Assembly: GCF_038443385.1 (NCBI RefSeq)
Contig: NZ_CP151726.1
Location: forward strand, 7,006,001 to 7,070,000
From: Stieleria varia
Lineage (GTDB): Bacteria; Planctomycetota; Planctomycetia; Pirellulales; Pirellulaceae
Direction: 5' to 3'
Length of the DNA stretch: 64,000 bases
Positions 1-64,000 of the stretch are shown piece by piece; positions within the stretch are counted from its first letter, which is position 1; the number at the start of each line of letters is the position of its first letter. The notes under the pieces are model-generated. The model saw nothing but the letters and a program-made list of their open reading frames with translations. It searched no databases and had not been told where the DNA came from. Position numbers and translations under genes: made by a program.

Positions 1-2
1 CC

Positions 3-1580
3 GCCTGTATTGCTCGCCAACCCGTTCTTGCTCAATCGGAGCCGGGGATGGATGAATCGGCCTATGAGGCCGAGATGAGAAGCGACGGGACCTCGGATTA
101 CTCCGAGCCCGGGATGGGCGGTGACTCAGGGTATGAGGAAGGTTACGGTTCTGGATACGGGAGTAGCGGCTACGGTGGACCATCATCGCGACAGAATGCG
201 CAACGCGGCGCCACGACGCAACAACAGTTTACTGCGACGTTGTCATCGCTGCTCAAACAAGTGGACTTGAAGCCGCTGGTGAATCCGCCGAGTGACCTGC
301 CACCGACCCAAGCAGGTCCGGTGCTGCAGGGAGAAGCGGAAACGGCGTACAAGAACGGAAACTATCCGTTGGCTTTGCAGCTGTTCTATGGACACATGGC
401 CACGGAGTACGACGATGCTCGCGTGAATCTGCAAACGGTCAAGTACAGCCCGTTGTTGAGACGCCCTGTTTGGACGATTCGCTGGGGTGTTTCTTTTGCC
501 GTGCGTGGCGAAGGCGAGACGCCCAATCCGATCACGGATTCCGGCCCGGTACGAATGGCATCGAGCGGTGGTCGTGGATTTGCTGGCGGGGGAAATCCGA
601 GTGAGGACGGTAGCTTTGGTCCAGACTCGAGCTATGCCGAACAGATGGGCACGAGTGAATCCGAAATGGAACAACGCATGGGCTCGGGGATGGAGGACCC
701 ATCAATGATGGGAATGAACGAAGACCTTTACGGCAGTTCGGGAGCAGGACGTCCTCAGATAAAAAAAGCCCCCACCTTTCAAAAACCAATGTTGAGTCCT
801 GAAACGGATGAGCAACTACAAAAGTATCTCGGTTTGGTCGCGACCGCCGTCGCGGAAGAATTCGAGAAACGGTACATGGCCGGTGATTACGGCTCGGCAT
901 TGACCAGCGTTTCCGCACCAGCGGATCCCGACGCCCCGCCGTTGGATGTCGCCATGACGCCCGAGCTGGTAGAGCTGTTGACGATGGGCGATAGCTCCAT
1001 GTTGATGTGGAAACCCGGTTTGATGTTTGTCGGCGAAGGAGAGTCGACTGATATGGCGAAGGCCGCCGCAACTGCCCAAATTGACCTCCTGCTGCACTTT
1101 GACATTCTGCTGAAGCAACCTCGGGGCGGTGAGACGCAAAACATTTCACGCGTTCGCTTGATCCATGCCTCGTCGGGCAAAACCATGGGTACTTCGAAGG
1201 CATTTGACAGTACCGAAGCCGCCCAGTTGGTCCGCGTCGGTCGCAGCAGCAGTCGTGATTACATCGACGAGCGTTTGGAACCGTTTTTTGGAATCATCGA
1301 CCGTCAAGTCAAGACAGCAGCCCTGCCAGGACTTTCGCCGGAGGTCGCGAAACGTCGTGTCGGTACGCTCTTGGCCAGCGGTGATCGCAACCTCAGCACG
1401 CTCGCCGAAGTACGCTTGTACCAGTTCCAGGAACTGCTGACACCAGAGGAAGTCGAGGTCGCGTTCCACATCGTCGGCGGCGAAGAAGGCTTGCGTTTGC
1501 TGCACGGCTCTCGCGAAGAAAAGTTAGCGACCGCCCGCGAATGGGCACTCGATGCCGTGGGCGGAGACGAAGATCGCTAG
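3..1580 (+). CDS. Secreted hypothetical protein, 5' end outside window
   Basis: The reading frame is open to the left edge, and the residues before the first internal ATG (position 48) read like the end of a signal peptide (VLAQ), so the true start lies outside the window. The visible 525 residues begin with a Gly/Tyr/Ser/Glu-rich low-complexity stretch and have a second Gly/Met/Ser-rich segment around residues 180-250. Between and after these lie two ordered parts, including a helical segment (GEAETAYKNGNYPLALQLFYGHM) resembling a single TPR-like hairpin. I recognise no family and no catalytic motif. It is probably exported. A 48-bp hairpin lies 27 bases beyond the stop codon and could end the transcript. 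Confidence 0.75.
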   Translation, partial: ACIARQPVLAQSEPGMDESAYEAEMRSDGTSDYSEPGMGGDSGYEEGYGSGYGSSGYGGPSSRQNAQRGATTQQQFTATLSSLLKQVDLKPLVNPPSDLPPTQAGPVLQGEAETAYKNGNYPLALQLFYGHMATEYDDARVNLQTVKYSPLLRRPVWTIRWGVSFAVRGEGETPNPITDSGPVRMASSGGRGFAGGGNPSEDGSFGPDSSYAEQMGTSESEMEQRMGSGMEDPSMMGMNEDLYGSSGAGRPQIKKAPTFQKPMLSPETDEQLQKYLGLVATAVAEEFEKRYMAGDYGSALTSVSAPADPDAPPLDVAMTPELVELLTMGDSSMLMWKPGLMFVGEGESTDMAKAAATAQIDLLLHFDILLKQPRGGETQNISRVRLIHASSGKTMGTSKAFDSTEAAQLVRVGRSSSRDYIDERLEPFFGIIDRQVKTAALPGLSPEVAKRRVGTLLASGDRNLSTLAEVRLYQFQELLTPEEVEVAFHIVGGEEGLRLLHGSREEKLATAREWALDAVGGDEDR

Positions 1581-1606
1581 GTCGCAAGCGGGCCGTTGAT
1601 TGATTT

Positions 1607-1654
1607 TCGACTTGGAAAGTCGAACGATAATCGTCGCTCGACTTTCCAAGTCGA
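1607..1654. repeat. 48-bp hairpin of the TCGACTTGGAAAGTCGA family
   Basis: Two copies of a small palindrome (TCGACTTGGAAAGTCGA and its complement) face each other across about 14 bases, giving a near-perfect inverted repeat. A copy of the same length lies at 41513-41560, a half copy at 53871-53892, and sequence variants near 63412-63727. It follows the stop codon of the preceding gene closely and might act as a terminator, but there is no T-run. Confidence 0.75.
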
Positions 1655-1817
1655 TAGCGTGCCCTGTCGAGCGTTTTTCCATTCTGAAAGGCTATCTTGC
1701 GCAAACAGGCCCCCTCCCTCACATTCGCCTGAACGGCTAAGCGCGACCTCCCCCAAGTTCCGAGACTGCTGATTTAGTCGTGTTGCGTTGTGTCTGTGAG
1801 CCGATGGCGATAGGCGC

Positions 1818-1986
1818 GGATTATTCATTAGCCGGCACGCGATAGCGTCCGGTTCCCGAGTATAGGCGTGAGAACCGGACGCTATCGCGTGGCGGCTGAT
1901 GTGCGCAGACTGTTTTCGTGCCAATCCGCGCAAGCCGTTTTATGCAAACTTGTTGCGATGACCGTATTGAGTCGCGTGAATAATCC
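1818..1986. repeat. 169-bp palindromic element, GGATTATTCA ends (copy 1)
   Basis: The element begins GGATTATTCA and ends TGAATAATCC. Inside is a palindrome built on GCGATAGCGTCCGGTTC and its complement, followed by a segment shared with other copies (CGCAAGCCGTTT). A copy of the same 169-bp length lies in the opposite orientation at 19515-19683; diverged copies lie at 15744-16095 and 20757-20921. No protein is encoded, so it looks like a non-autonomous mobile element. Confidence 0.75.
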
Positions 1987-2004
1987 AGGCTAGCGCCTTG
2001 CGGT

Positions 2005-2092
2005 GGACTGCTCAAAGTATGGTGTTGACATTGTTTTTTCAGTCCATGTTTTCGTTCCAAGCATCGCAATCGAAGTGAGCCTCAGACGCTAG
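2005..2092. repeat. Half copy of a 227-bp dispersed repeat
   Basis: This sequence matches, with few changes, one half of the element at 29862-30088, and also 41142-41220. The shared parts include GTGTTGACATTGTTTTTTCA and the following GTCCATGTTTTCGTTCCA. It stops at GCTAGC, where the left arm of the insertion sequence begins, so the other half is missing or was displaced by that insertion. Confidence 0.7.
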
Positions 2093-2195
2093 CGGGCTGT
2101 TGATTTAGTGAGCCGCGACGCGTAAGCGGCCGGGCCTACCGCATTGCCCGGTGCCTTACGGCCAATGCCACCTACTTTGTCGTCAATCGGGTGGT
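2088..2195. repeat. Left inverted arm of the IS4-family element
   Basis: It pairs with 3651-3758. The outer 87 bases match except for a few substitutions; two of these turn the block CCTTACGG into its own reverse complement relative to the other arm. The inner end overlaps the transposase stop codon. Confidence 0.8.
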
Positions 2196-3655
2196 GATTC
2201 GGAGGCTTTGGATTTTATTTTTCTTTCCAAACGTTGGAACTTGGTGCTCTTTTGGCGGCGAGTATGCGCGACTCGAGGGTAGCTCCGCGGTGTCTTGCGA
2301 TTGGGAAGCTTTCTCGTCGAGGCATCAATGAGCGTCTTCTGGTACGCAAGCGTCCATTGCTCCAGTGTCGTTAATTCCTTGCGAAGCAGGCCACTCTGAA
2401 AGTCCTGCCACACGCCACTGAAGCTCAGTCGTCGAGGCGAGATATTAATCAACTTGGCGGCCTGCTTGCGCAACTGGGACACCAGATTGTAGGCGATCAC
2501 CGATCCCATCAGCTCCTTTTTCATCGTGTCCACGCTCTTGGCACGGATATTCTCGGTGTCCATCGTGACTTTCAGGTCCCGGATGTCGAATTCCACATCG
2601 TAGCGGCGACGGTAAAGCTCGCCCACGGACAAGGCGTCCGCTTCGATGTTGGTGACCAACTCCAGCGTTTGACCGTTGTCCAATTCGACTTGGTGAATAA
2701 AGACTTCACAAGCTGCATCCTCAGGAAGATTCTGGTGGTTCCTGCGTTCTTTGCTCGATGGCTTCCAGATCAAATGGTGCGTTACGTAGCCAGGCCCTTC
2801 CTCTACCAGCGTGGCGTTCTTGAGGTATGCCTTGTATCGCTGTTTGGTCAGACGCAGTAAGAACTCTTGCCCACGCGTTTGGCAATGAAAAGCCACTGAG
2901 AACACGCCGAAACCGCTATCGGCCATGACAATCGAATTCTCTGGAAGTCGGTCGATGACTTTCTCGGCTTGTCTGGTTTCGCTGGAATTGTTGGGGCCGT
3001 ACATCGGATCGATCTGTGGCATTAACGCGCAACCGGTCTGCATTTCATTGGCGACCATGAGCATCGCAACGGGCCAAACGGATTCACCGTGCTGGTTGGA
3101 TGCTGGTGGAAATGCTTTCTTGAGCGCCGGTGTGGGTGGCAGTGTGATCGTCGTTCCGTCGAGGATGAACACACGCCGCTCAAGAAAAGCTGGCTGGGCC
3201 TTGCGTGCCAGGTGATCGCAAATGCGATTGGAAAAGTCTTGGACAACCTTAATCGGCAGTTTTTTTCTCGCTTGGTTGTAAGCGGAATTGTTTTTTGAAA
3301 GCGTCCCTTCAGTAACTCGCCGGTTAGGGGGCAGGAGGTCTTTGTGATTGTCGATCAGATCACTGACGGCTTGATCAAGAGTGAGGCCTCCCCCGAGACG
3401 TTGCAGCACCAGTAGCCAAAGTGTTGGTGCTTGTGTGTAAATTTTTGCAGCGGAACTGGCGTCTTGTTGCTCAAGCTCTTTAACGATCGTAGGGAGCTGA
3501 AGCAAATCCGCGAGCAATGTTTTTGCGCGACAGAATTGCTGTTCGTTCTCAGTGGCGTGTGATTTGGGATCGAGCATTGAATTGGTGACAAATTGGCGGA
3601 CAAATTGAAACCAATTCAGCAGCGCAAATTCCGTGCCAAAAACATAACGCGCCAC
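2183..3655 (-). CDS. IS4-family DDE transposase
   Basis: This is a 490-residue transposase that would cut and rejoin DNA at the ends of its element. The DDE triad can be read as Asp in LDGTTITLP (about residue 164), Asp in VMADSGFG (about 243), and Glu in YRRRYDVEFDIRDLK (about 354). The last of these fits the YREK signature of the IS4 family. The start is GTG within the element's inner repeat, and the basic C-terminus ends in the opposite arm. The frame is intact with no frameshift or stop, so the element may still be active or was recently so. No passenger gene is present. Confidence 0.92.
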   Translation of the reverse strand: MARYVFGTEFALLNWFQFVRQFVTNSMLDPKSHATENEQQFCRAKTLLADLLQLPTIVKELEQQDASSAAKIYTQAPTLWLLVLQRLGGGLTLDQAVSDLIDNHKDLLPPNRRVTEGTLSKNNSAYNQARKKLPIKVVQDFSNRICDHLARKAQPAFLERRVFILDGTTITLPPTPALKKAFPPASNQHGESVWPVAMLMVANEMQTGCALMPQIDPMYGPNNSSETRQAEKVIDRLPENSIVMADSGFGVFSVAFHCQTRGQEFLLRLTKQRYKAYLKNATLVEEGPGYVTHHLIWKPSSKERRNHQNLPEDAACEVFIHQVELDNGQTLELVTNIEADALSVGELYRRRYDVEFDIRDLKVTMDTENIRAKSVDTMKKELMGSVIAYNLVSQLRKQAAKLINISPRRLSFSGVWQDFQSGLLRKELTTLEQWTLAYQKTLIDASTRKLPNRKTPRSYPRVAHTRRQKSTKFQRLERKIKSKASESPPD

Positions 3656-3758
3656 CCGATAGAGTAGGGAATAGGTGGCATTGGCCTTACGGCACCGGGC
3701 GATGCGGTAGGCCCGGCCGCTTACGCGTCGCGGCTCACTAAATCAACAGCCCGCTAGC
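3651..3758. repeat. Right inverted arm of the IS4-family element
   Basis: Partner of 2088-2195. Its inner end covers the GTG start of the transposase. Its outer end (GCTAGC) directly abuts another palindromic element that begins about 3761. Confidence 0.8.
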
Positions 3759-3760
3759 CC

Positions 3761-3915
3761 GGATGATTCATAACTCGACGCGTGAGCGAGGGATACTCGG
3801 TAAATCCCTCGCTTACGCGTCGGGTTATGAAAAACAATCTGCATTTCCCAACGATGTCACAACTCATTGTCAAGAATCTGTTTGCGCTAACATCAATCAT
3901 CGGCATGAATAATCC
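3761..3915. repeat. Palindromic element with GGATGATTCA / TGAATAATCC ends
   Basis: The ends match those of the 169-bp family, but the central palindrome differs (GACGCGTGAGCGAGGGAT facing ATCCCTCGCTTACGCGTC). It touches the right arm of the insertion sequence and is followed by GGACTAAC, close to the CTAG seen beside related elements. It lies just downstream of the coiled-coil gene that ends at 3942. Confidence 0.65.
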
Positions 3916-3941
3916 GGACTAACAAACAGAGTCCGTTCTTC

Positions 3942-5330
3942 TCAGTTCTCGTCTTCGTTCAACCCGAGCTTGGCCAGCCAGCGACGCGACGGCGTCGTGT
4001 CCCCAGACTCGGCGCTCTCCAACCGGCGGTTGAGCTGAGCAAGCTGCTCCTGCAGCCGGCCGTGATCTTGTTCCAACTGCTGGCGTTCTCGCGAAAGCTT
4101 CGCTCGCTCCAATGACGTAGCGATTTCGGTTTCGCGGAATCGCTCTTCCCAGTCGGTTTGCAGCTTTCGCAGTTTTGCACGTTCCGCTTGGATGACTTCA
4201 TCCGCATCGATGGCCGCAGCAAACGCCTCAGTGTTGACGGCTGTGGCGGTGGAACGCTGGCTCGCGTTGCCGGATGCCTTCGCAGCCTGCTTTTGTCGAT
4301 TCAGTTGATCGCGCAAATCCTCGATTTCGCGTTGCAGCTCCATGACATAATCGACCGGGCTTTCCAAACGCCGGATCACATCGCCGGCTTCGCGATCCAC
4401 CTTGCCCTGCAGTTCGTCCAAGAACGTCTCGGCGCAAAACGAGTCTTCCTCCATCTGCTCCAAAATCCGTGCCTTGCGTTGCTCCCAAGAAAGCGTCTCG
4501 ACCGCACCACCGCTTTCCGAAACAGTACGTCGAACGTTTTCGCCCGCGACTTGGGATGCGAGGTCTCGATTCTGTTGCTCCATCAACGCCAGTTGCCCAC
4601 GCATCTGAACGATGTCTTGATTGAGCTGCTCGTTGATGAGTTGCAATTCAGACAATCGAGTCTCTGTGGCGCTCTCGATGCGTTCTTCGTAGTAAGACTC
4701 CTCCTGAGGCTCTGACTGAACCGCTTGATAGGACGAAGCGATCTGCGCCATCGCGTTGGCGGGGATGGCGGTTGCCCGATCAATCGCTTGCGTGCTGGCG
4801 ATGTAGTCCACGGTCTCGCGCAGCATCGCCAACTGGTCCATGACTTCGGCCAGCATGTGGGAGTTCGCGCGTACCAAAAAGTCTGCTTGTGAACCATCAG
4901 CCAGCGGTTTTCCAGCCAGCGGTTTTTCAGCCGATGGTGATTCAGCCAGCGGTATTTCTGACGTCAGCGTTTCGATCTGCCGGACGCATTGATCGAAAGT
5001 CTCGACGACGCTTGTTTCTTCTACTCGTGCCTCGCCCCAGCCGAGTTCCTGTTGGCAAACGAGCTGTTTACCATCGTCGCTCTCCTCGACGACGGGTTGA
5101 TCCTGGGAATGATGAGGATGGATCACCGCTTCGATTTCCTCACGCGTCAAATCCTCTTCGCTGGACTCCGAATTGCCAGGAATGGGCATGTAGCGAGGGT
5201 CCAGTTGGTAATCCAGTCCCGGATCAAACGTATCGTGCATCGTGTTTACTTGAGTGAAATCTGGTGACTGGGTTGCCGATCGGGCATGAGCCCGAGGACT
5301 GCGATTGCGTTTCTGTGAAAGACGCGTCAT
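3942..5330 (-). CDS. Coiled-coil hypothetical protein
   Basis: A 462-residue acidic, Gln/Glu/Leu-rich protein with no signal peptide or membrane segment. The C-terminal two thirds contain long heptad-like stretches (ELQLINEQLNQDIVQMRGQL; RERQQLEQDHGRLQEQLAQL), indicating an extended coiled coil. Around residues 128-145 there is a short repeat based on PLA(E/G/D), encoded by near-identical tandem DNA. The end (PSRRWLAKLGL) may be an amphipathic helix. I chose the ATG at 5330; a GTG at 5402 would add 24 residues. No family was recognised, and a structural or scaffolding role is only a guess. Confidence 0.7.
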   Translation of the reverse strand: MTRLSQKRNRSPRAHARSATQSPDFTQVNTMHDTFDPGLDYQLDPRYMPIPGNSESSEEDLTREEIEAVIHPHHSQDQPVVEESDDGKQLVCQQELGWGEARVEETSVVETFDQCVRQIETLTSEIPLAESPSAEKPLAGKPLADGSQADFLVRANSHMLAEVMDQLAMLRETVDYIASTQAIDRATAIPANAMAQIASSYQAVQSEPQEESYYEERIESATETRLSELQLINEQLNQDIVQMRGQLALMEQQNRDLASQVAGENVRRTVSESGGAVETLSWEQRKARILEQMEEDSFCAETFLDELQGKVDREAGDVIRRLESPVDYVMELQREIEDLRDQLNRQKQAAKASGNASQRSTATAVNTEAFAAAIDADEVIQAERAKLRKLQTDWEERFRETEIATSLERAKLSRERQQLEQDHGRLQEQLAQLNRRLESAESGDTTPSRRWLAKLGLNEDEN

Positions 5331-5636
5331 GTTGAATTCGCCCGCCGTGAGGAGGTGTAGCGAGACGCTCAAGGAATTCGCATGATCGAGCACACTGCAC
5401 ACGGCGGCTCCAAATCGATACGATTAAACCGGCTTGGACGAAAAACGCCCCCCTGGCGGTGTCCGGTGAGAAGTCTCATTGAGTCTGTACGTTGCGAACA
5501 GCACAGAGTCAAAACAGACACGTTTCGACTGCGGGTAAAACGACAAGGTGACGCATTTCTTGTTGGCTCCTGGTGTCAATGTGATCCCAGTGCCGCTTGG
5601 CAATCCTCGTGTGTGGGAAGGATGAGAAAGAGAGTA
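5331..5636. other. Intergenic region between divergent genes
   Basis: This gap separates the coiled-coil gene (minus strand) from xseB (plus strand) and should hold both promoters. I see no repeat, RNA or conserved site in it. Open frames across it are extensions of the two neighbouring genes. Confidence 0.5.
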
Positions 5637-6026
5637 ATGGCGAAAAAGTCAGTAAGACCGGCAGCAGACAACGCAGGGGACTCCCCCAAAAAGGGTGGTG
5701 TTGATTTTGAGGAGGCGTTAGCGGAAGCCGAGGAGGTGGTCAAACAACTGGAAAGCGGTGAGCTGGGGCTGGCCGAGTCTTTGGATCAATACGAGCTGGG
5801 AATCAAACGTATCAAACAGTGCCACGAAAGCCTCAGAGAGGCACAGCGGCGGGTTTCGCTCCTTTCTGGCATTGATGAAGACGGGGAAGCAATCCTTGAA
5901 CCTTTCGGCCCGGACTCGTCCAAGACCAAGCCGGCGATGGACGATTTGACATCTTGGGATGATGAGTCCGACGAGGACTGGGATGAAGACGACGATAGCG
6001 TGGACGAGAGTCCCGGCCTCTTCTAA
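5637..6026 (+). CDS. xseB: Exodeoxyribonuclease VII small subunit
   Basis: XseB is the small subunit of exonuclease VII, which degrades single-stranded DNA together with XseA. The core VDFEEALAEAEEVVKQLESGELGLAESLDQYELGIK (given here as a span, residues 21-56) is the XseB signature: paired helices with a LESGELGLAESL turn. The protein has 129 residues, longer than the usual 70-90, because of an acidic C-terminal tail rich in Asp/Glu (DDESDEDWDEDDD). The start ATG was chosen because MAKKS gives a typical N-terminus; an ATG at 5622 is possible. xseB followed by ispA and dxs is a known bacterial gene order. No xseA is nearby. Confidence 0.9.
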   Translation: MAKKSVRPAADNAGDSPKKGGVDFEEALAEAEEVVKQLESGELGLAESLDQYELGIKRIKQCHESLREAQRRVSLLSGIDEDGEAILEPFGPDSSKTKPAMDDLTSWDDESDEDWDEDDDSVDESPGLF

Positions 6027-6087
6027 ACTGACGCGCGTCGAGCGATCCATCATTGACCGGCGTCCCTCTCCAAACCGCCCATTGCTT

Positions 6088-7173
6088 GTGACCCAGCGTC
6101 CCACCACCCAGCCGAAACAGGTGACGACCGACCGTTCAACAGCGGCACCGGCGTCTGGGCAGTCACAGGCCTCCGCTCAATTCGCGGATGCTGAAAACGA
6201 TCACGCATCGTCGACGTCGGACGGCGGGGTCGGAGTTTTTCGTAGTGCGATCGAGCACGCCTTGGACGAAGCCTGCCGGTTCGAGACTGGCTGTCCGCAA
6301 CGATTGGCCGACGCCATCCGATACGCTGTGCTCGCTCCGGGCAAACGGCTGCGTCCGGCGTTGGTGTTGATGGCCGCCGAAGCCTGTGGAGGCACGATCG
6401 AGCAAGCCATGCCGGGTGCTGTTGCGATCGAAATGATCCACGCTTATTCGTTGATCCACGACGACCTGCCCGCCATGGACGATGACGATCTACGTCGTGG
6501 ACGGCCGACGGTCCACATCGCATTTGACGAGGCCACGGCGATTTTGGCCGGTGACGCACTGCAGCCTCTCGCCTTCGAACGCTTGTGTCAGGGAATCCCC
6601 AAATCGGCCGTGGCCGCCGAGGCGGTCGCCATTCTGGCTCGCGCGGCCGGACCGTCTTTTCTGGTGGGCGGCCAAGCAGACGATTTGAATGCGGAGCTGG
6701 AACGCGGCAAGACACTCGACCGCAGCGACGATTGCACGGACGATTCTTCTGACGATTCTTCGAACGATTCCGCGGAATCCCAGCCCTTGCGGACCGCGGA
6801 ACACCTGGAATCCATCCATCGTAGAAAGACAGGCGCTCTGTTTTCAGCCTCGCTGGAGCTGGGCGCCGTGTTGAGCGAGGCGAATTCGCAGCAACGCGCT
6901 CGCTTGGCCGATTATGCTGCAGACCTGGGATTGGCGTTCCAAGTCGTCGATGACCTGCTGGATTTCACCGCCGATGCGGAAAGCCTCGGAAAACGGACGG
7001 GCAAAGATTCCGATCGCGGCAAGCTGACGTACCCGTCGCTGCTGGGGCTGGATGCGACACGTGAAAAGGCCCGCAGGCTGGTCGAATCGGCCCGCGGGCA
7101 CCTGGACCTCCTTGGCGATTCGGCTTGGCGTTTGGACCAGCTCGCACGCTTTGTTTTGGAACGAACCCACTGA
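6088..7173 (+). CDS. ispA: Polyprenyl (farnesyl/geranylgeranyl) diphosphate synthase
   Basis: A class I trans-prenyltransferase that condenses isopentenyl diphosphate with allylic diphosphates. Both aspartate-rich motifs are present: DDLPAMDDDD and VVDDLLDFTAD. GKRLRP and HRRKTGALF also fit the family. Between helices lies an unusual Asp/Ser-rich insert (DDCTDDSSDDSSNDS) absent from standard IspA. The start is uncertain: ATG codons at 5959 and 5983 would overlap xseB, so I chose GTG 6088 (361 residues); GTG 6121 is also possible. Chain length cannot be decided from this reading. Next to dxs, it belongs to isoprenoid synthesis. Confidence 0.9.
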   Translation: MTQRPTTQPKQVTTDRSTAAPASGQSQASAQFADAENDHASSTSDGGVGVFRSAIEHALDEACRFETGCPQRLADAIRYAVLAPGKRLRPALVLMAAEACGGTIEQAMPGAVAIEMIHAYSLIHDDLPAMDDDDLRRGRPTVHIAFDEATAILAGDALQPLAFERLCQGIPKSAVAAEAVAILARAAGPSFLVGGQADDLNAELERGKTLDRSDDCTDDSSDDSSNDSAESQPLRTAEHLESIHRRKTGALFSASLELGAVLSEANSQQRARLADYAADLGLAFQVVDDLLDFTADAESLGKRTGKDSDRGKLTYPSLLGLDATREKARRLVESARGHLDLLGDSAWRLDQLARFVLERTH

Positions 7174-7254
7174 CAACTGTTTTGCTCGTCGATTCCCCTG
7201 CGGTTCATTCAGCAGCTTTGACGATTGATTTGAGACTCACATCAGGACCCTTCA

Positions 7255-9165
7255 TTGAACGAGCCTAAACATCCATTGTTGGCCAGTTTGCACGACGCTA
7301 CTCCGCTGAAAGGCTTTTCTCGGGAGCAGTTGGAGGCCACCGCTACGGAAATCCGTGACGTGTTGTGCAATCTGCTGGCAACGCGAACGGCACACTTTGC
7401 CTCTAACTTAGGCGTGGTCGAGTTGTGCTTGGCCCTGCACTGCGAATTCGATTTTCGCACCGATCGACTGATCTGGGACACCGGCCACCAGATCTATCCG
7501 CACAAATTGGTGACAGGACGCTACGACCAGTTTCCGACGATTCGGACCAAAGGAGGATTGATGGGGTACCCCAATCCTCACGAAAGCGTTTACGACTTGT
7601 TCATGACCGGACACGCGGGATGCAGTGTCAGCACCGCCGTCGGTTTGCGAAGCGGTGATGTGGTTGGGGGACAGTCCGAACGTCGCACCGTCGCCGTGAT
7701 CGGCGATGGTGCCTTTCCCAGCGGCATCGTTTTCGAAGCGATGAATAACGCGGGCGAGCTGCAAGACGACCTGACGATCGTGCTCAACGACAACAAAATG
7801 TCGATCTGCCCACGCGTCGGCTCCGTCGCCGGGTATCTGGATCGCCTGCGTAGCAATCCTTTTTACACCGGCCTGAAAAGCGAAGTGGTCAAGCTGCTCG
7901 AACGTGTTCCCATGTTCGGCGATCCCACCGAAAGATTCTTGGCGCAACTGAAGGAAGGCGTCAAAGCAGGGTTCCTCGGGGGCATGCTCTTTGAAGAGCT
8001 GAACATTCGCTACATCGGCCCGATCGATGGTCACGACATCGGACTGCTACGCAAGTATTTGGCGATGGTCCGTGAGATGAAGGGCCCCGTGCTGCTGCAT
8101 GTGGTCACGGAAAAGGGACATGGATACAAACCGGCAGCCGCCGACCCGGTGTTCTTTCACACGCCGCCGGCTTTCGAAGATCGCAACGGGGAACCGGTCA
8201 CGCGAAAGAGCGACGGTCTGCCCCCGTACACCAATCACGCACGTGATGCGATTCGCGATGCGATGGCGTCCGATCCCAAAGTCACCGTGATCACGGCGGC
8301 GATGTGCCAAGGCAATAAACTGGAGCCGGTACGAGAACAGTTTCCCGATCGGTTCTTTGACGTCGGAATCTGTGAGTCCCACGCGGTTGCCTTTGCCGCC
8401 GGTCAGTGCAAAACGGGCATTCGACCGATCGTTGACATCTACAGCACCTTCCTGCAACGCAGTTACGATCAAGTATTCCAGGAGGTCTCGCTGCAGGATT
8501 TGCCGGTGGTGTTCATGTTGGACCGCGCCGGTTTGACCGCACCCGATGGACCGACCCACCACGGTTTGTACGACATCGGATACATGCGAATGTTCCCCAA
8601 CATGGTCGTGATGGCTCCCGGTTACGCCGAAGAAGTCGCGCCGATGTTGCAGGCCTCCTTGGCACACGACCATCCCTGCTCGATTCGTTACCCCAAAGCC
8701 AGCGCGATGCAGCGCGGCACCGCGGGCGAACCGATCGAGATCGGCAAGAGCGAAACTCTTCGCCAAGGAACCGATGGGACCATTGTCGCCTTTGGCGGAA
8801 CCTTGGAGAGCGCACTGATGGCGGCCGAATCCTTGGAGGGAGAATTGAGTATTGGTGTCGTCAACGCGCGTTTCGCAAAACCATTGGACATTGAAATGGT
8901 TCGAGATGTCACCGAGGACGGACGCTTTGTGGTGACGCTGGAGGAAGGCTGCAAGATGGGCGGATTCGGCTCCGCATTCTTGGAGTGCGCGAATGAACAA
9001 TGTTTGGACACCCGAGGCATCCGCTGTGTCGCTTTGCCAGACCACTACATCCAACACGGTGAACGCGGGCAACTGCTGGACGAAAACGGCTTGAGCGGAT
9101 CGGCGATCGCAGAGACCTGCCGCGAAATGGCTTACCGTCAAGATGCCGGCGTGGGCGTGAAATGA
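7255..9165 (+). CDS. dxs: 1-deoxy-D-xylulose-5-phosphate synthase
   Basis: DXS joins pyruvate and glyceraldehyde 3-phosphate with thiamine diphosphate, the first step of the MEP isoprenoid pathway. The 636-residue length fits. Visible landmarks are LIWDTGHQIYPHKLVTGR (about 72-89), the cofactor motif GDGAFPSG with Asn at about 178, DVGICESHAVAFAAG with the catalytic Glu, and DRAGLTAPDGPTHHG. Several normally constant stretches differ, such as AMCQGNKL where AMPEGTGL is usual. The start codon is TTG with AGGA upstream. It overlaps nadK by four bases, implying translational coupling. Confidence 0.93.
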   Translation: MNEPKHPLLASLHDATPLKGFSREQLEATATEIRDVLCNLLATRTAHFASNLGVVELCLALHCEFDFRTDRLIWDTGHQIYPHKLVTGRYDQFPTIRTKGGLMGYPNPHESVYDLFMTGHAGCSVSTAVGLRSGDVVGGQSERRTVAVIGDGAFPSGIVFEAMNNAGELQDDLTIVLNDNKMSICPRVGSVAGYLDRLRSNPFYTGLKSEVVKLLERVPMFGDPTERFLAQLKEGVKAGFLGGMLFEELNIRYIGPIDGHDIGLLRKYLAMVREMKGPVLLHVVTEKGHGYKPAAADPVFFHTPPAFEDRNGEPVTRKSDGLPPYTNHARDAIRDAMASDPKVTVITAAMCQGNKLEPVREQFPDRFFDVGICESHAVAFAAGQCKTGIRPIVDIYSTFLQRSYDQVFQEVSLQDLPVVFMLDRAGLTAPDGPTHHGLYDIGYMRMFPNMVVMAPGYAEEVAPMLQASLAHDHPCSIRYPKASAMQRGTAGEPIEIGKSETLRQGTDGTIVAFGGTLESALMAAESLEGELSIGVVNARFAKPLDIEMVRDVTEDGRFVVTLEEGCKMGGFGSAFLECANEQCLDTRGIRCVALPDHYIQHGERGQLLDENGLSGSAIAETCREMAYRQDAGVGVK

Positions 9166-10055
9166 AATCCGACGATGGTTCTTCGCTGAGTTTGGCCGAT
9201 TGGTCGCACCGAGCGCGACCACGAATCGCCATCTTGGGCGCTCCCAATCGCGATCGCGTGCGAATGGAACTGGAGCGTTTGCGGCCAGTGATCGCAGCCC
9301 AGGCCGACATCGTCGCTGAAGACCTCGCGTTTGAACATGATTTCTCAACCACCGAGCAAGATCTGGTCATCGTGCTCGGTGGCGACGGTTCGATCCTGCA
9401 AGCCGCTCGACAGATGGGTGTGAATCAAACACCGGTCTTAGGAATCAATTGTGGACGCCTGGGATTCTTGGCGGCTCTGTCGCCAGATGATTTCCTCTCG
9501 ATCTGGCCCGTGGTCTGCGACGGTGAGTTTCAAGTCGTTGATCATTTGATGTTGCGGATCGAATTGATTCGATTACATGATGGTGAGAAAACGATCAGCG
9601 AACAATTGGCACTCAACGAAGTTGCCGTGTTGGGCGGACCGCCCTACAGGATCTTGGACATTGATCTGTACGCCGATGGGTTCTTGGCGACTCGTTACCG
9701 GTGCGACGGTTTGATCATCGCAACACCGGTCGGTTCGACAGCGCACAATCTGTCCGCGGGTGGCCCGATCTTACGACGCAATTTGCAGGCCATGGTGATC
9801 TCGCCGATCAGTCCCCACACGCTGACCTATCGACCATTGGTGGATTCCGCCGACACGGTGTTTGAGCTGACCGTGATCGAGCCCAACGAATCGACCAGCG
9901 TGGTCGTGGACGGACGCATTCTGAGCCAGTTGCTGCCAGGCGATCGAATCCGAGTGGGACGCGCCGAACAATCGTTCCGAATGTTGAGCGTCCCCGGCCA
10001 AAACGATTTCCGCACCCTGCGAGACAAACTCGGCTGGGGCGGCTCGGTGTCATAA
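9162..10055 (+). CDS. nadK: NAD kinase
   Basis: This enzyme phosphorylates NAD to NADP using ATP or polyphosphate. GGDGS (residues 73-77), the NE motif in LALNEVAVLGG, and the glycine-rich TPVGSTAHNLSAGGPI segment are the standard NAD kinase signatures. The length of 297 residues is normal. The ATG overlaps the dxs stop codon (ATGA), so it is the last gene of the xseB-ispA-dxs-nadK cluster; NADPH is needed later in the MEP pathway, which makes the grouping sensible. Confidence 0.93.
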   Translation: MKSDDGSSLSLADWSHRARPRIAILGAPNRDRVRMELERLRPVIAAQADIVAEDLAFEHDFSTTEQDLVIVLGGDGSILQAARQMGVNQTPVLGINCGRLGFLAALSPDDFLSIWPVVCDGEFQVVDHLMLRIELIRLHDGEKTISEQLALNEVAVLGGPPYRILDIDLYADGFLATRYRCDGLIIATPVGSTAHNLSAGGPILRRNLQAMVISPISPHTLTYRPLVDSADTVFELTVIEPNESTSVVVDGRILSQLLPGDRIRVGRAEQSFRMLSVPGQNDFRTLRDKLGWGGSVS

Positions 10056-10082
10056 GGCGAGAGATAGAAGGAAACTGACCTG

Positions 10083-10147
10083 TAGTGGACGAGGTTTCGA
10101 GTCCTCGGCATGGTCATTCGCTCCAGGGACTCGTTCCCTCGTCCACG
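10083..10147. repeat. Inverted repeat after nadK
   Basis: GTGGACGAGG at the left pairs with CCTCGTCCAC at the right across about 45 bases that include a second short pair (GAGTCC and GGGACTC). It sits between the convergent genes nadK and fhcC and may act as a terminator for either, although no T-run follows. Confidence 0.6.
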
Positions 10148-10172
10148 ATGTGATCTACCGCTCGCCTAACGT

Positions 10173-10943
10173 TCACCCCGGCATCAATATCTCACCTTGT
10201 CCGCCCACGCAACGATCGCCACGGACTCGCGTGCAATCGACGACCAACTGGTCAATCAGCTTGTCCGATCGATGTGAAGCGGGAACGAAGGGACGCAATA
10301 GTTTCAAGAACGATGCGTTGAATCGTACGGGACGCGAGAACCGCGGTTGCGGCCAAGATCGCTCGTCAGGTTTTGCAACGATCAACGTCCCTCGTTGCAT
10401 GGCCAGTCCCGACCCGGCTCCGAAGTCACCCGCCACAATGATCGTTCCCGCAATCATCGCTCCTCCCAAGTGATCGCCGACGTTGCCGTTGATCCAAACG
10501 GTGCCACGACGCATTCGATGTCCAGCGAAATGCCCGGCATCACCATCGACGACCAGTCGACCACCAGTCATTCCCAATCGATGCCCTCCAGCGGGCGCAG
10601 CAAGATGGTTGCCCACACTGCCAGCCACGTGAAGCGTTCCGCCTGACATCCGTGAACCCACGTGATCACCGGCATCACCATCGATGACGAATTCCCCGGA
10701 GTCATGTCCGGTTCCCAGTCCATGCACGCTGGTCAATTCGCCTGCGACCACGATCTGATCTACATGGGACGCTTGATGGGTCACTTGAAAAACATCTGCC
10801 AGCGCTAGCGTTCGCCCGTCGACCAAGATCGGAATCCGCTCCACGTCCTTGGGTGACATCGCCTGCAACTGTTGATGTTGAATCACGGATCCGTCGACGG
10901 GTTCTTCGCTGCGAGATCTCAGTTGAAATCGCCAAGTGCTCAT
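10173..10943 (-). CDS. fhcC: Formylmethanofuran dehydrogenase subunit C-like protein
   Basis: FhcC is a subunit of the formyltransferase/hydrolase complex used in tetrahydromethanopterin (H4MPT) linked formaldehyde oxidation. The 256-residue protein shows the diagnostic run of glycine-rich repeats (GDAGDHVGSRMSGGTLHVAG, then GDAGHFAGHRMRRGTVWING and GNVGDHLGGAMIAGTIIVAG) that forms a right-handed beta-helix, as in FwdC and the alpha-domain of glutamate synthase. Its ATG overlaps the fhcD stop by four bases. It is the last gene of the minus-strand fhcA-fhcD-fhcC operon. Confidence 0.9.
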   Translation of the reverse strand: MSTWRFQLRSRSEEPVDGSVIQHQQLQAMSPKDVERIPILVDGRTLALADVFQVTHQASHVDQIVVAGELTSVHGLGTGHDSGEFVIDGDAGDHVGSRMSGGTLHVAGSVGNHLAAPAGGHRLGMTGGRLVVDGDAGHFAGHRMRRGTVWINGNVGDHLGGAMIAGTIIVAGDFGAGSGLAMQRGTLIVAKPDERSWPQPRFSRPVRFNASFLKLLRPFVPASHRSDKLIDQLVVDCTRVRGDRCVGGQGEILMPG

Positions 10944-11899
10944 TTCAAAATCTCCGCGAGCTTGAAATGATGCCGGCCAAGTTTCCCGCCATAGTTACCG
11001 GCCGTGACACGCAGCAATCCGTTTCCTCCACCGGCGTCGCAGGCCGCATGGATGCCAACCCGCATCGCATCGGCGATCAGATCGAACGACATCCCATCGA
11101 TCACCACTTCCAGGACCGCACGAATGTCGTCTGACAACGCCGATTGGTCCGATGCCGAATCTCCAGTCGAGTTTGCCTTTGGCGGCCAGCCCAATAAAGC
11201 AGGGCTATACGCTTCGTTTGTCGATGCCATCAGTGTCTTGTATTTGGATCCGACCTTCGATCCGCTGCGGGTAGCTCCGCCGGGGAACGGAGTGATCACG
11301 CCGGGCAGGTCTTTGATCGCGGCGACGGCCGCGCGGCAGGCCGACGTGGCCGCTCGCATCGAGTCGGCCATCAGCAAAAAGTTTCCGCCGCCGATTCCAT
11401 CGACTCGTCCCACGTCGTGGGCGCACAGGAATTCACCGTCCATCACGGGGACTCGCCAGAAACGTTGTCCGCCGATGATCTTGCTGATTTGATGCCCGTC
11501 ACCGAAATACCGCAGTGTCTTTCCCAACGGAATGCGTTTCGGGAGCGTCGCGGCGTCGCCATCGATACCGGCAAACAGAGCGGTGGTCGGACAGGTCAGG
11601 ACACACTGGCCGGCACGGACCGGGATCTGCTTTTCCAGTTCGCTTCCCGAGACAGCGAACGCGAGAATCGCGACACCCGGTCGACCGTCTGGGGTCTGGT
11701 TGGGTTGCAAACGGCGCTCGACATCGATTTCGATCTTGCAAGCGATCACGCTGGTGCCAAAACCCGTCATCGCCGCAGCGGCCTCGTCGGCCCACTGCTG
11801 ATCGTCGGCGGTGATGATGATTCGGGTCGCCTTCATGTCAAAGGCTTCCGCAAACGTCGCTTCGATTTCGACACCATTGATTTGCAAGGACTCGCTCAT
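10940..11899 (-). CDS. fhcD: Formylmethanofuran--tetrahydromethanopterin formyltransferase
   Basis: FhcD (Ftr) transfers the formyl group between H4MPT and the methanofuran-type cofactor. Conserved blocks include FAEAFDMKATRIIITA near the start, CPTTALFAGI, FGDGHQISK, and GGGNFLLMADS, all fitting the Ftr family; the 319-residue length is slightly above the archaeal ~297. The start ATG at 11899 overlaps the fhcA stop codon by four bases; longer upstream frames run into fhcA and are not credible. In bacteria this enzyme occurs in methylotrophs and in planctomycetes, which is the strongest taxonomic hint in the window. Confidence 0.93.
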   Translation of the reverse strand: MSESLQINGVEIEATFAEAFDMKATRIIITADDQQWADEAAAAMTGFGTSVIACKIEIDVERRLQPNQTPDGRPGVAILAFAVSGSELEKQIPVRAGQCVLTCPTTALFAGIDGDAATLPKRIPLGKTLRYFGDGHQISKIIGGQRFWRVPVMDGEFLCAHDVGRVDGIGGGNFLLMADSMRAATSACRAAVAAIKDLPGVITPFPGGATRSGSKVGSKYKTLMASTNEAYSPALLGWPPKANSTGDSASDQSALSDDIRAVLEVVIDGMSFDLIADAMRVGIHAACDAGGGNGLLRVTAGNYGGKLGRHHFKLAEILK

Positions 11900-13581
11900 C
11901 GCGATCGCTCCCTCAATTTCGTCGCGATGTCCTGGCACCTCAACGACTCGTTCCATTCGCAATCGGAGATCGCCAACCGATTCATTGCAAACGTGCCATT
12001 GTCGCGGTACATCCGTTGAAACTGTTTGACCGAATCGGCGTCATACCGCACGTCCGCGACCAGTGCAGGGTGCAATTCCGGTTTGCTGATCGGCGGATCG
12101 AGAGCCACACCGCCTGAACGCACCAAACGGCCACCGGAGATCACATGCAGTGGGCGAGAAAACATCGTTTCTAAATTCGAGTCGATTTGATAGACCGCGA
12201 TGTCGGCAACCGCTCCAACTGCCAAATGACCTCGGTCGGACAAGCCCAGAATGCGTGCCGGCCCTTGACGCGTCATGATCGCGATGTCGTTCAAACTGTA
12301 CTGGCGGTCGATGCCGCCGAGCTGACTGCTGGCCGCGGCGTCGACTTGAATCTCCGCCAAAGCCGTTTCTCGAAAACTGCGGTCGCCCAATAATCTCAAC
12401 AGGTGCGGGTAGGTCGTGAAGGGTGCCCCGTTGGGATGATCGGTCGTCAAAAACACACGAGACGGATCGTCGATCATCAAAAACAGTTCCAATCCGATTG
12501 CCCACTGCAGCGAGTGGACAAATTGCTTGCGACGATACCGAAACGGGACCACCCCGCAACCGGCTTCGCATTCAATATCCACCAACGCCGTCTTGCGTGG
12601 CTTGGCGTGTCGCCGATTCTCGTATTGGTGCATCGAGTCGGCACTGATCGTGACTGTTTGACCAAACATGATTTGCCCGACGTCAATGGTGACGTTGGGA
12701 TGCCGATTCATCGCATCGACCAATCGGGTCGCGGCGGACGACATGCCGTATGCACCGTCATCGCCATAGCAATGAAACTGAGCGTGCGTCAGATGGATCG
12801 GCAACCCGTCGGCCGCTGCGATTGTTGCCAAGGTCGAGCGAATGTTTCCCGGAACTCCTAAGTTGCTGCAATGAACATGCAGCGGATGAACGAGGCCGAT
12901 TTCATGAACGGCACGGCACAGCGTCCGAATGATCTGACCGGGCGTGACTCCGTAATGGGGATGCGGAGTATCGACATCCATTTCCCGAACGCCAAATTTG
13001 AACGCGTTGATGCCACCCGGATTGACGACCTTGACCGCGATGCATCGAGTCGCGGCGACCATCCATGCCACATAGTCGTTGATCAGTGACTGCGGCGAGT
13101 CGGCTGCGATCAAACGCATCAGCACATCGTCGTTGCCGAGTAAGCAGTATCCGCCGGTGGTCAAACCATCCAGTTGAGACATTTCCGCATGCGAGGCGCG
13201 AGCATTGCAGGGGATCACCGCCGGTTCGAAACAGGTCGTGTACCCCATGTCCAGATACCGACCAGCGGTTTGCGTGACCGTCGGCAGAAACCGCTCCACC
13301 GGATTGTCAATAGCGGCCTCAACGGGTGGAACGACAATTGAGTCGTCGTCGTTGAGCAACATCCTGGCGAGACTCAGCTTGCCGCCGCCGATATGCGTAT
13401 GAATGTCGATCCCACCAGCCATGACGACACAACCATCGGCATGCAGGATGCGATCCGCGGCGCCGGTGTCAACCAACGACCCGGAGTCGATGATCCGATT
13501 GTCTTTGATCCATAGATCGGCGATTCGATCGATACCGGTTGCCGGATCCAGAATTCGGCCGCCGGTGATTACCATCAACAT
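11896..13581 (-). CDS. fhcA: Formylmethanofuran dehydrogenase subunit A-like hydrolase
   Basis: FhcA is the amidohydrolase subunit that releases formate from the formyl-cofactor. The metal-binding motifs are visible: HTH in GGIDIHTHIGGGK, a Lys in AVKVVNPGGINAFKFG that matches the carboxylated lysine of this superfamily, HVHCSNLG, HAQFHCYG, and the Asp in TTDHPNGAPF. The length of 561 residues is normal. It is the first gene of fhcA-fhcD-fhcC, with ATGA overlaps between genes. fhcB, which completes the complex in methylotrophs, is not in this window. Confidence 0.93.
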   Translation of the reverse strand: MLMVITGGRILDPATGIDRIADLWIKDNRIIDSGSLVDTGAADRILHADGCVVMAGGIDIHTHIGGGKLSLARMLLNDDDSIVVPPVEAAIDNPVERFLPTVTQTAGRYLDMGYTTCFEPAVIPCNARASHAEMSQLDGLTTGGYCLLGNDDVLMRLIAADSPQSLINDYVAWMVAATRCIAVKVVNPGGINAFKFGVREMDVDTPHPHYGVTPGQIIRTLCRAVHEIGLVHPLHVHCSNLGVPGNIRSTLATIAAADGLPIHLTHAQFHCYGDDGAYGMSSAATRLVDAMNRHPNVTIDVGQIMFGQTVTISADSMHQYENRRHAKPRKTALVDIECEAGCGVVPFRYRRKQFVHSLQWAIGLELFLMIDDPSRVFLTTDHPNGAPFTTYPHLLRLLGDRSFRETALAEIQVDAAASSQLGGIDRQYSLNDIAIMTRQGPARILGLSDRGHLAVGAVADIAVYQIDSNLETMFSRPLHVISGGRLVRSGGVALDPPISKPELHPALVADVRYDADSVKQFQRMYRDNGTFAMNRLAISDCEWNESLRCQDIATKLRERSR

Positions 13582-13663
13582 TCACGCATCCTGCGTTCGT
13601 TCATTGATTCACACGTCAGAAAATCATGTTTCGTCGCGGCGACAAACCTCATCCGGCGACCGT

Positions 13664-14569
13664 TCATTCCGCTGCCTTTTCCGCCGGCTCCTCAGCAGGC
13701 GTATCGCCGGCCTTCTCATTTGTTTTCTCACTGGCCTCCGCGACTTCTTTCTTCTCGTCGGCTGCCGGTTCGCGTCGCGATTTTCTTCGGCTGACCGGCT
13801 TGGTGTCGCTGGGTTCGCCGTAGATTCGATCGGTCGTGATCGTCACTCGATCAGCTTTGACTTTCGTATCGTCCGGCGGCTGGTAAAAACCTGACACGGT
13901 GACTTTGTCGCCTTCTTGAGCGAGATTCAGATTGTTGAACTGAATCTGAAAGGCGACGTCCTGAGCCAGAGGGACTTGCAATGGAGTCTTTCCGGCCTGC
14001 ACCATCATCACCCCGGCGTTGTTGATTCCCATCAAGTTGCCAACGATGTTGTACTTCGCCACCGCCACGGGTTTTTTCGGAGCATTTCGGTCCACGGGAT
14101 GCACGCCCGGGGTGAAGAGATCTTTGGTGTGATGTGCCATTCCCGCGACCGGTACCGGCTGAAAGACCTGGACCTTGTCGATCGGTGTGATGGCGGCTCC
14201 TGTTGGTCCGAATGAACCACTGAAACGCACCATCATTCCTCGTTGCAGGAATGGCATCTTGGCATTGGCAATGAACTGAAAGGTGGAGATGTCGTCAGGC
14301 GGCATCACCATCACATCCACACCGTCTTCACGGGTCACCGTCAAGACGCCTCGCTGAAACCCTTTGAGCTTTGCATCAAAATTGATGATCGAGTCGCCCA
14401 CCGCTTCGACTCCCGCGACGCCCTCCTGCGCCATCACGGGTTTAACACTCAGAGCGACGCACAGAGCGAACGCCAGGATAAATCCGACGGTCACGACTCC
14501 AGAGAGCGTCGTGGCGTGGTTTCGTCCAAAGCAACACGTTGCAAACGGATGTTCTGCAGAGTGATTCAT
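13664..14569 (-). CDS. Secreted hypothetical protein
   Basis: The protein has 301 residues from the ATG at 14569, chosen because it puts a long signal peptide (hydrophobic VVTVGFILAFALCVALSV, cleavage near VMAQ) at the N-terminus; longer frames add an arginine-rich tail. The body looks like two OB- or DUF5666-like beta modules (RGVLTVTREDGVDVMVMPP; DKVTVSGFYQPPDDTKVKADRVTI). The C-terminus is a Lys/Glu/Ala-rich tail. No catalytic motif is seen. It lies 82 bases upstream of fhcA on the same strand and might be co-transcribed, but a link to C1 metabolism is only positional. Confidence 0.72.
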   Translation of the reverse strand: MNHSAEHPFATCCFGRNHATTLSGVVTVGFILAFALCVALSVKPVMAQEGVAGVEAVGDSIINFDAKLKGFQRGVLTVTREDGVDVMVMPPDDISTFQFIANAKMPFLQRGMMVRFSGSFGPTGAAITPIDKVQVFQPVPVAGMAHHTKDLFTPGVHPVDRNAPKKPVAVAKYNIVGNLMGINNAGVMMVQAGKTPLQVPLAQDVAFQIQFNNLNLAQEGDKVTVSGFYQPPDDTKVKADRVTITTDRIYGEPSDTKPVSRRKSRREPAADEKKEVAEASEKTNEKAGDTPAEEPAEKAAE

Positions 14570-14888
14570 AACGACGGGCTCGCGAAGGAAACCGATTGGC
14601 GGGAAGGGATTGGAGGCACTGACGGACGCCCGACAGTGGTCCACCTGGGCACGTTGGATGCTCGAATTCAAGCTCCGGCGGCGAGACGACTGGGCGATTC
14701 CCCGATTGTACTCGGCCTCACGCCGCCGTTCGAGTAGCGCGGAGCAGCGGGATTTGGCCACTGTTCGCGTCCGAAGCAAGCTTGCCATGGCAGCTCCGAG
14801 ACGGTTTCAGCCAACCTCTTCGGGGAAAACCTTGTTTCGAGTACGCTAAATCACTGACCGACATTCGCACATTCGCTCCAAATCAGCC
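14570..14888. other. Intergenic region between divergent genes
   Basis: It lies between the secreted protein gene (minus) and panB (plus) and should carry both promoters. I see no repeat or RNA in it; the open frames on both strands are chance extensions. Confidence 0.5.
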
Positions 14889-15740
14889 ATGCCTGAGTCC
14901 CCTACGCCGTCCGATCCGAACTCCAAACCACCCGCCCCTGCTCCGTCAAGCGGCAAACGGGTCACCACGCGGACGCTGCAAAGACGTCGAGATCAGGGTC
15001 AGTCGATCTCCATGCTGACGGCCTACGATTTCCCCACCGCTCAGATCCTGGATCAAGCCGGGATTGATGTTCTGTTGGTAGGCGATTCCCTAGCCATGGT
15101 CGTCGCCGGTCATGAAACGACCCTGCCGGTGACGATGGACCAGATGATTTATCACGCGGAGATGGTGGGCCGTGCCGCCAAGCACGCCATGGTCGTGGTC
15201 GACTTGCCATTTCCCGAAGGCCAACTGGGAATCAATCGCAGCGTTCACAGCGGCGCCCGTGTCCTGAAAGAAACTCAATGCCATGCGGTCAAGCTCGAGG
15301 GCGGCGCGGAACAGTCGCGGCGGATCGAAGCGATGGTGACCGCAGGAATCCCTGTGATGGCCCACGTCGGTTTGCGTCCACAAAACGTGCTGGTTGATGG
15401 TGGCTACCGCGTGCAACGCGACACCGAAGCTTTGGTGGCCGACGCGGTCGCAGCCGAACAAGCGGGAGCCTTCTGTGTGTTGATCGAATGCGTGCCCAGT
15501 GACGTGGGGCGTGCGATCACACAAGCCGTCTCGGTTCCAACCATCGGCATCGGCGCTGGTCCTCATGTGACCGGCCAAGTCCTGGTGACGCCTGACTTGA
15601 TCGGCATGACGACGGGCTACACCCCCAAATTCGTTCGCAAGATGGCCAGTGTGGCTGAGACGATCGCTAAAGTCGCCAGCGAATACAAGAACGCAGTCGC
15701 CGACGGCAGTTTCCCCGGCGACGACGAAACGTTTGCTTAG
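14889..15740 (+). CDS. panB: 3-methyl-2-oxobutanoate hydroxymethyltransferase
   Basis: PanB makes ketopantoate from 2-oxoisovalerate and 5,10-methylenetetrahydrofolate, the first committed step to pantothenate and CoA. MLTAYDFPTAQILDQAGID, VGDSLAMVVAGHETT, DLPFPEG, VKLEGG and GIGAGPHVTGQVLV are standard PanB blocks with metal and substrate residues in place. The 283-residue protein has a Pro/Ser-rich N-terminal extension of about 25 residues before the barrel. No other pantothenate gene is adjacent. Confidence 0.95.
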   Translation: MPESPTPSDPNSKPPAPAPSSGKRVTTRTLQRRRDQGQSISMLTAYDFPTAQILDQAGIDVLLVGDSLAMVVAGHETTLPVTMDQMIYHAEMVGRAAKHAMVVVDLPFPEGQLGINRSVHSGARVLKETQCHAVKLEGGAEQSRRIEAMVTAGIPVMAHVGLRPQNVLVDGGYRVQRDTEALVADAVAAEQAGAFCVLIECVPSDVGRAITQAVSVPTIGIGAGPHVTGQVLVTPDLIGMTTGYTPKFVRKMASVAETIAKVASEYKNAVADGSFPGDDETFA

Positions 15741-15743
15741 CCG

Positions 15744-16095
15744 GGATGATTCATCAGCCGCAGCGCGATAGAGAGCGTCCCGCTTAGAAAGTTGATCGCA
15801 CCAGCCATTTTTCTCGTCTTTACTAGCACGACGCGCAAGCGAGTGAATCGTCTTCTTTACGAGCACGACGCGCAAGCGAGTGAATCTTCTTCTTGTGCTT
15901 CTATTCACTCGCTTGCGCGTCGTGCTGGTATTTTGCTTGAAATTCAACGTGAACGATGCGTTCTAAGCGGGACGCTCTCGATAGCGCAGGGTTCCCGCGT
16001 ACAGGCGAAAGAACCGGACGCGATCGAGCGGCGGCTGATCTGCGCAGGCTGTTTTTCTACCAATCCGCGCAAGCCGTTTCACGCAAACTTGTTGC
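15744..16095. repeat. Diverged GGATTATTCA-type element interrupted by another repeat
   Basis: It begins GGATGATTCATCAGCCGCAG like the ends of the 169-bp family and continues with GCGATAGAGAGCGTCCCGCT. After about 180 bases of foreign sequence the same palindrome resumes in inverted form (AGCGGGACGCTCTCGATAGC), followed by the family's right part (AATCCGCGCAAGCCGTTTCA). This reads as one element with another inserted into its loop. Confidence 0.6.
15836..15927. repeat. Triple GCACGACGCGCAAGCGAGTG repeat
   Basis: The 20-mer, extended by AAT, occurs twice in direct orientation (15836 and 15863, period 27) and once inverted (15903-15927), so the block can fold into a strong hairpin. It sits in the loop of the split element around it. 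Confidence 0.75.
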
Positions 16096-16106
16096 GATGG
16101 GCGCAT

Positions 16107-16140
16107 AAAAAACGGGGCGTACTCCGATGGAGTCCGCCCC
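16107..16140 (-). terminator. Intrinsic terminator for the Gly-rich secreted protein gene
   Basis: On the minus strand GGGGCGGACTCC pairs with GGAGTACGCCCC across a three-base loop, followed by GTTTTTT. This is a textbook rho-independent terminator, about 70 bases after the stop codon at 16213. Confidence 0.8.
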
Positions 16141-16212
16141 TAGCGGGTGCGATGAGCGCTTCACCGCACCCAGCGTTTGATGGAGCACGGTGAGGCAGCA
16201 ATCTCTTTGAAC

Positions 16213-17055
16213 TTACTCGGCTGCGGGTCGGTCGCCGCCACCACGTTGACCGCGGTCGCCACCACGCTGGCCGCGTTGACCTCCTGGTCCGCCCGGTCCG
16301 CCGCCTGGTCCGCCACGTCCGAATCCGCCGAAGCCTTGTCCTTCGGGCATCTCAAACTTCTCGCCCTTCATTTTTTCGAACTTTGCTTTCTGGTCGCTGG
16401 TCAGGACACCGAGCAATTCCGTTTCGGAATCCTTTTGAGCTTTGGTCATCATCTCGCGGATCTTGTCGCGGTCACCTGATTGGAAAGCTTCTTGCATCAT
16501 GCCACGCATTTTCTCACGCATGCCGTCACGCTTTTCGGTCATCTCTTTTTGTTGCGCTTCGGTGATTTCCAACTCCTTTTGGACCTTGGGGTTCGACAGG
16601 GCCATGATGCCTTGCAGTTGCAACGCGATCTCATCAAGTCGATCGATTTGCTCGGGGAAGAGAACCTCCTCCAGCTTTTCACGCATCTTTGCAGTTTGCT
16701 CTTCTTGCTCCTTCATGCGTTTGTCAAAGAACGCTTGGCGTTCTTCGTCGGTCGCGTTCTGGAAATCAAAATTGGGGCGTTCGCCACGCTCGGGGCGCTC
16801 GGCTTCCAACTTCTTCAGGGCTTCCTCCTGATCTGGCATCAGCTCCAATTCTTTCTTCACGGCATCGATGCGCAGCAGGCCCATCGACATGTCGCCGCCG
16901 CCGCGTCCGAATCCTCCTGGAGGGCCACCGCCGAATCCACCACGCCCACCGGGACCTCCTGGACCACGACCACCACCCTGCGCCATGACGTCGGTGGCCA
17001 AGAATGCGAACAGACCAAGGGCCGCCAGCCCAGTCATCCAACGAATCGATCTCAT
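16213..17055 (-). CDS. Secreted Gly-rich protein with Spy/LTXXQ-like helices
   Basis: A 280-residue exported protein: signal peptide at 1-25 (LAALGLFAFLATDVMAQ), then a Gly/Arg/Pro-rich segment, a charged helical core, and a second Gly/Arg-rich tail. The core has repeated motifs such as LEEVLFPEQIDRLDEIALQL and ELLGVLTSDQKAKFEKMKGE, resembling the LTxxQ pattern of periplasmic Spy/CpxP-like proteins. Similar proteins are frequent in planctomycetes. A role in metal or stress sensing is a guess. A strong terminator follows the gene. Confidence 0.8.
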   Translation of the reverse strand: MRSIRWMTGLAALGLFAFLATDVMAQGGGRGPGGPGGRGGFGGGPPGGFGRGGGDMSMGLLRIDAVKKELELMPDQEEALKKLEAERPERGERPNFDFQNATDEERQAFFDKRMKEQEEQTAKMREKLEEVLFPEQIDRLDEIALQLQGIMALSNPKVQKELEITEAQQKEMTEKRDGMREKMRGMMQEAFQSGDRDKIREMMTKAQKDSETELLGVLTSDQKAKFEKMKGEKFEMPEGQGFGGFGRGGPGGGPGGPGGQRGQRGGDRGQRGGGDRPAAE

Positions 17056-17233
17056 TTGTTTTTTCCAGAAAGTGGGTGCGAAAAGGACACCGAAGAGCGA
17101 TTGTCACCGTGCGAATCGCGAATTGGAGTGCTTCAGTCGCCTCCATCGGTAGGGATTCAACCACGCGCAGGGCGGCGGGTTTCAGGAAAAGACGAGATAT
17201 TTCAAGAATTTTTTGCAGTGGCCCGGATGGCCC

Positions 17234-18439
17234 TCACCGGCCACCGCTCGCCACCGAGCGACAAATCGGCCCGTCCATGTGCTTCGCCACCTGTTTCAGT
17301 TGGGCCACCGCATCGGCCATCGCCCGATGATCGATCTCGTGGACGTGGATGGGGCGTCCGATTTGCTGCAACATGGTGATGGTCAGCCGTCCACCCAAAT
17401 GCTGGCGGAACTCCTCCAGACCGGTCATCAGTACTTTGTAATCGTCCAAGGCAGGGTGCCACAGCGGCAGACCCAATCCGGCGAGGCATTCACAAACTCG
17501 CATCGAATCGGACTCGGGAAAGCCGTACCGCAGTGTTGAGTAGAGGCAATCGATCGCAACGCCCATCCCGACCGCTTCGCCGTGTCGGATTTGGTAGTCC
17601 GTCAACGGTTCCAGGCGGTGCGCCGACCAATGCCCAAAGTCCAGCGGCCTGGCTTCCAGCATCTCAAACGGATCGCCGCCCTCGGTGATGTGTCTCAAGT
17701 GCAACATGCACGACTGATGAATCGCATGGGCGGCCGGCCCCATCTGACGCTGACAGATTTCACCGGCGTGCTGACAAAGCCAATCAAATTGCTCACGATC
17801 CTTGAGCAACATCACCTTCACCGCTTCACTGAACCCGCTACGAAAATCACGATCGCTGACGGTTTGCAAAAGTTCCGTATCGTTGATCACCGCCCACGGC
17901 ACGGCGAAGGTTCCCACCCAATTCTTCTTGCCGAAATAGTTGATCGCGTTTTTGACGCCCACCCCCGAGTCGGCTTGGGCAAGCGTGGTCGTGGGCAAGC
18001 GAATCAAACGGATGCCTCGGTGAGCCGTTGCCGCAGCGTAGCCCACCGCGTCGAGCATCGCCCCGCCGCCGATCGCGATGATGTAGCTGCGTCGATCCAG
18101 ATCGTGTTGATTGATCGCAGCGAGCACCTGTTGGACACCGACCGTGTCATTCTTGATGGCTTCTCCGCCGTCCACCAACATCAACTCGCCGACCCGTCGA
18201 ACCTTGTCAGCGTCGGAGAGTTTGCGATCCAGCTCAGAGACTCGATCGCTCGCCTCATGCACAGCGGCTTCAGCGATCACCAGGACTTTGGCGGGGCCAG
18301 CATCACCGCAGTGGATGACACCGAGCAACTGCGAGAAATCATCACCGGCAACATTTTCAGTCACCCGCAATCGATGCACAAAGGGCACTGAAAAGGAGAT
18401 GTCGATTGAGTTTTGCTTATCCACGGGCATCCGTGTCAA
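17234..18439 (-). CDS. EboD-type 3-dehydroquinate synthase homologue
   Basis: The protein has 401 residues and belongs to the sugar-phosphate cyclase superfamily, with the NAD-binding YIIAIGGGAMLDAVGYAAAT and metal ligands Glu in SGFSEAVKVML, His in DFGHWSAH and His in RHGEAVGMG. The wording of these blocks (LAQADSGVGVKNAINYFGKK; GGDPFEMLEARPLDFGHWSAH) matches, from memory, EboD of the ebo clusters better than housekeeping AroB. No other ebo gene lies nearby. It may not act in the shikimate pathway. The stop of the next gene upstream (18446 side) is seven bases away on the same strand, which suggests co-transcription with the esterase. Confidence 0.82.
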   Translation of the reverse strand: MTRMPVDKQNSIDISFSVPFVHRLRVTENVAGDDFSQLLGVIHCGDAGPAKVLVIAEAAVHEASDRVSELDRKLSDADKVRRVGELMLVDGGEAIKNDTVGVQQVLAAINQHDLDRRSYIIAIGGGAMLDAVGYAAATAHRGIRLIRLPTTTLAQADSGVGVKNAINYFGKKNWVGTFAVPWAVINDTELLQTVSDRDFRSGFSEAVKVMLLKDREQFDWLCQHAGEICQRQMGPAAHAIHQSCMLHLRHITEGGDPFEMLEARPLDFGHWSAHRLEPLTDYQIRHGEAVGMGVAIDCLYSTLRYGFPESDSMRVCECLAGLGLPLWHPALDDYKVLMTGLEEFRQHLGGRLTITMLQQIGRPIHVHEIDHRAMADAVAQLKQVAKHMDGPICRSVASGGR

Positions 18440-18445
18440 TTCCAG

Positions 18446-19399
18446 TCAGGGAGTTTCGTCTTGCCATCCACGCCACAACCACCGCAACGAATCGGGAAAG
18501 ATCGCACCGCCGTGGTTGCCGTTGTGCGCGCCCGTTCCCATCACGAAGCGATAGTCGTAGTCTTTGAAGGCCAATGCCTTGGCCATCTGTTGATTCGCCA
18601 GCGGCCAGTTGCCGAATGGGTTGTCCAAATCATTTTCGCCGTCTTGCAGGAACACTCGAATCGGTTTCTTTTTCGATTTGCGAATCATCGGCGGGTACGC
18701 ATGCCCGCCGCGTAGATCGACAAAGCTGCCGATGTGACTGAGCACCTTACGAAACTGATCAGGTCGGAACCATGCAACGCTCATCGCGCAGATGCCGCCC
18801 GAGCTGTTTCCGCAAACGGCTCGCAATTCGGGATTCTTGGTGATCGAGTATTCCTTTTCTACCTCCGGCAATATTTCTGTCAGCAGAAACTCAGCATAGT
18901 CTCCGGTAACGCTGTCGTATTCGACACTTCGGTTCGCCGGCTGAGGACGCCAGCCTCGGGTTTCAGGAAGTTCACCTTTGTGGCCTGGATCGATCATGAC
19001 GGCGATGGTGACTGGCATGTCGCCCTTGGCAATCAGATTGTCAAACACGACGGGCAGGCGAAAATCACCGTCCACTCCCTCGAACGCGTGACCGTCTTGA
19101 AAAACCATCAACGCCGCGGGCGTCTTGCCGTCGTACTGTGCGGGAACATAAACGCTGTAACGCCGCTTAGTCCCGGGGTAGACGTTGCTCTCCAGCCAAG
19201 TGTGCTGTGTCACCTTGCCCTTGGGAACCGAGTCATCGACTTGCGAATCCGGCCCATGCTCGTACGGGGCTGGTTCTTGTGCGTTACCCAACGGAGCGAG
19301 GCAAAGCGACAAGAAAAAGACGCTGAGCAGAACGGACCTGCCGAAAACATGTCGGCCCATGGGAAGCAAATTCAATTGCCGCATCATCGCTTCTTTCAT
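18446..19399 (-). CDS. Secreted esterase (PF00756-type alpha/beta hydrolase)
   Basis: A 317-residue exported hydrolase of the enterobactin esterase/antigen 85 type. A signal peptide precedes NAQEPAP. The nucleophile elbow is GNSSGG, and the late HNGNHGG supplies the likely catalytic His; LMVFQDGHAF forms the oxyanion region. I chose the ATG at 19399 because it gives a compact signal peptide; frames start as early as 19444. Substrate is unknown; planctomycete relatives are often linked to polysaccharide ester cleavage. It is co-oriented with, and upstream of, the EboD-type gene. Confidence 0.85.
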   Translation of the reverse strand: MKEAMMRQLNLLPMGRHVFGRSVLLSVFFLSLCLAPLGNAQEPAPYEHGPDSQVDDSVPKGKVTQHTWLESNVYPGTKRRYSVYVPAQYDGKTPAALMVFQDGHAFEGVDGDFRLPVVFDNLIAKGDMPVTIAVMIDPGHKGELPETRGWRPQPANRSVEYDSVTGDYAEFLLTEILPEVEKEYSITKNPELRAVCGNSSGGICAMSVAWFRPDQFRKVLSHIGSFVDLRGGHAYPPMIRKSKKKPIRVFLQDGENDLDNPFGNWPLANQQMAKALAFKDYDYRFVMGTGAHNGNHGGAIFPDSLRWLWRGWQDETP

Positions 19400-19717
19400 C
19401 CAGATGGAGGGGGTGGGTGATTTGTGGGTGGGAACTTGTATCATACCATCGATGGCTGAACCGTACCGGCCTTGGAAGGGTCACGTAACTCCATCGCGAG
19501 CAGATTTCAAGCCCGGATTATTCACGCGACTCGCTACAAACTTCGCAACACGTTTGCACGAAACGGCTTGCGAGGGTTGGTACGACAATAGTCCGCGCAT
19601 ATCAGCCGCCACGCGATAGCGTCCGGTTCTCACGCCTATAATTGGGAACCGGACGCTATCGCGCTGCGGCTGATGAATAATCGGGGCTAGCACCTTACCC
19701 ACCACCTAGACGATTTG
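19400..19717. other. Intergenic region with a 169-bp palindromic element
   Basis: About 110 bases with nothing recognisable are followed by the 169-bp element (19515-19683), then CTAG, then 30 bases leading into the aldo/keto reductase gene. Confidence 0.6.
19515..19683. repeat. 169-bp palindromic element (copy 2, inverted relative to copy 1)
   Basis: It starts GGATTATTCACGCGACTC and ends TGAATAATCGG, with the GCGATAGCGTCCGGTTC palindrome toward its right side. Read on the minus strand it parallels 1818-1986 at the same length. CTAG follows four bases beyond its end. Confidence 0.75.
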
Positions 19718-20755
19718 ATGCAGCAACGAAGACTTGGCAAGAGCGGCATTTCAGTCAGTGACATTTGCATGGGCACCATGACGTTCGGCGGCCAATGCAA
19801 CGAACGACTCAGCCATCAGATCTGTGATGCCGCCTGGGATCACGGGATCGATTTCTTTGATGCCGCGGAACTCTACCCCGTGCCGCCCTCGGCGGAACTG
19901 TTTGGTGTGACCGAGCAAATTTTCGGACGTTGGTTGAAAGACAAGCCCCGGGACGCGGTGATCGTGGCATCGAAAGTCACCGGTCCGGGACATGGTTGGT
20001 TCAAACCGCCGGTGCGGCATGGCAAAACGTCTCTGGATCGCCAACAGATCGTCGCGGCTTGCGAAGACTCCCTGCGTCGACTCGATACCGACTACATCGA
20101 TCTGTATCAAACACATTGGCCCGATCATGGCATGCCGTATGAAGAAGTCCTCGGGGTGCTGACGGAACTACGGGACGAGGGCAAGGTTCGTGCGATCGGT
20201 GCCAGTAACGAGACCTGCTGGGGGATGATGAAAGCCTGTTGGGCGGCCGACGTTTACGATGTCGATCGTTACGAAACGGTGCAAAACAATTTCAGCTTGA
20301 TCAACCGTCGTTGCGAAAGCGAGCTGGCGCAAGTCTGCCGTCGTGAGTCGATCAGCTTGCTGCCCTACTCGCCTCTTGGCGGTGGCGTGCTGACGGGAAA
20401 GTACCAAGACGTCCCGCCGCCGGGTGCTCGATTCACGCATTATTTGACCGAAGGCGAAGAACGCCAGAAACGCATGGCACGGCGTTTCGTCAACCCTCGC
20501 ACGCGGGAAACCGTCGCTCGTCTGACGGAAATTGCCCAAAGCATCGGTACGTCCGTGACCGCACTCGCGGTGGCCTGGAGCCGTCAACACGATTTCGTCG
20601 CATCGACCATCATCGGGGCAACCAGCTTGGAACAACTGGAGCAATCCATGGCGGCCAAGGACTTGATCCTGGACGAGCAAACCATGCAACGGATCGACGA
20701 AGTGGATTTTGACATTCCGACACCGATGACCGAAGACGGATTGCGGCGATTGTAG
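19718..20755 (+). CDS. Aldo/keto reductase
   Basis: A 345-residue NADPH-dependent oxidoreductase of the AKR superfamily, closest in pattern to the Tas/YajO-like group. The catalytic tetrad is visible: Asp and Tyr in FFDAAELYPVP, Lys in IVASKVTG, and His in YQTHWPDHG. The C-terminal cofactor loop is present as TIIGATSLEQLEQ. The start ATG at 19718 follows a TTG that could also serve. It stands alone between repeat blocks and the substrate cannot be predicted. Confidence 0.9.
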   Translation: MQQRRLGKSGISVSDICMGTMTFGGQCNERLSHQICDAAWDHGIDFFDAAELYPVPPSAELFGVTEQIFGRWLKDKPRDAVIVASKVTGPGHGWFKPPVRHGKTSLDRQQIVAACEDSLRRLDTDYIDLYQTHWPDHGMPYEEVLGVLTELRDEGKVRAIGASNETCWGMMKACWAADVYDVDRYETVQNNFSLINRRCESELAQVCRRESISLLPYSPLGGGVLTGKYQDVPPPGARFTHYLTEGEERQKRMARRFVNPRTRETVARLTEIAQSIGTSVTALAVAWSRQHDFVASTIIGATSLEQLEQSMAAKDLILDEQTMQRIDEVDFDIPTPMTEDGLRRL

Positions 20756-20756
20756 C

Positions 20757-20921
20757 GATGAAGACAGACGTTTGACAGCAGCAATGTTCGTTTGCACCAA
20801 ACGGATTGCGAAGACTTCCACCACAACCGTCTGCGCATATCAGCCGCCACGCGATAGCGTCTGGTTCTTGCACCCATGTTTGGGAATCGGCGCTACCTCG
20901 CTGTGGCAGACGAATAATCCG
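20757..20921. repeat. Diverged GGATTATTCA-type element (copy 3)
   Basis: CGCATATCAGCCGCCACGCG and GATAGCGTCTGGTTCTTG match copy 2 closely; the right end CGAATAATCCGG matches the family end with one change. The left end is degraded. It is followed at once by CTAG. Confidence 0.6.
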
Positions 20922-20923
20922 GA

Positions 20924-21056
20924 CTAGTGCATCGTCCAGTCTTGGAACGTGGGTTTGATAAATGAGCCGTTTTGGCGTTAGCCACGGTTTTCGCGACTCA
21001 ACCGTGGCTAACGCCAAAACGGCTAACCCCAAGATCAAGACTGGACGATGCTCTAG
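20924..21056. repeat. 133-bp CTAG-bounded palindromic element
   Basis: Both ends are CTAG. The outer arms are CTAGTGCATCGTCCAGTCTT and its near complement; an inner stem pairs AGCCGTTTTGGCGTTAGCCA with its complement across a short loop. No coding capacity is apparent. Confidence 0.75.
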
Positions 21057-21173
21057 TGGTCTGGGACAACTTATTTTTAGGGTAGTGGATCTTGTTAAAG
21101 ATCCTGTAGCGGTGGGATCTTTGGCAAGATCCACTACGTTAAACCCTAACTTCTAGCTGTCCCAAACCACCAG
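21053..21173. repeat. 121-bp CTAG-started palindromic element (copy A)
   Basis: It shares its first CTAG with the end of the previous element. Ends are CTAGTGGTCTGGGACA and TGTCCCAAACCACCAG; inside, AGTGGATCTTG pairs with CAAGATCCACT. The inner ~95 bases are nearly identical to 33027-33124. Confidence 0.8.
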
Positions 21174-21350
21174 CGTACCTCGCCTCTCACGAAATCGACG
21201 AGCTGCTGGCTTTGATGTGGCAAAACTCGGATTAGATTGGTGGGTGAAACACCGCCCGGTGGAATGAACCGGTGGAATGAACCGGTGAGACTACCCGGCG
21301 AAGAACCACGCATCCGTTTTCCAGGTCGGGATCTCTGCAACCCACAAGCC

Positions 21351-22562
21351 ATGCATCTCTCAGTGATTTTCCAACGCCTCTTCTCCCGGTTGCTTGCCAC
21401 TGCCTGCCTTTGCAGCGTTCTCTCGTCGGCTTGGGCTCAGTCCCAACGCACAACCGTCAGCACGAGCACTTCGTCGGAATCGACGCAACTGACTCCCATT
21501 CGGCTGCCCGGCGAGTTCGAGCCGCAACGGGCTGTCCTATTGAGCATCAGTGATTGGCAGCCCCATCATTTCCCGGTTCTGACACAGATTGCTGAGAAGA
21601 CGGCCGGCCAAGTCAACTTGTTGATTCTGTACAACGATTTGAAACAGCTCAGCCCTGCGATCGTCGCGTTGGCGCGAACCGGACTGCCTTTGTCGCACGT
21701 CTACTTTTCGCCCATGGAATTGGACACGATTTGGATGCGGGACTACGGCCCACGATTGGCCGCGACCGATGACGGCTGTCTCTCGATCGATTTCTTCTAC
21801 GAAGGCAGTCGGCCGCGTGATGACAAGATGCCGGTCACTTGGGCGAGCGCGACCAGCGTCCCGATGCGAACGGTTCGCTGGACCGTGCAAGGCGGCAATT
21901 TGATTTTCAACGGCCAAGGTCTCGGGGTCACCAGCACGCGGATCTTTGAAGACAACTACATTCGTTTTCCTCATCAGTCTCGTCCCTTCGATCCCGAACT
22001 TGAGCGGCGCAATATGGTGACCAGCGAGTTCAAACGGGCGTGCAATTTGAGCGAGTTGGTGGTCTTGGAGCCACTGCAAAACGAGATCACCAAACACGTG
22101 GACATGTTCCTGACGTTTCTCGACAAGGATCATGTGTTGGTCGGAGAACTGGATCGATTCCGTGATCCCATCAACGCCGCCATTCTGGATCGTAACGCAC
22201 AACGACTCGGCCAAGTCACTGTGGAGGGGAAACCGCTACGGGTCTCGCGGATTCCGATGCCGACTCGTGATGGAACGCAGTGGAGTTCGTACACAAACAT
22301 CATCATGGCTGGAAATCTGATCCTGATGTCCACGTTCGACTCCGATCCACCCGATGTCCTGGCGGCGGCGAAGGCGACCTATGAAAGACTGGCGCCTGGC
22401 AAAGTCGTCGAAACGGTCGACTTGACCAGCATGAAGGCCTTGCAAGGATCACTGCACTGCCTGTCGATGAACATGCCCGAATTCGCCCCCTGGCCCAAGC
22501 TGGTGTATTCCTACGAATCGTTCCGAACGCAAGTCCCGCAGGAAATCATCGACGCAAAATAG
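21351..22562 (+). CDS. Exported agmatine/peptidyl-arginine deiminase-like protein
   Basis: The 403-residue protein belongs to the guanidino-group deiminase family (PF04371). Landmarks are WMRDYGP, the substrate loop VQGGNLIFN, HVDMF with the catalytic His and Asp, and the nucleophile Cys in GSLHCLSMNMP. A signal peptide (LLATACLCSVLSSAWAQ) is present when translation starts at ATG 21351; earlier TTG/ATG codons (from 21237) would bury it. Standard agmatine deiminases are cytoplasmic and end in GNIHCITQQ(Q/E)P, so the altered Cys loop and export suggest another arginine-like substrate. Confidence 0.83.
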   Translation: MHLSVIFQRLFSRLLATACLCSVLSSAWAQSQRTTVSTSTSSESTQLTPIRLPGEFEPQRAVLLSISDWQPHHFPVLTQIAEKTAGQVNLLILYNDLKQLSPAIVALARTGLPLSHVYFSPMELDTIWMRDYGPRLAATDDGCLSIDFFYEGSRPRDDKMPVTWASATSVPMRTVRWTVQGGNLIFNGQGLGVTSTRIFEDNYIRFPHQSRPFDPELERRNMVTSEFKRACNLSELVVLEPLQNEITKHVDMFLTFLDKDHVLVGELDRFRDPINAAILDRNAQRLGQVTVEGKPLRVSRIPMPTRDGTQWSSYTNIIMAGNLILMSTFDSDPPDVLAAAKATYERLAPGKVVETVDLTSMKALQGSLHCLSMNMPEFAPWPKLVYSYESFRTQVPQEIIDAK

Positions 22563-22680
22563 CCGCGCCGAGCCCAGGGTAAGCAATTCGTTGTGTCGGA
22601 TGGTCGTCGAACAATCGTCGATCTTCGCTTTGCACGTTAACATGCAGCGTCATTGAGTCATTCCCTCTCCAGACGTTCGC

Positions 22681-23925
22681 ATGCGCACACCCGATCAGCA
22701 ATCCGATCATTATGCTTTTCTCATCGAAGCCGCGATCATGCTGCATCGATACGGCACGCCTTCCCATCGACTCGAACGCGTGATGGGCAAGGTCGCCCAG
22801 TCGATCGGCGTCTGTGGCGAGTTTCTGTACACGCCGACGGCGCTCGTGATTTCACTGCAGCCGGCCGTTGGGAAACCATTGCCAACGAATGACCAACTGG
22901 ATGAAGAAGTCACGGTGATTCGACGCGTCCATTCCGGCCCCATCGACGTTGACAAACTGATTCGCTTTGACCAACTGCTTGGGAAAGTCGAATCTGGCGA
23001 TGCGACGATCGAATTTGCCCGAACGGAACTGGTTCGCATCGACGAGTCCCGCAGCTTGTACGGCAAACCGGTTTATGCGGCGGCCTGTTCGGTTGCGTGC
23101 GCGACGGTCGCAGTGTTCTTTGGCGGCTCTGGTTGGGAAGTGTTCGTGGCCGGCATGGTGGGTTTGCTCGTGACGCTCATCGAGTTTTTGCACCAGCGTT
23201 GGAAGCTCGAGGTCGGATTGCTGGAACCCCTGGCGGGTGTCGTCGCTGCTCTGACGTCTTTACTGATTTCTCGGTATTGGTTTCCGATCGATGACCGATT
23301 GGTGACCTTGGCTGGACTGATCGTGTTGATTCCAGGCTTGCGACTGACCGTCGCTCTGACCGAGTTGGCGGTGGGGCATCTTTCCGCAGGCGTCGCCAGA
23401 CTCGCTGGTGCGATGGTTTCCCTGGCAACCTTGTTCGTCGGTGTGGCCTTGGTTTGGCGTGTGGCTGATTCCATGCGTCCGGCGATCGCCCACGCCGAGC
23501 CACTGGACACGATTTGGCGATGGGGCGCCTTGGCCATCGCGCCGATCGCCTTCTCCATTGTCTTCCGAGCCGGCATCAAACAATGGCCGATCATCGCTTC
23601 GGTTTCCATTCTGGGCGTCATCACCAGTTGGTCAATGGAGCCGCGATTCGGTATCGAAGTCGCAGCGTTCAGCGGGGCGCTGGTGGTCGGATGCGGCAGC
23701 AACTTGTATGCGAGATTGCTGGATCTGCCAGCTCTGGTTCCATCGACGCCGGGAATGTTGATCTTGGTTCCCGGCTCGCTCGGCTACCGTTCGCTTTCGG
23801 CGCTGCTGGAGCAGCAGGTGGTCGAAGGCGTACAGTACGGATTTGCCATGATCCTGATCGCGATCAGTTTGGTGGGCGGTCTGCTCGTGTCCAACACGAT
23901 CATTCCGCCCAAGCGAATCCTCTAG
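22681..23925 (+). CDS. ThrE-type threonine/serine exporter family protein
   Basis: A 414-residue membrane protein with both halves of the ThrE family fused in one chain. The cytosolic N-terminal part (RYGTPSHRLERVMGKVAQSI to about residue 115) is typical of PF06738, followed by about ten hydrophobic segments from residue 125 to the end, the last four forming the PF12821-like half (PALVPSTPGMLILVPGSLGY). It would export small amino acids across the inner membrane; the substrate here is not known. It stands alone between the deiminase-like gene and the convergent caspase gene. Confidence 0.88.
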   Translation: MRTPDQQSDHYAFLIEAAIMLHRYGTPSHRLERVMGKVAQSIGVCGEFLYTPTALVISLQPAVGKPLPTNDQLDEEVTVIRRVHSGPIDVDKLIRFDQLLGKVESGDATIEFARTELVRIDESRSLYGKPVYAAACSVACATVAVFFGGSGWEVFVAGMVGLLVTLIEFLHQRWKLEVGLLEPLAGVVAALTSLLISRYWFPIDDRLVTLAGLIVLIPGLRLTVALTELAVGHLSAGVARLAGAMVSLATLFVGVALVWRVADSMRPAIAHAEPLDTIWRWGALAIAPIAFSIVFRAGIKQWPIIASVSILGVITSWSMEPRFGIEVAAFSGALVVGCGSNLYARLLDLPALVPSTPGMLILVPGSLGYRSLSALLEQQVVEGVQYGFAMILIAISLVGGLLVSNTIIPPKRIL

Positions 23926-23950
23926 TGCTGCGGGAATGAACTGCGACAGC

Positions 23951-26900
23951 CTACTCGGTGCCACTGACCGCAAGATTAAAGTTGCGAATCGTCGGCGGCT
24001 TTTGGGTCGTCGGATGTTGTTGGCCATCGGTCAACTCGCGAACGCGTTCGGCGATGCTCAGTTCCAGTTCGGTGATCGAGATGTATCCATCACCGGTCTG
24101 GTCGGTCTCTTTCTTTCGCATCGCCTCCAAGAACGCGTACGTGAAAGCGCCGTGCCCCCACTCGTCACGCTCCAAGCTTTCTTCCTGGACGGTGCTGCTG
24201 GCAAACATGATCGCGCCCACTTCGCTGGACACCAGGTCGGCCCAAGGGTCACGAAGCGATTTTGCGCCGCGAGTCGAGCCGCTGTGGCAGGTGTCGGCAA
24301 ACAACAGGATCTTGCACGGCATTTCTTGAACCATGCGTTCGATTTCGGTGTAAGACAGCGCCGTGGCCCTCAGGCGTTCGGCATCGGTCTCGTGGTTGCA
24401 GAAGTAAAAGTTCTTACGCGAGTCGACTTCGCCATGTCCACTGATGAACACGACCGCAATGTCGTTTTGCGTGACGCTCCGATAGAGCCAGTCCATGCCG
24501 TCCTGAATCGCCGAACGCGTGGCACCTGCATCCGTCAGAATCTTGGTTTCGACTTCACGATAGAATTTCCCCTCCTGCGATTTGAACGCGGCGGCAAACG
24601 CAGTTGCATCCTTGGCGGCAAACTGCAGGTCGTAGTCATCGATCAAGTAGTCAGCAACGCCGATTGCCAGTACGAACATCTTGGGTTTGATGACGTCTGA
24701 TGTGTCCCCGCCTTGTCGGGTCAAACTGACAACGCTGGGAGAGCTGCTGGCGGCCGAGTTGGTGGCAATCGCTGTGATATCCGTGCGTCCTTCTGGCAAC
24801 GCGATGGTGTGAACGAGGGTCATGCTGCCGTCGTCGTTTTGCTGGGGCTTGGGCAAAACGCCGGTCGGTGGCCGCCCGTTGACCAACAGCACCACGGATT
24901 TGACCGGCAAGTTGTTTTGCGGCGTCGCGACGATCGTCAGTTTGATCTTATCGCCAGCAACTTGACCGTCCTCGGGTGCTCCCTGGATGGCGACGGTCGG
25001 TGGCAAAATGCTCTGAAAGCTTTCTTGATTTCGCAAGTCGAGAGTCGGCGATGCGATCGCATTGGGGAGCCGAGGCTCATCACTAACAACTTTGTTCAAA
25101 TCAGGGCGTGCGCCATCGGGATCTCCGTTCAAGATCGCCTCGATGACTTGGTCGATCACATCGGGGCGATAGAGCGTCTGACGAAGTTGTCGAGCGCTGA
25201 AAAAGTTGGCGGTCTCATCCGGTCCTCGATTGACCTTCCAGCCGATCAAGTCGTGCCCACCCAATGAAGCGTCGTAGTAGCCTTCTGGGGTGAAGAGAAT
25301 CCAGTCACCACGTTTGGTGGTAAAGAACGTCAACACGGGTTGTACATAAGACCCCGATGGGACACCGTTGCCGAGCAATGTCACGGGGATCACCACTTCC
25401 TGGTCTCCACGAAGAATCGTCAAATCCAGGACGTCACCAGGCTCATTGCCGTCTTGCATGTTCATGAACTGACCGGCAAAGGCAAAGGGCATGGAGCCGT
25501 TGATGCCACTGATGATGTCGCCGACACGCAGATCGCCGACCGCGTTTTGGTCGTAGATTTCTGACACGCGCCAATTGGCATAGTGGCTGAACTCCGTTCC
25601 CGAACCGGTGGGCACCGCAGCGTAGGGTGTTCTGCCCAGCGTTCGCGTTTCAAAGTCGCTCTTGCGATAGATGCAAACCGATCCGTCGGTCCATGCCGCG
25701 GTCACGAATCGATCGTCTTTCGTCAGGTTGACGTCGGAGGCGACCGACGATTTTTCGATGCTACCCGCCGCAACCGAATTTCCGCGGCCGGGAACACCTG
25801 GTCGGGGATTGATGGCACCGATCTTGATCGCGTCGGCCACCAGCGACACCGAACCGCCACGAAACATCATGACTTCATTGTCGTGATTGCCTTTCGCCAG
25901 GGTGTATGTAAAGAATGGTTTGACGAATGGGGTCGTCGCAAAGTCTTCTTGGCCTGCCGCAACGACGTTGACAAACTGCCCCTTGTCGTTCCGCATTCGC
26001 GTGGTCGTCACGCCGTACAAAGTCGTCTTTGCACGAGGGAAATCGCCCTCGGGTGATTCGATCAAGCGTCGGTTGCGGAGATCAAATCCATCCTTGAGTT
26101 TCGCGTAGTCATTGAATTTCCAGTCCGCGCCCGAATTGGGACGATTTCCAAACGCCAGAATACCTTTGCTTTGATCCAGAGAGGCGGCGTACATGGAATC
26201 GGCAATGGATTTGGATCGAAAGATCGGTTTCCCGGTCGCAGAATCCAACACGTACACGTTCCCCAACGCGTCACCCACCGCGACTCGCTGGCCGTCATAC
26301 GAAACCTTGACGTCCGACGGTGCCCACAAGAGACCTTTGTAGCTGGCGGTCGGAGATGCGTTCTCGCCGCTGAAGATGTCGCACTGGTAGTAGTCACGGC
26401 CATTCTTTTTCGCCGAGTATGCGACCGCGAACTTGCGTTTCTGCACATCGCCATGTCCATGCCCTACGAATCCATCCACATTTTGGTAATACTGTTCTAC
26501 GCGATCCTCCAGGCGACCGTACCATTGCAATTCAGGACTCGCATCGTAGGAAACCGATTCGTCGGCAACAGCGTCGTAGGCTTCTCCAAAGAAAGGCTGG
26601 ATGTAGTAGCGATTGCTGCCGAAAAAGAATCCGGCTTGCGGCAAAGTGGACGTTCCGAACAGTTCGTCGTAACCCTCCCCTTCCTCCAACTCTGTCACGG
26701 GTTCTGACAGCAGCATCTCATCTTTTTCCCAATCAAACAACATGTAAGAGCTGCCAAGCCCGAACCCGTTCTCTCCGGGAGTAAGGTAGGTCGAAACAAA
26801 CGCCAAGTACTTGCCGTCGCCGCTGAAGGTCAAGTGTCGCGCGGAGCGTTTTCCGACCGTCACGCCGTTGCCGAGTTGACCGGGCACCTCGGGATTGCCC

Positions 26901-27355
26901 CAATATCCGGCCGTGACATCCAGATTGTCCAAAGCACAGGTTCTGACGTACGATCCATGTTCGGTCAAAACCGCGACCGCAAGGTAGTTGTTTTGCGGAT
27001 CGACCGCGAGCGACGTGATGATCCCCGAGTCTTCCTTTGAAAAACCGCGAATCGTGTGATACAACTCGCCCGTTTCGACTTCCCAAATTCGGATATCAGA
27101 ATCGGTGCTCGCACCGACGTATTGACCGTCGCCGCTGAACGCGATCGCCCGAATCTGACTGTTGAACGCTCCCGTCTCGATCAGCAATCGAGGCTTGGAA
27201 TTCAAGTCCGCAGGCGCCGCCGACTCCTCGACTTCGTTTCCACTGGAATCCCCCCCTGCGATCGCAATCTGCGCCCGAGCGGTCGAAACACCAATGACGG
27301 TCACCGAAAACAAAGCGGCAAAGGTCCAGATCAAACGCATATGATTATTCCTCAT
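23951..27355 (-). CDS. Exported WD40-like/PDZ-like/caspase-fold protein
   Basis: An 1134-residue protein with a signal peptide (ending ARAQ). The N-terminal half has WD40-like blades (AFSGDGQYVGASTDSDIRIW; DVKVSYDGQRVAVGDALGNVYVLD). A PDZ-like segment sits near 600-665 (AVGDLRVGDIISGINGSMPF). The C-terminal ~245 residues are a caspase (peptidase C14) domain with His in VVFISGHGE (about 973) and Cys in FADTCHSGS (about 1021). Inside this domain, near 1086, DQTGDGYISITEL resembles an EF-hand calcium loop. The role is unknown; a regulated protease is likely. It lies 153 bases from a second caspase-like gene on the same strand. Confidence 0.85.
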   Translation of the reverse strand: MRNNHMRLIWTFAALFSVTVIGVSTARAQIAIAGGDSSGNEVEESAAPADLNSKPRLLIETGAFNSQIRAIAFSGDGQYVGASTDSDIRIWEVETGELYHTIRGFSKEDSGIITSLAVDPQNNYLAVAVLTEHGSYVRTCALDNLDVTAGYWGNPEVPGQLGNGVTVGKRSARHLTFSGDGKYLAFVSTYLTPGENGFGLGSSYMLFDWEKDEMLLSEPVTELEEGEGYDELFGTSTLPQAGFFFGSNRYYIQPFFGEAYDAVADESVSYDASPELQWYGRLEDRVEQYYQNVDGFVGHGHGDVQKRKFAVAYSAKKNGRDYYQCDIFSGENASPTASYKGLLWAPSDVKVSYDGQRVAVGDALGNVYVLDSATGKPIFRSKSIADSMYAASLDQSKGILAFGNRPNSGADWKFNDYAKLKDGFDLRNRRLIESPEGDFPRAKTTLYGVTTTRMRNDKGQFVNVVAAGQEDFATTPFVKPFFTYTLAKGNHDNEVMMFRGGSVSLVADAIKIGAINPRPGVPGRGNSVAAGSIEKSSVASDVNLTKDDRFVTAAWTDGSVCIYRKSDFETRTLGRTPYAAVPTGSGTEFSHYANWRVSEIYDQNAVGDLRVGDIISGINGSMPFAFAGQFMNMQDGNEPGDVLDLTILRGDQEVVIPVTLLGNGVPSGSYVQPVLTFFTTKRGDWILFTPEGYYDASLGGHDLIGWKVNRGPDETANFFSARQLRQTLYRPDVIDQVIEAILNGDPDGARPDLNKVVSDEPRLPNAIASPTLDLRNQESFQSILPPTVAIQGAPEDGQVAGDKIKLTIVATPQNNLPVKSVVLLVNGRPPTGVLPKPQQNDDGSMTLVHTIALPEGRTDITAIATNSAASSSPSVVSLTRQGGDTSDVIKPKMFVLAIGVADYLIDDYDLQFAAKDATAFAAAFKSQEGKFYREVETKILTDAGATRSAIQDGMDWLYRSVTQNDIAVVFISGHGEVDSRKNFYFCNHETDAERLRATALSYTEIERMVQEMPCKILLFADTCHSGSTRGAKSLRDPWADLVSSEVGAIMFASSTVQEESLERDEWGHGAFTYAFLEAMRKKETDQTGDGYISITELELSIAERVRELTDGQQHPTTQKPPTIRNFNLAVSGTE

Positions 27356-27508
27356 TTTGATGTCTCTCTATCGCGATCGGTTCAGCATTCTATTGGCTAA
27401 AACGAATGATCCGACATGCCCTTCCCAGATTTCAGTTGCAAGAACGATCTTTTTTCCATGACCCTGGTCCATTGAATCCCAAGCCAGGCAATTCCAATCG
27501 CTACAAGG

Positions 27509-29734
27509 CTACTCGCTTTTCCAGCTTATCAACTTCGCCGTCCACCATGGATCTTTAGGTTTGCTGATCGATTTGCTGCCAAGCGTTTTTGTTCCGCTCG
27601 CCCGCTGGGTCACCCGAAACAATTGCGAAAGGTTAGGCGGTTGGTCGGAAACGATTATCAGTGCGCGGTGGACGCCGTCTTGCGGTGCCTTGAAATCTGG
27701 GTGATTCCGGGGCAACAGACTGTCTCCATTGCAAACAAATGATCGCGTCAGCAACCCGTCTGGCATCGAGATCCGCTGCTGATCCGGATCCGTCGCCGTG
27801 AATTCCGTCGGACACATCACGGCCATTTCGAACGCAGGATCGATGTGGATCACGCTGGCGTAGAGCAAGCGTGATCGCGCGCGGGGATCGCTGATCTGCA
27901 ACGCGTAGACGTCTCCTGTTTTCAGAGTAGGCAACCCGTCGGCCGCTGGTGTAACAGGCGAGAACTTGTATTGTCCGTCCACGATCCCCCCAACGACCAA
28001 CTCGACCTGCAATGGTTCGCTTTCTTGACTCGTTCGATTTTCGCTGAGAAGCATCGAGGCAAACTGCTCGGTCGCCACCAGTCTCTGGACCAGCTCCTGT
28101 GCCTTGCTCGCAAACGTCCCGTCTCTCGCGATCACATGACTTGTGGACGAACCATCCTCCGCACTCGCATGACTGATCACCCGACTGATCACCATTTGCC
28201 GGTCATCAAGATGGATTGAATGCTGCGTTTGCGAAGACTGACCGACGTAGTTGATCTGAGAATGACGAAGCTCGGGGAGCTGACGCAAGATCTCATCGGG
28301 CGACTCGCCCTGGGAGTTAGTCAAAGCAATGGAAAGCGAATCGCTGGATGCACTGGCCGGTCTGATCTCACACCAAAAACCGTTCTTTGTCGGCGGCTGT
28401 TGATTGCCTGACCATGTGATCAATCCGCGAGACTGCGACACGCCGACACGAGTGAACTCGATTTCACCAACCGCTGCACCGCTGGTCGTTTCCAAAGAAT
28501 CCAATACAGGAAATCGGTCCCCGACGCGGACCGAGTCCAGAATGCCCGCGTTGACGGTGACGTCGCCGCTGGAGCCGATCACGATCGGGGCGAATCGTCG
28601 TTCGGAAGCAGGACGCACGAACAAAACATTGGACGTCGCTATCGCTCCCGACATCTCCAATTGCGGCTCAGGGCTGGTCTGCAGCTTTGCCAGTTCTTTG
28701 TATTGTCGTTTCAATTCATCGGAGAGTTTGTCGAGCTGCACGGTTGTTGCCGTTGCATTTTGCGTGGCGATTCGGCACACCCAGTAAGTCAACAGTCCGT
28801 ACGGTTCACCATCAGCGTCGTACTCGGGCTCCAACTGATCCGAACGACATGCCGAAATCACCGCCGCGCCGACTGGCAACGCAGCGGGGCGGGCGATCGG
28901 AGCGAACCGATCCTGCTGGGGTGACGGCAGCGTTCGATCCAGTCGGCGATATCGTTTCAGGCCCCGCAAGCCGGTGCCGCTGTGGCAGCAATCCAGCACC
29001 ACGAACAAACGATTTCTTGGATTCGCAGCGATGTCACACGCCCATTGATGCAACTGATCGTCACGAATGTCCTTCTCACCGCCGACCTTTTCGGCATCGT
29101 ACGGCACGAGGGTTTGGTCGTAGAAATTCGGCTCGTCACGCAGCGGCCCCGACATTTGGTCGAGAACTTGTGAGCCGTGTCCACTGTAATGCAGCACCAC
29201 CTGGGCGGCTTTGCCCGAGCGATTGCATTGCAGCACCCGCTGCTGCAACAAGTCAAGCTCCCGCGTGATGCCCTCACGCGTCGCCTGTGCGTCGGTCAGC
29301 GTGACAATGGATTCGTCCTCAAACCCCGAGTGCACCGTCAGCAGTTGACGCATCAGCTCCACGTCGTTGAGACATCCACGTAGCTGCTCGGATGCCTTGA
29401 GCTTGGGGTACTGATTGATTCCGATCAGCAAAGCAAAGCGGCATCGATCATCAGCGACGGAGACGCGGTCAGTTGCTCGTGGGGCGGTTTGTGGGAGCTG
29501 GGCAGACGCCTTCGGAGAATATCCGCCCACCGCCGCGAAGATCATCACCAAGCACGTGAGCACTCTTTCATGCAGCGATCGCCCTCTCTGCCCGGCCCAG
29601 CGAGGTGCGCCGGGAAAGCAGAATGCAGAAACGGCTACGACGAACAAACAAAGCCTGGGAGGGGTGGCAACGACGGGATTTCGCAACGGGCGGGGCTCCG
29701 GGGGGGGGCGTGGTGACACAGCATGGTTCTCCAT
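27509..29734 (-). CDS. Metacaspase-like caspase family protein
   Basis: The 741-residue protein has a caspase-fold domain near its N-terminus: RFALLIGINQYPKL, then the catalytic His in LHYSGHGSQ (about 185) and Cys in VLDCCHSGTG (about 246), the usual metacaspase dyad. The remaining ~400 residues have beta-rich segments, including DSVRVGDRFPVLD and LKTGDVYALQISDP, of no recognised family. Export is likely (SPKASAQLPQ follows a hydrophobic stretch), but the start is uncertain: the first ~57 residues are Pro/Arg-rich and a GTG at that point would give a normal signal peptide. It is upstream of the WD40-like caspase gene and may share its transcript. Confidence 0.85.
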   Translation of the reverse strand: MENHAVSPRPPPEPRPLRNPVVATPPRLCLFVVAVSAFCFPGAPRWAGQRGRSLHERVLTCLVMIFAAVGGYSPKASAQLPQTAPRATDRVSVADDRCRFALLIGINQYPKLKASEQLRGCLNDVELMRQLLTVHSGFEDESIVTLTDAQATREGITRELDLLQQRVLQCNRSGKAAQVVLHYSGHGSQVLDQMSGPLRDEPNFYDQTLVPYDAEKVGGEKDIRDDQLHQWACDIAANPRNRLFVVLDCCHSGTGLRGLKRYRRLDRTLPSPQQDRFAPIARPAALPVGAAVISACRSDQLEPEYDADGEPYGLLTYWVCRIATQNATATTVQLDKLSDELKRQYKELAKLQTSPEPQLEMSGAIATSNVLFVRPASERRFAPIVIGSSGDVTVNAGILDSVRVGDRFPVLDSLETTSGAAVGEIEFTRVGVSQSRGLITWSGNQQPPTKNGFWCEIRPASASSDSLSIALTNSQGESPDEILRQLPELRHSQINYVGQSSQTQHSIHLDDRQMVISRVISHASAEDGSSTSHVIARDGTFASKAQELVQRLVATEQFASMLLSENRTSQESEPLQVELVVGGIVDGQYKFSPVTPAADGLPTLKTGDVYALQISDPRARSRLLYASVIHIDPAFEMAVMCPTEFTATDPDQQRISMPDGLLTRSFVCNGDSLLPRNHPDFKAPQDGVHRALIIVSDQPPNLSQLFRVTQRASGTKTLGSKSISKPKDPWWTAKLISWKSE

Positions 29735-29841
29735 GTTGAGTATACACGTGCATCCAATCTTTCCATGAAAACGCCAGCAAAAAAGGCAGAGACGCGGCGA
29801 GAAACGTCCAATTGACCGGTCATCGGGTCTGACGTGATCCT

Positions 29842-29861
29842 GGATTATTCACGCGACTCGC
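29842..29861. repeat. Stub of a GGATTATTCA-family end
   Basis: GGATTATTCACGCGACTCGC is identical to the left end of the element at 19515, but the rest is replaced at once by the 227-bp element. Confidence 0.6.
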
Positions 29862-30088
29862 TGGACTGCTCAAAGTTTGGTGTTGTTTCTTTTTGGGTTT
29901 GCGCAAGTTTATGTCTCTACTGCCGGCGCAGCTGGTGGCCCCCAGTGAGCCTCAGGCGCTAGCCGTGGGCCTGAGGCGGATTGTGGTGCCGGCCCACGGC
30001 TAGCGCCTGAGGCTCACTTTGATTGCGATGCATAGAACGAAAACATGGACTGAAAAAACAATGTCAACACCAAACTTTGAGCAGTCCA
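29862..30088. repeat. Complete 227-bp element with perfect 24-bp terminal inverted repeats
   Basis: The left end TGGACTGCTCAAAGTTTGGT(GTTG) and right end are perfect inverted copies over 24 bases. A central palindrome pairs CAGGCGCTAGCCGTGGGCC with its complement. The right half matches 2005-2092 and 41142-41220. No transposase is inside, so it looks like a MITE-type element. Confidence 0.8.
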
Positions 30089-30117
30089 GACCCCGCGGGA
30101 GAGGTCGCGTGTCACAC

Positions 30118-30804
30118 TTATTCCTTGAAACGATATCCCACTCCGCGAACCGTTTCGATCAAATCGGCGGCGTCGCCCATTTTCTTGCGAAGCGCACGAA
30201 CGTGAACGTCGATCGTTCGATCCAGGACGATCGTGTCTTCTCCCAACGCAGCGTCCACGAGCTCGCTGCGCCCGAATGCCCGTCCCGGTTGGCGGATCAA
30301 AGTCTCTAGCAATCGAAACTCGCTCTTGGTCAGTTTCAACTGATCACCGCCAATCGAAACAACAAACCGTCGTCGGTCCACGGTGACGTCTCGATGGCTG
30401 AACGAATCGCTATCGTCCACGACCGGTTCCCGACGACGCAGTAGAGCCTTGATCCGTTGCAGGAGCACCTTGTAGCTCTCAACGGGTTTGACCACGTAGT
30501 CGTCGGCGCCGACCGCAAATCCGACCACTTGGTCAGATTCCTCGCCCATCGCGGTCAGCATCAAAATCAGAATGTCACGGGTCTTGGGATTGGCACGCAA
30601 CTGTTTGCAAACCTCGATACCGCTGAGCAGTGGCAAGTCGATATCGAGCAAGATCACGTCGGGCAAGTAGAGGCGAGCCATCTCCAACGCTTCCTTGCCA
30701 TCGGAAGCGCGATAGACCTCGTACCCCGCTCGTTTGACTTGGTACTCAAGTGACTCTGCAAGGGGCAAGTAGTCTTCAACAATCAAGATCTTGTTGGTGG
30801 ACAT
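30118..30804 (-). CDS. OmpR/PhoB-family response regulator
   Basis: A 228-residue two-component regulator: receiver domain 1-120 with the phosphorylation Asp in VILLDIDLPLLSG, Thr in MLTAMGEES and Lys in DYVVKPVES, then a winged-helix DNA-binding domain (LTKSEFRLLETLIRQPGRAF; VDVHVRALRKKMG-type recognition helix; RGVGYRFKE). All key residues are intact. No histidine kinase gene is adjacent, so the partner is elsewhere. The regulon cannot be inferred from context. Confidence 0.93.
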   Translation of the reverse strand: MSTNKILIVEDYLPLAESLEYQVKRAGYEVYRASDGKEALEMARLYLPDVILLDIDLPLLSGIEVCKQLRANPKTRDILILMLTAMGEESDQVVGFAVGADDYVVKPVESYKVLLQRIKALLRRREPVVDDSDSFSHRDVTVDRRRFVVSIGGDQLKLTKSEFRLLETLIRQPGRAFGRSELVDAALGEDTIVLDRTIDVHVRALRKKMGDAADLIETVRGVGYRFKE

Positions 30805-31227
30805 GCAGAATGGACGGTCTTTGGATCGTTAACTTCTCTGTTGGCGATTCTGTCCGATCATCGGACAGAACGGACCATTCGTGGTGCCGTCGCCGTAGGC
30901 CAGTAATGTGGTTGCAAGCGGGAAAAAAGTACACCAGTGAATGCCCGTTCTGCACATGAAAGTTGCGTTAAGAGACAGGCTCAGCGATCTCCCCTGAGCT
31001 CACCCCAGCGGCCGGAAAAGGACGCATGGTTGTCAGCTCAGATTGGGTTTGCAACAGTATTCGATCGGCAGGGCGGTATCATCCCAAATGAGGGAGAAAG
31101 TTGCGTGTTTTCGCCACAAATGATCAAATTGCCGTGACCATTGCCCTGACCATTGCCGAACCATTTTCCGATCCAATCGCCCGCAGCGATTCGCTCCATT
31201 TCCTCTCTCCCGCTGGACGAAAACACA
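30805..31227. other. Intergenic region between a response regulator and purC
   Basis: A 423-base gap between divergent genes. It should contain both promoters. I see two short direct repeats (CATTGCC near 31139 and 31151) but no RNA gene, riboswitch or mobile element that I can support. An unrecognised small RNA remains possible. Confidence 0.45.
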
Positions 31228-32118
31228 ATGCCCGACCTCTACACCCTGGATGAATCGGGTGCATTGCTGGCCACCCATCTGCCGCTGCCCAGGCGGAGCG
31301 GGAAAGTTCGGGATGTGTACGATCTGGGCCAACATCTGCTGATCGTCAGCACGGATCGGATCAGTGCGTTCGACTACATTTTACCGAGCGGAATACCCGG
31401 AAAAGGTGAATTACTGACGTCGATGAGCCGCTTTTGGTTCGAAACGCTCGACGTCCGACATCACTTGATTTCCACCGATGTCCCCCAAACACTGGGTCAG
31501 CAATTCGACGTGACGCCGCTGGCGGGCCGCGTGATGGTTGTGGAGAAAGCAGAGGTGGTCCCCTTTGAATGCGTGGTTCGCGGTTATCTCGAGGGCAGCG
31601 GCCTGCGGGAATACAACGAAACGGGCGAAATTTGTGGGAACAAGTTGCCTGCCGGACTGACACAATGCGATCGATTGCCCAAGCCGATCTTTACGCCGGC
31701 AACTAAAGCGGTCGAGGGGCATGATGAGAACGTGACAATCGGACGCATGATCGCCGACTTGGGCAGCGAGCTCGCTCTGCAACTGAGGGAACAAAGCATC
31801 GGGATCTACAACGCGGCGTCTGACATCGCGGCGGAACGTGGCATCTTGATCGCGGACACCAAATTCGAATTCGGCATGGTCGACGGTGAACTCGTGCTGG
31901 TCGACGAAGTCTTGACTCCGGACAGCTCTCGATTTTGGGACAGCAAGACTTATCAACCCGGTCACGCCCAACCGTCGTTTGACAAGCAGTTCGTCCGCGA
32001 ATGGCTTTCTCAATGCGGATGGGACAAACAAAGTGATCCGCCGAAGTTGCCCGAGGACATCGTTCGTCAAACGGCAGAAAAGTATCACGAGGCGTATCGA
32101 CGATTGACGCAAAGTTAG
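31228..32118 (+). CDS. purC: Phosphoribosylaminoimidazole-succinocarboxamide synthase
   Basis: PurC joins CAIR and aspartate in purine synthesis. SGKVRDVYDLG, STDRISAFDYILPSGIPGKG, VVRGYLEGSG and IADTKFEFG are family signatures; the 296-residue length matches the longer SAICAR synthase type with a C-terminal extension. The start ATG at 31228 was chosen because upstream in-frame codons add a non-conserved tail. The next gene, a transporter, begins eight bases after the stop and is likely co-transcribed. Confidence 0.95.
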   Translation: MPDLYTLDESGALLATHLPLPRRSGKVRDVYDLGQHLLIVSTDRISAFDYILPSGIPGKGELLTSMSRFWFETLDVRHHLISTDVPQTLGQQFDVTPLAGRVMVVEKAEVVPFECVVRGYLEGSGLREYNETGEICGNKLPAGLTQCDRLPKPIFTPATKAVEGHDENVTIGRMIADLGSELALQLREQSIGIYNAASDIAAERGILIADTKFEFGMVDGELVLVDEVLTPDSSRFWDSKTYQPGHAQPSFDKQFVREWLSQCGWDKQSDPPKLPEDIVRQTAEKYHEAYRRLTQS

Positions 32119-32125
32119 TCTGAAC

Positions 32126-33010
32126 GTGCCATATCATCTGCTGATGCCGCTGATGGCGAGCATCTTGTTTGTCCTCGGTCTGCTGCTGCTAAAACGTGCC
32201 ACCACGGCCGGTATCAGTCCGTGGACCGTTACCTTCGTTGCCAATCAGTGGGCCGGTTTGATCTTCTCAGCCCTTTGGTTTCTAGGCGGCAACACTCCCA
32301 CACTGCAGCAGCTTTGGCAGCCGGCTGTGATCGCGTTGCTGTACATCGGCGGCCAAGTAGGAACGTTTGTGGCGATCACGCACGGTGACGTCTCGATCGC
32401 GGCACCCATGTTCGGCGTCAAAGTCATCATGGTGGCGGTACTGTTGACCATCATCGGCGGCGTCTCTTTGCCGCTGGCGATTTGGATCGCCGCCGGACTG
32501 GCGACCGCCGGAATCGCTTTGGTCCAATGGACGGGAACCGGACTTGGCAAGAATCGGCTGCTCGGATTCACGATTGCTGCGGCGATGGCCGCCAGCACCT
32601 GCTTTTCATTCTTTGACGTGCTCGTGCAGCGATGGTCTCCCGAATTCGGCGTGGGACGACTGGTCCCCATCATGTTTTGGTTTGTCGCCGTGTTTTCCAT
32701 CGGCTTTGCTCCCTGGATCCAGCGACAGAAACTTCGTGATCCTCAGCTACGAAAAGCCGTCTTGGGTGGCGGTCTGCTGATCGCGATGCAAGCCTTCTGC
32801 ATTGTGTTCACGATCTCGAACTTCGGCGACGCCGCAGCGGTCAACGTCGTTTATTCGATGAGAGGAATCTGGGGCGTATCGTTGGCTTGGCTGATCGCGC
32901 GTCGGTTTGGAGGCGCCGAAGCCGACTTGGGACGCAGCAAGATGCTGACCAGACTCGCCGGCGCGACACTGATCACGATCGCCGTCGTACTGGCCGTACT
33001 GAGTCGCTAA
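32126..33010 (+). CDS. EamA/DMT-family transporter
   Basis: A 294-residue integral membrane protein with about ten hydrophobic segments and the internal duplication of the drug/metabolite transporter superfamily. The first EamA repeat spans roughly 1-135 and the second 145-290. It starts with GTG just after purC. The substrate is unknown; export of metabolites or uptake of nucleobase-like compounds would be guesses. A palindromic element follows the stop codon directly and might end the transcript. Confidence 0.85.
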   Translation: MPYHLLMPLMASILFVLGLLLLKRATTAGISPWTVTFVANQWAGLIFSALWFLGGNTPTLQQLWQPAVIALLYIGGQVGTFVAITHGDVSIAAPMFGVKVIMVAVLLTIIGGVSLPLAIWIAAGLATAGIALVQWTGTGLGKNRLLGFTIAAAMAASTCFSFFDVLVQRWSPEFGVGRLVPIMFWFVAVFSIGFAPWIQRQKLRDPQLRKAVLGGGLLIAMQAFCIVFTISNFGDAAAVNVVYSMRGIWGVSLAWLIARRFGGAEADLGRSKMLTRLAGATLITIAVVLAVLSR

Positions 33011-33128
33011 AGTTGTGCAAACTGAATATTTTTAGGGTAGTGGATCTTGTTAAAGATCCTGTAGCGGTGGGATCTTTGGCAAGATCCACTACGTTAAACC
33101 CTAACTTTTAGCTGTCCCAGACCACTAG
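33009..33128. repeat. ~120-bp palindromic element (copy B)
   Basis: From 33027 to 33124 it is almost identical to 21073-21170. The right end TGTCCCAGACCACTAG is a better version of the inverted terminus than copy A has, while the left end is degraded against the transporter stop codon. It sits between convergent genes. Confidence 0.8.
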
Positions 33129-33134
33129 GTTGTC

Positions 33135-34163
33135 TCACGGGCGAGCCACCGCTCGACGGGCAAAGATCTCTTGCATCTGTTGAATGATTTTTGGCGAAGG
33201 CAGGTCGGTTCGCTCGAGCATCCAGAATGAGAAATTGTCTGCCAAGATCTCGTCGGGGTGAATGATGTAGCCAGTGTTTTGGCCGATCTGCTCTGAAAAG
33301 CCTCCCGCATTAACGGTGTGAACCAATTCAGGTTCGGCCTCTGGATCTGCCTGAATGATCCGTCCCGTCGACTCGTCACGTTGGATGACCAGCAAACGAA
33401 ACTGCAGGTAATCAAAGAATTGGCCGCCGCGTTGCTCGTCGTACTTTTCCTGAGACGCGTACAGGATCGGCATCGCCCACACATCGCGCTGGTCGACGCG
33501 CACCTTGATGCAATGCTCGATCACAGGTGCATCCGGATTGGTCAGTTTGCGAGCGGCCAACTCGGATGAAAACTTCACTTCGCCGCAATGTTGAAACCCG
33601 ATCAAGGCATACAGATCGTCCCTGAGTGAATCGTCCGCTCGCGACAGGATGTGAAACAGTTCGTGTAACAACATCGACTTCAGTTTGTCTGTCGCGGTAT
33701 TCAATCGTTGCCCAGGAATCACGATCGCCGTCCCACGCGTGTACGGTGCTTGCCCTTCCTCCGATCCATTCGTCTTGACCAGTGTGATCCGATCGGGGAC
33801 CGTGATTTTTCGTTGCTGAACAAGCTCGCTGATCTCTTTGAGCAAGGGTTGCAACAACTGTCGTTCAGAATCGTTCCACGGCTTGACGCAACTGGCAACG
33901 AAATCCAGGTACTGCTGCTCGGTCACCACTCGGCTTGTTTTCAGTCGAGCAGAGCGATCGAAGGGGCTGAGTCGTTTGACGAAATCATCATTCCGCGTCA
34001 GCACTGCGACGCCCTCTGGCACGTCGGCAAAATGCCAAACGCTCGTCTCGGGATCATTGAGCACAGGGTCATCGGCATAGGCGAGGACGTCCAGCACACC
34101 AGTGAACAACATGCAGAAACAAGCGGTGGTCGTGCAGGCATTCATCATTCGTTTCATTGTCAT
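33135..34163 (-). CDS. Secreted HExxH hypothetical protein (putative zinc metallopeptidase)
   Basis: A 342-residue protein with an N-terminal signal sequence (CFCMLFTGVLDVLAYA). MLLHELFHILSR contains the HExxH zinc-binding motif of metallopeptidases, and HPDEILADNFSFW about 135 residues later has a Glu that could be the third ligand, as in many gluzincin-type families. I recognise no named family. The ATG at 34163 was chosen; GTG 34193 and ATG 34157 are alternatives. A protease function is plausible but unproven. Confidence 0.7.
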   Translation of the reverse strand: MTMKRMMNACTTTACFCMLFTGVLDVLAYADDPVLNDPETSVWHFADVPEGVAVLTRNDDFVKRLSPFDRSARLKTSRVVTEQQYLDFVASCVKPWNDSERQLLQPLLKEISELVQQRKITVPDRITLVKTNGSEEGQAPYTRGTAIVIPGQRLNTATDKLKSMLLHELFHILSRADDSLRDDLYALIGFQHCGEVKFSSELAARKLTNPDAPVIEHCIKVRVDQRDVWAMPILYASQEKYDEQRGGQFFDYLQFRLLVIQRDESTGRIIQADPEAEPELVHTVNAGGFSEQIGQNTGYIIHPDEILADNFSFWMLERTDLPSPKIIQQMQEIFARRAVARP

Positions 34164-34222
34164 TCGTTTGAATTTGTGGTGGAAAAACCACACGTAGCCG
34201 CGTCCCCCGAGACGCGGAGTCT

Positions 34223-35224
34223 TTACGCATGTTTACTCGACCACCGGTCCCGCAACTCGGCGAGTCTTTCGGCCATGGTTTGCTTGGGAGTGTACCCCAA
34301 TCGCTGCTTCGCTGCCGAAATGTCAAAGTAGTGATGGCGTGCCAGTTGAGCAGCGACAAATCTCGTCATGGGCGGCTCCTCTTTCCGGCCCATCCATCGA
34401 TAGGCGGTCTCAAGCAACGCCCCCATTCGATAAGCGGTCGAGAAACCAATTCGCTTGGTCGGTTTGGCGACACCGGCCGTCTCACAGATCTGCCCGATCC
34501 AATCCCAGCAGTTGACGGGCTCGTCTTGTGTGACGAAATACGCTTGGCCGCCCGCGGTTTCAGGGGACTTTCCAAGAGCGTCCAGTGCGTACAAGTGAGA
34601 CGCCGCTGCATCGGAGACGTGCACCGTGTCGATCAAGTTTTGACCGTCACCGACAATCCGTAGCTTGCCAGAGCGTGCGCGGTCGACGACGCGTGCTAGG
34701 AGATGCGGGTCGTCTGCGCCCCAGATCAAATGTGGCCTTAGCGCGCAGGTACTGAACCGTCCCGGTTCGTGAGCTTTCAAGACGGCTTGCTCAGCCAGGG
34801 CCTTGGTATGCGGATAGTGACACATCCATTTGGGCGGGTACGGGACTGCTTCATCGATCCCGCACTGATCACTGCCGTCGAACGTGACGCTCGGACTGCT
34901 AGTGTACACCAAGCTCGGGATCTTGTTCTGCCGACAAGCGTCGATGACGTGCTCTGTTGCCAACGTGTTGATGCGGTAGTACCGTTGCCACGGCCCCCAA
35001 ACACCGGCAACTGCGGCCGTGTGAATCACCGCGTCCACATCGACCAAGGCATTTTGTGTGAATGACGCGTTACACAAATCGCCACGTCGATGGGTCATGC
35101 CGAGTGCCTCCAGGTCAGCATACGACTGACGAGAAACACCCACAACGTGATCGCCGCGACGAAGCAACTGCCGAACGATCTCGCTGCCCAAGAATCCTCC
35201 GCATCCGGTCACTAGGATTTGCAT
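34223..35224 (-). CDS. NAD-dependent epimerase / 3-beta-HSD-type (OleD-like) reductase
   Basis: A 333-residue extended short-chain dehydrogenase. The Rossmann motif is TGCGGFLGSEIV, the active site YPHTKALAE (YxxxK) with Ser in YTSSPSVTFDG upstream. GVWGPWQRYYRINTLATEHV resembles the OleD family, which reduces long-chain beta-keto acids in hydrocarbon synthesis, and the 3-beta-hydroxysteroid dehydrogenase group. No oleA, oleB or oleC neighbour is visible, so the substrate is open. It lies 60 bases upstream of the HExxH protein gene on the same strand. Confidence 0.85.
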   Translation of the reverse strand: MQILVTGCGGFLGSEIVRQLLRRGDHVVGVSRQSYADLEALGMTHRRGDLCNASFTQNALVDVDAVIHTAAVAGVWGPWQRYYRINTLATEHVIDACRQNKIPSLVYTSSPSVTFDGSDQCGIDEAVPYPPKWMCHYPHTKALAEQAVLKAHEPGRFSTCALRPHLIWGADDPHLLARVVDRARSGKLRIVGDGQNLIDTVHVSDAAASHLYALDALGKSPETAGGQAYFVTQDEPVNCWDWIGQICETAGVAKPTKRIGFSTAYRMGALLETAYRWMGRKEEPPMTRFVAAQLARHHYFDISAAKQRLGYTPKQTMAERLAELRDRWSSKHA

Positions 35225-35289
35225 GGGCAGAATATGGCTCGCGAAATAATGAGATCCTCTATCGACGAGCCAAAAAGATAATTCAGACC

Positions 35290-36225
35290 CTAAAGATTGT
35301 CGACCGGCGATGGGATGTCTTGGAACGACAGGACCAGGACCATCTGCTGTTCCACTCGTCCGGCATCTTCGCCACTGAGCATCAGTCGACCCAGCCCACG
35401 CCGCGGCAATGTTTCGCCGATGACGAACACATCGTTTTCGCCACCGGTGAGCGAAAAATGCAACGGATCCAGTGTCCAGGCATCGCGACGCGTGTCGATC
35501 CTGAGCGCCGAATCACTGCTGGTCCAGCGTTGTCGCATCGCGCCGTGTTGAATCTCCGGAACCAATTGCAATTCGATCTCCCGTGAACTCTTGCCGCGAT
35601 TGGCGGTCATCGCGAACAGGAACTGCGGTTCGTCCAAGGAGCGTCCGATCACTTGGTCGTCATATCGGACCAGCGGAGTCAGCGCGCCCTCGACGGGCAA
35701 TCGAACAGGAAACTCGTAGCGTTTGCCCATACGAAGCGGGATCCTGTCCTTACCTGCCGGGTTTTCGCTGGCAACATCTGCCTTGACTAAGAACTCAGTG
35801 ACCTCATCAGTCGACGTTGGTTGACTCAACTCCGTCAGCTTGGACTCAAACCGTCCCGACTCGGTAACGCGGCCAACGCGAATGCCATTCTCCAACAGCA
35901 TGCGTCGTTGCTCTGCTGGGATGACCGTCTCGTCCGTCCACTGCCACAGTGACTCGACGTGATCCGGGTTCTTGCTGTCAACGTTCAACGGCACGAATCG
36001 TGTCGCCAAAATCATTGACTGTCGACTCTTGTGAACCTGTGGCTCCGCCGGACCGGCTTGCGTCAACGAAGTACGTTCCGACCAGGACGCGCATCCGCAA
36101 ACAAGGATCACCGAAAGCGATCCAAGACACATCAAGACGGTTGTGTTGAATGTTTTTGCCAAGCGAAAGCGTCGATAGAACGTCAGCCTTTTCAGGCTGA
36201 CACGAATACAGATCCAGTAACCCAC
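35290..36225 (-). CDS. Putative lipoprotein of unknown function
   Basis: A 311-residue protein with a hydrophobic segment followed by a lipobox-like LVCGC near residue 45, suggesting a lipid-anchored envelope protein. The body has conserved-looking segments (RFVPLNVDSKNPDHVESLWQ; LPRRGLGRLMLSGEDAG) that I do not recognise. The start is uncertain: the annotated one gives a long basic N-region, and ATG near residue 32 would give a shorter signal. It is divergent from the large ATPase gene. Confidence 0.65.
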   Translation of the reverse strand: MGYWICIRVSLKRLTFYRRFRLAKTFNTTVLMCLGSLSVILVCGCASWSERTSLTQAGPAEPQVHKSRQSMILATRFVPLNVDSKNPDHVESLWQWTDETVIPAEQRRMLLENGIRVGRVTESGRFESKLTELSQPTSTDEVTEFLVKADVASENPAGKDRIPLRMGKRYEFPVRLPVEGALTPLVRYDDQVIGRSLDEPQFLFAMTANRGKSSREIELQLVPEIQHGAMRQRWTSSDSALRIDTRRDAWTLDPLHFSLTGGENDVFVIGETLPRRGLGRLMLSGEDAGRVEQQMVLVLSFQDIPSPVDNL

Positions 36226-36516
36226 AAAGCCAGACTTTTGTACCGATAAACCGATTGCACGTTAGACAGACGGCGTTTTCCGCGTCAACGGCGATCACCA
36301 TCAGTCGATTTGCTAGCTTATGGTCGTTTGGCTCGGAAACACGTGTTTCACAATTCCTCTTTCCGTGAAACTGACAGTTCACTAAATTCGCCGCTGTACC
36401 CCGCATCTGCGAACACTTGAGCAACCGGACCCGAATGCTCACAGCGACATCACATCGTCGTTGATCAGACAATGGTGTTTGCAACTAGAAACACGTGGCC
36501 ATGGAGGAGCCTGATC
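36226..36516. other. Intergenic region upstream of the large ATPase gene
   Basis: This 291-base divergent spacer should hold promoters for both neighbours. It ends in GGAGG at 36503-36507, nine bases before the ATG at 36517, a stronger ribosome binding site than most genes here have. No repeat is seen. Confidence 0.5.
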
Positions 36517-39500
36517 ATGCTGCTGGATCGCATCGATATTGATAGTCACGGACCGCTCAATCGAGTAGAGTTGGGACCGTTTGCCGAGCATCTCAACGTG
36601 GTCACCGGTCCTGAGGGATCAGGCAAGACGGCGATTGCCCGGTTCATTCGTGACTCGCTCATCCACCGCGAGTACCCGCTTGGAATGATGAGTTCATCTA
36701 CCGGACGTGTCGTCTGGGCGGACGTCAACGGTCGCCTGCATTGCCGTCGCGAAAAGGACGGTACATCAACCGGACGCCGGACGGTGGAGTTCGAATCTCG
36801 CGGCGACTCCGCCTACGGATACGACGGGCTCAGAGGCAGTTGGCTTGCCGCTGCCTCAGGCTCCACCGATGCCACCCGAGCACTGCAATCACTACGTGTG
36901 CCCGAATCGCTGATCGATGGCGTCGTCGTCGATACCGCGATCAGCAGTGTGACGCGAGTGGTTGCCGCATGCATTCGTAGCGGATTGGACACGCAAGAAT
37001 TTTACCGCGATCTGCCGGCGAATTCATCGTCAATGCACCAATGCCGAAACGGGCAACTCGGTTCGGAGTCGAAAGAATCGGATGAACGACGCAAGCTGAG
37101 GGACGAGCTGGCGAGAGTGGAAGCCGAATTGGCTCGCTCGAGTCAGCATGGCGAGCATGTCGGGCCGAGCACGACGGAACATGAGCGTCTGACCGCTCGT
37201 CGAAACGAATTGTCACGCCGCCTGGCCAATCACAGCAAGTCCGATTCTCCGCGTCCCGTGCCGCCGACGCGGCAGCACTCTGCGGAATACATGCAGTGGA
37301 GCCATCGACTGGAGCAGTTGCATGATCGCATCTGGAATCTGCAAGTCGAACAAAACGAGCTGAGACGCTGGATCGATTACCTTGATGCCGATCGTCAACG
37401 TTTTGCAACCAGCGAAGCATCGTTGCGAAGCCGATATGCCGCGGATGGTCTGCCGGTCGATTCCTATCAAGCCGTTCGCGCGCTGCGTGATGACGCGCGG
37501 TTGCGATCACAGCTGCAAGAAATCGATGTCCAAGTCTTACGGTGGCGTCGTGTCCTGGCAGAAATTCGTGGGCTGCAGGAAGCCGCACTTGCCAGCCGCC
37601 AGAACCATCCCGCCGGTTGGTATGGCTTGCGTTACCCTGGTGACCCGACGGAAACTCGACGCAACCGAATGGAGCAGTTCATTCGATCGCTGGACCATCA
37701 TGGCGAACGAAATCAATGGGATGACTATTATCGACATTCAGGTACGAGCGGCATCGACGAGATTGACGCACGTATCGAAGCAGCGTTGCGACAACTGGAT
37801 GGATTGGTCCGCCAGTACGCCGGGAACCGCGATCTAGACTTTGCCGCCACTGACGCCCCTATTTGGAACGCGTCTTGGTACCGCGGGGTGACGCCGGTGC
37901 ACGGACGCGGCGAGAATGCAACGTTGGTGGATACCCTACGATCGATCCGCTCGGACTTGGAAAACGCACGACAACACGGATTCCGGTACGACGGAGTCGA
38001 CCGCAACGCCACGGAATCGATGCTTTCGGCGACCGCGGAACGGCAACGCCAGCGTCGCGAGTCGGAACTCTACGACTTGGGGCGATGCGAACGATGGCTG
38101 GTCGGTTCAATCGAGCAACTGCTTTCGCATCGAGAGTCTTTGATTCGCCAATACGACTTTGCTGATCAACTTCGCTATCCGGCTTGGGGATCGAACACTC
38201 GGTACACGGAACACGGCGACGGCCAGTACTCCGACTGGTACTTGCTGCATCTGCAACGCGAAGGTGATTTGCGTCGGGCGGACCATCAACGCGTGACGGC
38301 GGAACTGGAACGATGCTTGGATGAAGCAGCGTCGATCCGTCGCTCCATGCGGGGCTTGCCGGTTGTCGCTCAGTGGAATGATGTGACGTCGCACTTGGAC
38401 TCGGAGATCTGGATTGATCGCGAAGCCATTTTGACGGAGTTGCGGGACATCGACCGACGATTGGCCGGTCACTCGCGGACACGCTGGTTGCGAAACCGCC
38501 GCGCGGAGCTGATCGATCGTCTTGGCGTGCCTCACACCAGAGACACTTATCAAGAGATCTCTCCCTTGGCGACAGAGGCCAGTCAGTGGCTGGTACGTTT
38601 GTCCGCCGGGCGTCTGCGGCAGGTCAACTGGGATCGCAATGCGGTTCAATGGTCGCGCACGAACGAGCCTGCCAACGGCAACGTTTCCTACGGCCGAGTT
38701 TTGATCGACGGACGCGACGAAGCGACATGCTCTGGTGTCGATCGAGCCCTGGCGTCATTGGCTGTTCGCATGGCTGCAGCGGATCTGTTGGAGGGGGCAG
38801 GACGAAGCCTGCCGCTTGTAATCGAAACACACCGAGAATTATTGACTCAAGAAACCGTTGCGTCAGGCGAATTCCGCGGCGATGGGTACCTGCCCGCTTC
38901 ACTGCGAAATCATGACATCGACGGACGCGGTGCCTTGGCATTGGTCGCGGCACTGCAGGATTTTGTCACTCAAGGACGCCAGGTCATCTTGTTGACCAGC
39001 AGTGAAGCGTTGACACATCAAGTCATCAAAGCCGGTGCTCGTTCCTTTCGATTGCAAGCCGACCGAATCGTTCATCCCCACCGTCCCATCTGGCGTCCTC
39101 ATTATGCGTCGGAAACCTATGTCGGTCCGTACGCACACACCTACGGTGACCACGTGGCCACTGGCCCCGCGTCGTTCGTCGACAACTATCACGATCATTT
39201 TGTCGATGCGCCGCCAGTACCATCGCCGCCAGTACCATCGCCGGTTGCGCCGCTCCGTCGGCCGGCCTTTCGTCCTGCTGCGTTGTCTCCCAATGCTCCG
39301 GCCGCGGACATCAATCGCAACTTCGACATGGCTTGGCGAGAAGCCTACGGGTTGTACGACAACCCCGAGAGACCGGCGCCTCCCGTCAGCCAGCATCCTG
39401 AATGGATCGACGGATATTACTTTGCCGATGCCTACACCACGTCACCGAGATCGCGTGACATGGTGATGAATGACTCGGCAAATGGCGTCGCGGCAAGCGG

Positions 39501-41136
39501 CTCCGTGTTTGGCATGCGAGACACCGTGTTTACCACTGCGGGGGAATCGCAACAGATCTCCCAAAGCATCGCTGCTCGCGGATTGGCTCGGCCGACATCG
39601 CCGTTTTTCTTGACCGTCGACAGCCCGATCGACCAAGCTCCATCGGTCGATGCGGTCGCGGCGGCTCGTCTGAGAGGACTGAGTGTCACTCACGTGAACC
39701 ACTTGATGCAACAAGACCCCAACCGATTGGCCGATGCGTTGGGCTTGGCGAACGTCGACGCCGCTACGGTCCGACGTTGGCAATCCGAATGTCGGCTTGT
39801 GTGCCACGTCCCGCAATTGCGAGGATTCGACGCTCGCGTGTTGGTGGGATGCGGCATCACCAACCCTGCCCAACTGGCATCGACAAACCCAGTCGAGCTG
39901 CTCGAACGCGTCGAGTCGTTCCTGGCAACCGCTGACGGACAACGAATCTTGCTCAGTGGAACCAGTTACGAGCTGTCTCGCATCACAAGCTGGATCGCCG
40001 CAGCCAACCGGAATGCTTTGGATCCGGATACCGTACGATACTACGACACTCGTACCATTGATGGTCGGGTGCTGAAAGCACGCGGTGTGATCGGAGATCA
40101 CGACAGCGATCGATATGAGTATCGGTTCGACGACGACGGTAATGAGATCGTGTATCCCTCATTTGAGCAGCAGCGAAACCGAGCACGACGCCGCGAAATC
40201 TTGCGAGCTCGACGTAACCGCTCCCAATCCAACTACGGCATCCGAAATGTTGCCGGAGACGACCGCGACGTAAGCGGAACGGGAGGCTATGCAGCCGGAA
40301 ACGGAAATGGTTTTGGAAACGGATTCGGCAGGCCCAACCGGGCGACGGGCAACTCAGTGTCCAGCTCGGGACTCGGAAACGGATCTCGAAATGGCTCAGG
40401 AAGCGGCTCAGGAAATGGCAACGGTTCCGGAAGTGGTTACGGATCGGGTGCCGGCAACGGGCAGGCTCGCTCCAATGGATCGCGCAGATCAAGCGAGAGA
40501 GGAGAGCGAACGCCACGTCAGTACGTCAGTCTGCCAAACGATGCATCGGTCGAGAGCGAATACCGACGTGCAGAACGACCTGAGCGAGAATCCCGTGAAG
40601 CTCGCCAAGCTCGTGAGTCTCGCGACACCCGCGAAGGACGCAGGTCGCGTGAGGATCGCGATCGACGCGAACGCTCATCGAGTGACTCCGAGCGTGAGTT
40701 GCGATTCTATTTGGCGAGAAACAGTCCCATCGTTGATGCACCCTCGATCGGATCTCGGATGGCTGCCCGCCTGGAGGCTGTCGGAATCTATACCGTCGAT
40801 GACTTGCTCAACGCGGACGCCGATGCGTTGGCGGCGGAGTTGGATCACCGTCGGATCGACGCCAGCGTGATCACGGCTTGGCAGCAACAAGCTACCTTGG
40901 TGTGCCGCATTCCGATGCTGCGGGGCCATGACGCTCAGTTGCTGGTCGCGGCCGAGATCACGACGGCTGAGGAAGTCGCTTCGCAGGACCCGCAGGAGCT
41001 GCTGTCTCTGGTCACTCCGGTCGCGCGGAGCAACGAGGGCAAGCGAATCCTACGTGGCAGCAAGAGTCCAGACTTGGAGGAAGTCACCGAGTGGATCGAG
41101 TGCGCCTCGCAAAACCGCGAGCTGGTCGCCGCATAG
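36517..41136 (+). CDS. SMC/YhaN-like ATPase fused to two HhH (DUF4332-like) modules
   Basis: A 1539-residue protein. Walker A is GPEGSGKT (31-38) after an SMC/RecF-like beta strand; coiled-coil segments follow (about 180-420 and 500-680). The C-terminal ATPase half appears near 735-770 (SGVDRALASLAVRMAAADLL, then LPLVIETHREL), where Walker B is degenerate. A Pro-rich linker leads to a first helix-hairpin-helix module (about 1037-1170), a Gly/Asn/Ser-rich and Arg/Glu-rich linker (about 1245-1395), and a second module (about 1401-1539) with matching motifs (PQLRGFDARVLVGCGIT; PMLRGHDAQLLVAAEIT). The start at 36517 has GGAGG upstream. A DNA-related role is inferred, not shown. Confidence 0.8.
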   Translation: MLLDRIDIDSHGPLNRVELGPFAEHLNVVTGPEGSGKTAIARFIRDSLIHREYPLGMMSSSTGRVVWADVNGRLHCRREKDGTSTGRRTVEFESRGDSAYGYDGLRGSWLAAASGSTDATRALQSLRVPESLIDGVVVDTAISSVTRVVAACIRSGLDTQEFYRDLPANSSSMHQCRNGQLGSESKESDERRKLRDELARVEAELARSSQHGEHVGPSTTEHERLTARRNELSRRLANHSKSDSPRPVPPTRQHSAEYMQWSHRLEQLHDRIWNLQVEQNELRRWIDYLDADRQRFATSEASLRSRYAADGLPVDSYQAVRALRDDARLRSQLQEIDVQVLRWRRVLAEIRGLQEAALASRQNHPAGWYGLRYPGDPTETRRNRMEQFIRSLDHHGERNQWDDYYRHSGTSGIDEIDARIEAALRQLDGLVRQYAGNRDLDFAATDAPIWNASWYRGVTPVHGRGENATLVDTLRSIRSDLENARQHGFRYDGVDRNATESMLSATAERQRQRRESELYDLGRCERWLVGSIEQLLSHRESLIRQYDFADQLRYPAWGSNTRYTEHGDGQYSDWYLLHLQREGDLRRADHQRVTAELERCLDEAASIRRSMRGLPVVAQWNDVTSHLDSEIWIDREAILTELRDIDRRLAGHSRTRWLRNRRAELIDRLGVPHTRDTYQEISPLATEASQWLVRLSAGRLRQVNWDRNAVQWSRTNEPANGNVSYGRVLIDGRDEATCSGVDRALASLAVRMAAADLLEGAGRSLPLVIETHRELLTQETVASGEFRGDGYLPASLRNHDIDGRGALALVAALQDFVTQGRQVILLTSSEALTHQVIKAGARSFRLQADRIVHPHRPIWRPHYASETYVGPYAHTYGDHVATGPASFVDNYHDHFVDAPPVPSPPVPSPVAPLRRPAFRPAALSPNAPAADINRNFDMAWREAYGLYDNPERPAPPVSQHPEWIDGYYFADAYTTSPRSRDMVMNDSANGVAASGSVFGMRDTVFTTAGESQQISQSIAARGLARPTSPFFLTVDSPIDQAPSVDAVAAARLRGLSVTHVNHLMQQDPNRLADALGLANVDAATVRRWQSECRLVCHVPQLRGFDARVLVGCGITNPAQLASTNPVELLERVESFLATADGQRILLSGTSYELSRITSWIAAANRNALDPDTVRYYDTRTIDGRVLKARGVIGDHDSDRYEYRFDDDGNEIVYPSFEQQRNRARRREILRARRNRSQSNYGIRNVAGDDRDVSGTGGYAAGNGNGFGNGFGRPNRATGNSVSSSGLGNGSRNGSGSGSGNGNGSGSGYGSGAGNGQARSNGSRRSSERGERTPRQYVSLPNDASVESEYRRAERPERESREARQARESRDTREGRRSREDRDRRERSSSDSERELRFYLARNSPIVDAPSIGSRMAARLEAVGIYTVDDLLNADADALAAELDHRRIDASVITAWQQQATLVCRIPMLRGHDAQLLVAAEITTAEEVASQDPQELLSLVTPVARSNEGKRILRGSKSPDLEEVTEWIECASQNRELVAA

Positions 41137-41190
41137 GGCTGGGCTGTTCAGATTTGGTGTTGGCATTGTTTTTTCAGTCCATGTTTTCGT

Positions 41191-41500
41191 TCCATGCATC
41201 GCAATCAAAGTGAGCCTCAGGCGCTAGCCGTGGGCCGGCGCCACAATCCGCATCGGGCCCACGTCTAGCGCCTGAGGCACTGGACGCCACCAGTTGTTGG
41301 TTCCATGCATCGCAATCAAAGTGAGCCTTAGGCGCTAGCCGTGGGCCGGCGCCACAATCCGCATCGGGCCCACGGCTAGCGCCTGAGGCACTGGACGCCA
41401 CCAGTTGTTGGTTCCATGCATCGCAATCAAAGTGAGGCGCTAGCCGTGGGCCGGCGCCACATCCGCATCGGGCCCACGGCTAGCGCCTGAGGCTCACTGG
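41191..41500. repeat. 111-bp tandem repeat, about 2.8 copies, each with a palindrome
   Basis: TCCATGCATCGCAATCAAAG starts copies at 41191, 41302 and 41413, a period of 111. Each unit has GGCGCTAGCCGTGGGCC facing GGGCCCACGGCTAGCGCC. Copies differ at a few bases and by small deletions (the third lacks a few). The unit is the central part of the 227-bp element family. Confidence 0.85.
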
Positions 41501-41512
41501 GGCCGGCAGCTA

Positions 41513-41560
41513 TCGACTTGGAAAGTCGAGCGACGATTGTCGTTCGACTTTCCAAGTCGA
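41513..41560. repeat. 48-bp hairpin of the TCGACTTGGAAAGTCGA family
   Basis: Same length and design as 1607-1654, with a few substitutions in the spacer. It lies downstream of gatC (minus strand) and of the tandem repeat. Confidence 0.75.
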
Positions 41561-41607
41561 AAACGAACACCACCATCCGCCCAAGCACAAGCCATACGCC
41601 TTCTGCC

Positions 41608-41904
41608 TTACTTGCCCACGCCCAAGACAGCGGGGACACGGAAGCATTCTTCGTCGGAGGCGGGGGCGTTGGCCAACGCCTGATCACGGGTCAGGCCTTT
41701 CGTCGGCGAATCAGGCCGCCAGCGATTGTCGACATCAAGAGCCGTCGTCATCGGCTCGACCTGATCGGTGTCCAACTCTGACAGTTTGTGGATGAACCCC
41801 AGAATGCTTTCCAACTGGGGGCCAAGCGTCTGAATTTCTTCGTCGCTCAGTTCCAAACGCGCCAGCAATCCTAGCTGGCGGATTTCATCGTGGGAAAGTG
41901 CCAT
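41608..41904 (-). CDS. gatC: Asp-tRNA(Asn)/Glu-tRNA(Gln) amidotransferase subunit C
   Basis: GatC stabilises the GatA amidase in the GatCAB complex that amidates mischarged Glu-tRNA(Gln) and Asp-tRNA(Asn). The 98-residue length, the N-terminal LSHDEIRQLGLLARLELSDEE and the central VEPMTTALDVDNRWRPD are typical. It follows rpmB by 37 bases on the same strand. gatA and gatB are not in the window. Confidence 0.93.
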   Translation of the reverse strand: MALSHDEIRQLGLLARLELSDEEIQTLGPQLESILGFIHKLSELDTDQVEPMTTALDVDNRWRPDSPTKGLTRDQALANAPASDEECFRVPAVLGVGK

Positions 41905-41941
41905 CGGTCAGATCACTTGATCGAGATGCTCGAGAGACAGA

Positions 41942-42217
41942 TCACGCTTTGGCTTTGCCGCCGCTGACATCAAACGGCTTGGTTTTTACTGTTTTTCGAA
42001 TCGTGCCACTGCGAATGCATTGCGTGCAAACCCGCATCGACTTGTTTTGGCCGGATGGCATCGTCACGTGGATGCGTTGCAGGTTGGGGACGAATTTTCG
42101 ACGTGTGATTCCCGTGACCTTGGTACCAACACCACCGAGATACTTCGCCTTACCGCGAGTCTCGATTCGGTTACCCATTTGCACTCCCTTGCCACACACT
42201 TCACATTGCCGAGCCAT
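41942..42217 (-). CDS. rpmB: 50S ribosomal protein L28
   Basis: L28 is a small protein of the large ribosomal subunit. The 91 residues from MARQCEVCGKG include four cysteines in two CxxC pairs (CEVC and CTQC), so this is the zinc-binding (C+) form. KFVPNLQRIHV is the core L28 motif. A longer in-frame opening runs upstream to 42538 but is not conserved in character; the ATG at 42217 is the natural start. It probably shares a transcript with gatC. Confidence 0.95.
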   Translation of the reverse strand: MARQCEVCGKGVQMGNRIETRGKAKYLGGVGTKVTGITRRKFVPNLQRIHVTMPSGQNKSMRVCTQCIRSGTIRKTVKTKPFDVSGGKAKA

Positions 42218-42777
42218 CGTGTTGCCTTGTTTGAACGTTGATGTATTGTTCGGGCCGCCCTGATTTGGCAGGCCACGTTTGTCTTGGTATGCCGGTCGCT
42301 GGGTGAAACTCGGCACCGATGCCGATCTTTCGCTAGTCCGGAAAAGCCCAGGAATATAACGATCAATCGGCCGGGGCGAAAGCAGGAAAAGCCAATCGAC
42401 GCATTCGGAAAACCGCTTTATTTCAGATTGTCTGGCGGAATGGAACCCAGGTAGCCGGCCATTGGTGGAATCCACGAGGGATTTCGTTGCCGAGGGGAGA
42501 CGGTTCCGCCGAATGGGTGGCGTGGGCTCGGCCAACAAAGACCAATCTACAACGGCAGTCGATTGCCCAGTGCTTTCGGATATTGCGATTTCGGTCGCGG
42601 CAACGCTGGCGACCTACTGTCCGGCATCCCGGCCGCGGCGGCTTGAGCTTTATTTACGAAAAAACCTGAAGTCTGACCGCTGGGATCGCCGAAGAGAGTT
42701 ACAGACCTCCCAATCGGCAAAGTTTTCCAACCTGATCTGCTCCCTCAGACTCACTCCCTCCTCGGCGGATTCCACTG
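42218..42777. other. 560-bp intergenic region between rpmB and a lipoprotein gene
   Basis: It separates divergent genes and should hold their promoters. I see no repeat, RNA or mobile element. The open frames are extensions of rpmB on one strand and out-of-frame overlaps on the other. Its length is unusual for this window's non-repeat spacers, so a small RNA gene is possible but unsupported. Confidence 0.45.
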
Positions 42778-43338
42778 ATGTCAAGTCGTCTCACTCAGCG
42801 TTCGACTCTTTGGGTCATGCTTCTCGGACTGCTCGCCTGCGCCTCGACGGGCTGCTCCTCGCTTTCGTTACCTGCGTTCAAAGCGCCATCCGTTCCGCTT
42901 CCGGGCCTATCCGACGCCTCGGGCGATCCGTCCTATTCGGGACTGGAGGGGCAAACGCTGTCTGCGTCAATGACAGCGGAGAGCTATCAAAAAATCAAAC
43001 AGGCAAAGGCCCAGAATGCCGTGGTTCTGCAGGTGCAGGGCGACAGCGTCCCGGTACGACTCTTGCCCCTGCCCGACGGTAGTCGATCGGTATTCGTCAG
43101 TGAGTTGCTGGAGCAAACAGGGCTTCAGTCGCGTCTGGGCTCGCGAACACAAGCCGTTTTGCATCGCCCGTCGCCCGACTCGTTGACGGGGATCAAGATG
43201 GAGATTGAGTTGAATGACAACGGCGAAGGAATCGCAACCGCGTGTGATTATGCGTTGCGTCCGGGAGACCGAATTGTGATCAGCAAGGCTGAGACCACGG
43301 GGGCTCAAGAATTGGTCAACATGGTTTTGCGACGTTGA
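42778..43338 (+). CDS. Small putative lipoprotein
   Basis: A 186-residue protein with a signal peptide and a lipobox-like region (LLGLLACASTGCSS). The mature part has a 60-residue region (VVLQVQGDSVPVRLLPLPDG) and a C-terminal ALRPGDRIVISK, reminiscent of the end of SLBB/polysaccharide export domains; this is a weak resemblance. No clear function. It converges with yggS with eight bases between the stops. Confidence 0.72.
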   Translation: MSSRLTQRSTLWVMLLGLLACASTGCSSLSLPAFKAPSVPLPGLSDASGDPSYSGLEGQTLSASMTAESYQKIKQAKAQNAVVLQVQGDSVPVRLLPLPDGSRSVFVSELLEQTGLQSRLGSRTQAVLHRPSPDSLTGIKMEIELNDNGEGIATACDYALRPGDRIVISKAETTGAQELVNMVLRR

Positions 43339-43346
43339 GCGATTAG

Positions 43347-44069
43347 CTAGATGATTCCGGCAAACAGCGCAGAACCGATCCGCACCATCGTGGCGCCTTC
43401 CGCGATCGCTGCTGCGTAGTCACCGCTCATTCCCATCGAGAGATGGGGTAAGTTCAGCGAGAACTCATCGGCCAGTTCATCGCGTAGTTGACGCGCCAGT
43501 GCGAATTGACGCCTTGCTTGCTGTGAATCGGTTTCCCAGCCGGCCATCGCCATCAGGCCTTGAATGGAAACGCAAGCCGGTTGCTGCGTTGCGTTTTCGC
43601 AGTATGCCCTCAGCAGACGACGTAACTCCGCCGGTTGCATCCCTGTCTTGTTGGCTTCACCGCTCACGTTGACTTCCAGCAGCACATCGATCGAACGAAC
43701 TTGATCGGCAGTCTCCGTTTGGATCGCTGTCATCAGCCGTTCACTATCGATGGAGTGAATCATCGTCACGTGTGGAATCAATCGCCGGATTTTGTTGCGT
43801 TGCAAATGTCCAATCAGATGCCAACGGATCTCCTTTCGCTCGTTCAGCGTTTCAGCCTTTTGCCAGAGCATCTGAGGCCGGTTTTCGCCCAATGAATGAC
43901 ATCCGGCGTCAGCCAAGATCGCAGTCGTCTCTGCATCGACGTATTTGGTGACGCCGATGATTTCGACGGTCGCGGGATCTCGGCCGACCGCTTTGGCTGC
44001 GTCATGAACAGACTGACGGACCTCGATCCAGTTTTGTGAAATTTGCTCGCGTTGAGAGATGTTATTCAT
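43347..44069 (-). CDS. yggS: YggS-family pyridoxal phosphate homeostasis protein
   Basis: A 240-residue single-domain PLP-binding TIM barrel, thought to keep PLP levels in balance; no enzymatic activity is established for the family. The cofactor Lys is in IIGVTKYVDAE, and IRWHLIGHLQRNK, LEVNVSGEANKTG and LSMGMSGDYAAAI are family signatures. It lies nine bases downstream of the 634-residue hypothetical gene on the same strand and is likely in its transcript. Confidence 0.93.
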   Translation of the reverse strand: MNNISQREQISQNWIEVRQSVHDAAKAVGRDPATVEIIGVTKYVDAETTAILADAGCHSLGENRPQMLWQKAETLNERKEIRWHLIGHLQRNKIRRLIPHVTMIHSIDSERLMTAIQTETADQVRSIDVLLEVNVSGEANKTGMQPAELRRLLRAYCENATQQPACVSIQGLMAMAGWETDSQQARRQFALARQLRDELADEFSLNLPHLSMGMSGDYAAAIAEGATMVRIGSALFAGII

Positions 44070-44077
44070 GTGTTTGA

Positions 44078-45982
44078 TCAGCTCTCGTCCGCTTCACTAT
44101 CGTCGACGGTCACGAGATCTTCGATCGAACCGTCGCCCATGTTGAAACGGCCGCAGAAGAATTCGACAATGAAGTGTTTGCCCATCACCGTTCGTGGGCG
44201 GCGACCGTGCAGCGACCGGTAGACGATCCACTGTTCGCTGCCGAACTGGATCCGGTACCCGACGGCTTCACCTCTGGGCACGATTCGAAGCTCATCGGCG
44301 ACGGTCAATTGTCGCCAAGTCCGTTTGCGTTGAAAACGACGTCTCTGAAAATCCATCCAAATGGGGGCGAAAAGGCAGCCATTTCCGGTCGATGACAATA
44401 CGAGATGTCCGTCCTCGGTTCCACGCAATGATGCAGGCGAAGGGCTGGCACGCCATTCACCGGCGTCCAGTGGCAATACCAAGACCTCAGGCCGTTGACT
44501 GTCCAACGTGACTTCTCGCGTGGATTCGTCTGCAGTGATCGTTACGTTCTGAGCCGTGGGCAATCGCAGCAGATGTTTGATGCCATGGGCCGGCAAGTCG
44601 ATGACTTCGTAGCTGTCACTGGAATAGAGTGATTGGCTCGGCAGCACCGAGTCCGCGATCATAACAGATCGATCCTCTCTGATTTGCAAGAACTGTCGCT
44701 GCACCACGATCCCGCCGGTCCAGGGCTGCTCCAGCTCCAAGTAATGAACTTCGTCATCGCTGTATTCGCAAGTCGTCACCCAACCCGCCGACGCTTCTTG
44801 TGCATCACCATCGATCTCGATCATGGTTTGGATGGGGCCGGACACGATTGTTGACTTGCCAGCTTGGATCTCCAGGACGGTTTCGTTGCCCGAGTAGTCA
44901 ATGTGCATGCGACCGCGGTTGACATCCCATCGTGGCAACAGGCTCGCCGTTCTCGCGTCTTCACAGTGCAGCATCGATTCAGGCAAGTCGACTTCCCACG
45001 CCATTCGTCCTTTGACTTTGGTCTTTCCGAGGCTGGACTCAAACGCGGGAGCAAGCATTTTTTCGTTGAACGATATTGCGACCTCGAACAAACCATGATT
45101 GGCAAAGTCATCTTTGCAATCGGCTGACGTCGCTGACGAAAAGACACTGGAGCCGCCTCGTCGAACCTGGCTGGCAACCCATGTCGCCAAGTCTGCGGCA
45201 ACGCGTCGCTGTTGTCGCTTGAACTTGCGACGCGTGGTGTTTTCCAACCATACTCGGTAGCGACAAAGCGACGCCAGCACGAGCCGTCCGTCTGTCACGC
45301 CCGTGATGGCTTGTGAGATCGAGTCTTCTTCGTTTTCCAACCAACGCGACACGGCGTCGATGGATGATTTTTGTAACCGATGGCAGGAGGGCAGGTCAGG
45401 CAGTCGATTGGAAATCACCATCCCCAGTTCGCCACCACCGATCAGGTAGTGCGGCGTTGCCGAGTTGCGGCGTAAACATGCGTCGCGATACTCTTGGAGC
45501 GCTCCGAGCAATCGCCACCAATCATTGGCGTCCAAGTATTCGATCAACCGAGGCAGTGCGGCCGCCCACATCACCGCTTCGGCACTGTCTAGCACGGTCG
45601 TCTGTCCACCGCTCAATGTCTCGCCCAGTAATCGACTCGCCTGAGACAACTCGGCCTCAGCGATCCGCTTTGCGGAAACCTTTCGATCGCAGGCCAGTCG
45701 AGAGAGAACCTGTTGGACTTCGTTAGGGGCTTGTCCACTGGCAACGGCAACGCCCCAGCGATAGACACCTCCTTTGGATGCGGAGTCGCCGAAAACGTCT
45801 GCCGCTGTCTCTTTCAACCGTCGTTTATGAATCTTCTTTCGCAGCGAATCCCATTGATCTTCAAAAACCTGGGCCGCCAAAGGGTCCGAATCGCCGTCCT
45901 GCGTTGATGAAAACTCCTCCTCACCGGACCAATCTTGATCCGCCACGGAAGCCAGAAACTCATCGGTCGTGTCAAAGGTCAT
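44078..45982 (-). CDS. Large hypothetical protein
   Basis: The 634-residue protein has no signal peptide. The first ~220 residues are helical and acidic near the start (MTFDTTDEFLASVADQDWSG); the second half is rich in beta strands (HIDYSGNETVLEIQAGKSTI; EIDGDAQEASAGWVTTCEYS). The beta-rich part resembles heparinase II/III-like C-terminal sandwiches seen in other planctomycete proteins, but no catalytic motif is visible. The ATG at 45982 was chosen because upstream frames run into the divergent neighbour. It precedes yggS. Confidence 0.7.
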   Translation of the reverse strand: MTFDTTDEFLASVADQDWSGEEEFSSTQDGDSDPLAAQVFEDQWDSLRKKIHKRRLKETAADVFGDSASKGGVYRWGVAVASGQAPNEVQQVLSRLACDRKVSAKRIAEAELSQASRLLGETLSGGQTTVLDSAEAVMWAAALPRLIEYLDANDWWRLLGALQEYRDACLRRNSATPHYLIGGGELGMVISNRLPDLPSCHRLQKSSIDAVSRWLENEEDSISQAITGVTDGRLVLASLCRYRVWLENTTRRKFKRQQRRVAADLATWVASQVRRGGSSVFSSATSADCKDDFANHGLFEVAISFNEKMLAPAFESSLGKTKVKGRMAWEVDLPESMLHCEDARTASLLPRWDVNRGRMHIDYSGNETVLEIQAGKSTIVSGPIQTMIEIDGDAQEASAGWVTTCEYSDDEVHYLELEQPWTGGIVVQRQFLQIREDRSVMIADSVLPSQSLYSSDSYEVIDLPAHGIKHLLRLPTAQNVTITADESTREVTLDSQRPEVLVLPLDAGEWRASPSPASLRGTEDGHLVLSSTGNGCLFAPIWMDFQRRRFQRKRTWRQLTVADELRIVPRGEAVGYRIQFGSEQWIVYRSLHGRRPRTVMGKHFIVEFFCGRFNMGDGSIEDLVTVDDSEADES

Positions 45983-46123
45983 GGTGTGCTGTGTATACTG
46001 AGGAGGTTGGCTGACGCTGAGTAACTTACCGATCTTTGGGGGCATCTGTCGATCCGCTGGGCGAATCCCAGACGCCGATGGCTCGCGTCTCGTGAGATCC
46101 CCATATCCCTTCACCCACAAGTG

Positions 46124-47059
46124 ATGTCCATGCTTGGAAACCTGTTTGCAGTGCTGCTGATGTGCGGGGTGGCTGTGATTCCCGCGAGTTTTTCTGGATC
46201 GTGCTGGGCCCAGGAAGCAGCAGGCAACACCGAGGCTGAAACCACCGAGGCTGAAACCACAGCGTCAGAGAAACCACAGTTACCCGCGCCAGGGGCAGCC
46301 CAAGCCACCGAGGCCAAATCCGAGACGACCGAGGAAACGCGGTCCCCCGAGGATGTGGCCAGGACGGCGTTCGGGGATCCGCCTGATGCAAAGCAGCTCA
46401 CCAAGCTGCGTGGGCTGTGGATCGACCGAAAACGTCACCGGGTCTACATCGACGGCTATGTCGCAACCAACCGTGGTGCCCTAGAGATGTTTGCATGTCC
46501 AGCTGGCACAAAAGAACACGAGTCGGTCGTCGCAACCTTGGCAAAGAGCAGCGAGGTGCACGGAGCGTTATTGGCAGTGGAAGCCAATCCGGGGACCCCG
46601 GTTCGCTTTGACCCCGAGTTCCTGCCGCCCACGGGGCAAGTCATTCAGATTTGGGTTTGCTGGCGTGACGACAAGAAAAAGTTCCATGTCGCTGATGCCC
46701 GCAGTTGGGTTCAAAAAGAGGGAACAGAAGAGTCGATGGATTCTGATTTCGTTTTTGCCGGCAGCAGTTTCTGGCAGGATCCCAGCGACGGCAAAGAGTA
46801 CTATCGCGCGGACGCGGGCGACATGATTTGTGTCTCCAACTTTTCCAGTGCGATGATTGACGTTTCCGACAACAGCAGCGCCAATGCCGACGCGCTGCTG
46901 TTCAGTGCTTACGAAACTCGTGTCCCCGAGCGTCACACGCCGGTCAGGTTGATCCTGGTCCCCGTTCCGGTGCCCACCGATGACCCGGTGCACGACGAAA
47001 AAGCCAAAGCGAAATTGACCAAACCAGAGGAAGAGGTGCTGCCGCTGTCGCGGAAGTGA
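46124..47059 (+). CDS. Secreted YdjY-domain protein
   Basis: A 311-residue exported protein: signal peptide to about residue 30 (SGSCWAQ), a Glu/Thr/Ala-rich linker with short repeats (TEAETTEAETT), and a YdjY-type domain (about 100-200: VYIDGYVATNRGALEMFACP; KSSEVHGALLAVEANPGTPV; IQIWVCWRDDKKKFHVADAR). YdjY domains occur often in planctomycetes; the biochemical role is not known. The start is GTG 46121, ATG 46124 or ATG 46130. Confidence 0.82.
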   Translation: MSMLGNLFAVLLMCGVAVIPASFSGSCWAQEAAGNTEAETTEAETTASEKPQLPAPGAAQATEAKSETTEETRSPEDVARTAFGDPPDAKQLTKLRGLWIDRKRHRVYIDGYVATNRGALEMFACPAGTKEHESVVATLAKSSEVHGALLAVEANPGTPVRFDPEFLPPTGQVIQIWVCWRDDKKKFHVADARSWVQKEGTEESMDSDFVFAGSSFWQDPSDGKEYYRADAGDMICVSNFSSAMIDVSDNSSANADALLFSAYETRVPERHTPVRLILVPVPVPTDDPVHDEKAKAKLTKPEEEVLPLSRK

Positions 47060-47394
47060 TTTCACCCTTTTGGACTTTTTCATCAAAATCGATGTCGACG
47101 CGTCGAAGGAAACGATGTTGTCGGTTTTGTTCGATGAAACCATTGTCCGGCCTCTGGATTTGCAATTTTGCGTCAAAGCGTTTGCTCCTGTGGTCACATC
47201 GGTCACAGCTGGAGGAAAACGGGCACCTCCGGACAGCCATTGCTTTCGGCACATTCGTGTCAAAGTGATTCCCTCTTGCGGGTGAGTTTGGCGTGAATTC
47301 GTCAACGCATGGTTGTCGACAATCTGCAACGTAGTGTTTCGCGGAAAAGACGGTTAGCGTTCATGCGACCAAAGTCACCCCACGAAGCACGGCT
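47060..47394. other. Intergenic region upstream of the signalling cluster
   Basis: The 335 bases lie between two co-oriented genes and probably contain the promoter of the histidine kinase operon. I see no repeat or RNA. Confidence 0.45.
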
Positions 47395-48564
47395 ATGAAC
47401 AATCCAAAACTGACAGTGAAACGGCTGCTGAGTCCCGACGTCGCTATTTTTGTGATCGCTGCGACTTTTCTCGCAATGCTGCATCAATTCGCGTTTGCGG
47501 ATCGCTTTGCATTAATCCTCTATTATCTCGTGGCAGTGGGATCAGCGTTCGCTTTGGTGCGCCGTCGAGCGGTGGGTTTGGCCAGCTTGGTCATTGCGGT
47601 CGTTGCTGCAACCATGTTTGCCCAGCTCTATTACCAAGCCGCGGAAACGAACTGGAACCCGATCTTTGATTCCGTTCGTGACATGGCGTGTCTGGCAGGT
47701 TTGATTTATCTGACCGTTCGCGTCCTGATCACCAGCTACAACTTGCAGCGTGATGAAAAGAAGCGAGCGTTGCAGAACAAAATCCAAGAACAACTGGTCG
47801 CAATGCGAGCTCAGGCGCTGCGGCAAACGTCTCATGAAGTCCGCACGCCACTGTCGACCATCACGGCGATCAGCGAATCGCTGCTCGACGGCAGCACTGG
47901 CGAATTAAACGAAGCTCAACGCGAGTTTGTCGGCGACATCGACGAGGCCGCTCAGCACTTGTTGGCTCTGGTCAACGACATCCTGGACTACGCGAAAGCA
48001 GAAGCGGGCATGATCCGCTTGGCACCCCAGCCCGTTGCCTTGGTCGAACTGGTCGACCAATGTGTTGGCATGATCAACGCGAGAGCCGTGCAAGCTGGCG
48101 TTTCGGTGACCGCCCAAGTCGATGTGGAGCTGAACGAAGTCACCGCCGACCCGTTGCGGCTGAGGCAAATCCTGCTGAACCTGCTTTCCAACGCGATCAA
48201 GTACAACAGCGCTGGTGGAAACGTGATGGTGCAGATTCGCCCCGATTCCGATGCACAGTTCCGAATCAGTGTCCGAGACACAGGTCGGGGAATTGCTCCG
48301 GAACACCTGGAACATCTTTTTGAGCCTTATTACCAAGCCGCGATTGCCGATCAAGGCATCGGTACCGGACTCGGCTTGGCGATCATCAAGCACTTGACCG
48401 AGTTGCACGGAGGCAGCATCGAAGTCGAAAGCGTGGTCGACACAGGCACCATGTTTACCGTGCGACTGCCTCGGGAAGCCGTCGTCGCTCCTCTGGCCGG
48501 TGACCAAAACGCGGACGAAACCATTCGCCCTATCCCAGAGAAAATTGATTTGACAATGGTCTAG
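47395..48564 (+). CDS. Membrane-bound sensor histidine kinase
   Basis: A 389-residue kinase with four hydrophobic segments in the first ~120 residues and little periplasmic sequence, so it probably senses something in or near the membrane. The H-box is RQTSHEVRTPLST, the N-box NLLSNAIKYNS, G1 DTGRGIAPEH, and G2 GTGLGLAIIKH; all phosphotransfer and ATP residues are intact. It is the first gene of a four-gene block with three receiver or HD-GYP proteins, which are its likely partners. Confidence 0.92.
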   Translation: MNNPKLTVKRLLSPDVAIFVIAATFLAMLHQFAFADRFALILYYLVAVGSAFALVRRRAVGLASLVIAVVAATMFAQLYYQAAETNWNPIFDSVRDMACLAGLIYLTVRVLITSYNLQRDEKKRALQNKIQEQLVAMRAQALRQTSHEVRTPLSTITAISESLLDGSTGELNEAQREFVGDIDEAAQHLLALVNDILDYAKAEAGMIRLAPQPVALVELVDQCVGMINARAVQAGVSVTAQVDVELNEVTADPLRLRQILLNLLSNAIKYNSAGGNVMVQIRPDSDAQFRISVRDTGRGIAPEHLEHLFEPYYQAAIADQGIGTGLGLAIIKHLTELHGGSIEVESVVDTGTMFTVRLPREAVVAPLAGDQNADETIRPIPEKIDLTMV

Positions 48565-48689
48565 CAAGCGAGACATTTCGCGATCCGATGAACCGGATTG
48601 CGTCAAAAGACCACTCAACTCAACCCAATCTCATTCAAATTCATTCAATATCTATCAGCACCAATTGCTGATTCCCAAAGGGAAAAACG

Positions 48690-49808
48690 ATGGAAACCGC
48701 AGAGTTGCATTCCGAAATCGCACAAGGCATTGCCGACACATTCAGCCAAGCCGCTGCAGATGTCGAGCAGAAAATGCGAATCTTGATCGCCGACGGCAAC
48801 GCCACGATTCGCAAACTATTGCGTTTGGGGCTTTGTGACGAGTCGTACGAAATCACCGAAGCGACCACGGGAACGGAAGCGTTGGAGAAAGCGATGTGCC
48901 GTCCCGAGCCGCACGCGATTTTGATCGACGCCCAAATCAGCGGCGGACTATCGGGATTAGCCGTCTGCCGCAAATTGAAAAGCGACATGCAGTATCGCAC
49001 GATTCCGGTCGTGATCCTGACGACCACCGGATCGAATGAAGAAATCACGGAAGCCGTCGAAGCGGGCGCAGACGAATTCTTGAGCAAGCCCATCAATCGC
49101 GGCGAGCTAAAGATTCGTCTCAGAAGCATCACGCGAATGCATCGCGGCAATACGGAGCTCATCGGTGCCGAAAGTGTCGCGTTGAGCTTGGCCAGGGCCG
49201 TCGCCAGCAAAGACGGTTACAGCGGCGGGCACGTCGAGCAGGTTGCCAACTACGCAGTGGCCTTTGGCAAGAAAATCGGACTCGACTCCTCTCAACTCAA
49301 AATGCTTCGCTACGGCGCGATCTTGCACAACGTCGGCAAGATCGCGATTCCGGATTCGATCTTGGAAAAAACAGGCCCACTGACACCACGCGAACGTGCA
49401 CTGTTTCATCAACACCCACGCGTCGGATGTGACATCTGTGCGCCACTGAAACCGCTCGCACCCGTGCTGCCGATCATTCGTCATCACAAAGAACACTTTG
49501 ACGGCACCGGCTATCCCGATGGCTTGCGTGGAGACGAGATCCCAATCAACGCACAAATCGTTGGCATCGTGGATGTGTACAGCGCCTTGACCAACGATCG
49601 CCCATTCCGTCGCGCGAAAACGCACGAAGAGGCTCTCGAAATCCTGCGTCACCGAGCCCGGCAAGGCATCCATGATCCGAAACTGGTGGAAAAATTCTGT
49701 GAGTCCATTGTGGAAGAACATGACAAGCAAACGCCGCCAATCATGGCTCCGGTCGAAACGAACCGAGAAATCCTGCAAGCCGTTGGCTCAGATCCAGAAT
49801 TGATCTAA
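48690..49808 (+). CDS. Receiver/HD-GYP protein with altered HD dyad
   Basis: The 372-residue protein joins a receiver domain (about 30-145; phospho-acceptor Asp in AILIDAQISGG, Lys in LSKPINRG) and an HD-GYP domain (about 160-345). HD-GYP proteins break down cyclic di-GMP. Here the metal-binding HD pair reads HN in ILHNVGKIAIPD (Asn codon at 49329-49331), while HHKEHFDGTGYPDGL is intact. The enzyme may be inactive or altered and could act as a sensor. AAGGGA precedes the ATG. It follows the histidine kinase by 125 bases. Confidence 0.9.
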   Translation: METAELHSEIAQGIADTFSQAAADVEQKMRILIADGNATIRKLLRLGLCDESYEITEATTGTEALEKAMCRPEPHAILIDAQISGGLSGLAVCRKLKSDMQYRTIPVVILTTTGSNEEITEAVEAGADEFLSKPINRGELKIRLRSITRMHRGNTELIGAESVALSLARAVASKDGYSGGHVEQVANYAVAFGKKIGLDSSQLKMLRYGAILHNVGKIAIPDSILEKTGPLTPRERALFHQHPRVGCDICAPLKPLAPVLPIIRHHKEHFDGTGYPDGLRGDEIPINAQIVGIVDVYSALTNDRPFRRAKTHEEALEILRHRARQGIHDPKLVEKFCESIVEEHDKQTPPIMAPVETNREILQAVGSDPELI

Positions 49809-49921
49809 GACCTGACCAGTCAACAAGTGCCACATCCATGCTAAGAACGAACAAACAGAAGCAGAAGTCAGAACGCGTTGCCCAGACGATTCCAGTCTCT
49901 CAAGTGCATCATCACCTTCCT

Positions 49922-50389
49922 ATGAACACCGCATCAAAAAAGATTTTGATCGCCGAAGACAATCCCGGTCTTGCGCGAGTCTTGACGTTCAAGATCAAAT
50001 CCGGCGGTTACCTACCGCTGACGTGCGGTGATGGCCGCGAAGCATGGAGCGTCTTTGAGGCAAATCCCGACATCCAGGCGATCATCAGCGACCAGGAAAT
50101 GCCATACTTGACAGGCATCGAGTTGTTTCATCGCGTACGCCAAGTCAATCAGTCGATAATCCTGTTCTTGGTAACGGGTCGACAGCTGGAATTATCACAA
50201 TCAAGCATCAGCGACGAACTGAATATCTCGCAGATTTTTGGAAAGCCATTCAGCCCCGGCGCCTTGCTGTCAACGCTCGATGCGGCCCTGGCGTGCGAGA
50301 GGGCGTCATCGCAACCGATTTCCGCTCCGGTTGATCTCAGTCATGTTTCGTTGACCGATCGCAGGGGATTCAACGAGGTACGTGAATAG
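49922..50389 (+). CDS. Single-domain response regulator
   Basis: A 155-residue CheY-like receiver: acidic pocket in ILIAEDNPGLA, phospho-acceptor Asp in AIISDQEMPYLTG, Thr in LVTGRQL and Lys in IFGKPFSPG. There is no output domain, so it would act by protein binding or as a phosphate relay. ATG 49922 was chosen; an upstream ATG at 49838 would add a basic tail. Its stop codon TAG shares one base with the GTG start of the next gene. Confidence 0.88.
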   Translation: MNTASKKILIAEDNPGLARVLTFKIKSGGYLPLTCGDGREAWSVFEANPDIQAIISDQEMPYLTGIELFHRVRQVNQSIILFLVTGRQLELSQSSISDELNISQIFGKPFSPGALLSTLDAALACERASSQPISAPVDLSHVSLTDRRGFNEVRE

Positions 50390-51954
50390 TGAATGAATTG
50401 AAACCCATCGGCTCATGCCTCATCAATCCATTGGATCTCGATCGGTCTTTAGCTGCGATCCTCGCGGAGCAATTGGGCTGCGACGTGCATGTTGTCAGTG
50501 ACGATCAAATCCGCCGGGACACGCTGGCCCAGCGCGCCATTGCAGACCCCAATCAGTGGCACTTTCGCTATGAACAAAATGTGCAGAGCCCGGCGAAGTC
50601 CTGTCGCATGGCGATTGCGCTACCGGCCGGTGGTGTTGCCGTCTGGCACAGCACGGCGGAGAATGCTGCTCAAAGCGGTCGGCACGGACTGTGTGTCCTG
50701 GACCTGGAAAAGGCACGGTTTGAAACGGACCAATTGCATGCCGAAATCGAATCATTGACATCCCAAGTGATGCAGGATTTCGAAGAACTCTCACTGATCC
50801 GCTCTCTTTCCACCAGCCTGAAACTCTCAGCGGACCAGAACGCATCCGACGATTTTGTCTTGTCTTCACTGATGCCACTCGCCCTTGGCGTCGGTGCCGT
50901 CACGATCGCGGCCGTCATGACGGCGGACCAAGAGACAGATCTGAGAGCGCCGATGTGGACCAACGAGTCCGACATCAGTGATGATGGAATTTTGTCGCTC
51001 GTGCGCAAATACGCGGACGCTGCCAAGAACTACCCCGTGGTTCAAAACAAAGCCTCCGGGCAGGATAGTCTCGGGATAGACGGACTGAACGAGTTTGTGA
51101 TGGTCGAATGTGCCAGCGAAGAACGGCTGCATGGTTGGATCGTCGCATGCAATCGTATCGAGGATGACATCGAAGACGTTCCCTGGGCACAACTGGGGTT
51201 CACAACGGTCCAAGCATCCTTGATGGAAACGGCCGCCAATCAGCTCGCATCCCAACTCCACAACATCCGACTGCTGAAACAAAAAGAAGAACTTTTTACC
51301 GATGTCGTCCGCGCGTTGGTCAACGCTGTCGAAGCACGGGATCCCTACACGTGCGGTCACAGCGAACGGGTCGCAAGCTTTGCTCGCTGCTTGGCGTCCC
51401 ACTTTGGTTACACATCGGCCGGACTGGAAAGGATTTACCTGACCGGGTTGCTACATGACGTCGGCAAGATCGCCATTCCAGATGGCGTGCTGCAAAAACC
51501 ATCTCGGCTGGACGACTCAGAACGCGCCATCATCGAAACTCATACCGATGCCGGCTGGCGAATTCTGCACGAGTTGGAAGCCCTGCAAGACGTTTTGCCC
51601 GGTGTGCTCTATCACCACGAACACTACAACGGCAAGGGGTATCCCGACCAACTCGTCGGAGACAACATCCCCATCGATGGTCGAATCCTGGCCGTCTGTG
51701 ATGCCTTTGACGCAATGACTAGCGACCGACCGTATCGTAAAGGCATGTCGATCGAGAAAGCCGTTGAGATCCTGCGTGAAGGTGCCGGAGAATACTGGGA
51801 CCCCAAACTGATCGACTGCTTTGTCAATCACCTCGACGAAATCGACCGGATTCGAATCGAGCACCAACCACGTCAACCCGCCAATCGCCCCGCACCCATC
51901 GATGGCGTGCCGGCGATCAACCTCGGATTCACGGTTCGTAACGAATCCGTTTGA
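50389..51954 (+). CDS. HD-GYP cyclic-di-GMP phosphodiesterase
   Basis: A 521-residue protein with an N-terminal region of about 290 residues that looks like a GAF-type sensory module (VMTADQETDLRAPMWTNESD) with coiled-coil parts, then an HD-GYP domain (about 300-490). The catalytic motifs are complete: RDPYTCGHSERVA, LLHDVGKIAIPDGVL, YHHEHYNGKGYPDQL. It contrasts with the HN-containing neighbour and is the likely active phosphodiesterase of the block. Translation begins at GTG overlapping the previous stop codon. Confidence 0.9.
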   Translation: MNELKPIGSCLINPLDLDRSLAAILAEQLGCDVHVVSDDQIRRDTLAQRAIADPNQWHFRYEQNVQSPAKSCRMAIALPAGGVAVWHSTAENAAQSGRHGLCVLDLEKARFETDQLHAEIESLTSQVMQDFEELSLIRSLSTSLKLSADQNASDDFVLSSLMPLALGVGAVTIAAVMTADQETDLRAPMWTNESDISDDGILSLVRKYADAAKNYPVVQNKASGQDSLGIDGLNEFVMVECASEERLHGWIVACNRIEDDIEDVPWAQLGFTTVQASLMETAANQLASQLHNIRLLKQKEELFTDVVRALVNAVEARDPYTCGHSERVASFARCLASHFGYTSAGLERIYLTGLLHDVGKIAIPDGVLQKPSRLDDSERAIIETHTDAGWRILHELEALQDVLPGVLYHHEHYNGKGYPDQLVGDNIPIDGRILAVCDAFDAMTSDRPYRKGMSIEKAVEILREGAGEYWDPKLIDCFVNHLDEIDRIRIEHQPRQPANRPAPIDGVPAINLGFTVRNESV

Positions 51955-52018
51955 TTCAACCTTGGTGTACAATCCCACTCGTTCCTGCAGTTCTTGCAAA
52001 TCCGACGAGGAGATTTTG

Positions 52019-53770
52019 ATGGGATTCCGCCTACGAATATTGGTCGCAGCACTCATTCTTGTTACCGCATCGTTCGCTGGCCTGCAGGACGGGATGCTTT
52101 TTGCGCAAGCACCCAATGAAAGTTCGAACGGCCTCAGGGTCTCCGTCGTCGATCATCCGCCGATGGTTCTCAATTATGATCCCAAGGTCCTGGCGGTCTT
52201 GCCGCGGATCAACGAACCATCCCTTCGCGGCCACATCCGCTTCCTTGCCGACGATCTCTTAGAGGGCCGCGGACCGGGAACACGCGGAGACCAGCTCAGC
52301 CAGCTTTATCTGTCCACTCAGTTTCAAACGATGGGCTTGAAACCCGCTGCTCCTGATGGTGGTTTCACGCAACCGGTCCCACTGATCGGAGTGACCACGT
52401 TGCAACCGGAGCAAGTCACGTTTCAGAGCAAGAGCGGATCGCTCACGTTGAAAACGAGCGATGATTTCATGGCAACGGTCGGAAAACCCGTTGAGCACAT
52501 CGAGGTCAGCGACGCGGAATTGATGTTTGTCGGCTATGGCATCCAAGCTCCCGAGTACGACTGGGACGATTTCAAAGACGTCGACCTGACGGGCAAGATC
52601 CTGGTCGTCATGAACAATGATCCGTCGGACGATCCCGAACTTTTCGCCGGTCGTCGGCGGCTGTACTACGGTCGCTGGGATTACAAATACGAAACGGCCG
52701 CCGCTCAAGGTGCCGCGGGTGTCATCATCATCCACACCACGGCGTCGGCCGGGTATCCTTGGCAAGTCATCCAGACGTCGTGGAGCGGCGAAGAATCCGA
52801 GTTGCGAGACCACGACGGACCTCGACTCGACCTGGAATCGTGGGCCACGGAAGAGGCTAGTCGAAAACTCGTTGCACTGGGCGGTCATGACCTGGACAAG
52901 TTGCTGGCGGCCGCCGAGTCTCGTGACTTTCAACCCGTGCCGTTGGGCGTGACGCTGTCGATGAAACTCGATGCGAATGTTCGTCAACGCGATACGGCCA
53001 ACGTCCTGGCCATGTTGCCCGGCAGCGATCCAGAACGACGCGACGAAGTGGTGATTTTCATGGCGCACCATGATCATTTAGGAATCGGTGCCGACCGGGA
53101 TGAATCGGGCGACAACATTTACAACGGTGCCGTCGACAATGCAGCGGGTGCCGCGATGCTGCTGACGATGGCGGACGCATTTGCCAACATGGATCCGGCA
53201 CCGAGACGCTCGATTCTGTTCGCCGCCGTCGGCGCCGAGGAACAAGGCTTGCTGGGATCCAAGTACTTCGCCGCCCATCCCTCCATTCATCCCGGCAAGA
53301 TCGCGGCCGTGATCAACATGGATGGCACCAACATCATCGGCCGCACCAACGACGTCAACGTGATCGGATACGGCAAGTCGAGCTTGGACGCCGTGATCAA
53401 GTCCGTCGCCGCAACTCAGGGCCGCGTGGTCACACCCGATCATGCACCTGACAAGGGATACTATTACCGGAGCGACCAATTCAGCTTGGCAAAAATCGGC
53501 GTCCCAGGTGTTTACCTGCACTCAGGCCAGTTTGTGATCGGCAAGCCCGAGGGTTGGGGCAAACAACAGCTTGAGCACTGGACGGAAAACATCTATCACC
53601 AACCAAGTGACGAGTATCGCGAGGACTGGGATCTGGCCGGTGCGATCGACGACGGCAAATTGCTGTTCTTGGTCGGAAACGAAGTCGCTGATGCGGATAA
53701 GATGCCGACGTGGAACGAGGGAGACGAGTTCCAGGCCGCCCGCAAAGAGGCCCTCGAGTCAGCCAAGTAA
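52019..53770 (+). CDS. Secreted M28-family metallopeptidase with PA-type insert
   Basis: A 583-residue exported aminopeptidase-like enzyme. After a signal peptide comes a protease-associated-type insert (about 155-280: AELMFVGYGIQAPEYDWDDF; GVIIIHTTASAGYPWQ). The M28 zinc ligands and base are visible: MAHHDHLGIG, GAVDNAAGAAML, VGAEEQGLLGS, VINMDGTN and YHQPSDEY. GAGGAG lies before ATG 52019; earlier codons extend into the preceding gene. It would trim peptides outside the cytoplasm. Confidence 0.92.
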   Translation: MGFRLRILVAALILVTASFAGLQDGMLFAQAPNESSNGLRVSVVDHPPMVLNYDPKVLAVLPRINEPSLRGHIRFLADDLLEGRGPGTRGDQLSQLYLSTQFQTMGLKPAAPDGGFTQPVPLIGVTTLQPEQVTFQSKSGSLTLKTSDDFMATVGKPVEHIEVSDAELMFVGYGIQAPEYDWDDFKDVDLTGKILVVMNNDPSDDPELFAGRRRLYYGRWDYKYETAAAQGAAGVIIIHTTASAGYPWQVIQTSWSGEESELRDHDGPRLDLESWATEEASRKLVALGGHDLDKLLAAAESRDFQPVPLGVTLSMKLDANVRQRDTANVLAMLPGSDPERRDEVVIFMAHHDHLGIGADRDESGDNIYNGAVDNAAGAAMLLTMADAFANMDPAPRRSILFAAVGAEEQGLLGSKYFAAHPSIHPGKIAAVINMDGTNIIGRTNDVNVIGYGKSSLDAVIKSVAATQGRVVTPDHAPDKGYYYRSDQFSLAKIGVPGVYLHSGQFVIGKPEGWGKQQLEHWTENIYHQPSDEYREDWDLAGAIDDGKLLFLVGNEVADADKMPTWNEGDEFQAARKEALESAK

Positions 53771-53870
53771 GAAGAGGCGACGCCATACCGTAATGGGATT
53801 CGCCAGAATTCCCTTTTCGACGAATGCGTCTGGTGATGGTTGGCCATTGAGATGCCACACGCTATCGACT

Positions 53871-53892
53871 TGGAAAGTCGAGCGACGATGAT
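53871..53892. repeat. Half copy of the TCGACTTGGAAAGTCGA hairpin
   Basis: Only the left arm of the 48-bp motif is present (CTATCGACTTGGAAAGTCGA followed by GCGACGAT); the facing arm is missing. It sits between convergent stop codons at 53770 and 53892. Confidence 0.6.
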
Positions 53893-55076
53893 CACTCCGG
53901 TGAGTGATAACGCCGATTAAAGAGTTCCGGATCGAAAGGGTTCTGGACCGGTGGCAGTCTGGCGAGTCTTTTGGATGAATCGGCTTCGGACAACTCCGTT
54001 TCGTCTTGCGGAGACTCCGAGGCATCCAGTTCATGAACGGAAATGATCTGAGACGCTGCGTCGCGATCCCTTTTCGCTTTGCTATAAAATGTCTTGACCG
54101 TTTCTGTGTTCGGTTTGGCGATCGTGCCCCACTGCGTCAGCGTCGCTATCCATCGATCTTGGATGGAACTGGTGCGAGCGTCTGCGCCCGCGTGATCATC
54201 GGAGCTTCTCGCGATCAATTCACTTGATTCGGGGGCATCCAAATCCATGTACCCCAACACGGTGGACAGGTTATCGACCGAGATCGCTTGCGATGGGCGA
54301 GAACCATTTGCGGGTGAATTCAGGCGGAACGCATTCTCGCAGTCCAAGTCATGGCACTGAACGCATTGGTTCAGCAAGATCGGTTGGATGTGACGGACAA
54401 AGGTGCGAAGCGTTTCAGGATCGGCTTCGCTGACGATTTCTTCGGCGACGTCAGCATTCTCAGTTTCGTACGAGGCTTGCTGGACCGCGCTCTCGCTGTC
54501 GCCTTCGCTGTCGACACTGCTGTCGCCGTACGCGGCAACCGCATCCGCGATTTGATTCATCAACTGCACAATTTCGCGTGTGTCGCCCACAACATGGCGT
54601 GCGAGTTTCACGTCTTCTGCGGATTCAGCCAACAACCCATATCGAAGGCTCCAGCGTGCATCTTGAATCAATCGATCAGGTCGCACTCCTCGTCGCCGAT
54701 CGGCTTTGTACTCGTAGAGCGATAATGCACTGGGACCCCAGCACAGCACGTCTTCTCGCGGCAGGACGATTCGCGAACCATTGTCTCGCCGCACCGAAAT
54801 CGAATCTCCCAACTGAACCGCTTCGCCGTAGACAACGCTTTGGTTTCTCAGCAGCACACACGGCCCCTTGGCGAACATGGCGGCGCGAGCTGCGTTCAAT
54901 TGCCGCGTCAGATTCGTTGCCATCGGAGATGTTCTTGCAATCGGCGATGCTCCCGAAACGGCTCGGAGGTCCAATGGCGATTGTCCCGACGCAGCGGAAA
55001 CATGCACCACCGCACAGCAGGCGACGACAGCCAGCACACGAAGCAGATGGGCGGAGCGGTTTGAGGGACTATCCAT
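53892..55076 (-). CDS. Exported CxxCH (cytochrome-type) hypothetical protein
   Basis: A 394-residue exported protein: signal peptide to about 32 (VHVSAASGQ), a beta-rich segment (VVYGEAVQLGDSISVRRDNG), then a domain around 230-330 with CVQCH in QPILLNQCVQCHDLDCENAF, a heme c attachment motif as in planctomycete-type cytochrome C modules. The C-terminal tail is charged. Only one CxxCH is present, and no distal Met ligand is obvious. A role in extracytoplasmic redox is inferred. It lies 54 bases downstream of the NtrC-type regulator. Confidence 0.78.
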   Translation of the reverse strand: MDSPSNRSAHLLRVLAVVACCAVVHVSAASGQSPLDLRAVSGASPIARTSPMATNLTRQLNAARAAMFAKGPCVLLRNQSVVYGEAVQLGDSISVRRDNGSRIVLPREDVLCWGPSALSLYEYKADRRRGVRPDRLIQDARWSLRYGLLAESAEDVKLARHVVGDTREIVQLMNQIADAVAAYGDSSVDSEGDSESAVQQASYETENADVAEEIVSEADPETLRTFVRHIQPILLNQCVQCHDLDCENAFRLNSPANGSRPSQAISVDNLSTVLGYMDLDAPESSELIARSSDDHAGADARTSSIQDRWIATLTQWGTIAKPNTETVKTFYSKAKRDRDAASQIISVHELDASESPQDETELSEADSSKRLARLPPVQNPFDPELFNRRYHSPE

Positions 55077-55129
55077 ATTGATGGAGCTATCAAACCGACG
55101 ACGCGTGTGTCAAGACATCACTGAACAGC

Positions 55130-56641
55130 CTAATCGTCGGCTGATTCACTCGTTTCGCCCGTCCCGCTTTTGTATTGATCCAAGCGTCGGTACAGGGTTC
55201 GAGCCCCGATGCCCAGGATCTTTGCCGCTTCCTCGCGATTATCGTTGGTCAATTTCAACGTTTCCTCGATCGCCCAACGCTCGATCACGCTGAGTGGCTG
55301 CCCGACCAAATCCGAGTTGCCCCCCGGTATGGACGCCGGCAGCTCCGGAAGTTCCACATTGCTGTCATCCGAAAGTTCGGGGGGCAAATCATCGACATCG
55401 AGTTTGCCATCCGTGTCCAAAACGACCATCATTTCCACAAAGTTTCTCAACTCGCGGACGTTTCCCGGCCATTGGTAGGCAAAGAATCGCTTGGTCACCT
55501 GAGGCGTGAAGTGAGCGGTCGGCTTGTCGTGACGACGCAAGAACTGTTTGCGGAAGTGATCCATCAAGGGGATCACGTCTTCGTTTCGCTCCCTCAACGG
55601 TGGCAACTCCACGGTGACGACTTTCAATCGAAAGTACAAATCGCTGCGGAAGGTGCCCGCGTCGATCATGTCCTCCAATGGTCGGTTGGTCGCCGACACA
55701 AGACGCACGTTGACATTGATCGGTTTGTTGCCGCCCACTCGTGTGATCTTGCTCTCCTCCAGGACCCGCAGCAGCTTGATCTGCGTGCTCATCGGCATGT
55801 CGCCGACTTCATCTAAAAACAGCGTTCCCCCGTTTGCGTACTCAAATGCGCCCACGCGATCCGCATCGGCACCGGTAAAGGCACCTTTGACGTGACCGAA
55901 CAGTTCGCTCTCCACAAGATTCTCAGCGATGGCACCGGTGTTGATCGCGACGATGCTCTTGTTGCGCCGCGGGCTGTTTTGGTGAATCGCCTGCGCGACG
56001 ACTTCTTTGCCGGTACCGTTTTCTCCAGTGATCAACACCGTTGCGTCGGTGGCAGAGATTCGACGCAGACGATCGACGACGGTCTGCATCTTCTTGCTGG
56101 TGTAGATCAGGCCTTCGAAGCCAAAGCGTTCATCCAATCGTTGCAGCAATTCTGTATTGCGGCGTCTCAGACCGACTGCTCCGACGGCCTTCTCGACGAT
56201 CGCCCGCAAGCGGTTGGGTGTGATCGGTTTTTCGAGGAAATTGAACGCACCCTGCTGCATCGCTTCCACCGCGATCGGCACCGTCGCGTGCCCCGTCACC
56301 ATGACGACTTCACAATCCGGCAAACGCTTGCGAGCCAGTTCGAGCACCTTCATTCCATCGACATCATTCATCACCATGTCGGTGATGATGATGTCAAAGG
56401 TGTCACTCTCGATTCGCTTGACTGCCTCCGGACCGCTGGTGGCGACGGTGCACTGATAGCCCACCTTTTCCAAACTTTCGGTCATCGCGCGGGCATGAGC
56501 GGCTTCGTTGTCCACCACCAACAACCGAAAATGCGAAGGTTCGTAATCGGGCATGGCCGACAGATTTGCCGACAGATTTGCCGACGCTGCAGCGGACTCA
56601 CGATCCGTGACAGAATTGGATTGACTCTCTGGATTGCTCAT
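55130..56641 (-). CDS. NtrC-family sigma-54-dependent response regulator
   Basis: A 503-residue activator of sigma-54 RNA polymerase: receiver domain (about 33-155; Asp in IIITDMVMNDVDG, Lys in FLEKPITPN), AAA+ domain (about 180-410; Walker A GENGTGKE, the GAFTGA loop that contacts sigma-54, Walker B GTLFLDEVGDM), and a Fis-type helix-turn-helix at the C-terminus (EEAAKILGIGARTLYRRLDQ). All motifs are intact. The ATG at 56641 is preferred over GTG 56647. No kinase is adjacent, so its signal is unknown. Confidence 0.95.
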   Translation of the reverse strand: MSNPESQSNSVTDRESAAASANLSANLSAMPDYEPSHFRLLVVDNEAAHARAMTESLEKVGYQCTVATSGPEAVKRIESDTFDIIITDMVMNDVDGMKVLELARKRLPDCEVVMVTGHATVPIAVEAMQQGAFNFLEKPITPNRLRAIVEKAVGAVGLRRRNTELLQRLDERFGFEGLIYTSKKMQTVVDRLRRISATDATVLITGENGTGKEVVAQAIHQNSPRRNKSIVAINTGAIAENLVESELFGHVKGAFTGADADRVGAFEYANGGTLFLDEVGDMPMSTQIKLLRVLEESKITRVGGNKPINVNVRLVSATNRPLEDMIDAGTFRSDLYFRLKVVTVELPPLRERNEDVIPLMDHFRKQFLRRHDKPTAHFTPQVTKRFFAYQWPGNVRELRNFVEMMVVLDTDGKLDVDDLPPELSDDSNVELPELPASIPGGNSDLVGQPLSVIERWAIEETLKLTNDNREEAAKILGIGARTLYRRLDQYKSGTGETSESADD

Positions 56642-56665
56642 CAGCACGCGACCTTTGGGAGCGGA

Positions 56666-57949
56666 TCAAACAAAGCGTAACAGAGCATAATTGCGTTTCC
56701 CCTTGCGGAGCACCATCACGGTTTCACTGGCCAAGTCTTTTTCGAAAAGACGCAGATCCATGTCGGTGACGCGTTTGTTGTTGATGTACGCACCGCCTTC
56801 CTTGACCGTTCTCCTGGCCTCGCCACCGCTCTTGGCCAGCCCGGCATGCTGCAACGCGTCGATGATCCAAAGTCCTTCGCCGCCTAGCTCGCTGGTGGCC
56901 AGTTCCTTGCTGGGCACATCGGCAAAGATCTCGACCAGTCCGGCATCCGAGACGTCTTCGATGTCCCCACCGAAAAAGATCTTGGTGGCTTTCTCCGCCG
57001 ACGCCAGGCCATCTTCACCATGGACAAAACCTGTCATCCAGCTTGCCAACCGCTTTTGAGCCTCGTTGCGTCCCGGATCGTTCTTGGTCGCGTCGGCCAG
57101 GCCGTTGTACTCGTCCTGTTCGATTTCCGTCAGGTAGGCGATGCACCGCATCACGTCGTCGTCGCCGACGTTGATCCAGTATTGGTAAAACGCGTAGGGG
57201 CTGGTGCGCTCGGCATCGAGCCAGATCGCTCCACGCTCGGTCTTGCCCATTTTCTTTCCGTCGCTGGTGGTCAGCAGCGGAGCGGTCAGGCCAAAGAGTT
57301 GTTCGCCGAGCATTCGGCGCCCCAAGTCAATGCCTGCGGTGACGTTGCCCCACTGGTCGCTGCCGCCTGCTTGAATGCGACATCCGTGCTCGCGACACAA
57401 CTGCACAAAGTCATAGGCTTGCAGCAGCATGTAGCTGAACTCGGTGTAACTCAATCCCGCATCGCTGCCCAAGCGGGCGCGAACGGATTCCTTGCCCATC
57501 ATCGCGCCGACGGGAAAGTTCTTGCCGACATCACGCAAGAATTCCAGGTAGCTGTAGCCTTGCATCCACTCGTAGTTGTTCAACAACAAGGCGGCATTGG
57601 GTCCGTCGAAATCCAGGAACCGCCGCATCTGTGCTTCCACGCCGGCGACGTTGGCCTGCAACTGCTCGGCCGACAACAAGTTGCGTTCCTCGCTTTTGCC
57701 ACTGGGGTCGCCGATCATCCCCGTCGCGCCACCGACCAACGCGATCGGACGGTGCCCGGCCTTCTGAAATCGCCGCAGCAACATCAACTGCATCATGCTG
57801 CCGACATGCAAGCTTGACGCAGTCGGATCAAACCCGATGTACACCGTTTGTTGACCGGATTTGAGCAACTGATCCAGTCCGGCTTCGTCGGTCGTTTGAT
57901 GGATCAGTCCTCGCCAGCGAAGTTCCGCAATCAGATCGTCAGTCGGCAT
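56666..57949 (-). CDS. tyrS: Tyrosine--tRNA ligase
   Basis: This enzyme charges tRNA(Tyr). The class I signatures are present as HVGS in DPTASSLHVGSMM (the HIGH position) and KMGKT in TTSDGKKMGKTERG (the KMSKS position), with a C-terminal S4 RNA-binding domain (AGLAKSGGEARRTVKEGGAY). The length of 427 residues is normal. Its start overlaps the end of ispD by 11 bases, so the two are translated from one message. Confidence 0.96.
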   Translation of the reverse strand: MPTDDLIAELRWRGLIHQTTDEAGLDQLLKSGQQTVYIGFDPTASSLHVGSMMQLMLLRRFQKAGHRPIALVGGATGMIGDPSGKSEERNLLSAEQLQANVAGVEAQMRRFLDFDGPNAALLLNNYEWMQGYSYLEFLRDVGKNFPVGAMMGKESVRARLGSDAGLSYTEFSYMLLQAYDFVQLCREHGCRIQAGGSDQWGNVTAGIDLGRRMLGEQLFGLTAPLLTTSDGKKMGKTERGAIWLDAERTSPYAFYQYWINVGDDDVMRCIAYLTEIEQDEYNGLADATKNDPGRNEAQKRLASWMTGFVHGEDGLASAEKATKIFFGGDIEDVSDAGLVEIFADVPSKELATSELGGEGLWIIDALQHAGLAKSGGEARRTVKEGGAYINNKRVTDMDLRLFEKDLASETVMVLRKGKRNYALLRFV

Positions 57950-58712
57950 GGGGCATCGTGTTGGAATGGAGTTGTCGGTTCAAAATGGACTCTGCGAGCG
58001 GCAGGTCGTCCGGATGCGTGATCTTTAAGTTGTCGGTGGAACCCGCGATCAGTGCAACCGGACGCCCCAATCGTTCCACCAGTTCGGCGTCGTCAGTGGC
58101 AGGTCTGCCGCGGTGTTTTTCGTAAGCCTCCGCCAGCCAATCCAGACGAAAGACTTGCGGGGTTTGGGCAAGCCACAGGTCGCTCCTGTCGATCGTGGAG
58201 ATCGAGTGTTCGTCGTTGAGCCGGCGTTTCACCGTCGAAGAAACCGGAGTCGCCAAGACTGCCGCTCCGATTTTGGCCGCCGCCTGGATCACGGCGCCGA
58301 TGTCGTGGTCGCTGACCAGTGGCCGTGCGGCGTCGTGGACCGCGACCAAACGAACGTCCTGAAAACGCTCGTCCGATCGCAAAAAATCCAGCCCGGCTCG
58401 CACGCTGTCGGTTCGCTCCCGTCCACCGGGCACGAGGTGAATCCCGCGTTCCTGGATCCACACGCCGAATTCGCCTTCGAACCTTGGCCGGTCGGTTTCC
58501 GATATCGGCATGACAAGGTGACGAACATTCGGGTTCGCCGACAGACGCTCCGCCGCATGCTGCCACAGTGTTTTGCCGGCCAGATCGGCGAACAGCTTGT
58601 TCTGCTGCGCACCGAAACGCCGACCGCTGCCCGCCGCCGGCAAGATCACAGCGGTACATCGTTCACTCGATCCCATCGATGAATCGGCATTGGTGTCGGT
58701 CGCGACGGGCAT
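57939..58712 (-). CDS. ispD: 2-C-methyl-D-erythritol 4-phosphate cytidylyltransferase
   Basis: IspD transfers CMP to methylerythritol phosphate, the third step of the MEP pathway. The nucleotide-binding AVILPAAGSGRRFGAQQNK, VAVHDAARPLVSD, and ATPVSSTVKR with DRSDLWLAQTPQVFR fit the family; 257 residues includes a short extra N-terminal tail. ispF, often adjacent in other bacteria, is absent here. It precedes tyrS with an 11-base overlap and belongs to the same pathway as dxs and ispA elsewhere in the window. Confidence 0.95.
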   Translation of the reverse strand: MPVATDTNADSSMGSSERCTAVILPAAGSGRRFGAQQNKLFADLAGKTLWQHAAERLSANPNVRHLVMPISETDRPRFEGEFGVWIQERGIHLVPGGRERTDSVRAGLDFLRSDERFQDVRLVAVHDAARPLVSDHDIGAVIQAAAKIGAAVLATPVSSTVKRRLNDEHSISTIDRSDLWLAQTPQVFRLDWLAEAYEKHRGRPATDDAELVERLGRPVALIAGSTDNLKITHPDDLPLAESILNRQLHSNTMPHAD

Positions 58713-58734
58713 GTTGTGAACGTTGGATCCCGAG

Positions 58735-59931
58735 TTACTTTCGCGCCGCAGCGTGCTTCAACGGCAACCACGCCGCGTCTTGACTGCTGCTGGCAACGCA
58801 TTGCTGAATAAAGTACATGCCTTCCACCCCATCGTACACGTTCGGGTACACCGTGTCGCGTTGCTCCACCGTCTCGCCCGCGGCACGAGCGACCATGGCA
58901 TCAAACGCGGACGAGTAAACATTCGCAAACGCTTCAAAGAACGCTTCGGGGTGACCACTGGGCAATCGGCATGCCGCCGCACCGCTGCCGTTGGTGAAGG
59001 GCGCGTTGGGGTCACGCGTGTAGATCTGGTGCGGCTTGCCGTTTTGGCGAACGATCATTTCATTCGGGTTTTCTTGACGCCATTTCAACGAACCCTTGGT
59101 GCCATCGATTTCGATTTCGACATCGTTCTCGCGGCCGTGGCTGATTTGCGAAGCGGTCACGCTGCCAAGGGCACCGCTTTCGTAGCGGATGATGGCGGTG
59201 CCGTAGTCATCCAGCTTGCGGCCTTCCACAAACGTCTTCAGCGAACAACTGACCGTCTCGGGCAACAAGCCTGTCATGTAGCGTCCCAGGTTGTAGGCAT
59301 GCGTCGCGATGTCGCCGAACGCGCCGGCCGCGCCGCTCTTGCTGGGGTCGGTTCGCCAAGCGGCCTGTTTTTGATCTTCCGCCTCCAACTGAGTCCGCAG
59401 CCAACCCTGGATGTACTGAGACCGAATCGCGTTGATCTCACCCAGCTCGCCGTTGAGAATCATCTCACGTGCTTGGCGAACCAACGGGTAACCCGTGTAG
59501 TTGTGCGAAACCGCAAACACGACGTTGCTTTCCTGAACGGACTTCAGCAACGTCTCGGCTTGATCCAAATCGAACGTCATCGGTTTGTCGCAAACGACGT
59601 TGAACCCGGCCTTGACCGCCGCATCGGCGACTTCAAAGTGGACGTGGTTGGGTGTCGTGATGCTGACGAAATCGATCCGCTCGTCTTCGGGCAATTTGGC
59701 TTCCGTTTCCAGCATTTCCTGGTAGCTGGAATATGCCCGGGATTCCGCGATGTCGTAGTCGGGGGCCGACGCTTTGGCTCGCTCTGGGTTGCTGCTCAAC
59801 GCTCCCGCAGTGACCACGGCGCGATTGTCCAGGCAAGCCGCAATGGAATGGACACGGCCGATAAAGGAGCCTTGTCCGCCGCCCACCAGGGCCATACGTA
59901 GTTTTCGATTCAACGGTGCGTTAATGCCCAT
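58735..59931 (-). CDS. Gfo/Idh/MocA-family oxidoreductase
   Basis: A 398-residue NAD(P)-dependent dehydrogenase. The Rossmann fold begins MALVGGGQGSFIGRVH; VVCDKPMTFDLDQAE supplies the family EKP-type motif (here DKP), and GAFGDIATHAYNL contains the catalytic Asp/His pair. Members oxidise or epimerise sugars and inositols; the substrate cannot be told. It ends 22 bases before the start of ispD on the same strand but shares no obvious pathway. Confidence 0.9.
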   Translation of the reverse strand: MGINAPLNRKLRMALVGGGQGSFIGRVHSIAACLDNRAVVTAGALSSNPERAKASAPDYDIAESRAYSSYQEMLETEAKLPEDERIDFVSITTPNHVHFEVADAAVKAGFNVVCDKPMTFDLDQAETLLKSVQESNVVFAVSHNYTGYPLVRQAREMILNGELGEINAIRSQYIQGWLRTQLEAEDQKQAAWRTDPSKSGAAGAFGDIATHAYNLGRYMTGLLPETVSCSLKTFVEGRKLDDYGTAIIRYESGALGSVTASQISHGRENDVEIEIDGTKGSLKWRQENPNEMIVRQNGKPHQIYTRDPNAPFTNGSGAAACRLPSGHPEAFFEAFANVYSSAFDAMVARAAGETVEQRDTVYPNVYDGVEGMYFIQQCVASSSQDAAWLPLKHAAARK

Positions 59932-60216
59932 GGCGGTTTTCTTGACCTCGCTGGTGGGATGGAGACAATGGGGGAATCGTTCAAAAACGCAATCGTAAAG
60001 TTCGATCCGCGCCCGTACAATTGGCGGTCGGTCGCAATCGGCGAATCCCGACGCGAAAAATTCGTTGCACGATTGAGATTTACGCCGTCATGGGGGAAGA
60101 TCTGGTTGACGATCACCGCCTGTGCGACGGAATTGCGTTTTTCTCACATTCTGTTTTTCTCGCGTTCGACTGACCACTGCTGGAAACTTCTCCCCACATT
60201 TCGCTCGGAGCCCACG

Positions 60217-60924
60217 ATGTCTCACAACGAATCCTCTCGATCCAATGATTCCGCGGGTGTCCCGCTGGAACTGGCGGTTGCCAGCGATAACGGCCCATTT
60301 TCGGCGGATGAAACCGGCGGTCCGTGCTGCTCCGGCGCCAAGATCTGGAATTCTCTGCGTCACTACGGTTGGCGAGTGACTGGCGTTGCCGTGGTCGCAG
60401 CCTCGTTGTTCACGGCCACCTTCTTTGCCGGTAAAGCGACCTCGCTGTCAGAGCAACTGAATCGACCACAGACGGGTTTTAACATCCCTGGATTGCCCAC
60501 GATCGGTGCCACAGCATCCGTCACCAGCGAAAAATTTTCCATGGCCACCGGCCCCGTCAGCCAGCAAGCCGAAGGCTTGTTTGTGCTCGATCACAACTCG
60601 GGCTTGCTGCAATGCAGCGTGATGTATCCCAGACAAGGTCGATTCTTGGGGCTGTTCACCGTCAACGTGATGGAAGCCCTGGGTTCAGGTGACAAGGGCG
60701 GCGGATACATCATGGCAACCGGTTTGGTCGACATGCCCAGCTCCAGCCAAAACCCTGTCGCGTCCAGCGTGGTCTATGTGCTGAACACATCCACCGGCGC
60801 TTACGCGTGTTACGGGATCCCATTTGACCGCGTCTCGATGAACGGCGGACGCCCGCAACAAGCTCCCATGGTGTTGGTTGCCGTTGGCAACGCCGATCCT
60901 ATTCTCGACCGTGACGATCGATAG
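60217..60924 (+). CDS. Single-pass membrane-anchored hypothetical protein
   Basis: A 235-residue protein with a cytoplasmic N-terminal ~50 residues (containing a CC pair), one membrane segment (VTGVAVVAASLFTATFFAG) and an extracytoplasmic domain whose middle (GLFVLDHNSGLLQCSVMYPR; VVYVLNTSTGAYACYGIPFD) looks like a pair of beta-strand repeats, reminiscent of a PQQ-type blade fragment. Similar small proteins are common in planctomycetes. I recognise no function. The helicase gene begins 14 bases after the stop. Confidence 0.75.
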   Translation: MSHNESSRSNDSAGVPLELAVASDNGPFSADETGGPCCSGAKIWNSLRHYGWRVTGVAVVAASLFTATFFAGKATSLSEQLNRPQTGFNIPGLPTIGATASVTSEKFSMATGPVSQQAEGLFVLDHNSGLLQCSVMYPRQGRFLGLFTVNVMEALGSGDKGGGYIMATGLVDMPSSSQNPVASSVVYVLNTSTGAYACYGIPFDRVSMNGGRPQQAPMVLVAVGNADPILDRDDR

Positions 60925-60938
60925 GTAACACCAAAACC

Positions 60939-62960
60939 ATGTCTGACGGAGCAGCCGGCAATCACGGATTGAACGAAGCCCAAGCGGAAGCGGTGCGGAC
61001 CCTGTCCGGACCGCTTCTCGTGCTGGCCGGTGCCGGGACCGGCAAGACTCGAGTCGTCACATTCCGCATCGCGAATCTGATCCGCAGTGGGATCGCGCCC
61101 GACCGAATCCTGGCGGTGACCTTCACCAACAAGGCCGCCGGTGAGATGAAGGAACGGATCGGGGAACTGCTCGGTCACAAAAAACGACGACTTCGCAAGG
61201 GTGAGAAACCGCCGCCTGCCCCCACCGTCAGCACGTTCCACGCCCACTGCGTCCGCGTGCTGCGACGTCATGCCAAAGCGCTCGGCTATCCGGAAAAATT
61301 CTCGATCTACGATCGTAGCGATCAAGAATCCCTCGCTCGCGGCATCTTGCGAGAACTCAGGCTGTCCAACACCGCACTCAAACCCGGTGACATGCTGTCG
61401 ATCATCAGTAATTGGAAGAACGCATCGATCCATCCCGATCGAGCCGCCATGGTGGCGGGCAACGACAAAGAACACTTTGCCGCCGCCGGATACCGCCGCT
61501 ACCAAGCCGGTTTGCAAGCTCGCGGCGCGATGGACTTTGACGACCTGCTGCTGCAAACCGAAGTCCTCTTTGACCAGCATCCCGACATTCGGGACATCGA
61601 GGCCGCTCGCTTTGATCACGTCCTGGTCGACGAGTACCAAGACACCAACGGCAGCCAATATCGAATCACCAAACACCTTGCCGGTCGACATCGAAATCTG
61701 TGCGTCGTGGGCGACGACGATCAATCGATCTACGCGTGGCGTGGCGCCGATGTCACGCACATCCTGAGCTTCGGCAAGGACTGGCCGGATGCCAAGATCG
61801 TCTGCCTGGAAAGCAACTATCGCAGCACCGGCGCCATCCTGGAGATGGCAAACCGTTTGATCCAATTCAACAGCGAACGCCACGACAAAATCCTCCGAGC
61901 CTCTCGCCCCGACGGCATTCGACCACGAATCGCTCAGTTCAAAGACGAACAGGAAGAGGCCAAGACCGTGGTCGCTGAAATCAGCCATCTGATTCACAAC
62001 GAACACATTCAACCTCGCGACATCGCCATCCTGTTCCGCACCAACGAACAGCCACGACTCTTTGAAACCGAATTGCGCAAAGCCGACGTGCCCTACGTGA
62101 TGCTCGGCAGCCAGTCGTTCTTTGATCGTCGCGAAGTACGTGACATCGTCGCTTATCTGAAATGGATCGATCAGCCCAACGACGAAGTCTCCCTGCTCCG
62201 CGTGATCAATACTCCCGCACGCGGCATCAGTACCAAAACGATCAAGACCCTGATGGAGAATGCGGTCAAAGTCGGCAAGCCGATTTGGCAAGTCATGATG
62301 GATCAGGAGGTGGTCGATATGCTGCAACCGGCAGCCCAACGAGGCATCGCCGATCTTCGTTCGATCCTGGAAGACGTCCAACAAAGAGCGACCAACGAAA
62401 GCCTGACGGCCGCAATGGATACGCTGATCAGTCGGACCGGATACGCGGGCGAAATCACGCGACTCTACGATGATCCGCTGGAACGTGAATCCAGAATGGC
62501 GTCGATCGGCGAAGTCAGCAATGCGATCGGAGCGTTCGAAGACGGTCGCGAAAAGGCGGACCTGACCGGCTTCTTGGCGGACATCGCGCTGAGCGGCAAA
62601 GAAATGGGCAACGAAAAGGACAAGCTCGCGGCGCAAAATGCAGTTTGGCTACTGACCATGCACGCAGCCAAAGGACTGGAGTTTCCTGTGGTGTACATGG
62701 TCGGCATGGAAGAAGGCCTCTTGCCCCACAGTCGCAGCGTCAAAAGCGGTCGCGAGGAGGACATCGCCGAAGAACGCCGTCTGTGTTACGTCGGCGTGAC
62801 CCGCGCCCAGGAAAAACTCACGCTCTCCATGGCCCTGACACGTCGCAAATGGGGCAAAGCACGTCCGACGATCCCGAGCCAATTCTTGTACGAGATCACC
62901 GGGCAAGCGCAAAACCCGAATCAGTTTCGCAAGCGACGTTCCGCGACCATCAACTCATGA
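60939..62960 (+). CDS. Rep/UvrD-family ATP-dependent DNA helicase
   Basis: A 673-residue superfamily 1A 3'-5' helicase, the same length as E. coli Rep and shorter than PcrA/UvrD. Motif I GAGTGKT is at 31-37, motif Ia TFTNKAAGEMKERI, motif II VDEYQDTN, motif III GDDDQSIYAWRGAD, motif IV ESNYRSTGAILE, motif V LTMHAAKGLEFPVVYMVGM and motif VI CYVGVTRAQEKL. All are intact. It could serve in repair or replication restart; the choice between rep, pcrA and uvrD is not settled. Its stop overlaps the next gene start (ATGA). Confidence 0.94.
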   Translation: MSDGAAGNHGLNEAQAEAVRTLSGPLLVLAGAGTGKTRVVTFRIANLIRSGIAPDRILAVTFTNKAAGEMKERIGELLGHKKRRLRKGEKPPPAPTVSTFHAHCVRVLRRHAKALGYPEKFSIYDRSDQESLARGILRELRLSNTALKPGDMLSIISNWKNASIHPDRAAMVAGNDKEHFAAAGYRRYQAGLQARGAMDFDDLLLQTEVLFDQHPDIRDIEAARFDHVLVDEYQDTNGSQYRITKHLAGRHRNLCVVGDDDQSIYAWRGADVTHILSFGKDWPDAKIVCLESNYRSTGAILEMANRLIQFNSERHDKILRASRPDGIRPRIAQFKDEQEEAKTVVAEISHLIHNEHIQPRDIAILFRTNEQPRLFETELRKADVPYVMLGSQSFFDRREVRDIVAYLKWIDQPNDEVSLLRVINTPARGISTKTIKTLMENAVKVGKPIWQVMMDQEVVDMLQPAAQRGIADLRSILEDVQQRATNESLTAAMDTLISRTGYAGEITRLYDDPLERESRMASIGEVSNAIGAFEDGREKADLTGFLADIALSGKEMGNEKDKLAAQNAVWLLTMHAAKGLEFPVVYMVGMEEGLLPHSRSVKSGREEDIAEERRLCYVGVTRAQEKLTLSMALTRRKWGKARPTIPSQFLYEITGQAQNPNQFRKRRSATINS

Positions 62961-63394
62961 CCCAAGATCCCGCAAAGTCGCTTCATCACTTCTTTGTCTA
63001 CGGAACTCTCAAACGTGGCCAGTGTCGCGAACGAATGTGGCCCGCCGCCCCGCTTCGCATCGCCCCCGCGTGGACCCTCGGTCACCTCTACGGCCGCGAT
63101 GATTACCCGGCCATGACAACGGGCACTGACAGGGTTTTGGGTGAGTGTTGGACCTACGAATCTAGCGACGTCGAGGCCGTCTTCAAAACCCTCGATGAGA
63201 TCGAAGGCACCGAGGGTAATTCCCCAACGGACCTGTACCATCGCCACGAGATCCAAATCCATTTGCTCGACGATGAAACACGCCTGTTCGCCCAAGCGTA
63301 CTTCTACGTCAAGCCACCCGAAACCGACGGCTTCCAGCGAATCCAGCCCGACGCCAACCACCACGTGGTTTGGCCACCATTCATCCCCTCCTGA
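62957..63394 (+). CDS. Gamma-glutamylcyclotransferase-like (AIG2) protein
   Basis: A 145-residue protein of the GGCT/AIG2 fold. HFFVYGTLKRGQ at the N-terminus forms the substrate-binding loop, and Glu in TLDEIEGTEGN is at the catalytic position of the family. Members cleave gamma-glutamyl amines or peptides. Translation starts in an ATGA overlap with the helicase stop, so it is co-translated, though a functional link is not evident. Confidence 0.88.
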   Translation: MTQDPAKSLHHFFVYGTLKRGQCRERMWPAAPLRIAPAWTLGHLYGRDDYPAMTTGTDRVLGECWTYESSDVEAVFKTLDEIEGTEGNSPTDLYHRHEIQIHLLDDETRLFAQAYFYVKPPETDGFQRIQPDANHHVVWPPFIPS

Positions 63395-63411
63395 GATTCG
63401 CCTCAAAAAAT

Positions 63412-63476
63412 AGTCGCTATCGATTTTCCAAATCGATAGCGAACTCATTGTCGCTCGATTTTCCAAATCGATAGCG
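63412..63476. repeat. Double palindrome, ATCGATTTTCCAAATCGAT type
   Basis: CGCTATCGATTTTCCAAATC(GATAGCG) is a perfect or near-perfect palindrome, and a similar one follows 36 bases later. The core is the same motif as the TCGACTTGGAAAGTCGA family with AT-ward substitutions. Confidence 0.7.
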
Positions 63477-63727
63477 GGCGCAACCAGAGGACTCACCAGT
63501 GCCGTACGTACGCACCCATGGAAAAAGCCGTCCAGATCATGGACGATGGCTGAGCGTACGACAGCCCGCGCTATCGATTTGGAAAATCGAGCGACTATTT
63601 GCGGGCGCAACCAGAGGACTCACCAGTGCCGTACGTACGCACCCATGGAAAAAGCCGTCCAGATCATGGGCGATGGCTGAGCGTACAGCAGCCCACGCTA
63701 TCGATTTGGAAAATCGAGCGACTATCT
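63474..63727. repeat. Two tandem copies of a 127-bp unit
   Basis: GCGGGCGCAACCAGAGGACT starts copies at 63474 and 63601. The copies differ at a handful of bases. Each ends with GCTATCGATTTGGAAAATCG and AGCGACTAT, the hairpin-family motif. Confidence 0.85.
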
Positions 63728-63730
63728 TGC

Positions 63731-64000
63731 TCAGCCGATCAACTGAAACGAACCCAGCAGCCCGGCGGCGTTCGGGTTGCCTGCCGTGTCAACGATGGCA
63801 CCTTCGGCGACGGAGACGAAGTACTCGCCGAGTTCGAATGGCAAGCCGTCATCACGCGTCAGATAGAAAACCTCAAACACGGTGGCTGGAGCCTGACTGC
63901 CGCCAGCAATGGCTTGGGCCGTTGCCGAGAAACCATTGGGTCCGGTCACCGTCACGCGATCAGGAACCTGCCTCGTCTCAGGGTACGTGACGTTGTCGTC
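63731..64000 (-). CDS. C-terminal fragment of a secreted/surface-type protein
   Basis: The frame is open to the right edge of the window, so only the last 89 residues are present. They read as one beta-sandwich repeat (VTVTGPNGFSATAQAIAGGS; LGEYFVSVAEGAIVDTAGNP) like the bacterial Ig-like/SwmB modules that recur in large planctomycete surface proteins. The stop codon is at 63731-63733. An internal GTG at 63955 is unlikely to be the real start. Confidence 0.6.
   Translation of the reverse strand, partial: DDNVTYPETRQVPDRVTVTGPNGFSATAQAIAGGSQAPATVFEVFYLTRDDGLPFELGEYFVSVAEGAIVDTAGNPNAAGLLGSFQLIG

Follow-up and report, generated by a model that had tools for sequence, protein, structure and literature searches.

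Introduction

SbcC/Rad50 proteins and the AAA_23/AAA_27-type ATPases, which we take to be YhaN-type proteins, are built on a P-loop head whose two lobes are split by a helical arm, and condensin-type SMC proteins have a head-arm-head layout as well. Tandem helix-hairpin-helix (HhH) folds are known from the AR1-AR2 region of NusA and are predicted for DUF4332 (PF14229), a domain that, within the accessible part of the full-text literature, we found mentioned in a single paper, in a legend. Here we describe a gene from the planctomycete Stieleria varia in which an ATPase head of the first kind and two DUF4332 modules are joined in one protein, P0001. The gene lies in a window of 64,000 nucleotides, the whole stretch of DNA that was analyzed, in a genome of 9.72 Mb assembled as one contig. 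An earlier note on this DNA had proposed an SMC-like engine tethered to paired HhH modules and had known of no described system with this layout; we likewise found no protein of this layout described in the literature searched, a body of text in which subscription papers are mostly not included. The architecture is conserved and built from known parts, and it is best read as that of a putative demoted motor, now a nucleotide-binding scaffold that carries the paired HhH modules.

Results

A single gene in a conserved family

All coordinates refer to the forward strand of the window unless stated otherwise. P0001 is encoded by a single ORF (36517..41136, 1539 residues) without an internal stop, and the reading of this ORF together with Pfam matches and a family profile bears out the earlier description of one SMC/YhaN-like protein in which a Walker A motif and a coiled coil are followed by the second half of the ATPase and by two C-terminal DUF4332-type modules. 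The longest ORF of the frame begins upstream, at 36472; nevertheless, we favor the ATG at 36517 as the start, because a ribosome-binding-site-like GGAGGAG (36503..36509) lies 7 bases 5' of it and the N-termini of homologs align from its Met. The in-frame stretch upstream of this ATG resembles that in several homologs.

Matches to P0001 were found in 26 of 40 genomes of a set of relatives, including all 13 genomes of the same genus, and in at least 79 of 100 sampled genomes of the family, the own genome being included in both counts, as are paralogs with DUF4332 only. We aligned 63 proteins (P0001, 22 and 40 collected), which were picked for long frames, with several matching genomes left out. 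Sixty of the 61 members with a genome handle come from the window's own family, the exception (L046) being from another family of the order; named relatives are Aporhodopirellula aestuarii and Rhodopirellula rubra. Because the same layout recurs in the collected relatives, the layout of P0001 is not due to chance. In a sample of the phylum, 10 of 59 genomes, counting the own, are matched by the module profile: two genomes of the same class and another order (G149, G173) have long ATPases, and the other seven matches consist of two frames of 160 and 218 residues and five matches that are weak and cover only part of the profile or frame (E 3e-5 to 2e-4). Plasmid and phage collections, in which records very close to the window may be missing, gave no match to the gene; a mobile-element reading was rejected on this ground, and the gene looks vertical and chromosomal.

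The tree was built by a quick method, holds 60 of the 63 members (L032, L126 and L129 are out) and has three long branches. The window clade of 25 members consists of a supported clade of 24 rows and of L032, placed by hand, in which a frame break cuts the last module, the remainder lying in a separate ORF of 102 residues. At module 1, the alignment of L126 and L129 covers only 44 and 47 residues, respectively. Alignment A1 holds 18 of 23 proteins, A2 holds eight with arbitrary C-terminal cuts, and A3 holds 71 of the 110 module stretches listed.

Paired DUF4332 modules and an Ala-Ala tail

DUF4332 matches P0001 in two stretches (window positions 39652-40011 and 40741-41112) with 125.1 bits against a cut-off of 23.2 (E 2.3e-36), and taken singly the modules score 94.7 and 42.6 bits, both above the gathering score of 23.2. 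The paired DUF4332-type HhH modules that had been read from the sequence are thereby confirmed, and the bounds then given for them, residues 1037-1170 and 1401-1539, are off by no more than a few residues. Module 1, delimited by Pfam and alignment, spans residues 1030-1166 (39604..40014) and module 2, delimited by Pfam, residues 1395-1532 (40699..41112). Between them lies a low-complexity linker (residues 1167-1394; 40015..40698) with a net charge of +8, the composition of which, first rich in Gly/Asn/Ser and then in Arg/Glu/Ser, agrees with the Gly/Asn/Ser- and Arg/Glu-rich linkers of the earlier note.

Module 2 is modeled with confidence (pLDDT 95.2) and reads as two HhH units in tandem; HHH_5 and Cdd1 Pfam matches fall inside it. 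With this model, Foldseek returned nothing at E <= 0.001. In VIA-align the top row is the NusA C-terminal domain (Z 6.8 over 69 residues, rmsd 2.5), a second NusA row has Z 6.2 over 66 residues, and RAD51-family N-domains lie within 1 Z of NusA (Z 6.0-6.4); no row reached Z 8, below which a match is under the level showing kinship and may reflect a common arrangement only. Given these results from Foldseek and VIA-align, the fold of module 2 names no partner. By sequence, the solved chains nearest to the modules are Y-family polymerases (E 3.9e-4), and the NusA-repeat model TIGR01954 scores 17.1 bits against a cut-off of 48.15.

Module 1 is near neutral in charge, and module 2 has a net charge of -8 in P0001 (family median -5, range -16 to +12). 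DNA binding is possible, but the acidic module 2 does not favor DNA gripping. In a subset of 13 members, APSIG/APTIG and LRGHDAQ or near variants are retained in module 2, and module 1 mostly has Asp at the position of the Gly in APSIG/APTIG; therefore, the two modules may have different jobs. In two paralogs of the own genome, DUF4332 follows a Zn_dep_PLPC domain.

The protein ends in the tail NRELVAA (41113..41133), which sits past the last helix of the module-2 model and thus outside the folded domain. The C-terminal residue is Ala in 59 of the 63 members, and 54 end in Ala-Ala; by comparison, only 12 of 414 other ORFs and two of 145 longer ORFs, some of which may not be genes, have this ending. 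Among 18 shorter DUF4332 paralogs, two of them in the own genome, ten end in Ala-Ala and 14 in Ala, and the stretches that follow the module differ in length. Two proteins from outside the order, L167 and L168, terminate in LRAA. The genome's own tmRNA tag is ADENLALAA, and a di-alanine read by ClpX is the usual end of SsrA tags (PMC9601184). These hints make it fair to read the Ala-Ala tail as a putative built-in ClpXP degron; a structural role or another kind of C-terminal motif would also fit.

Kinship of the head with YhaN, SbcC and SMC proteins

The N-lobe of the head (residues 1-165; 36517..37011) was identified by comparison of the family profile with the Smc N-lobe (E 0.0012), and the C-lobe (residues 684-855; 38566..39081) by comparison of the profile with the Rad50 C-lobe and by alignment to YhaN-like relatives. 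The head of P0001 alone stays below the Pfam cut-off (AAA_23, E 0.0047, 18.0 bits versus 27); AAA_23 is matched at E <= 0.01 by five of 18 aligned members and DUF4332 by all 18. The profile built from these 18 reaches chains of Smc (best E 1.1e-6) and of Rad50 (E 2.1e-6), largely through the arm and the C-lobe and in a match list that also holds coiled-coil proteins of other kinds, and the relatives L045, L111 and L116 lie above the AAA_23/AAA_27 cut-offs. The SMC/YhaN-like descent proposed for the head is upheld by these matches. P0001 has no CxxC zinc hook of the Rad50 kind and no SMC hinge among its Pfam matches, and it scores 11.4 against a cut-off of 729.4 with NCBIfam SMC_prok_A. AlphaFold modeling, suggested in the earlier note as a check, was confident for module 2 and poor for residues 1-883 (8 rows, pLDDT 52.9). 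Rad50, Smc5/6 and MukB chains headed the Foldseek ranking for this poor head model (E 4.3e-7 to 1.6e-4), which, with TM-scores of about 0.2 or less, we count as no more than weak support.

Four ATPases of the own genome served as controls. The motifs, those of the C-lobe being read by eye, are GPNGSGKS, LSGGEK, CVLDE and VTHS in SMC; GPNESGKS, MSLGT, VPVVIDD and LFTHHEH in YhaN_a; and GPNEAGKT, LSRGTR, LPLVLDD and FTCHEH in YhaN_b (from position 973287). In the fourth, the L153 protein (1140 residues), the patterns for Walker A and Walker B are matched and that for the signature is not, so that failure of the signature pattern alone is weak evidence. The genes for YhaN_a and YhaN_b each directly adjoin a Metallophos gene. 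In blastp, P0001 matches none of the four controls at E <= 1e-3; 37 of the 63 members do match, 34 of them best to YhaN_b, and in the window clade four of 25. Because P0001 and most of its clade are without a direct match, the window clade is tied to YhaN through intermediates.

L168 (1245 residues, from outside the order) aligns with YhaN_b over 1152 columns (26% identity, E 1e-85), lies above the AAA_23/AAA_27 cut-offs and has intact motifs (GPNETGKS, LSSGT, LDD and FTCH). Its single DUF4332 module shows 33% and 41% identity to the two of P0001. The L168 gene overlaps by 4 bases with a gene for a protein of 447 residues, for which Pfam gave nothing at E <= 0.001. This protein is related to the phosphoesterase partner of YhaN_b (23%, E 2e-15) and shows HASN and TGN where that partner shows HASD and SGD; therefore, the nuclease beside L168 may be altered too. 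The similarity between the C-terminus of YhaN_b and the DUF4332 module of L168 is short and not significant (E 0.076). L167 (1117 residues, also from outside the order) combines an intact P-loop, LSRGT and LDE with two DUF4332 modules; for its upstream neighbor of 323 residues, Pfam gave nothing at E <= 0.01. YhaN_a aligned badly in the alignment with L167 and L168 and was ignored there. Judged from sequence, L168 is likely a candidate intermediate between a YhaN-type ATPase and the P0001 family. An order would fit in which a module was gained on an SbcC-type ATPase, followed by module duplication and partner loss and finally by catalytic decay, this order being unrooted.

Loss of hydrolysis motifs and, in one member, of the arm

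The Walker A motif of P0001, GPEGSGKT (residues 31-38; 36607..36630), is intact, and its Gly-Lys is present in all 25 members of the window clade and in 50 of 63 in the family. The signature-motif position is occupied by a degenerate CSGVDR (residues 738-743; 38728..38745), and the pattern [LIV][SN]xG is found in none of the 25. Walker B is degenerate as well: in PLVIET (residues 766-771; 38812..38829), Glu replaces Asp and Thr replaces the catalytic acid. None of the 25 has the Walker B Asp, the place of which (residue 770) is taken by Glu in all of them, and none has the catalytic acid. A His within the switch window is present in five of the 25, and P0001 is without the switch His that the YhaN-like ATPases of the same genome retain. 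Thus, of the 'SMC-like engine' proposed before, the descent stands and a working engine is doubtful.

The remaining 38 members retain Gly-Lys in 25 cases, the Walker B Asp in 15, the catalytic acid in 23 and the signature in nine, and Gly-Lys, the two Walker B acids and the signature occur together in only one of the 63; these scores come from fixed patterns on the 63-row alignment, by which decay outside the window clade is overstated, and Asn at the Walker B Asp place in seven of the 38 was scored as missing. The P-loop Gly-Lys is missing in 13 of the 63 members, with DUF4332 still present. On the quick tree of 60, which has some long branches, the 12 members without Gly-Lys require at least nine state changes; therefore, the loss looks repeated.

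Between the lobes, a fast-evolving helical arm (residues 178-683; 37048..38565) is delimited by identity and by long helices in the low-confidence model; its median pairwise identity is 0.18 (residues 190-680, 63 members). In L042, from a one-contig genome of the same genus, 17 residues lie between the lobes, compared with 506 in P0001; the whole arm is absent and DUF4332 is kept. After the C-lobe, the alignment delineates a variable spacer (residues 870-1025; 39124..39591) in which short conserved stretches resemble DINRxxDxxWREAYG and DGYYFADxYTT.

Selection on the segments

Over the 63 members, the median pairwise identity is 0.51 for module 2, 0.38 for module 1, 0.26 for the N-lobe, 0.24 for the C-lobe and 0.19 for the linker. 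Within a genus set of 12 members, the N-lobe (0.88) and module 1 (0.87) are both more conserved than module 2 (0.75). Among ten pairs, dN/dS is 0.00-0.04 in eight and 0.08 in two for the N-lobe, 0.00-0.02 in eight and 0.10-0.12 in two for module 1, and 0.03-0.17 where computable for module 2. For the arm it is 0.10-0.22 in seven of eight computable (unsaturated) pairs and 0.04 in L112/L113, and for spacer and linker 0.11-0.40 where computable. All computable ratios are at most 0.41 in every segment and at most 0.13 in module 1 and the N-lobe. In several cells dS is saturated (inf), and in four pairs it exceeds 1 for most segments; the ratios concerned are rough or meaningless. The N-lobe and the modules stay under purifying selection. 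Because selection covers the nucleotide-binding lobe too, we favor a head that binds but hardly hydrolyzes over one that is dead.

Neighborhood

A divergent lipoprotein-like gene (35290..36225, reverse strand), with a lipobox read by eye and no Pfam match, is conserved in close relatives; a similar ORF occurs in 12 of 22 loci, and this is the only neighbor that the window shares with the relatives' loci. The relatives' downstream ORFs for an alphaCTD-like protein and a membrane protein are missing at the window locus: in nine of the 22 loci, an alphaCTD-like ORF (PF03118, E 4.4e-20) is no more than about 2.1 kb away from the gene, and the window genome has a lone alphaCTD frame of 95 residues at 4556807, not adjacent to the gene. 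As to whether homologs keep the same architecture and neighbors, as the earlier note had asked, the architecture recurs and the neighbors are mostly not shared. Among 15 window neighbors scanned there is no phosphoesterase (Metallophos) gene. Genes for GatC, L28 and SAICAR synthetase are near; two genes 7-13 kb off match the PADLOC caspase model (E 9.1e-22 and 1.5e-9), and the eight nearer neighbors scanned have no PADLOC match.

Discussion

The data establish the architecture of P0001, its kinship, the loss of the hydrolysis motifs and the strong constraint on the N-lobe and the modules. Combining them, we suggest, with a probability of about 0.5, that the gene encodes a former SbcC/YhaN-type ATPase of the Rad50/SMC superfamily that has turned into a nucleotide-binding scaffold, with the modules as its output and the tail perhaps placing it under the control of ClpXP. 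In this model, the head would still bind ATP via the P-loop, may dimerize and would hydrolyze slowly or not at all, the arm would be a fast-evolving spacer, and the DUF4332 pair on its basic low-complexity tether would dock partners, either protein or nucleic acid, although the analysis brought no such partner to light. The Ala-Ala C-terminus, by its likeness to the tmRNA tag, may let ClpXP set the level of the protein. Because the parts for ATP hydrolysis seem to be lost while the modules are kept, the protein would probably act as a tether or adaptor rather than as a loop-extruding or DNA-moving motor. Glu 770 could still bind Mg2+ and slow hydrolysis is possible, because this Glu is fixed and the strict conservation of the N-lobe suggests that the nucleotide matters.

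A more detailed account can be put forward tentatively: the ATPase of an SbcC/YhaN nuclease complex may have been converted stepwise into such a scaffold, with a NusA-like HhH docking pair and its own tmRNA-like degron for turnover by ClpXP. The proposed steps would lead from one module with a partner to two modules without a partner and then to the loss of the motor motifs, with loss of the arm in one lineage.

Alternatively, P0001 could be an active SMC-like motor with non-canonical catalysis, in which Glu 770 stands in for the Walker B Asp and another residue serves as the base, so that ATP cycling opens and closes an arm-linked dimer and bridges DNA sites via the HhH modules, in line with the earlier note, by which the layout could hold two DNA sites apart. 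The invariant Gly-Lys and slow evolution of the N-lobe in the window clade, Glu at 770 in all 25 members and the basic linker agree with this, as does the position of DNA-handling HhH folds (Pol IV/iota, RAD51 family), which rank closest to the modules in sequence and among the closest in fold. However, the signature and the catalytic acid are absent in 25 of 25, L042 does without the arm and 13 of 63 members without Gly-Lys, and module 2 is net acidic; we regard a motor as rather unlikely.

An adaptor linked to transcription or RNA, in which each module resembles NusA AR1-AR2 and binds the C-terminal domain of RNA polymerase alpha or the stand-alone alphaCTD-like protein of the relatives, would agree with the top VIA-align row and with the alphaCTD-like ORFs near the gene in relatives. 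NusA AR2 binds alphaCTD and SuhB, so that protein docking is known for the HhH fold (PMC6614801). We nevertheless consider this reading unlikely: the alphaCTD frame is not adjacent in the window genome, RAD51-family domains come within 1 Z of NusA at scores below 8 that may mean a common arrangement only, and TIGR01954 stays far under its cut-off.

That P0001 is an anti-phage defense ATPase of the Lamassu/Septu kind appears very improbable. Weak PADLOC matches at the P-loop end (LmuB, E 2.1e-5; PtuA, E 7.3e-4) and the two caspase-model matches point that way, but the best-matching stretches of P0001 span only about 23-66 residues around Walker A, the eight nearer neighbors have no PADLOC match, including to a cognate partner gene, the gene is present in all 13 same-genus genomes searched and without match on plasmids or phages, and GatC, L28 and SAICAR synthetase genes are nearby. 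A gene drifting to a relic, its conservation left from the ancestor, is hardly tenable and was rejected: the motif loss repeated across the family and the frame break by which the last module of L032 is cut would agree with it, and the long frames are no evidence against it because the relatives were chosen for them, but it is largely refuted by the computable dN/dS.

It would be unusual to find, within the Rad50/SMC superfamily, pseudo-enzymes for which living intermediates exist. The family spans proteins with full motor motifs, with no catalytic residues, with no P-loop lysine and, once, with no arm, all of them with DUF4332; therefore, the contribution of the motor is directly testable. 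In addition, the family provides an entry point to DUF4332.

Returning to the reading of P0001 as a nucleotide-binding scaffold, the comparison with known systems is as follows. Like SbcC/Rad50 and YhaN-type ATPases, P0001 has a P-loop head of two lobes with a helical arm between them; it differs from them in that its clade is without the Walker B Asp, the catalytic acid and the signature, in that no phosphoesterase gene lies among the scanned neighbors and in the addition of C-terminal DUF4332 modules. With condensin-type SMC proteins it has the head-arm-head layout in common, and the family profile matches Smc chains; in contrast, a true SMC is encoded elsewhere in the genome (929.8 bits), and P0001 has no hinge match. 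The tandem HhH fold of NusA AR1-AR2 may resemble that of module 2 (Z 6.8); there are no S1 or KH domains among the matches of P0001. Finally, both modules pass the family cut-off of DUF4332, a domain without an assigned function that in P0001 is carried twice on an ATPase.

Variation among homologues of the main gene

Two homologues of the SMC/YhaN-like ATPase depart from the architecture of the window protein. In a member of the same genus, the 892-residue homologue at locus L042 (8718-11396, minus strand) has lost the coiled-coil arm and retains both head lobes, the P-loop and both DUF4332 modules. At locus L032, an apparent frame break, possibly a sequencing error, splits the last module of the homologue (7565-11869) and leaves the remainder as a separate ORF of 102 residues (11827-12135).

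A small stand-alone ORF resembling the C-terminal domain of RNA polymerase alpha (alphaCTD) lies near the homologue in nine of the 22 loci, downstream of it in L030, L031, L034, L036 and L038-L042. In the window genome, a 95-residue alphaCTD frame is located elsewhere, away from the main gene, and a 452-residue frame with two alphaCTD domains (2740226-2740669) is separate from a 380-residue frame with one such domain, which is probably rpoA.

Immediately 3' of the main gene (36517-41136), a tandem array with a 111-base unit occupies 41189-41493 (2.8 copies, 95% match); by eye, the unit appears to be partially palindromic.

Shorter DUF4332 paralogues and a caspase-domain gene pair

Shorter DUF4332 paralogues comprise L002 and L003, encoded in the window genome at 8655103 and 9432208, and L135-L150, and many of them have an Ala-rich C-terminus. 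Zn_dep_PLPC was scanned for in four, scoring above the cut-off in L002, L003 and L143 and slightly under it in L137; the remaining 14 are 498-588 residues long.

Within the window, two adjoining minus-strand genes (23951-27355 and 27509-29734) encode caspase domains (Peptidase_C14; Pfam E values of 2.2e-16 and 2.9e-20) and both match the PADLOC caspase model; one of them also carries WD40-like repeats.

Other ATPases

The gene for a YhaN-like ATPase with one DUF4332 module (L168, 664-4401, plus strand) overlaps a phosphoesterase-like gene (L170, 2824-4167, plus strand) in which Asn apparently replaces Asp residues of the metal motif. The 1140-residue control ATPase of locus L153 (own genome, 9320800-9325800) carries the stretch FNWGTFDG ahead of Walker A, a feature reminiscent of MukB/JetC-like proteins.
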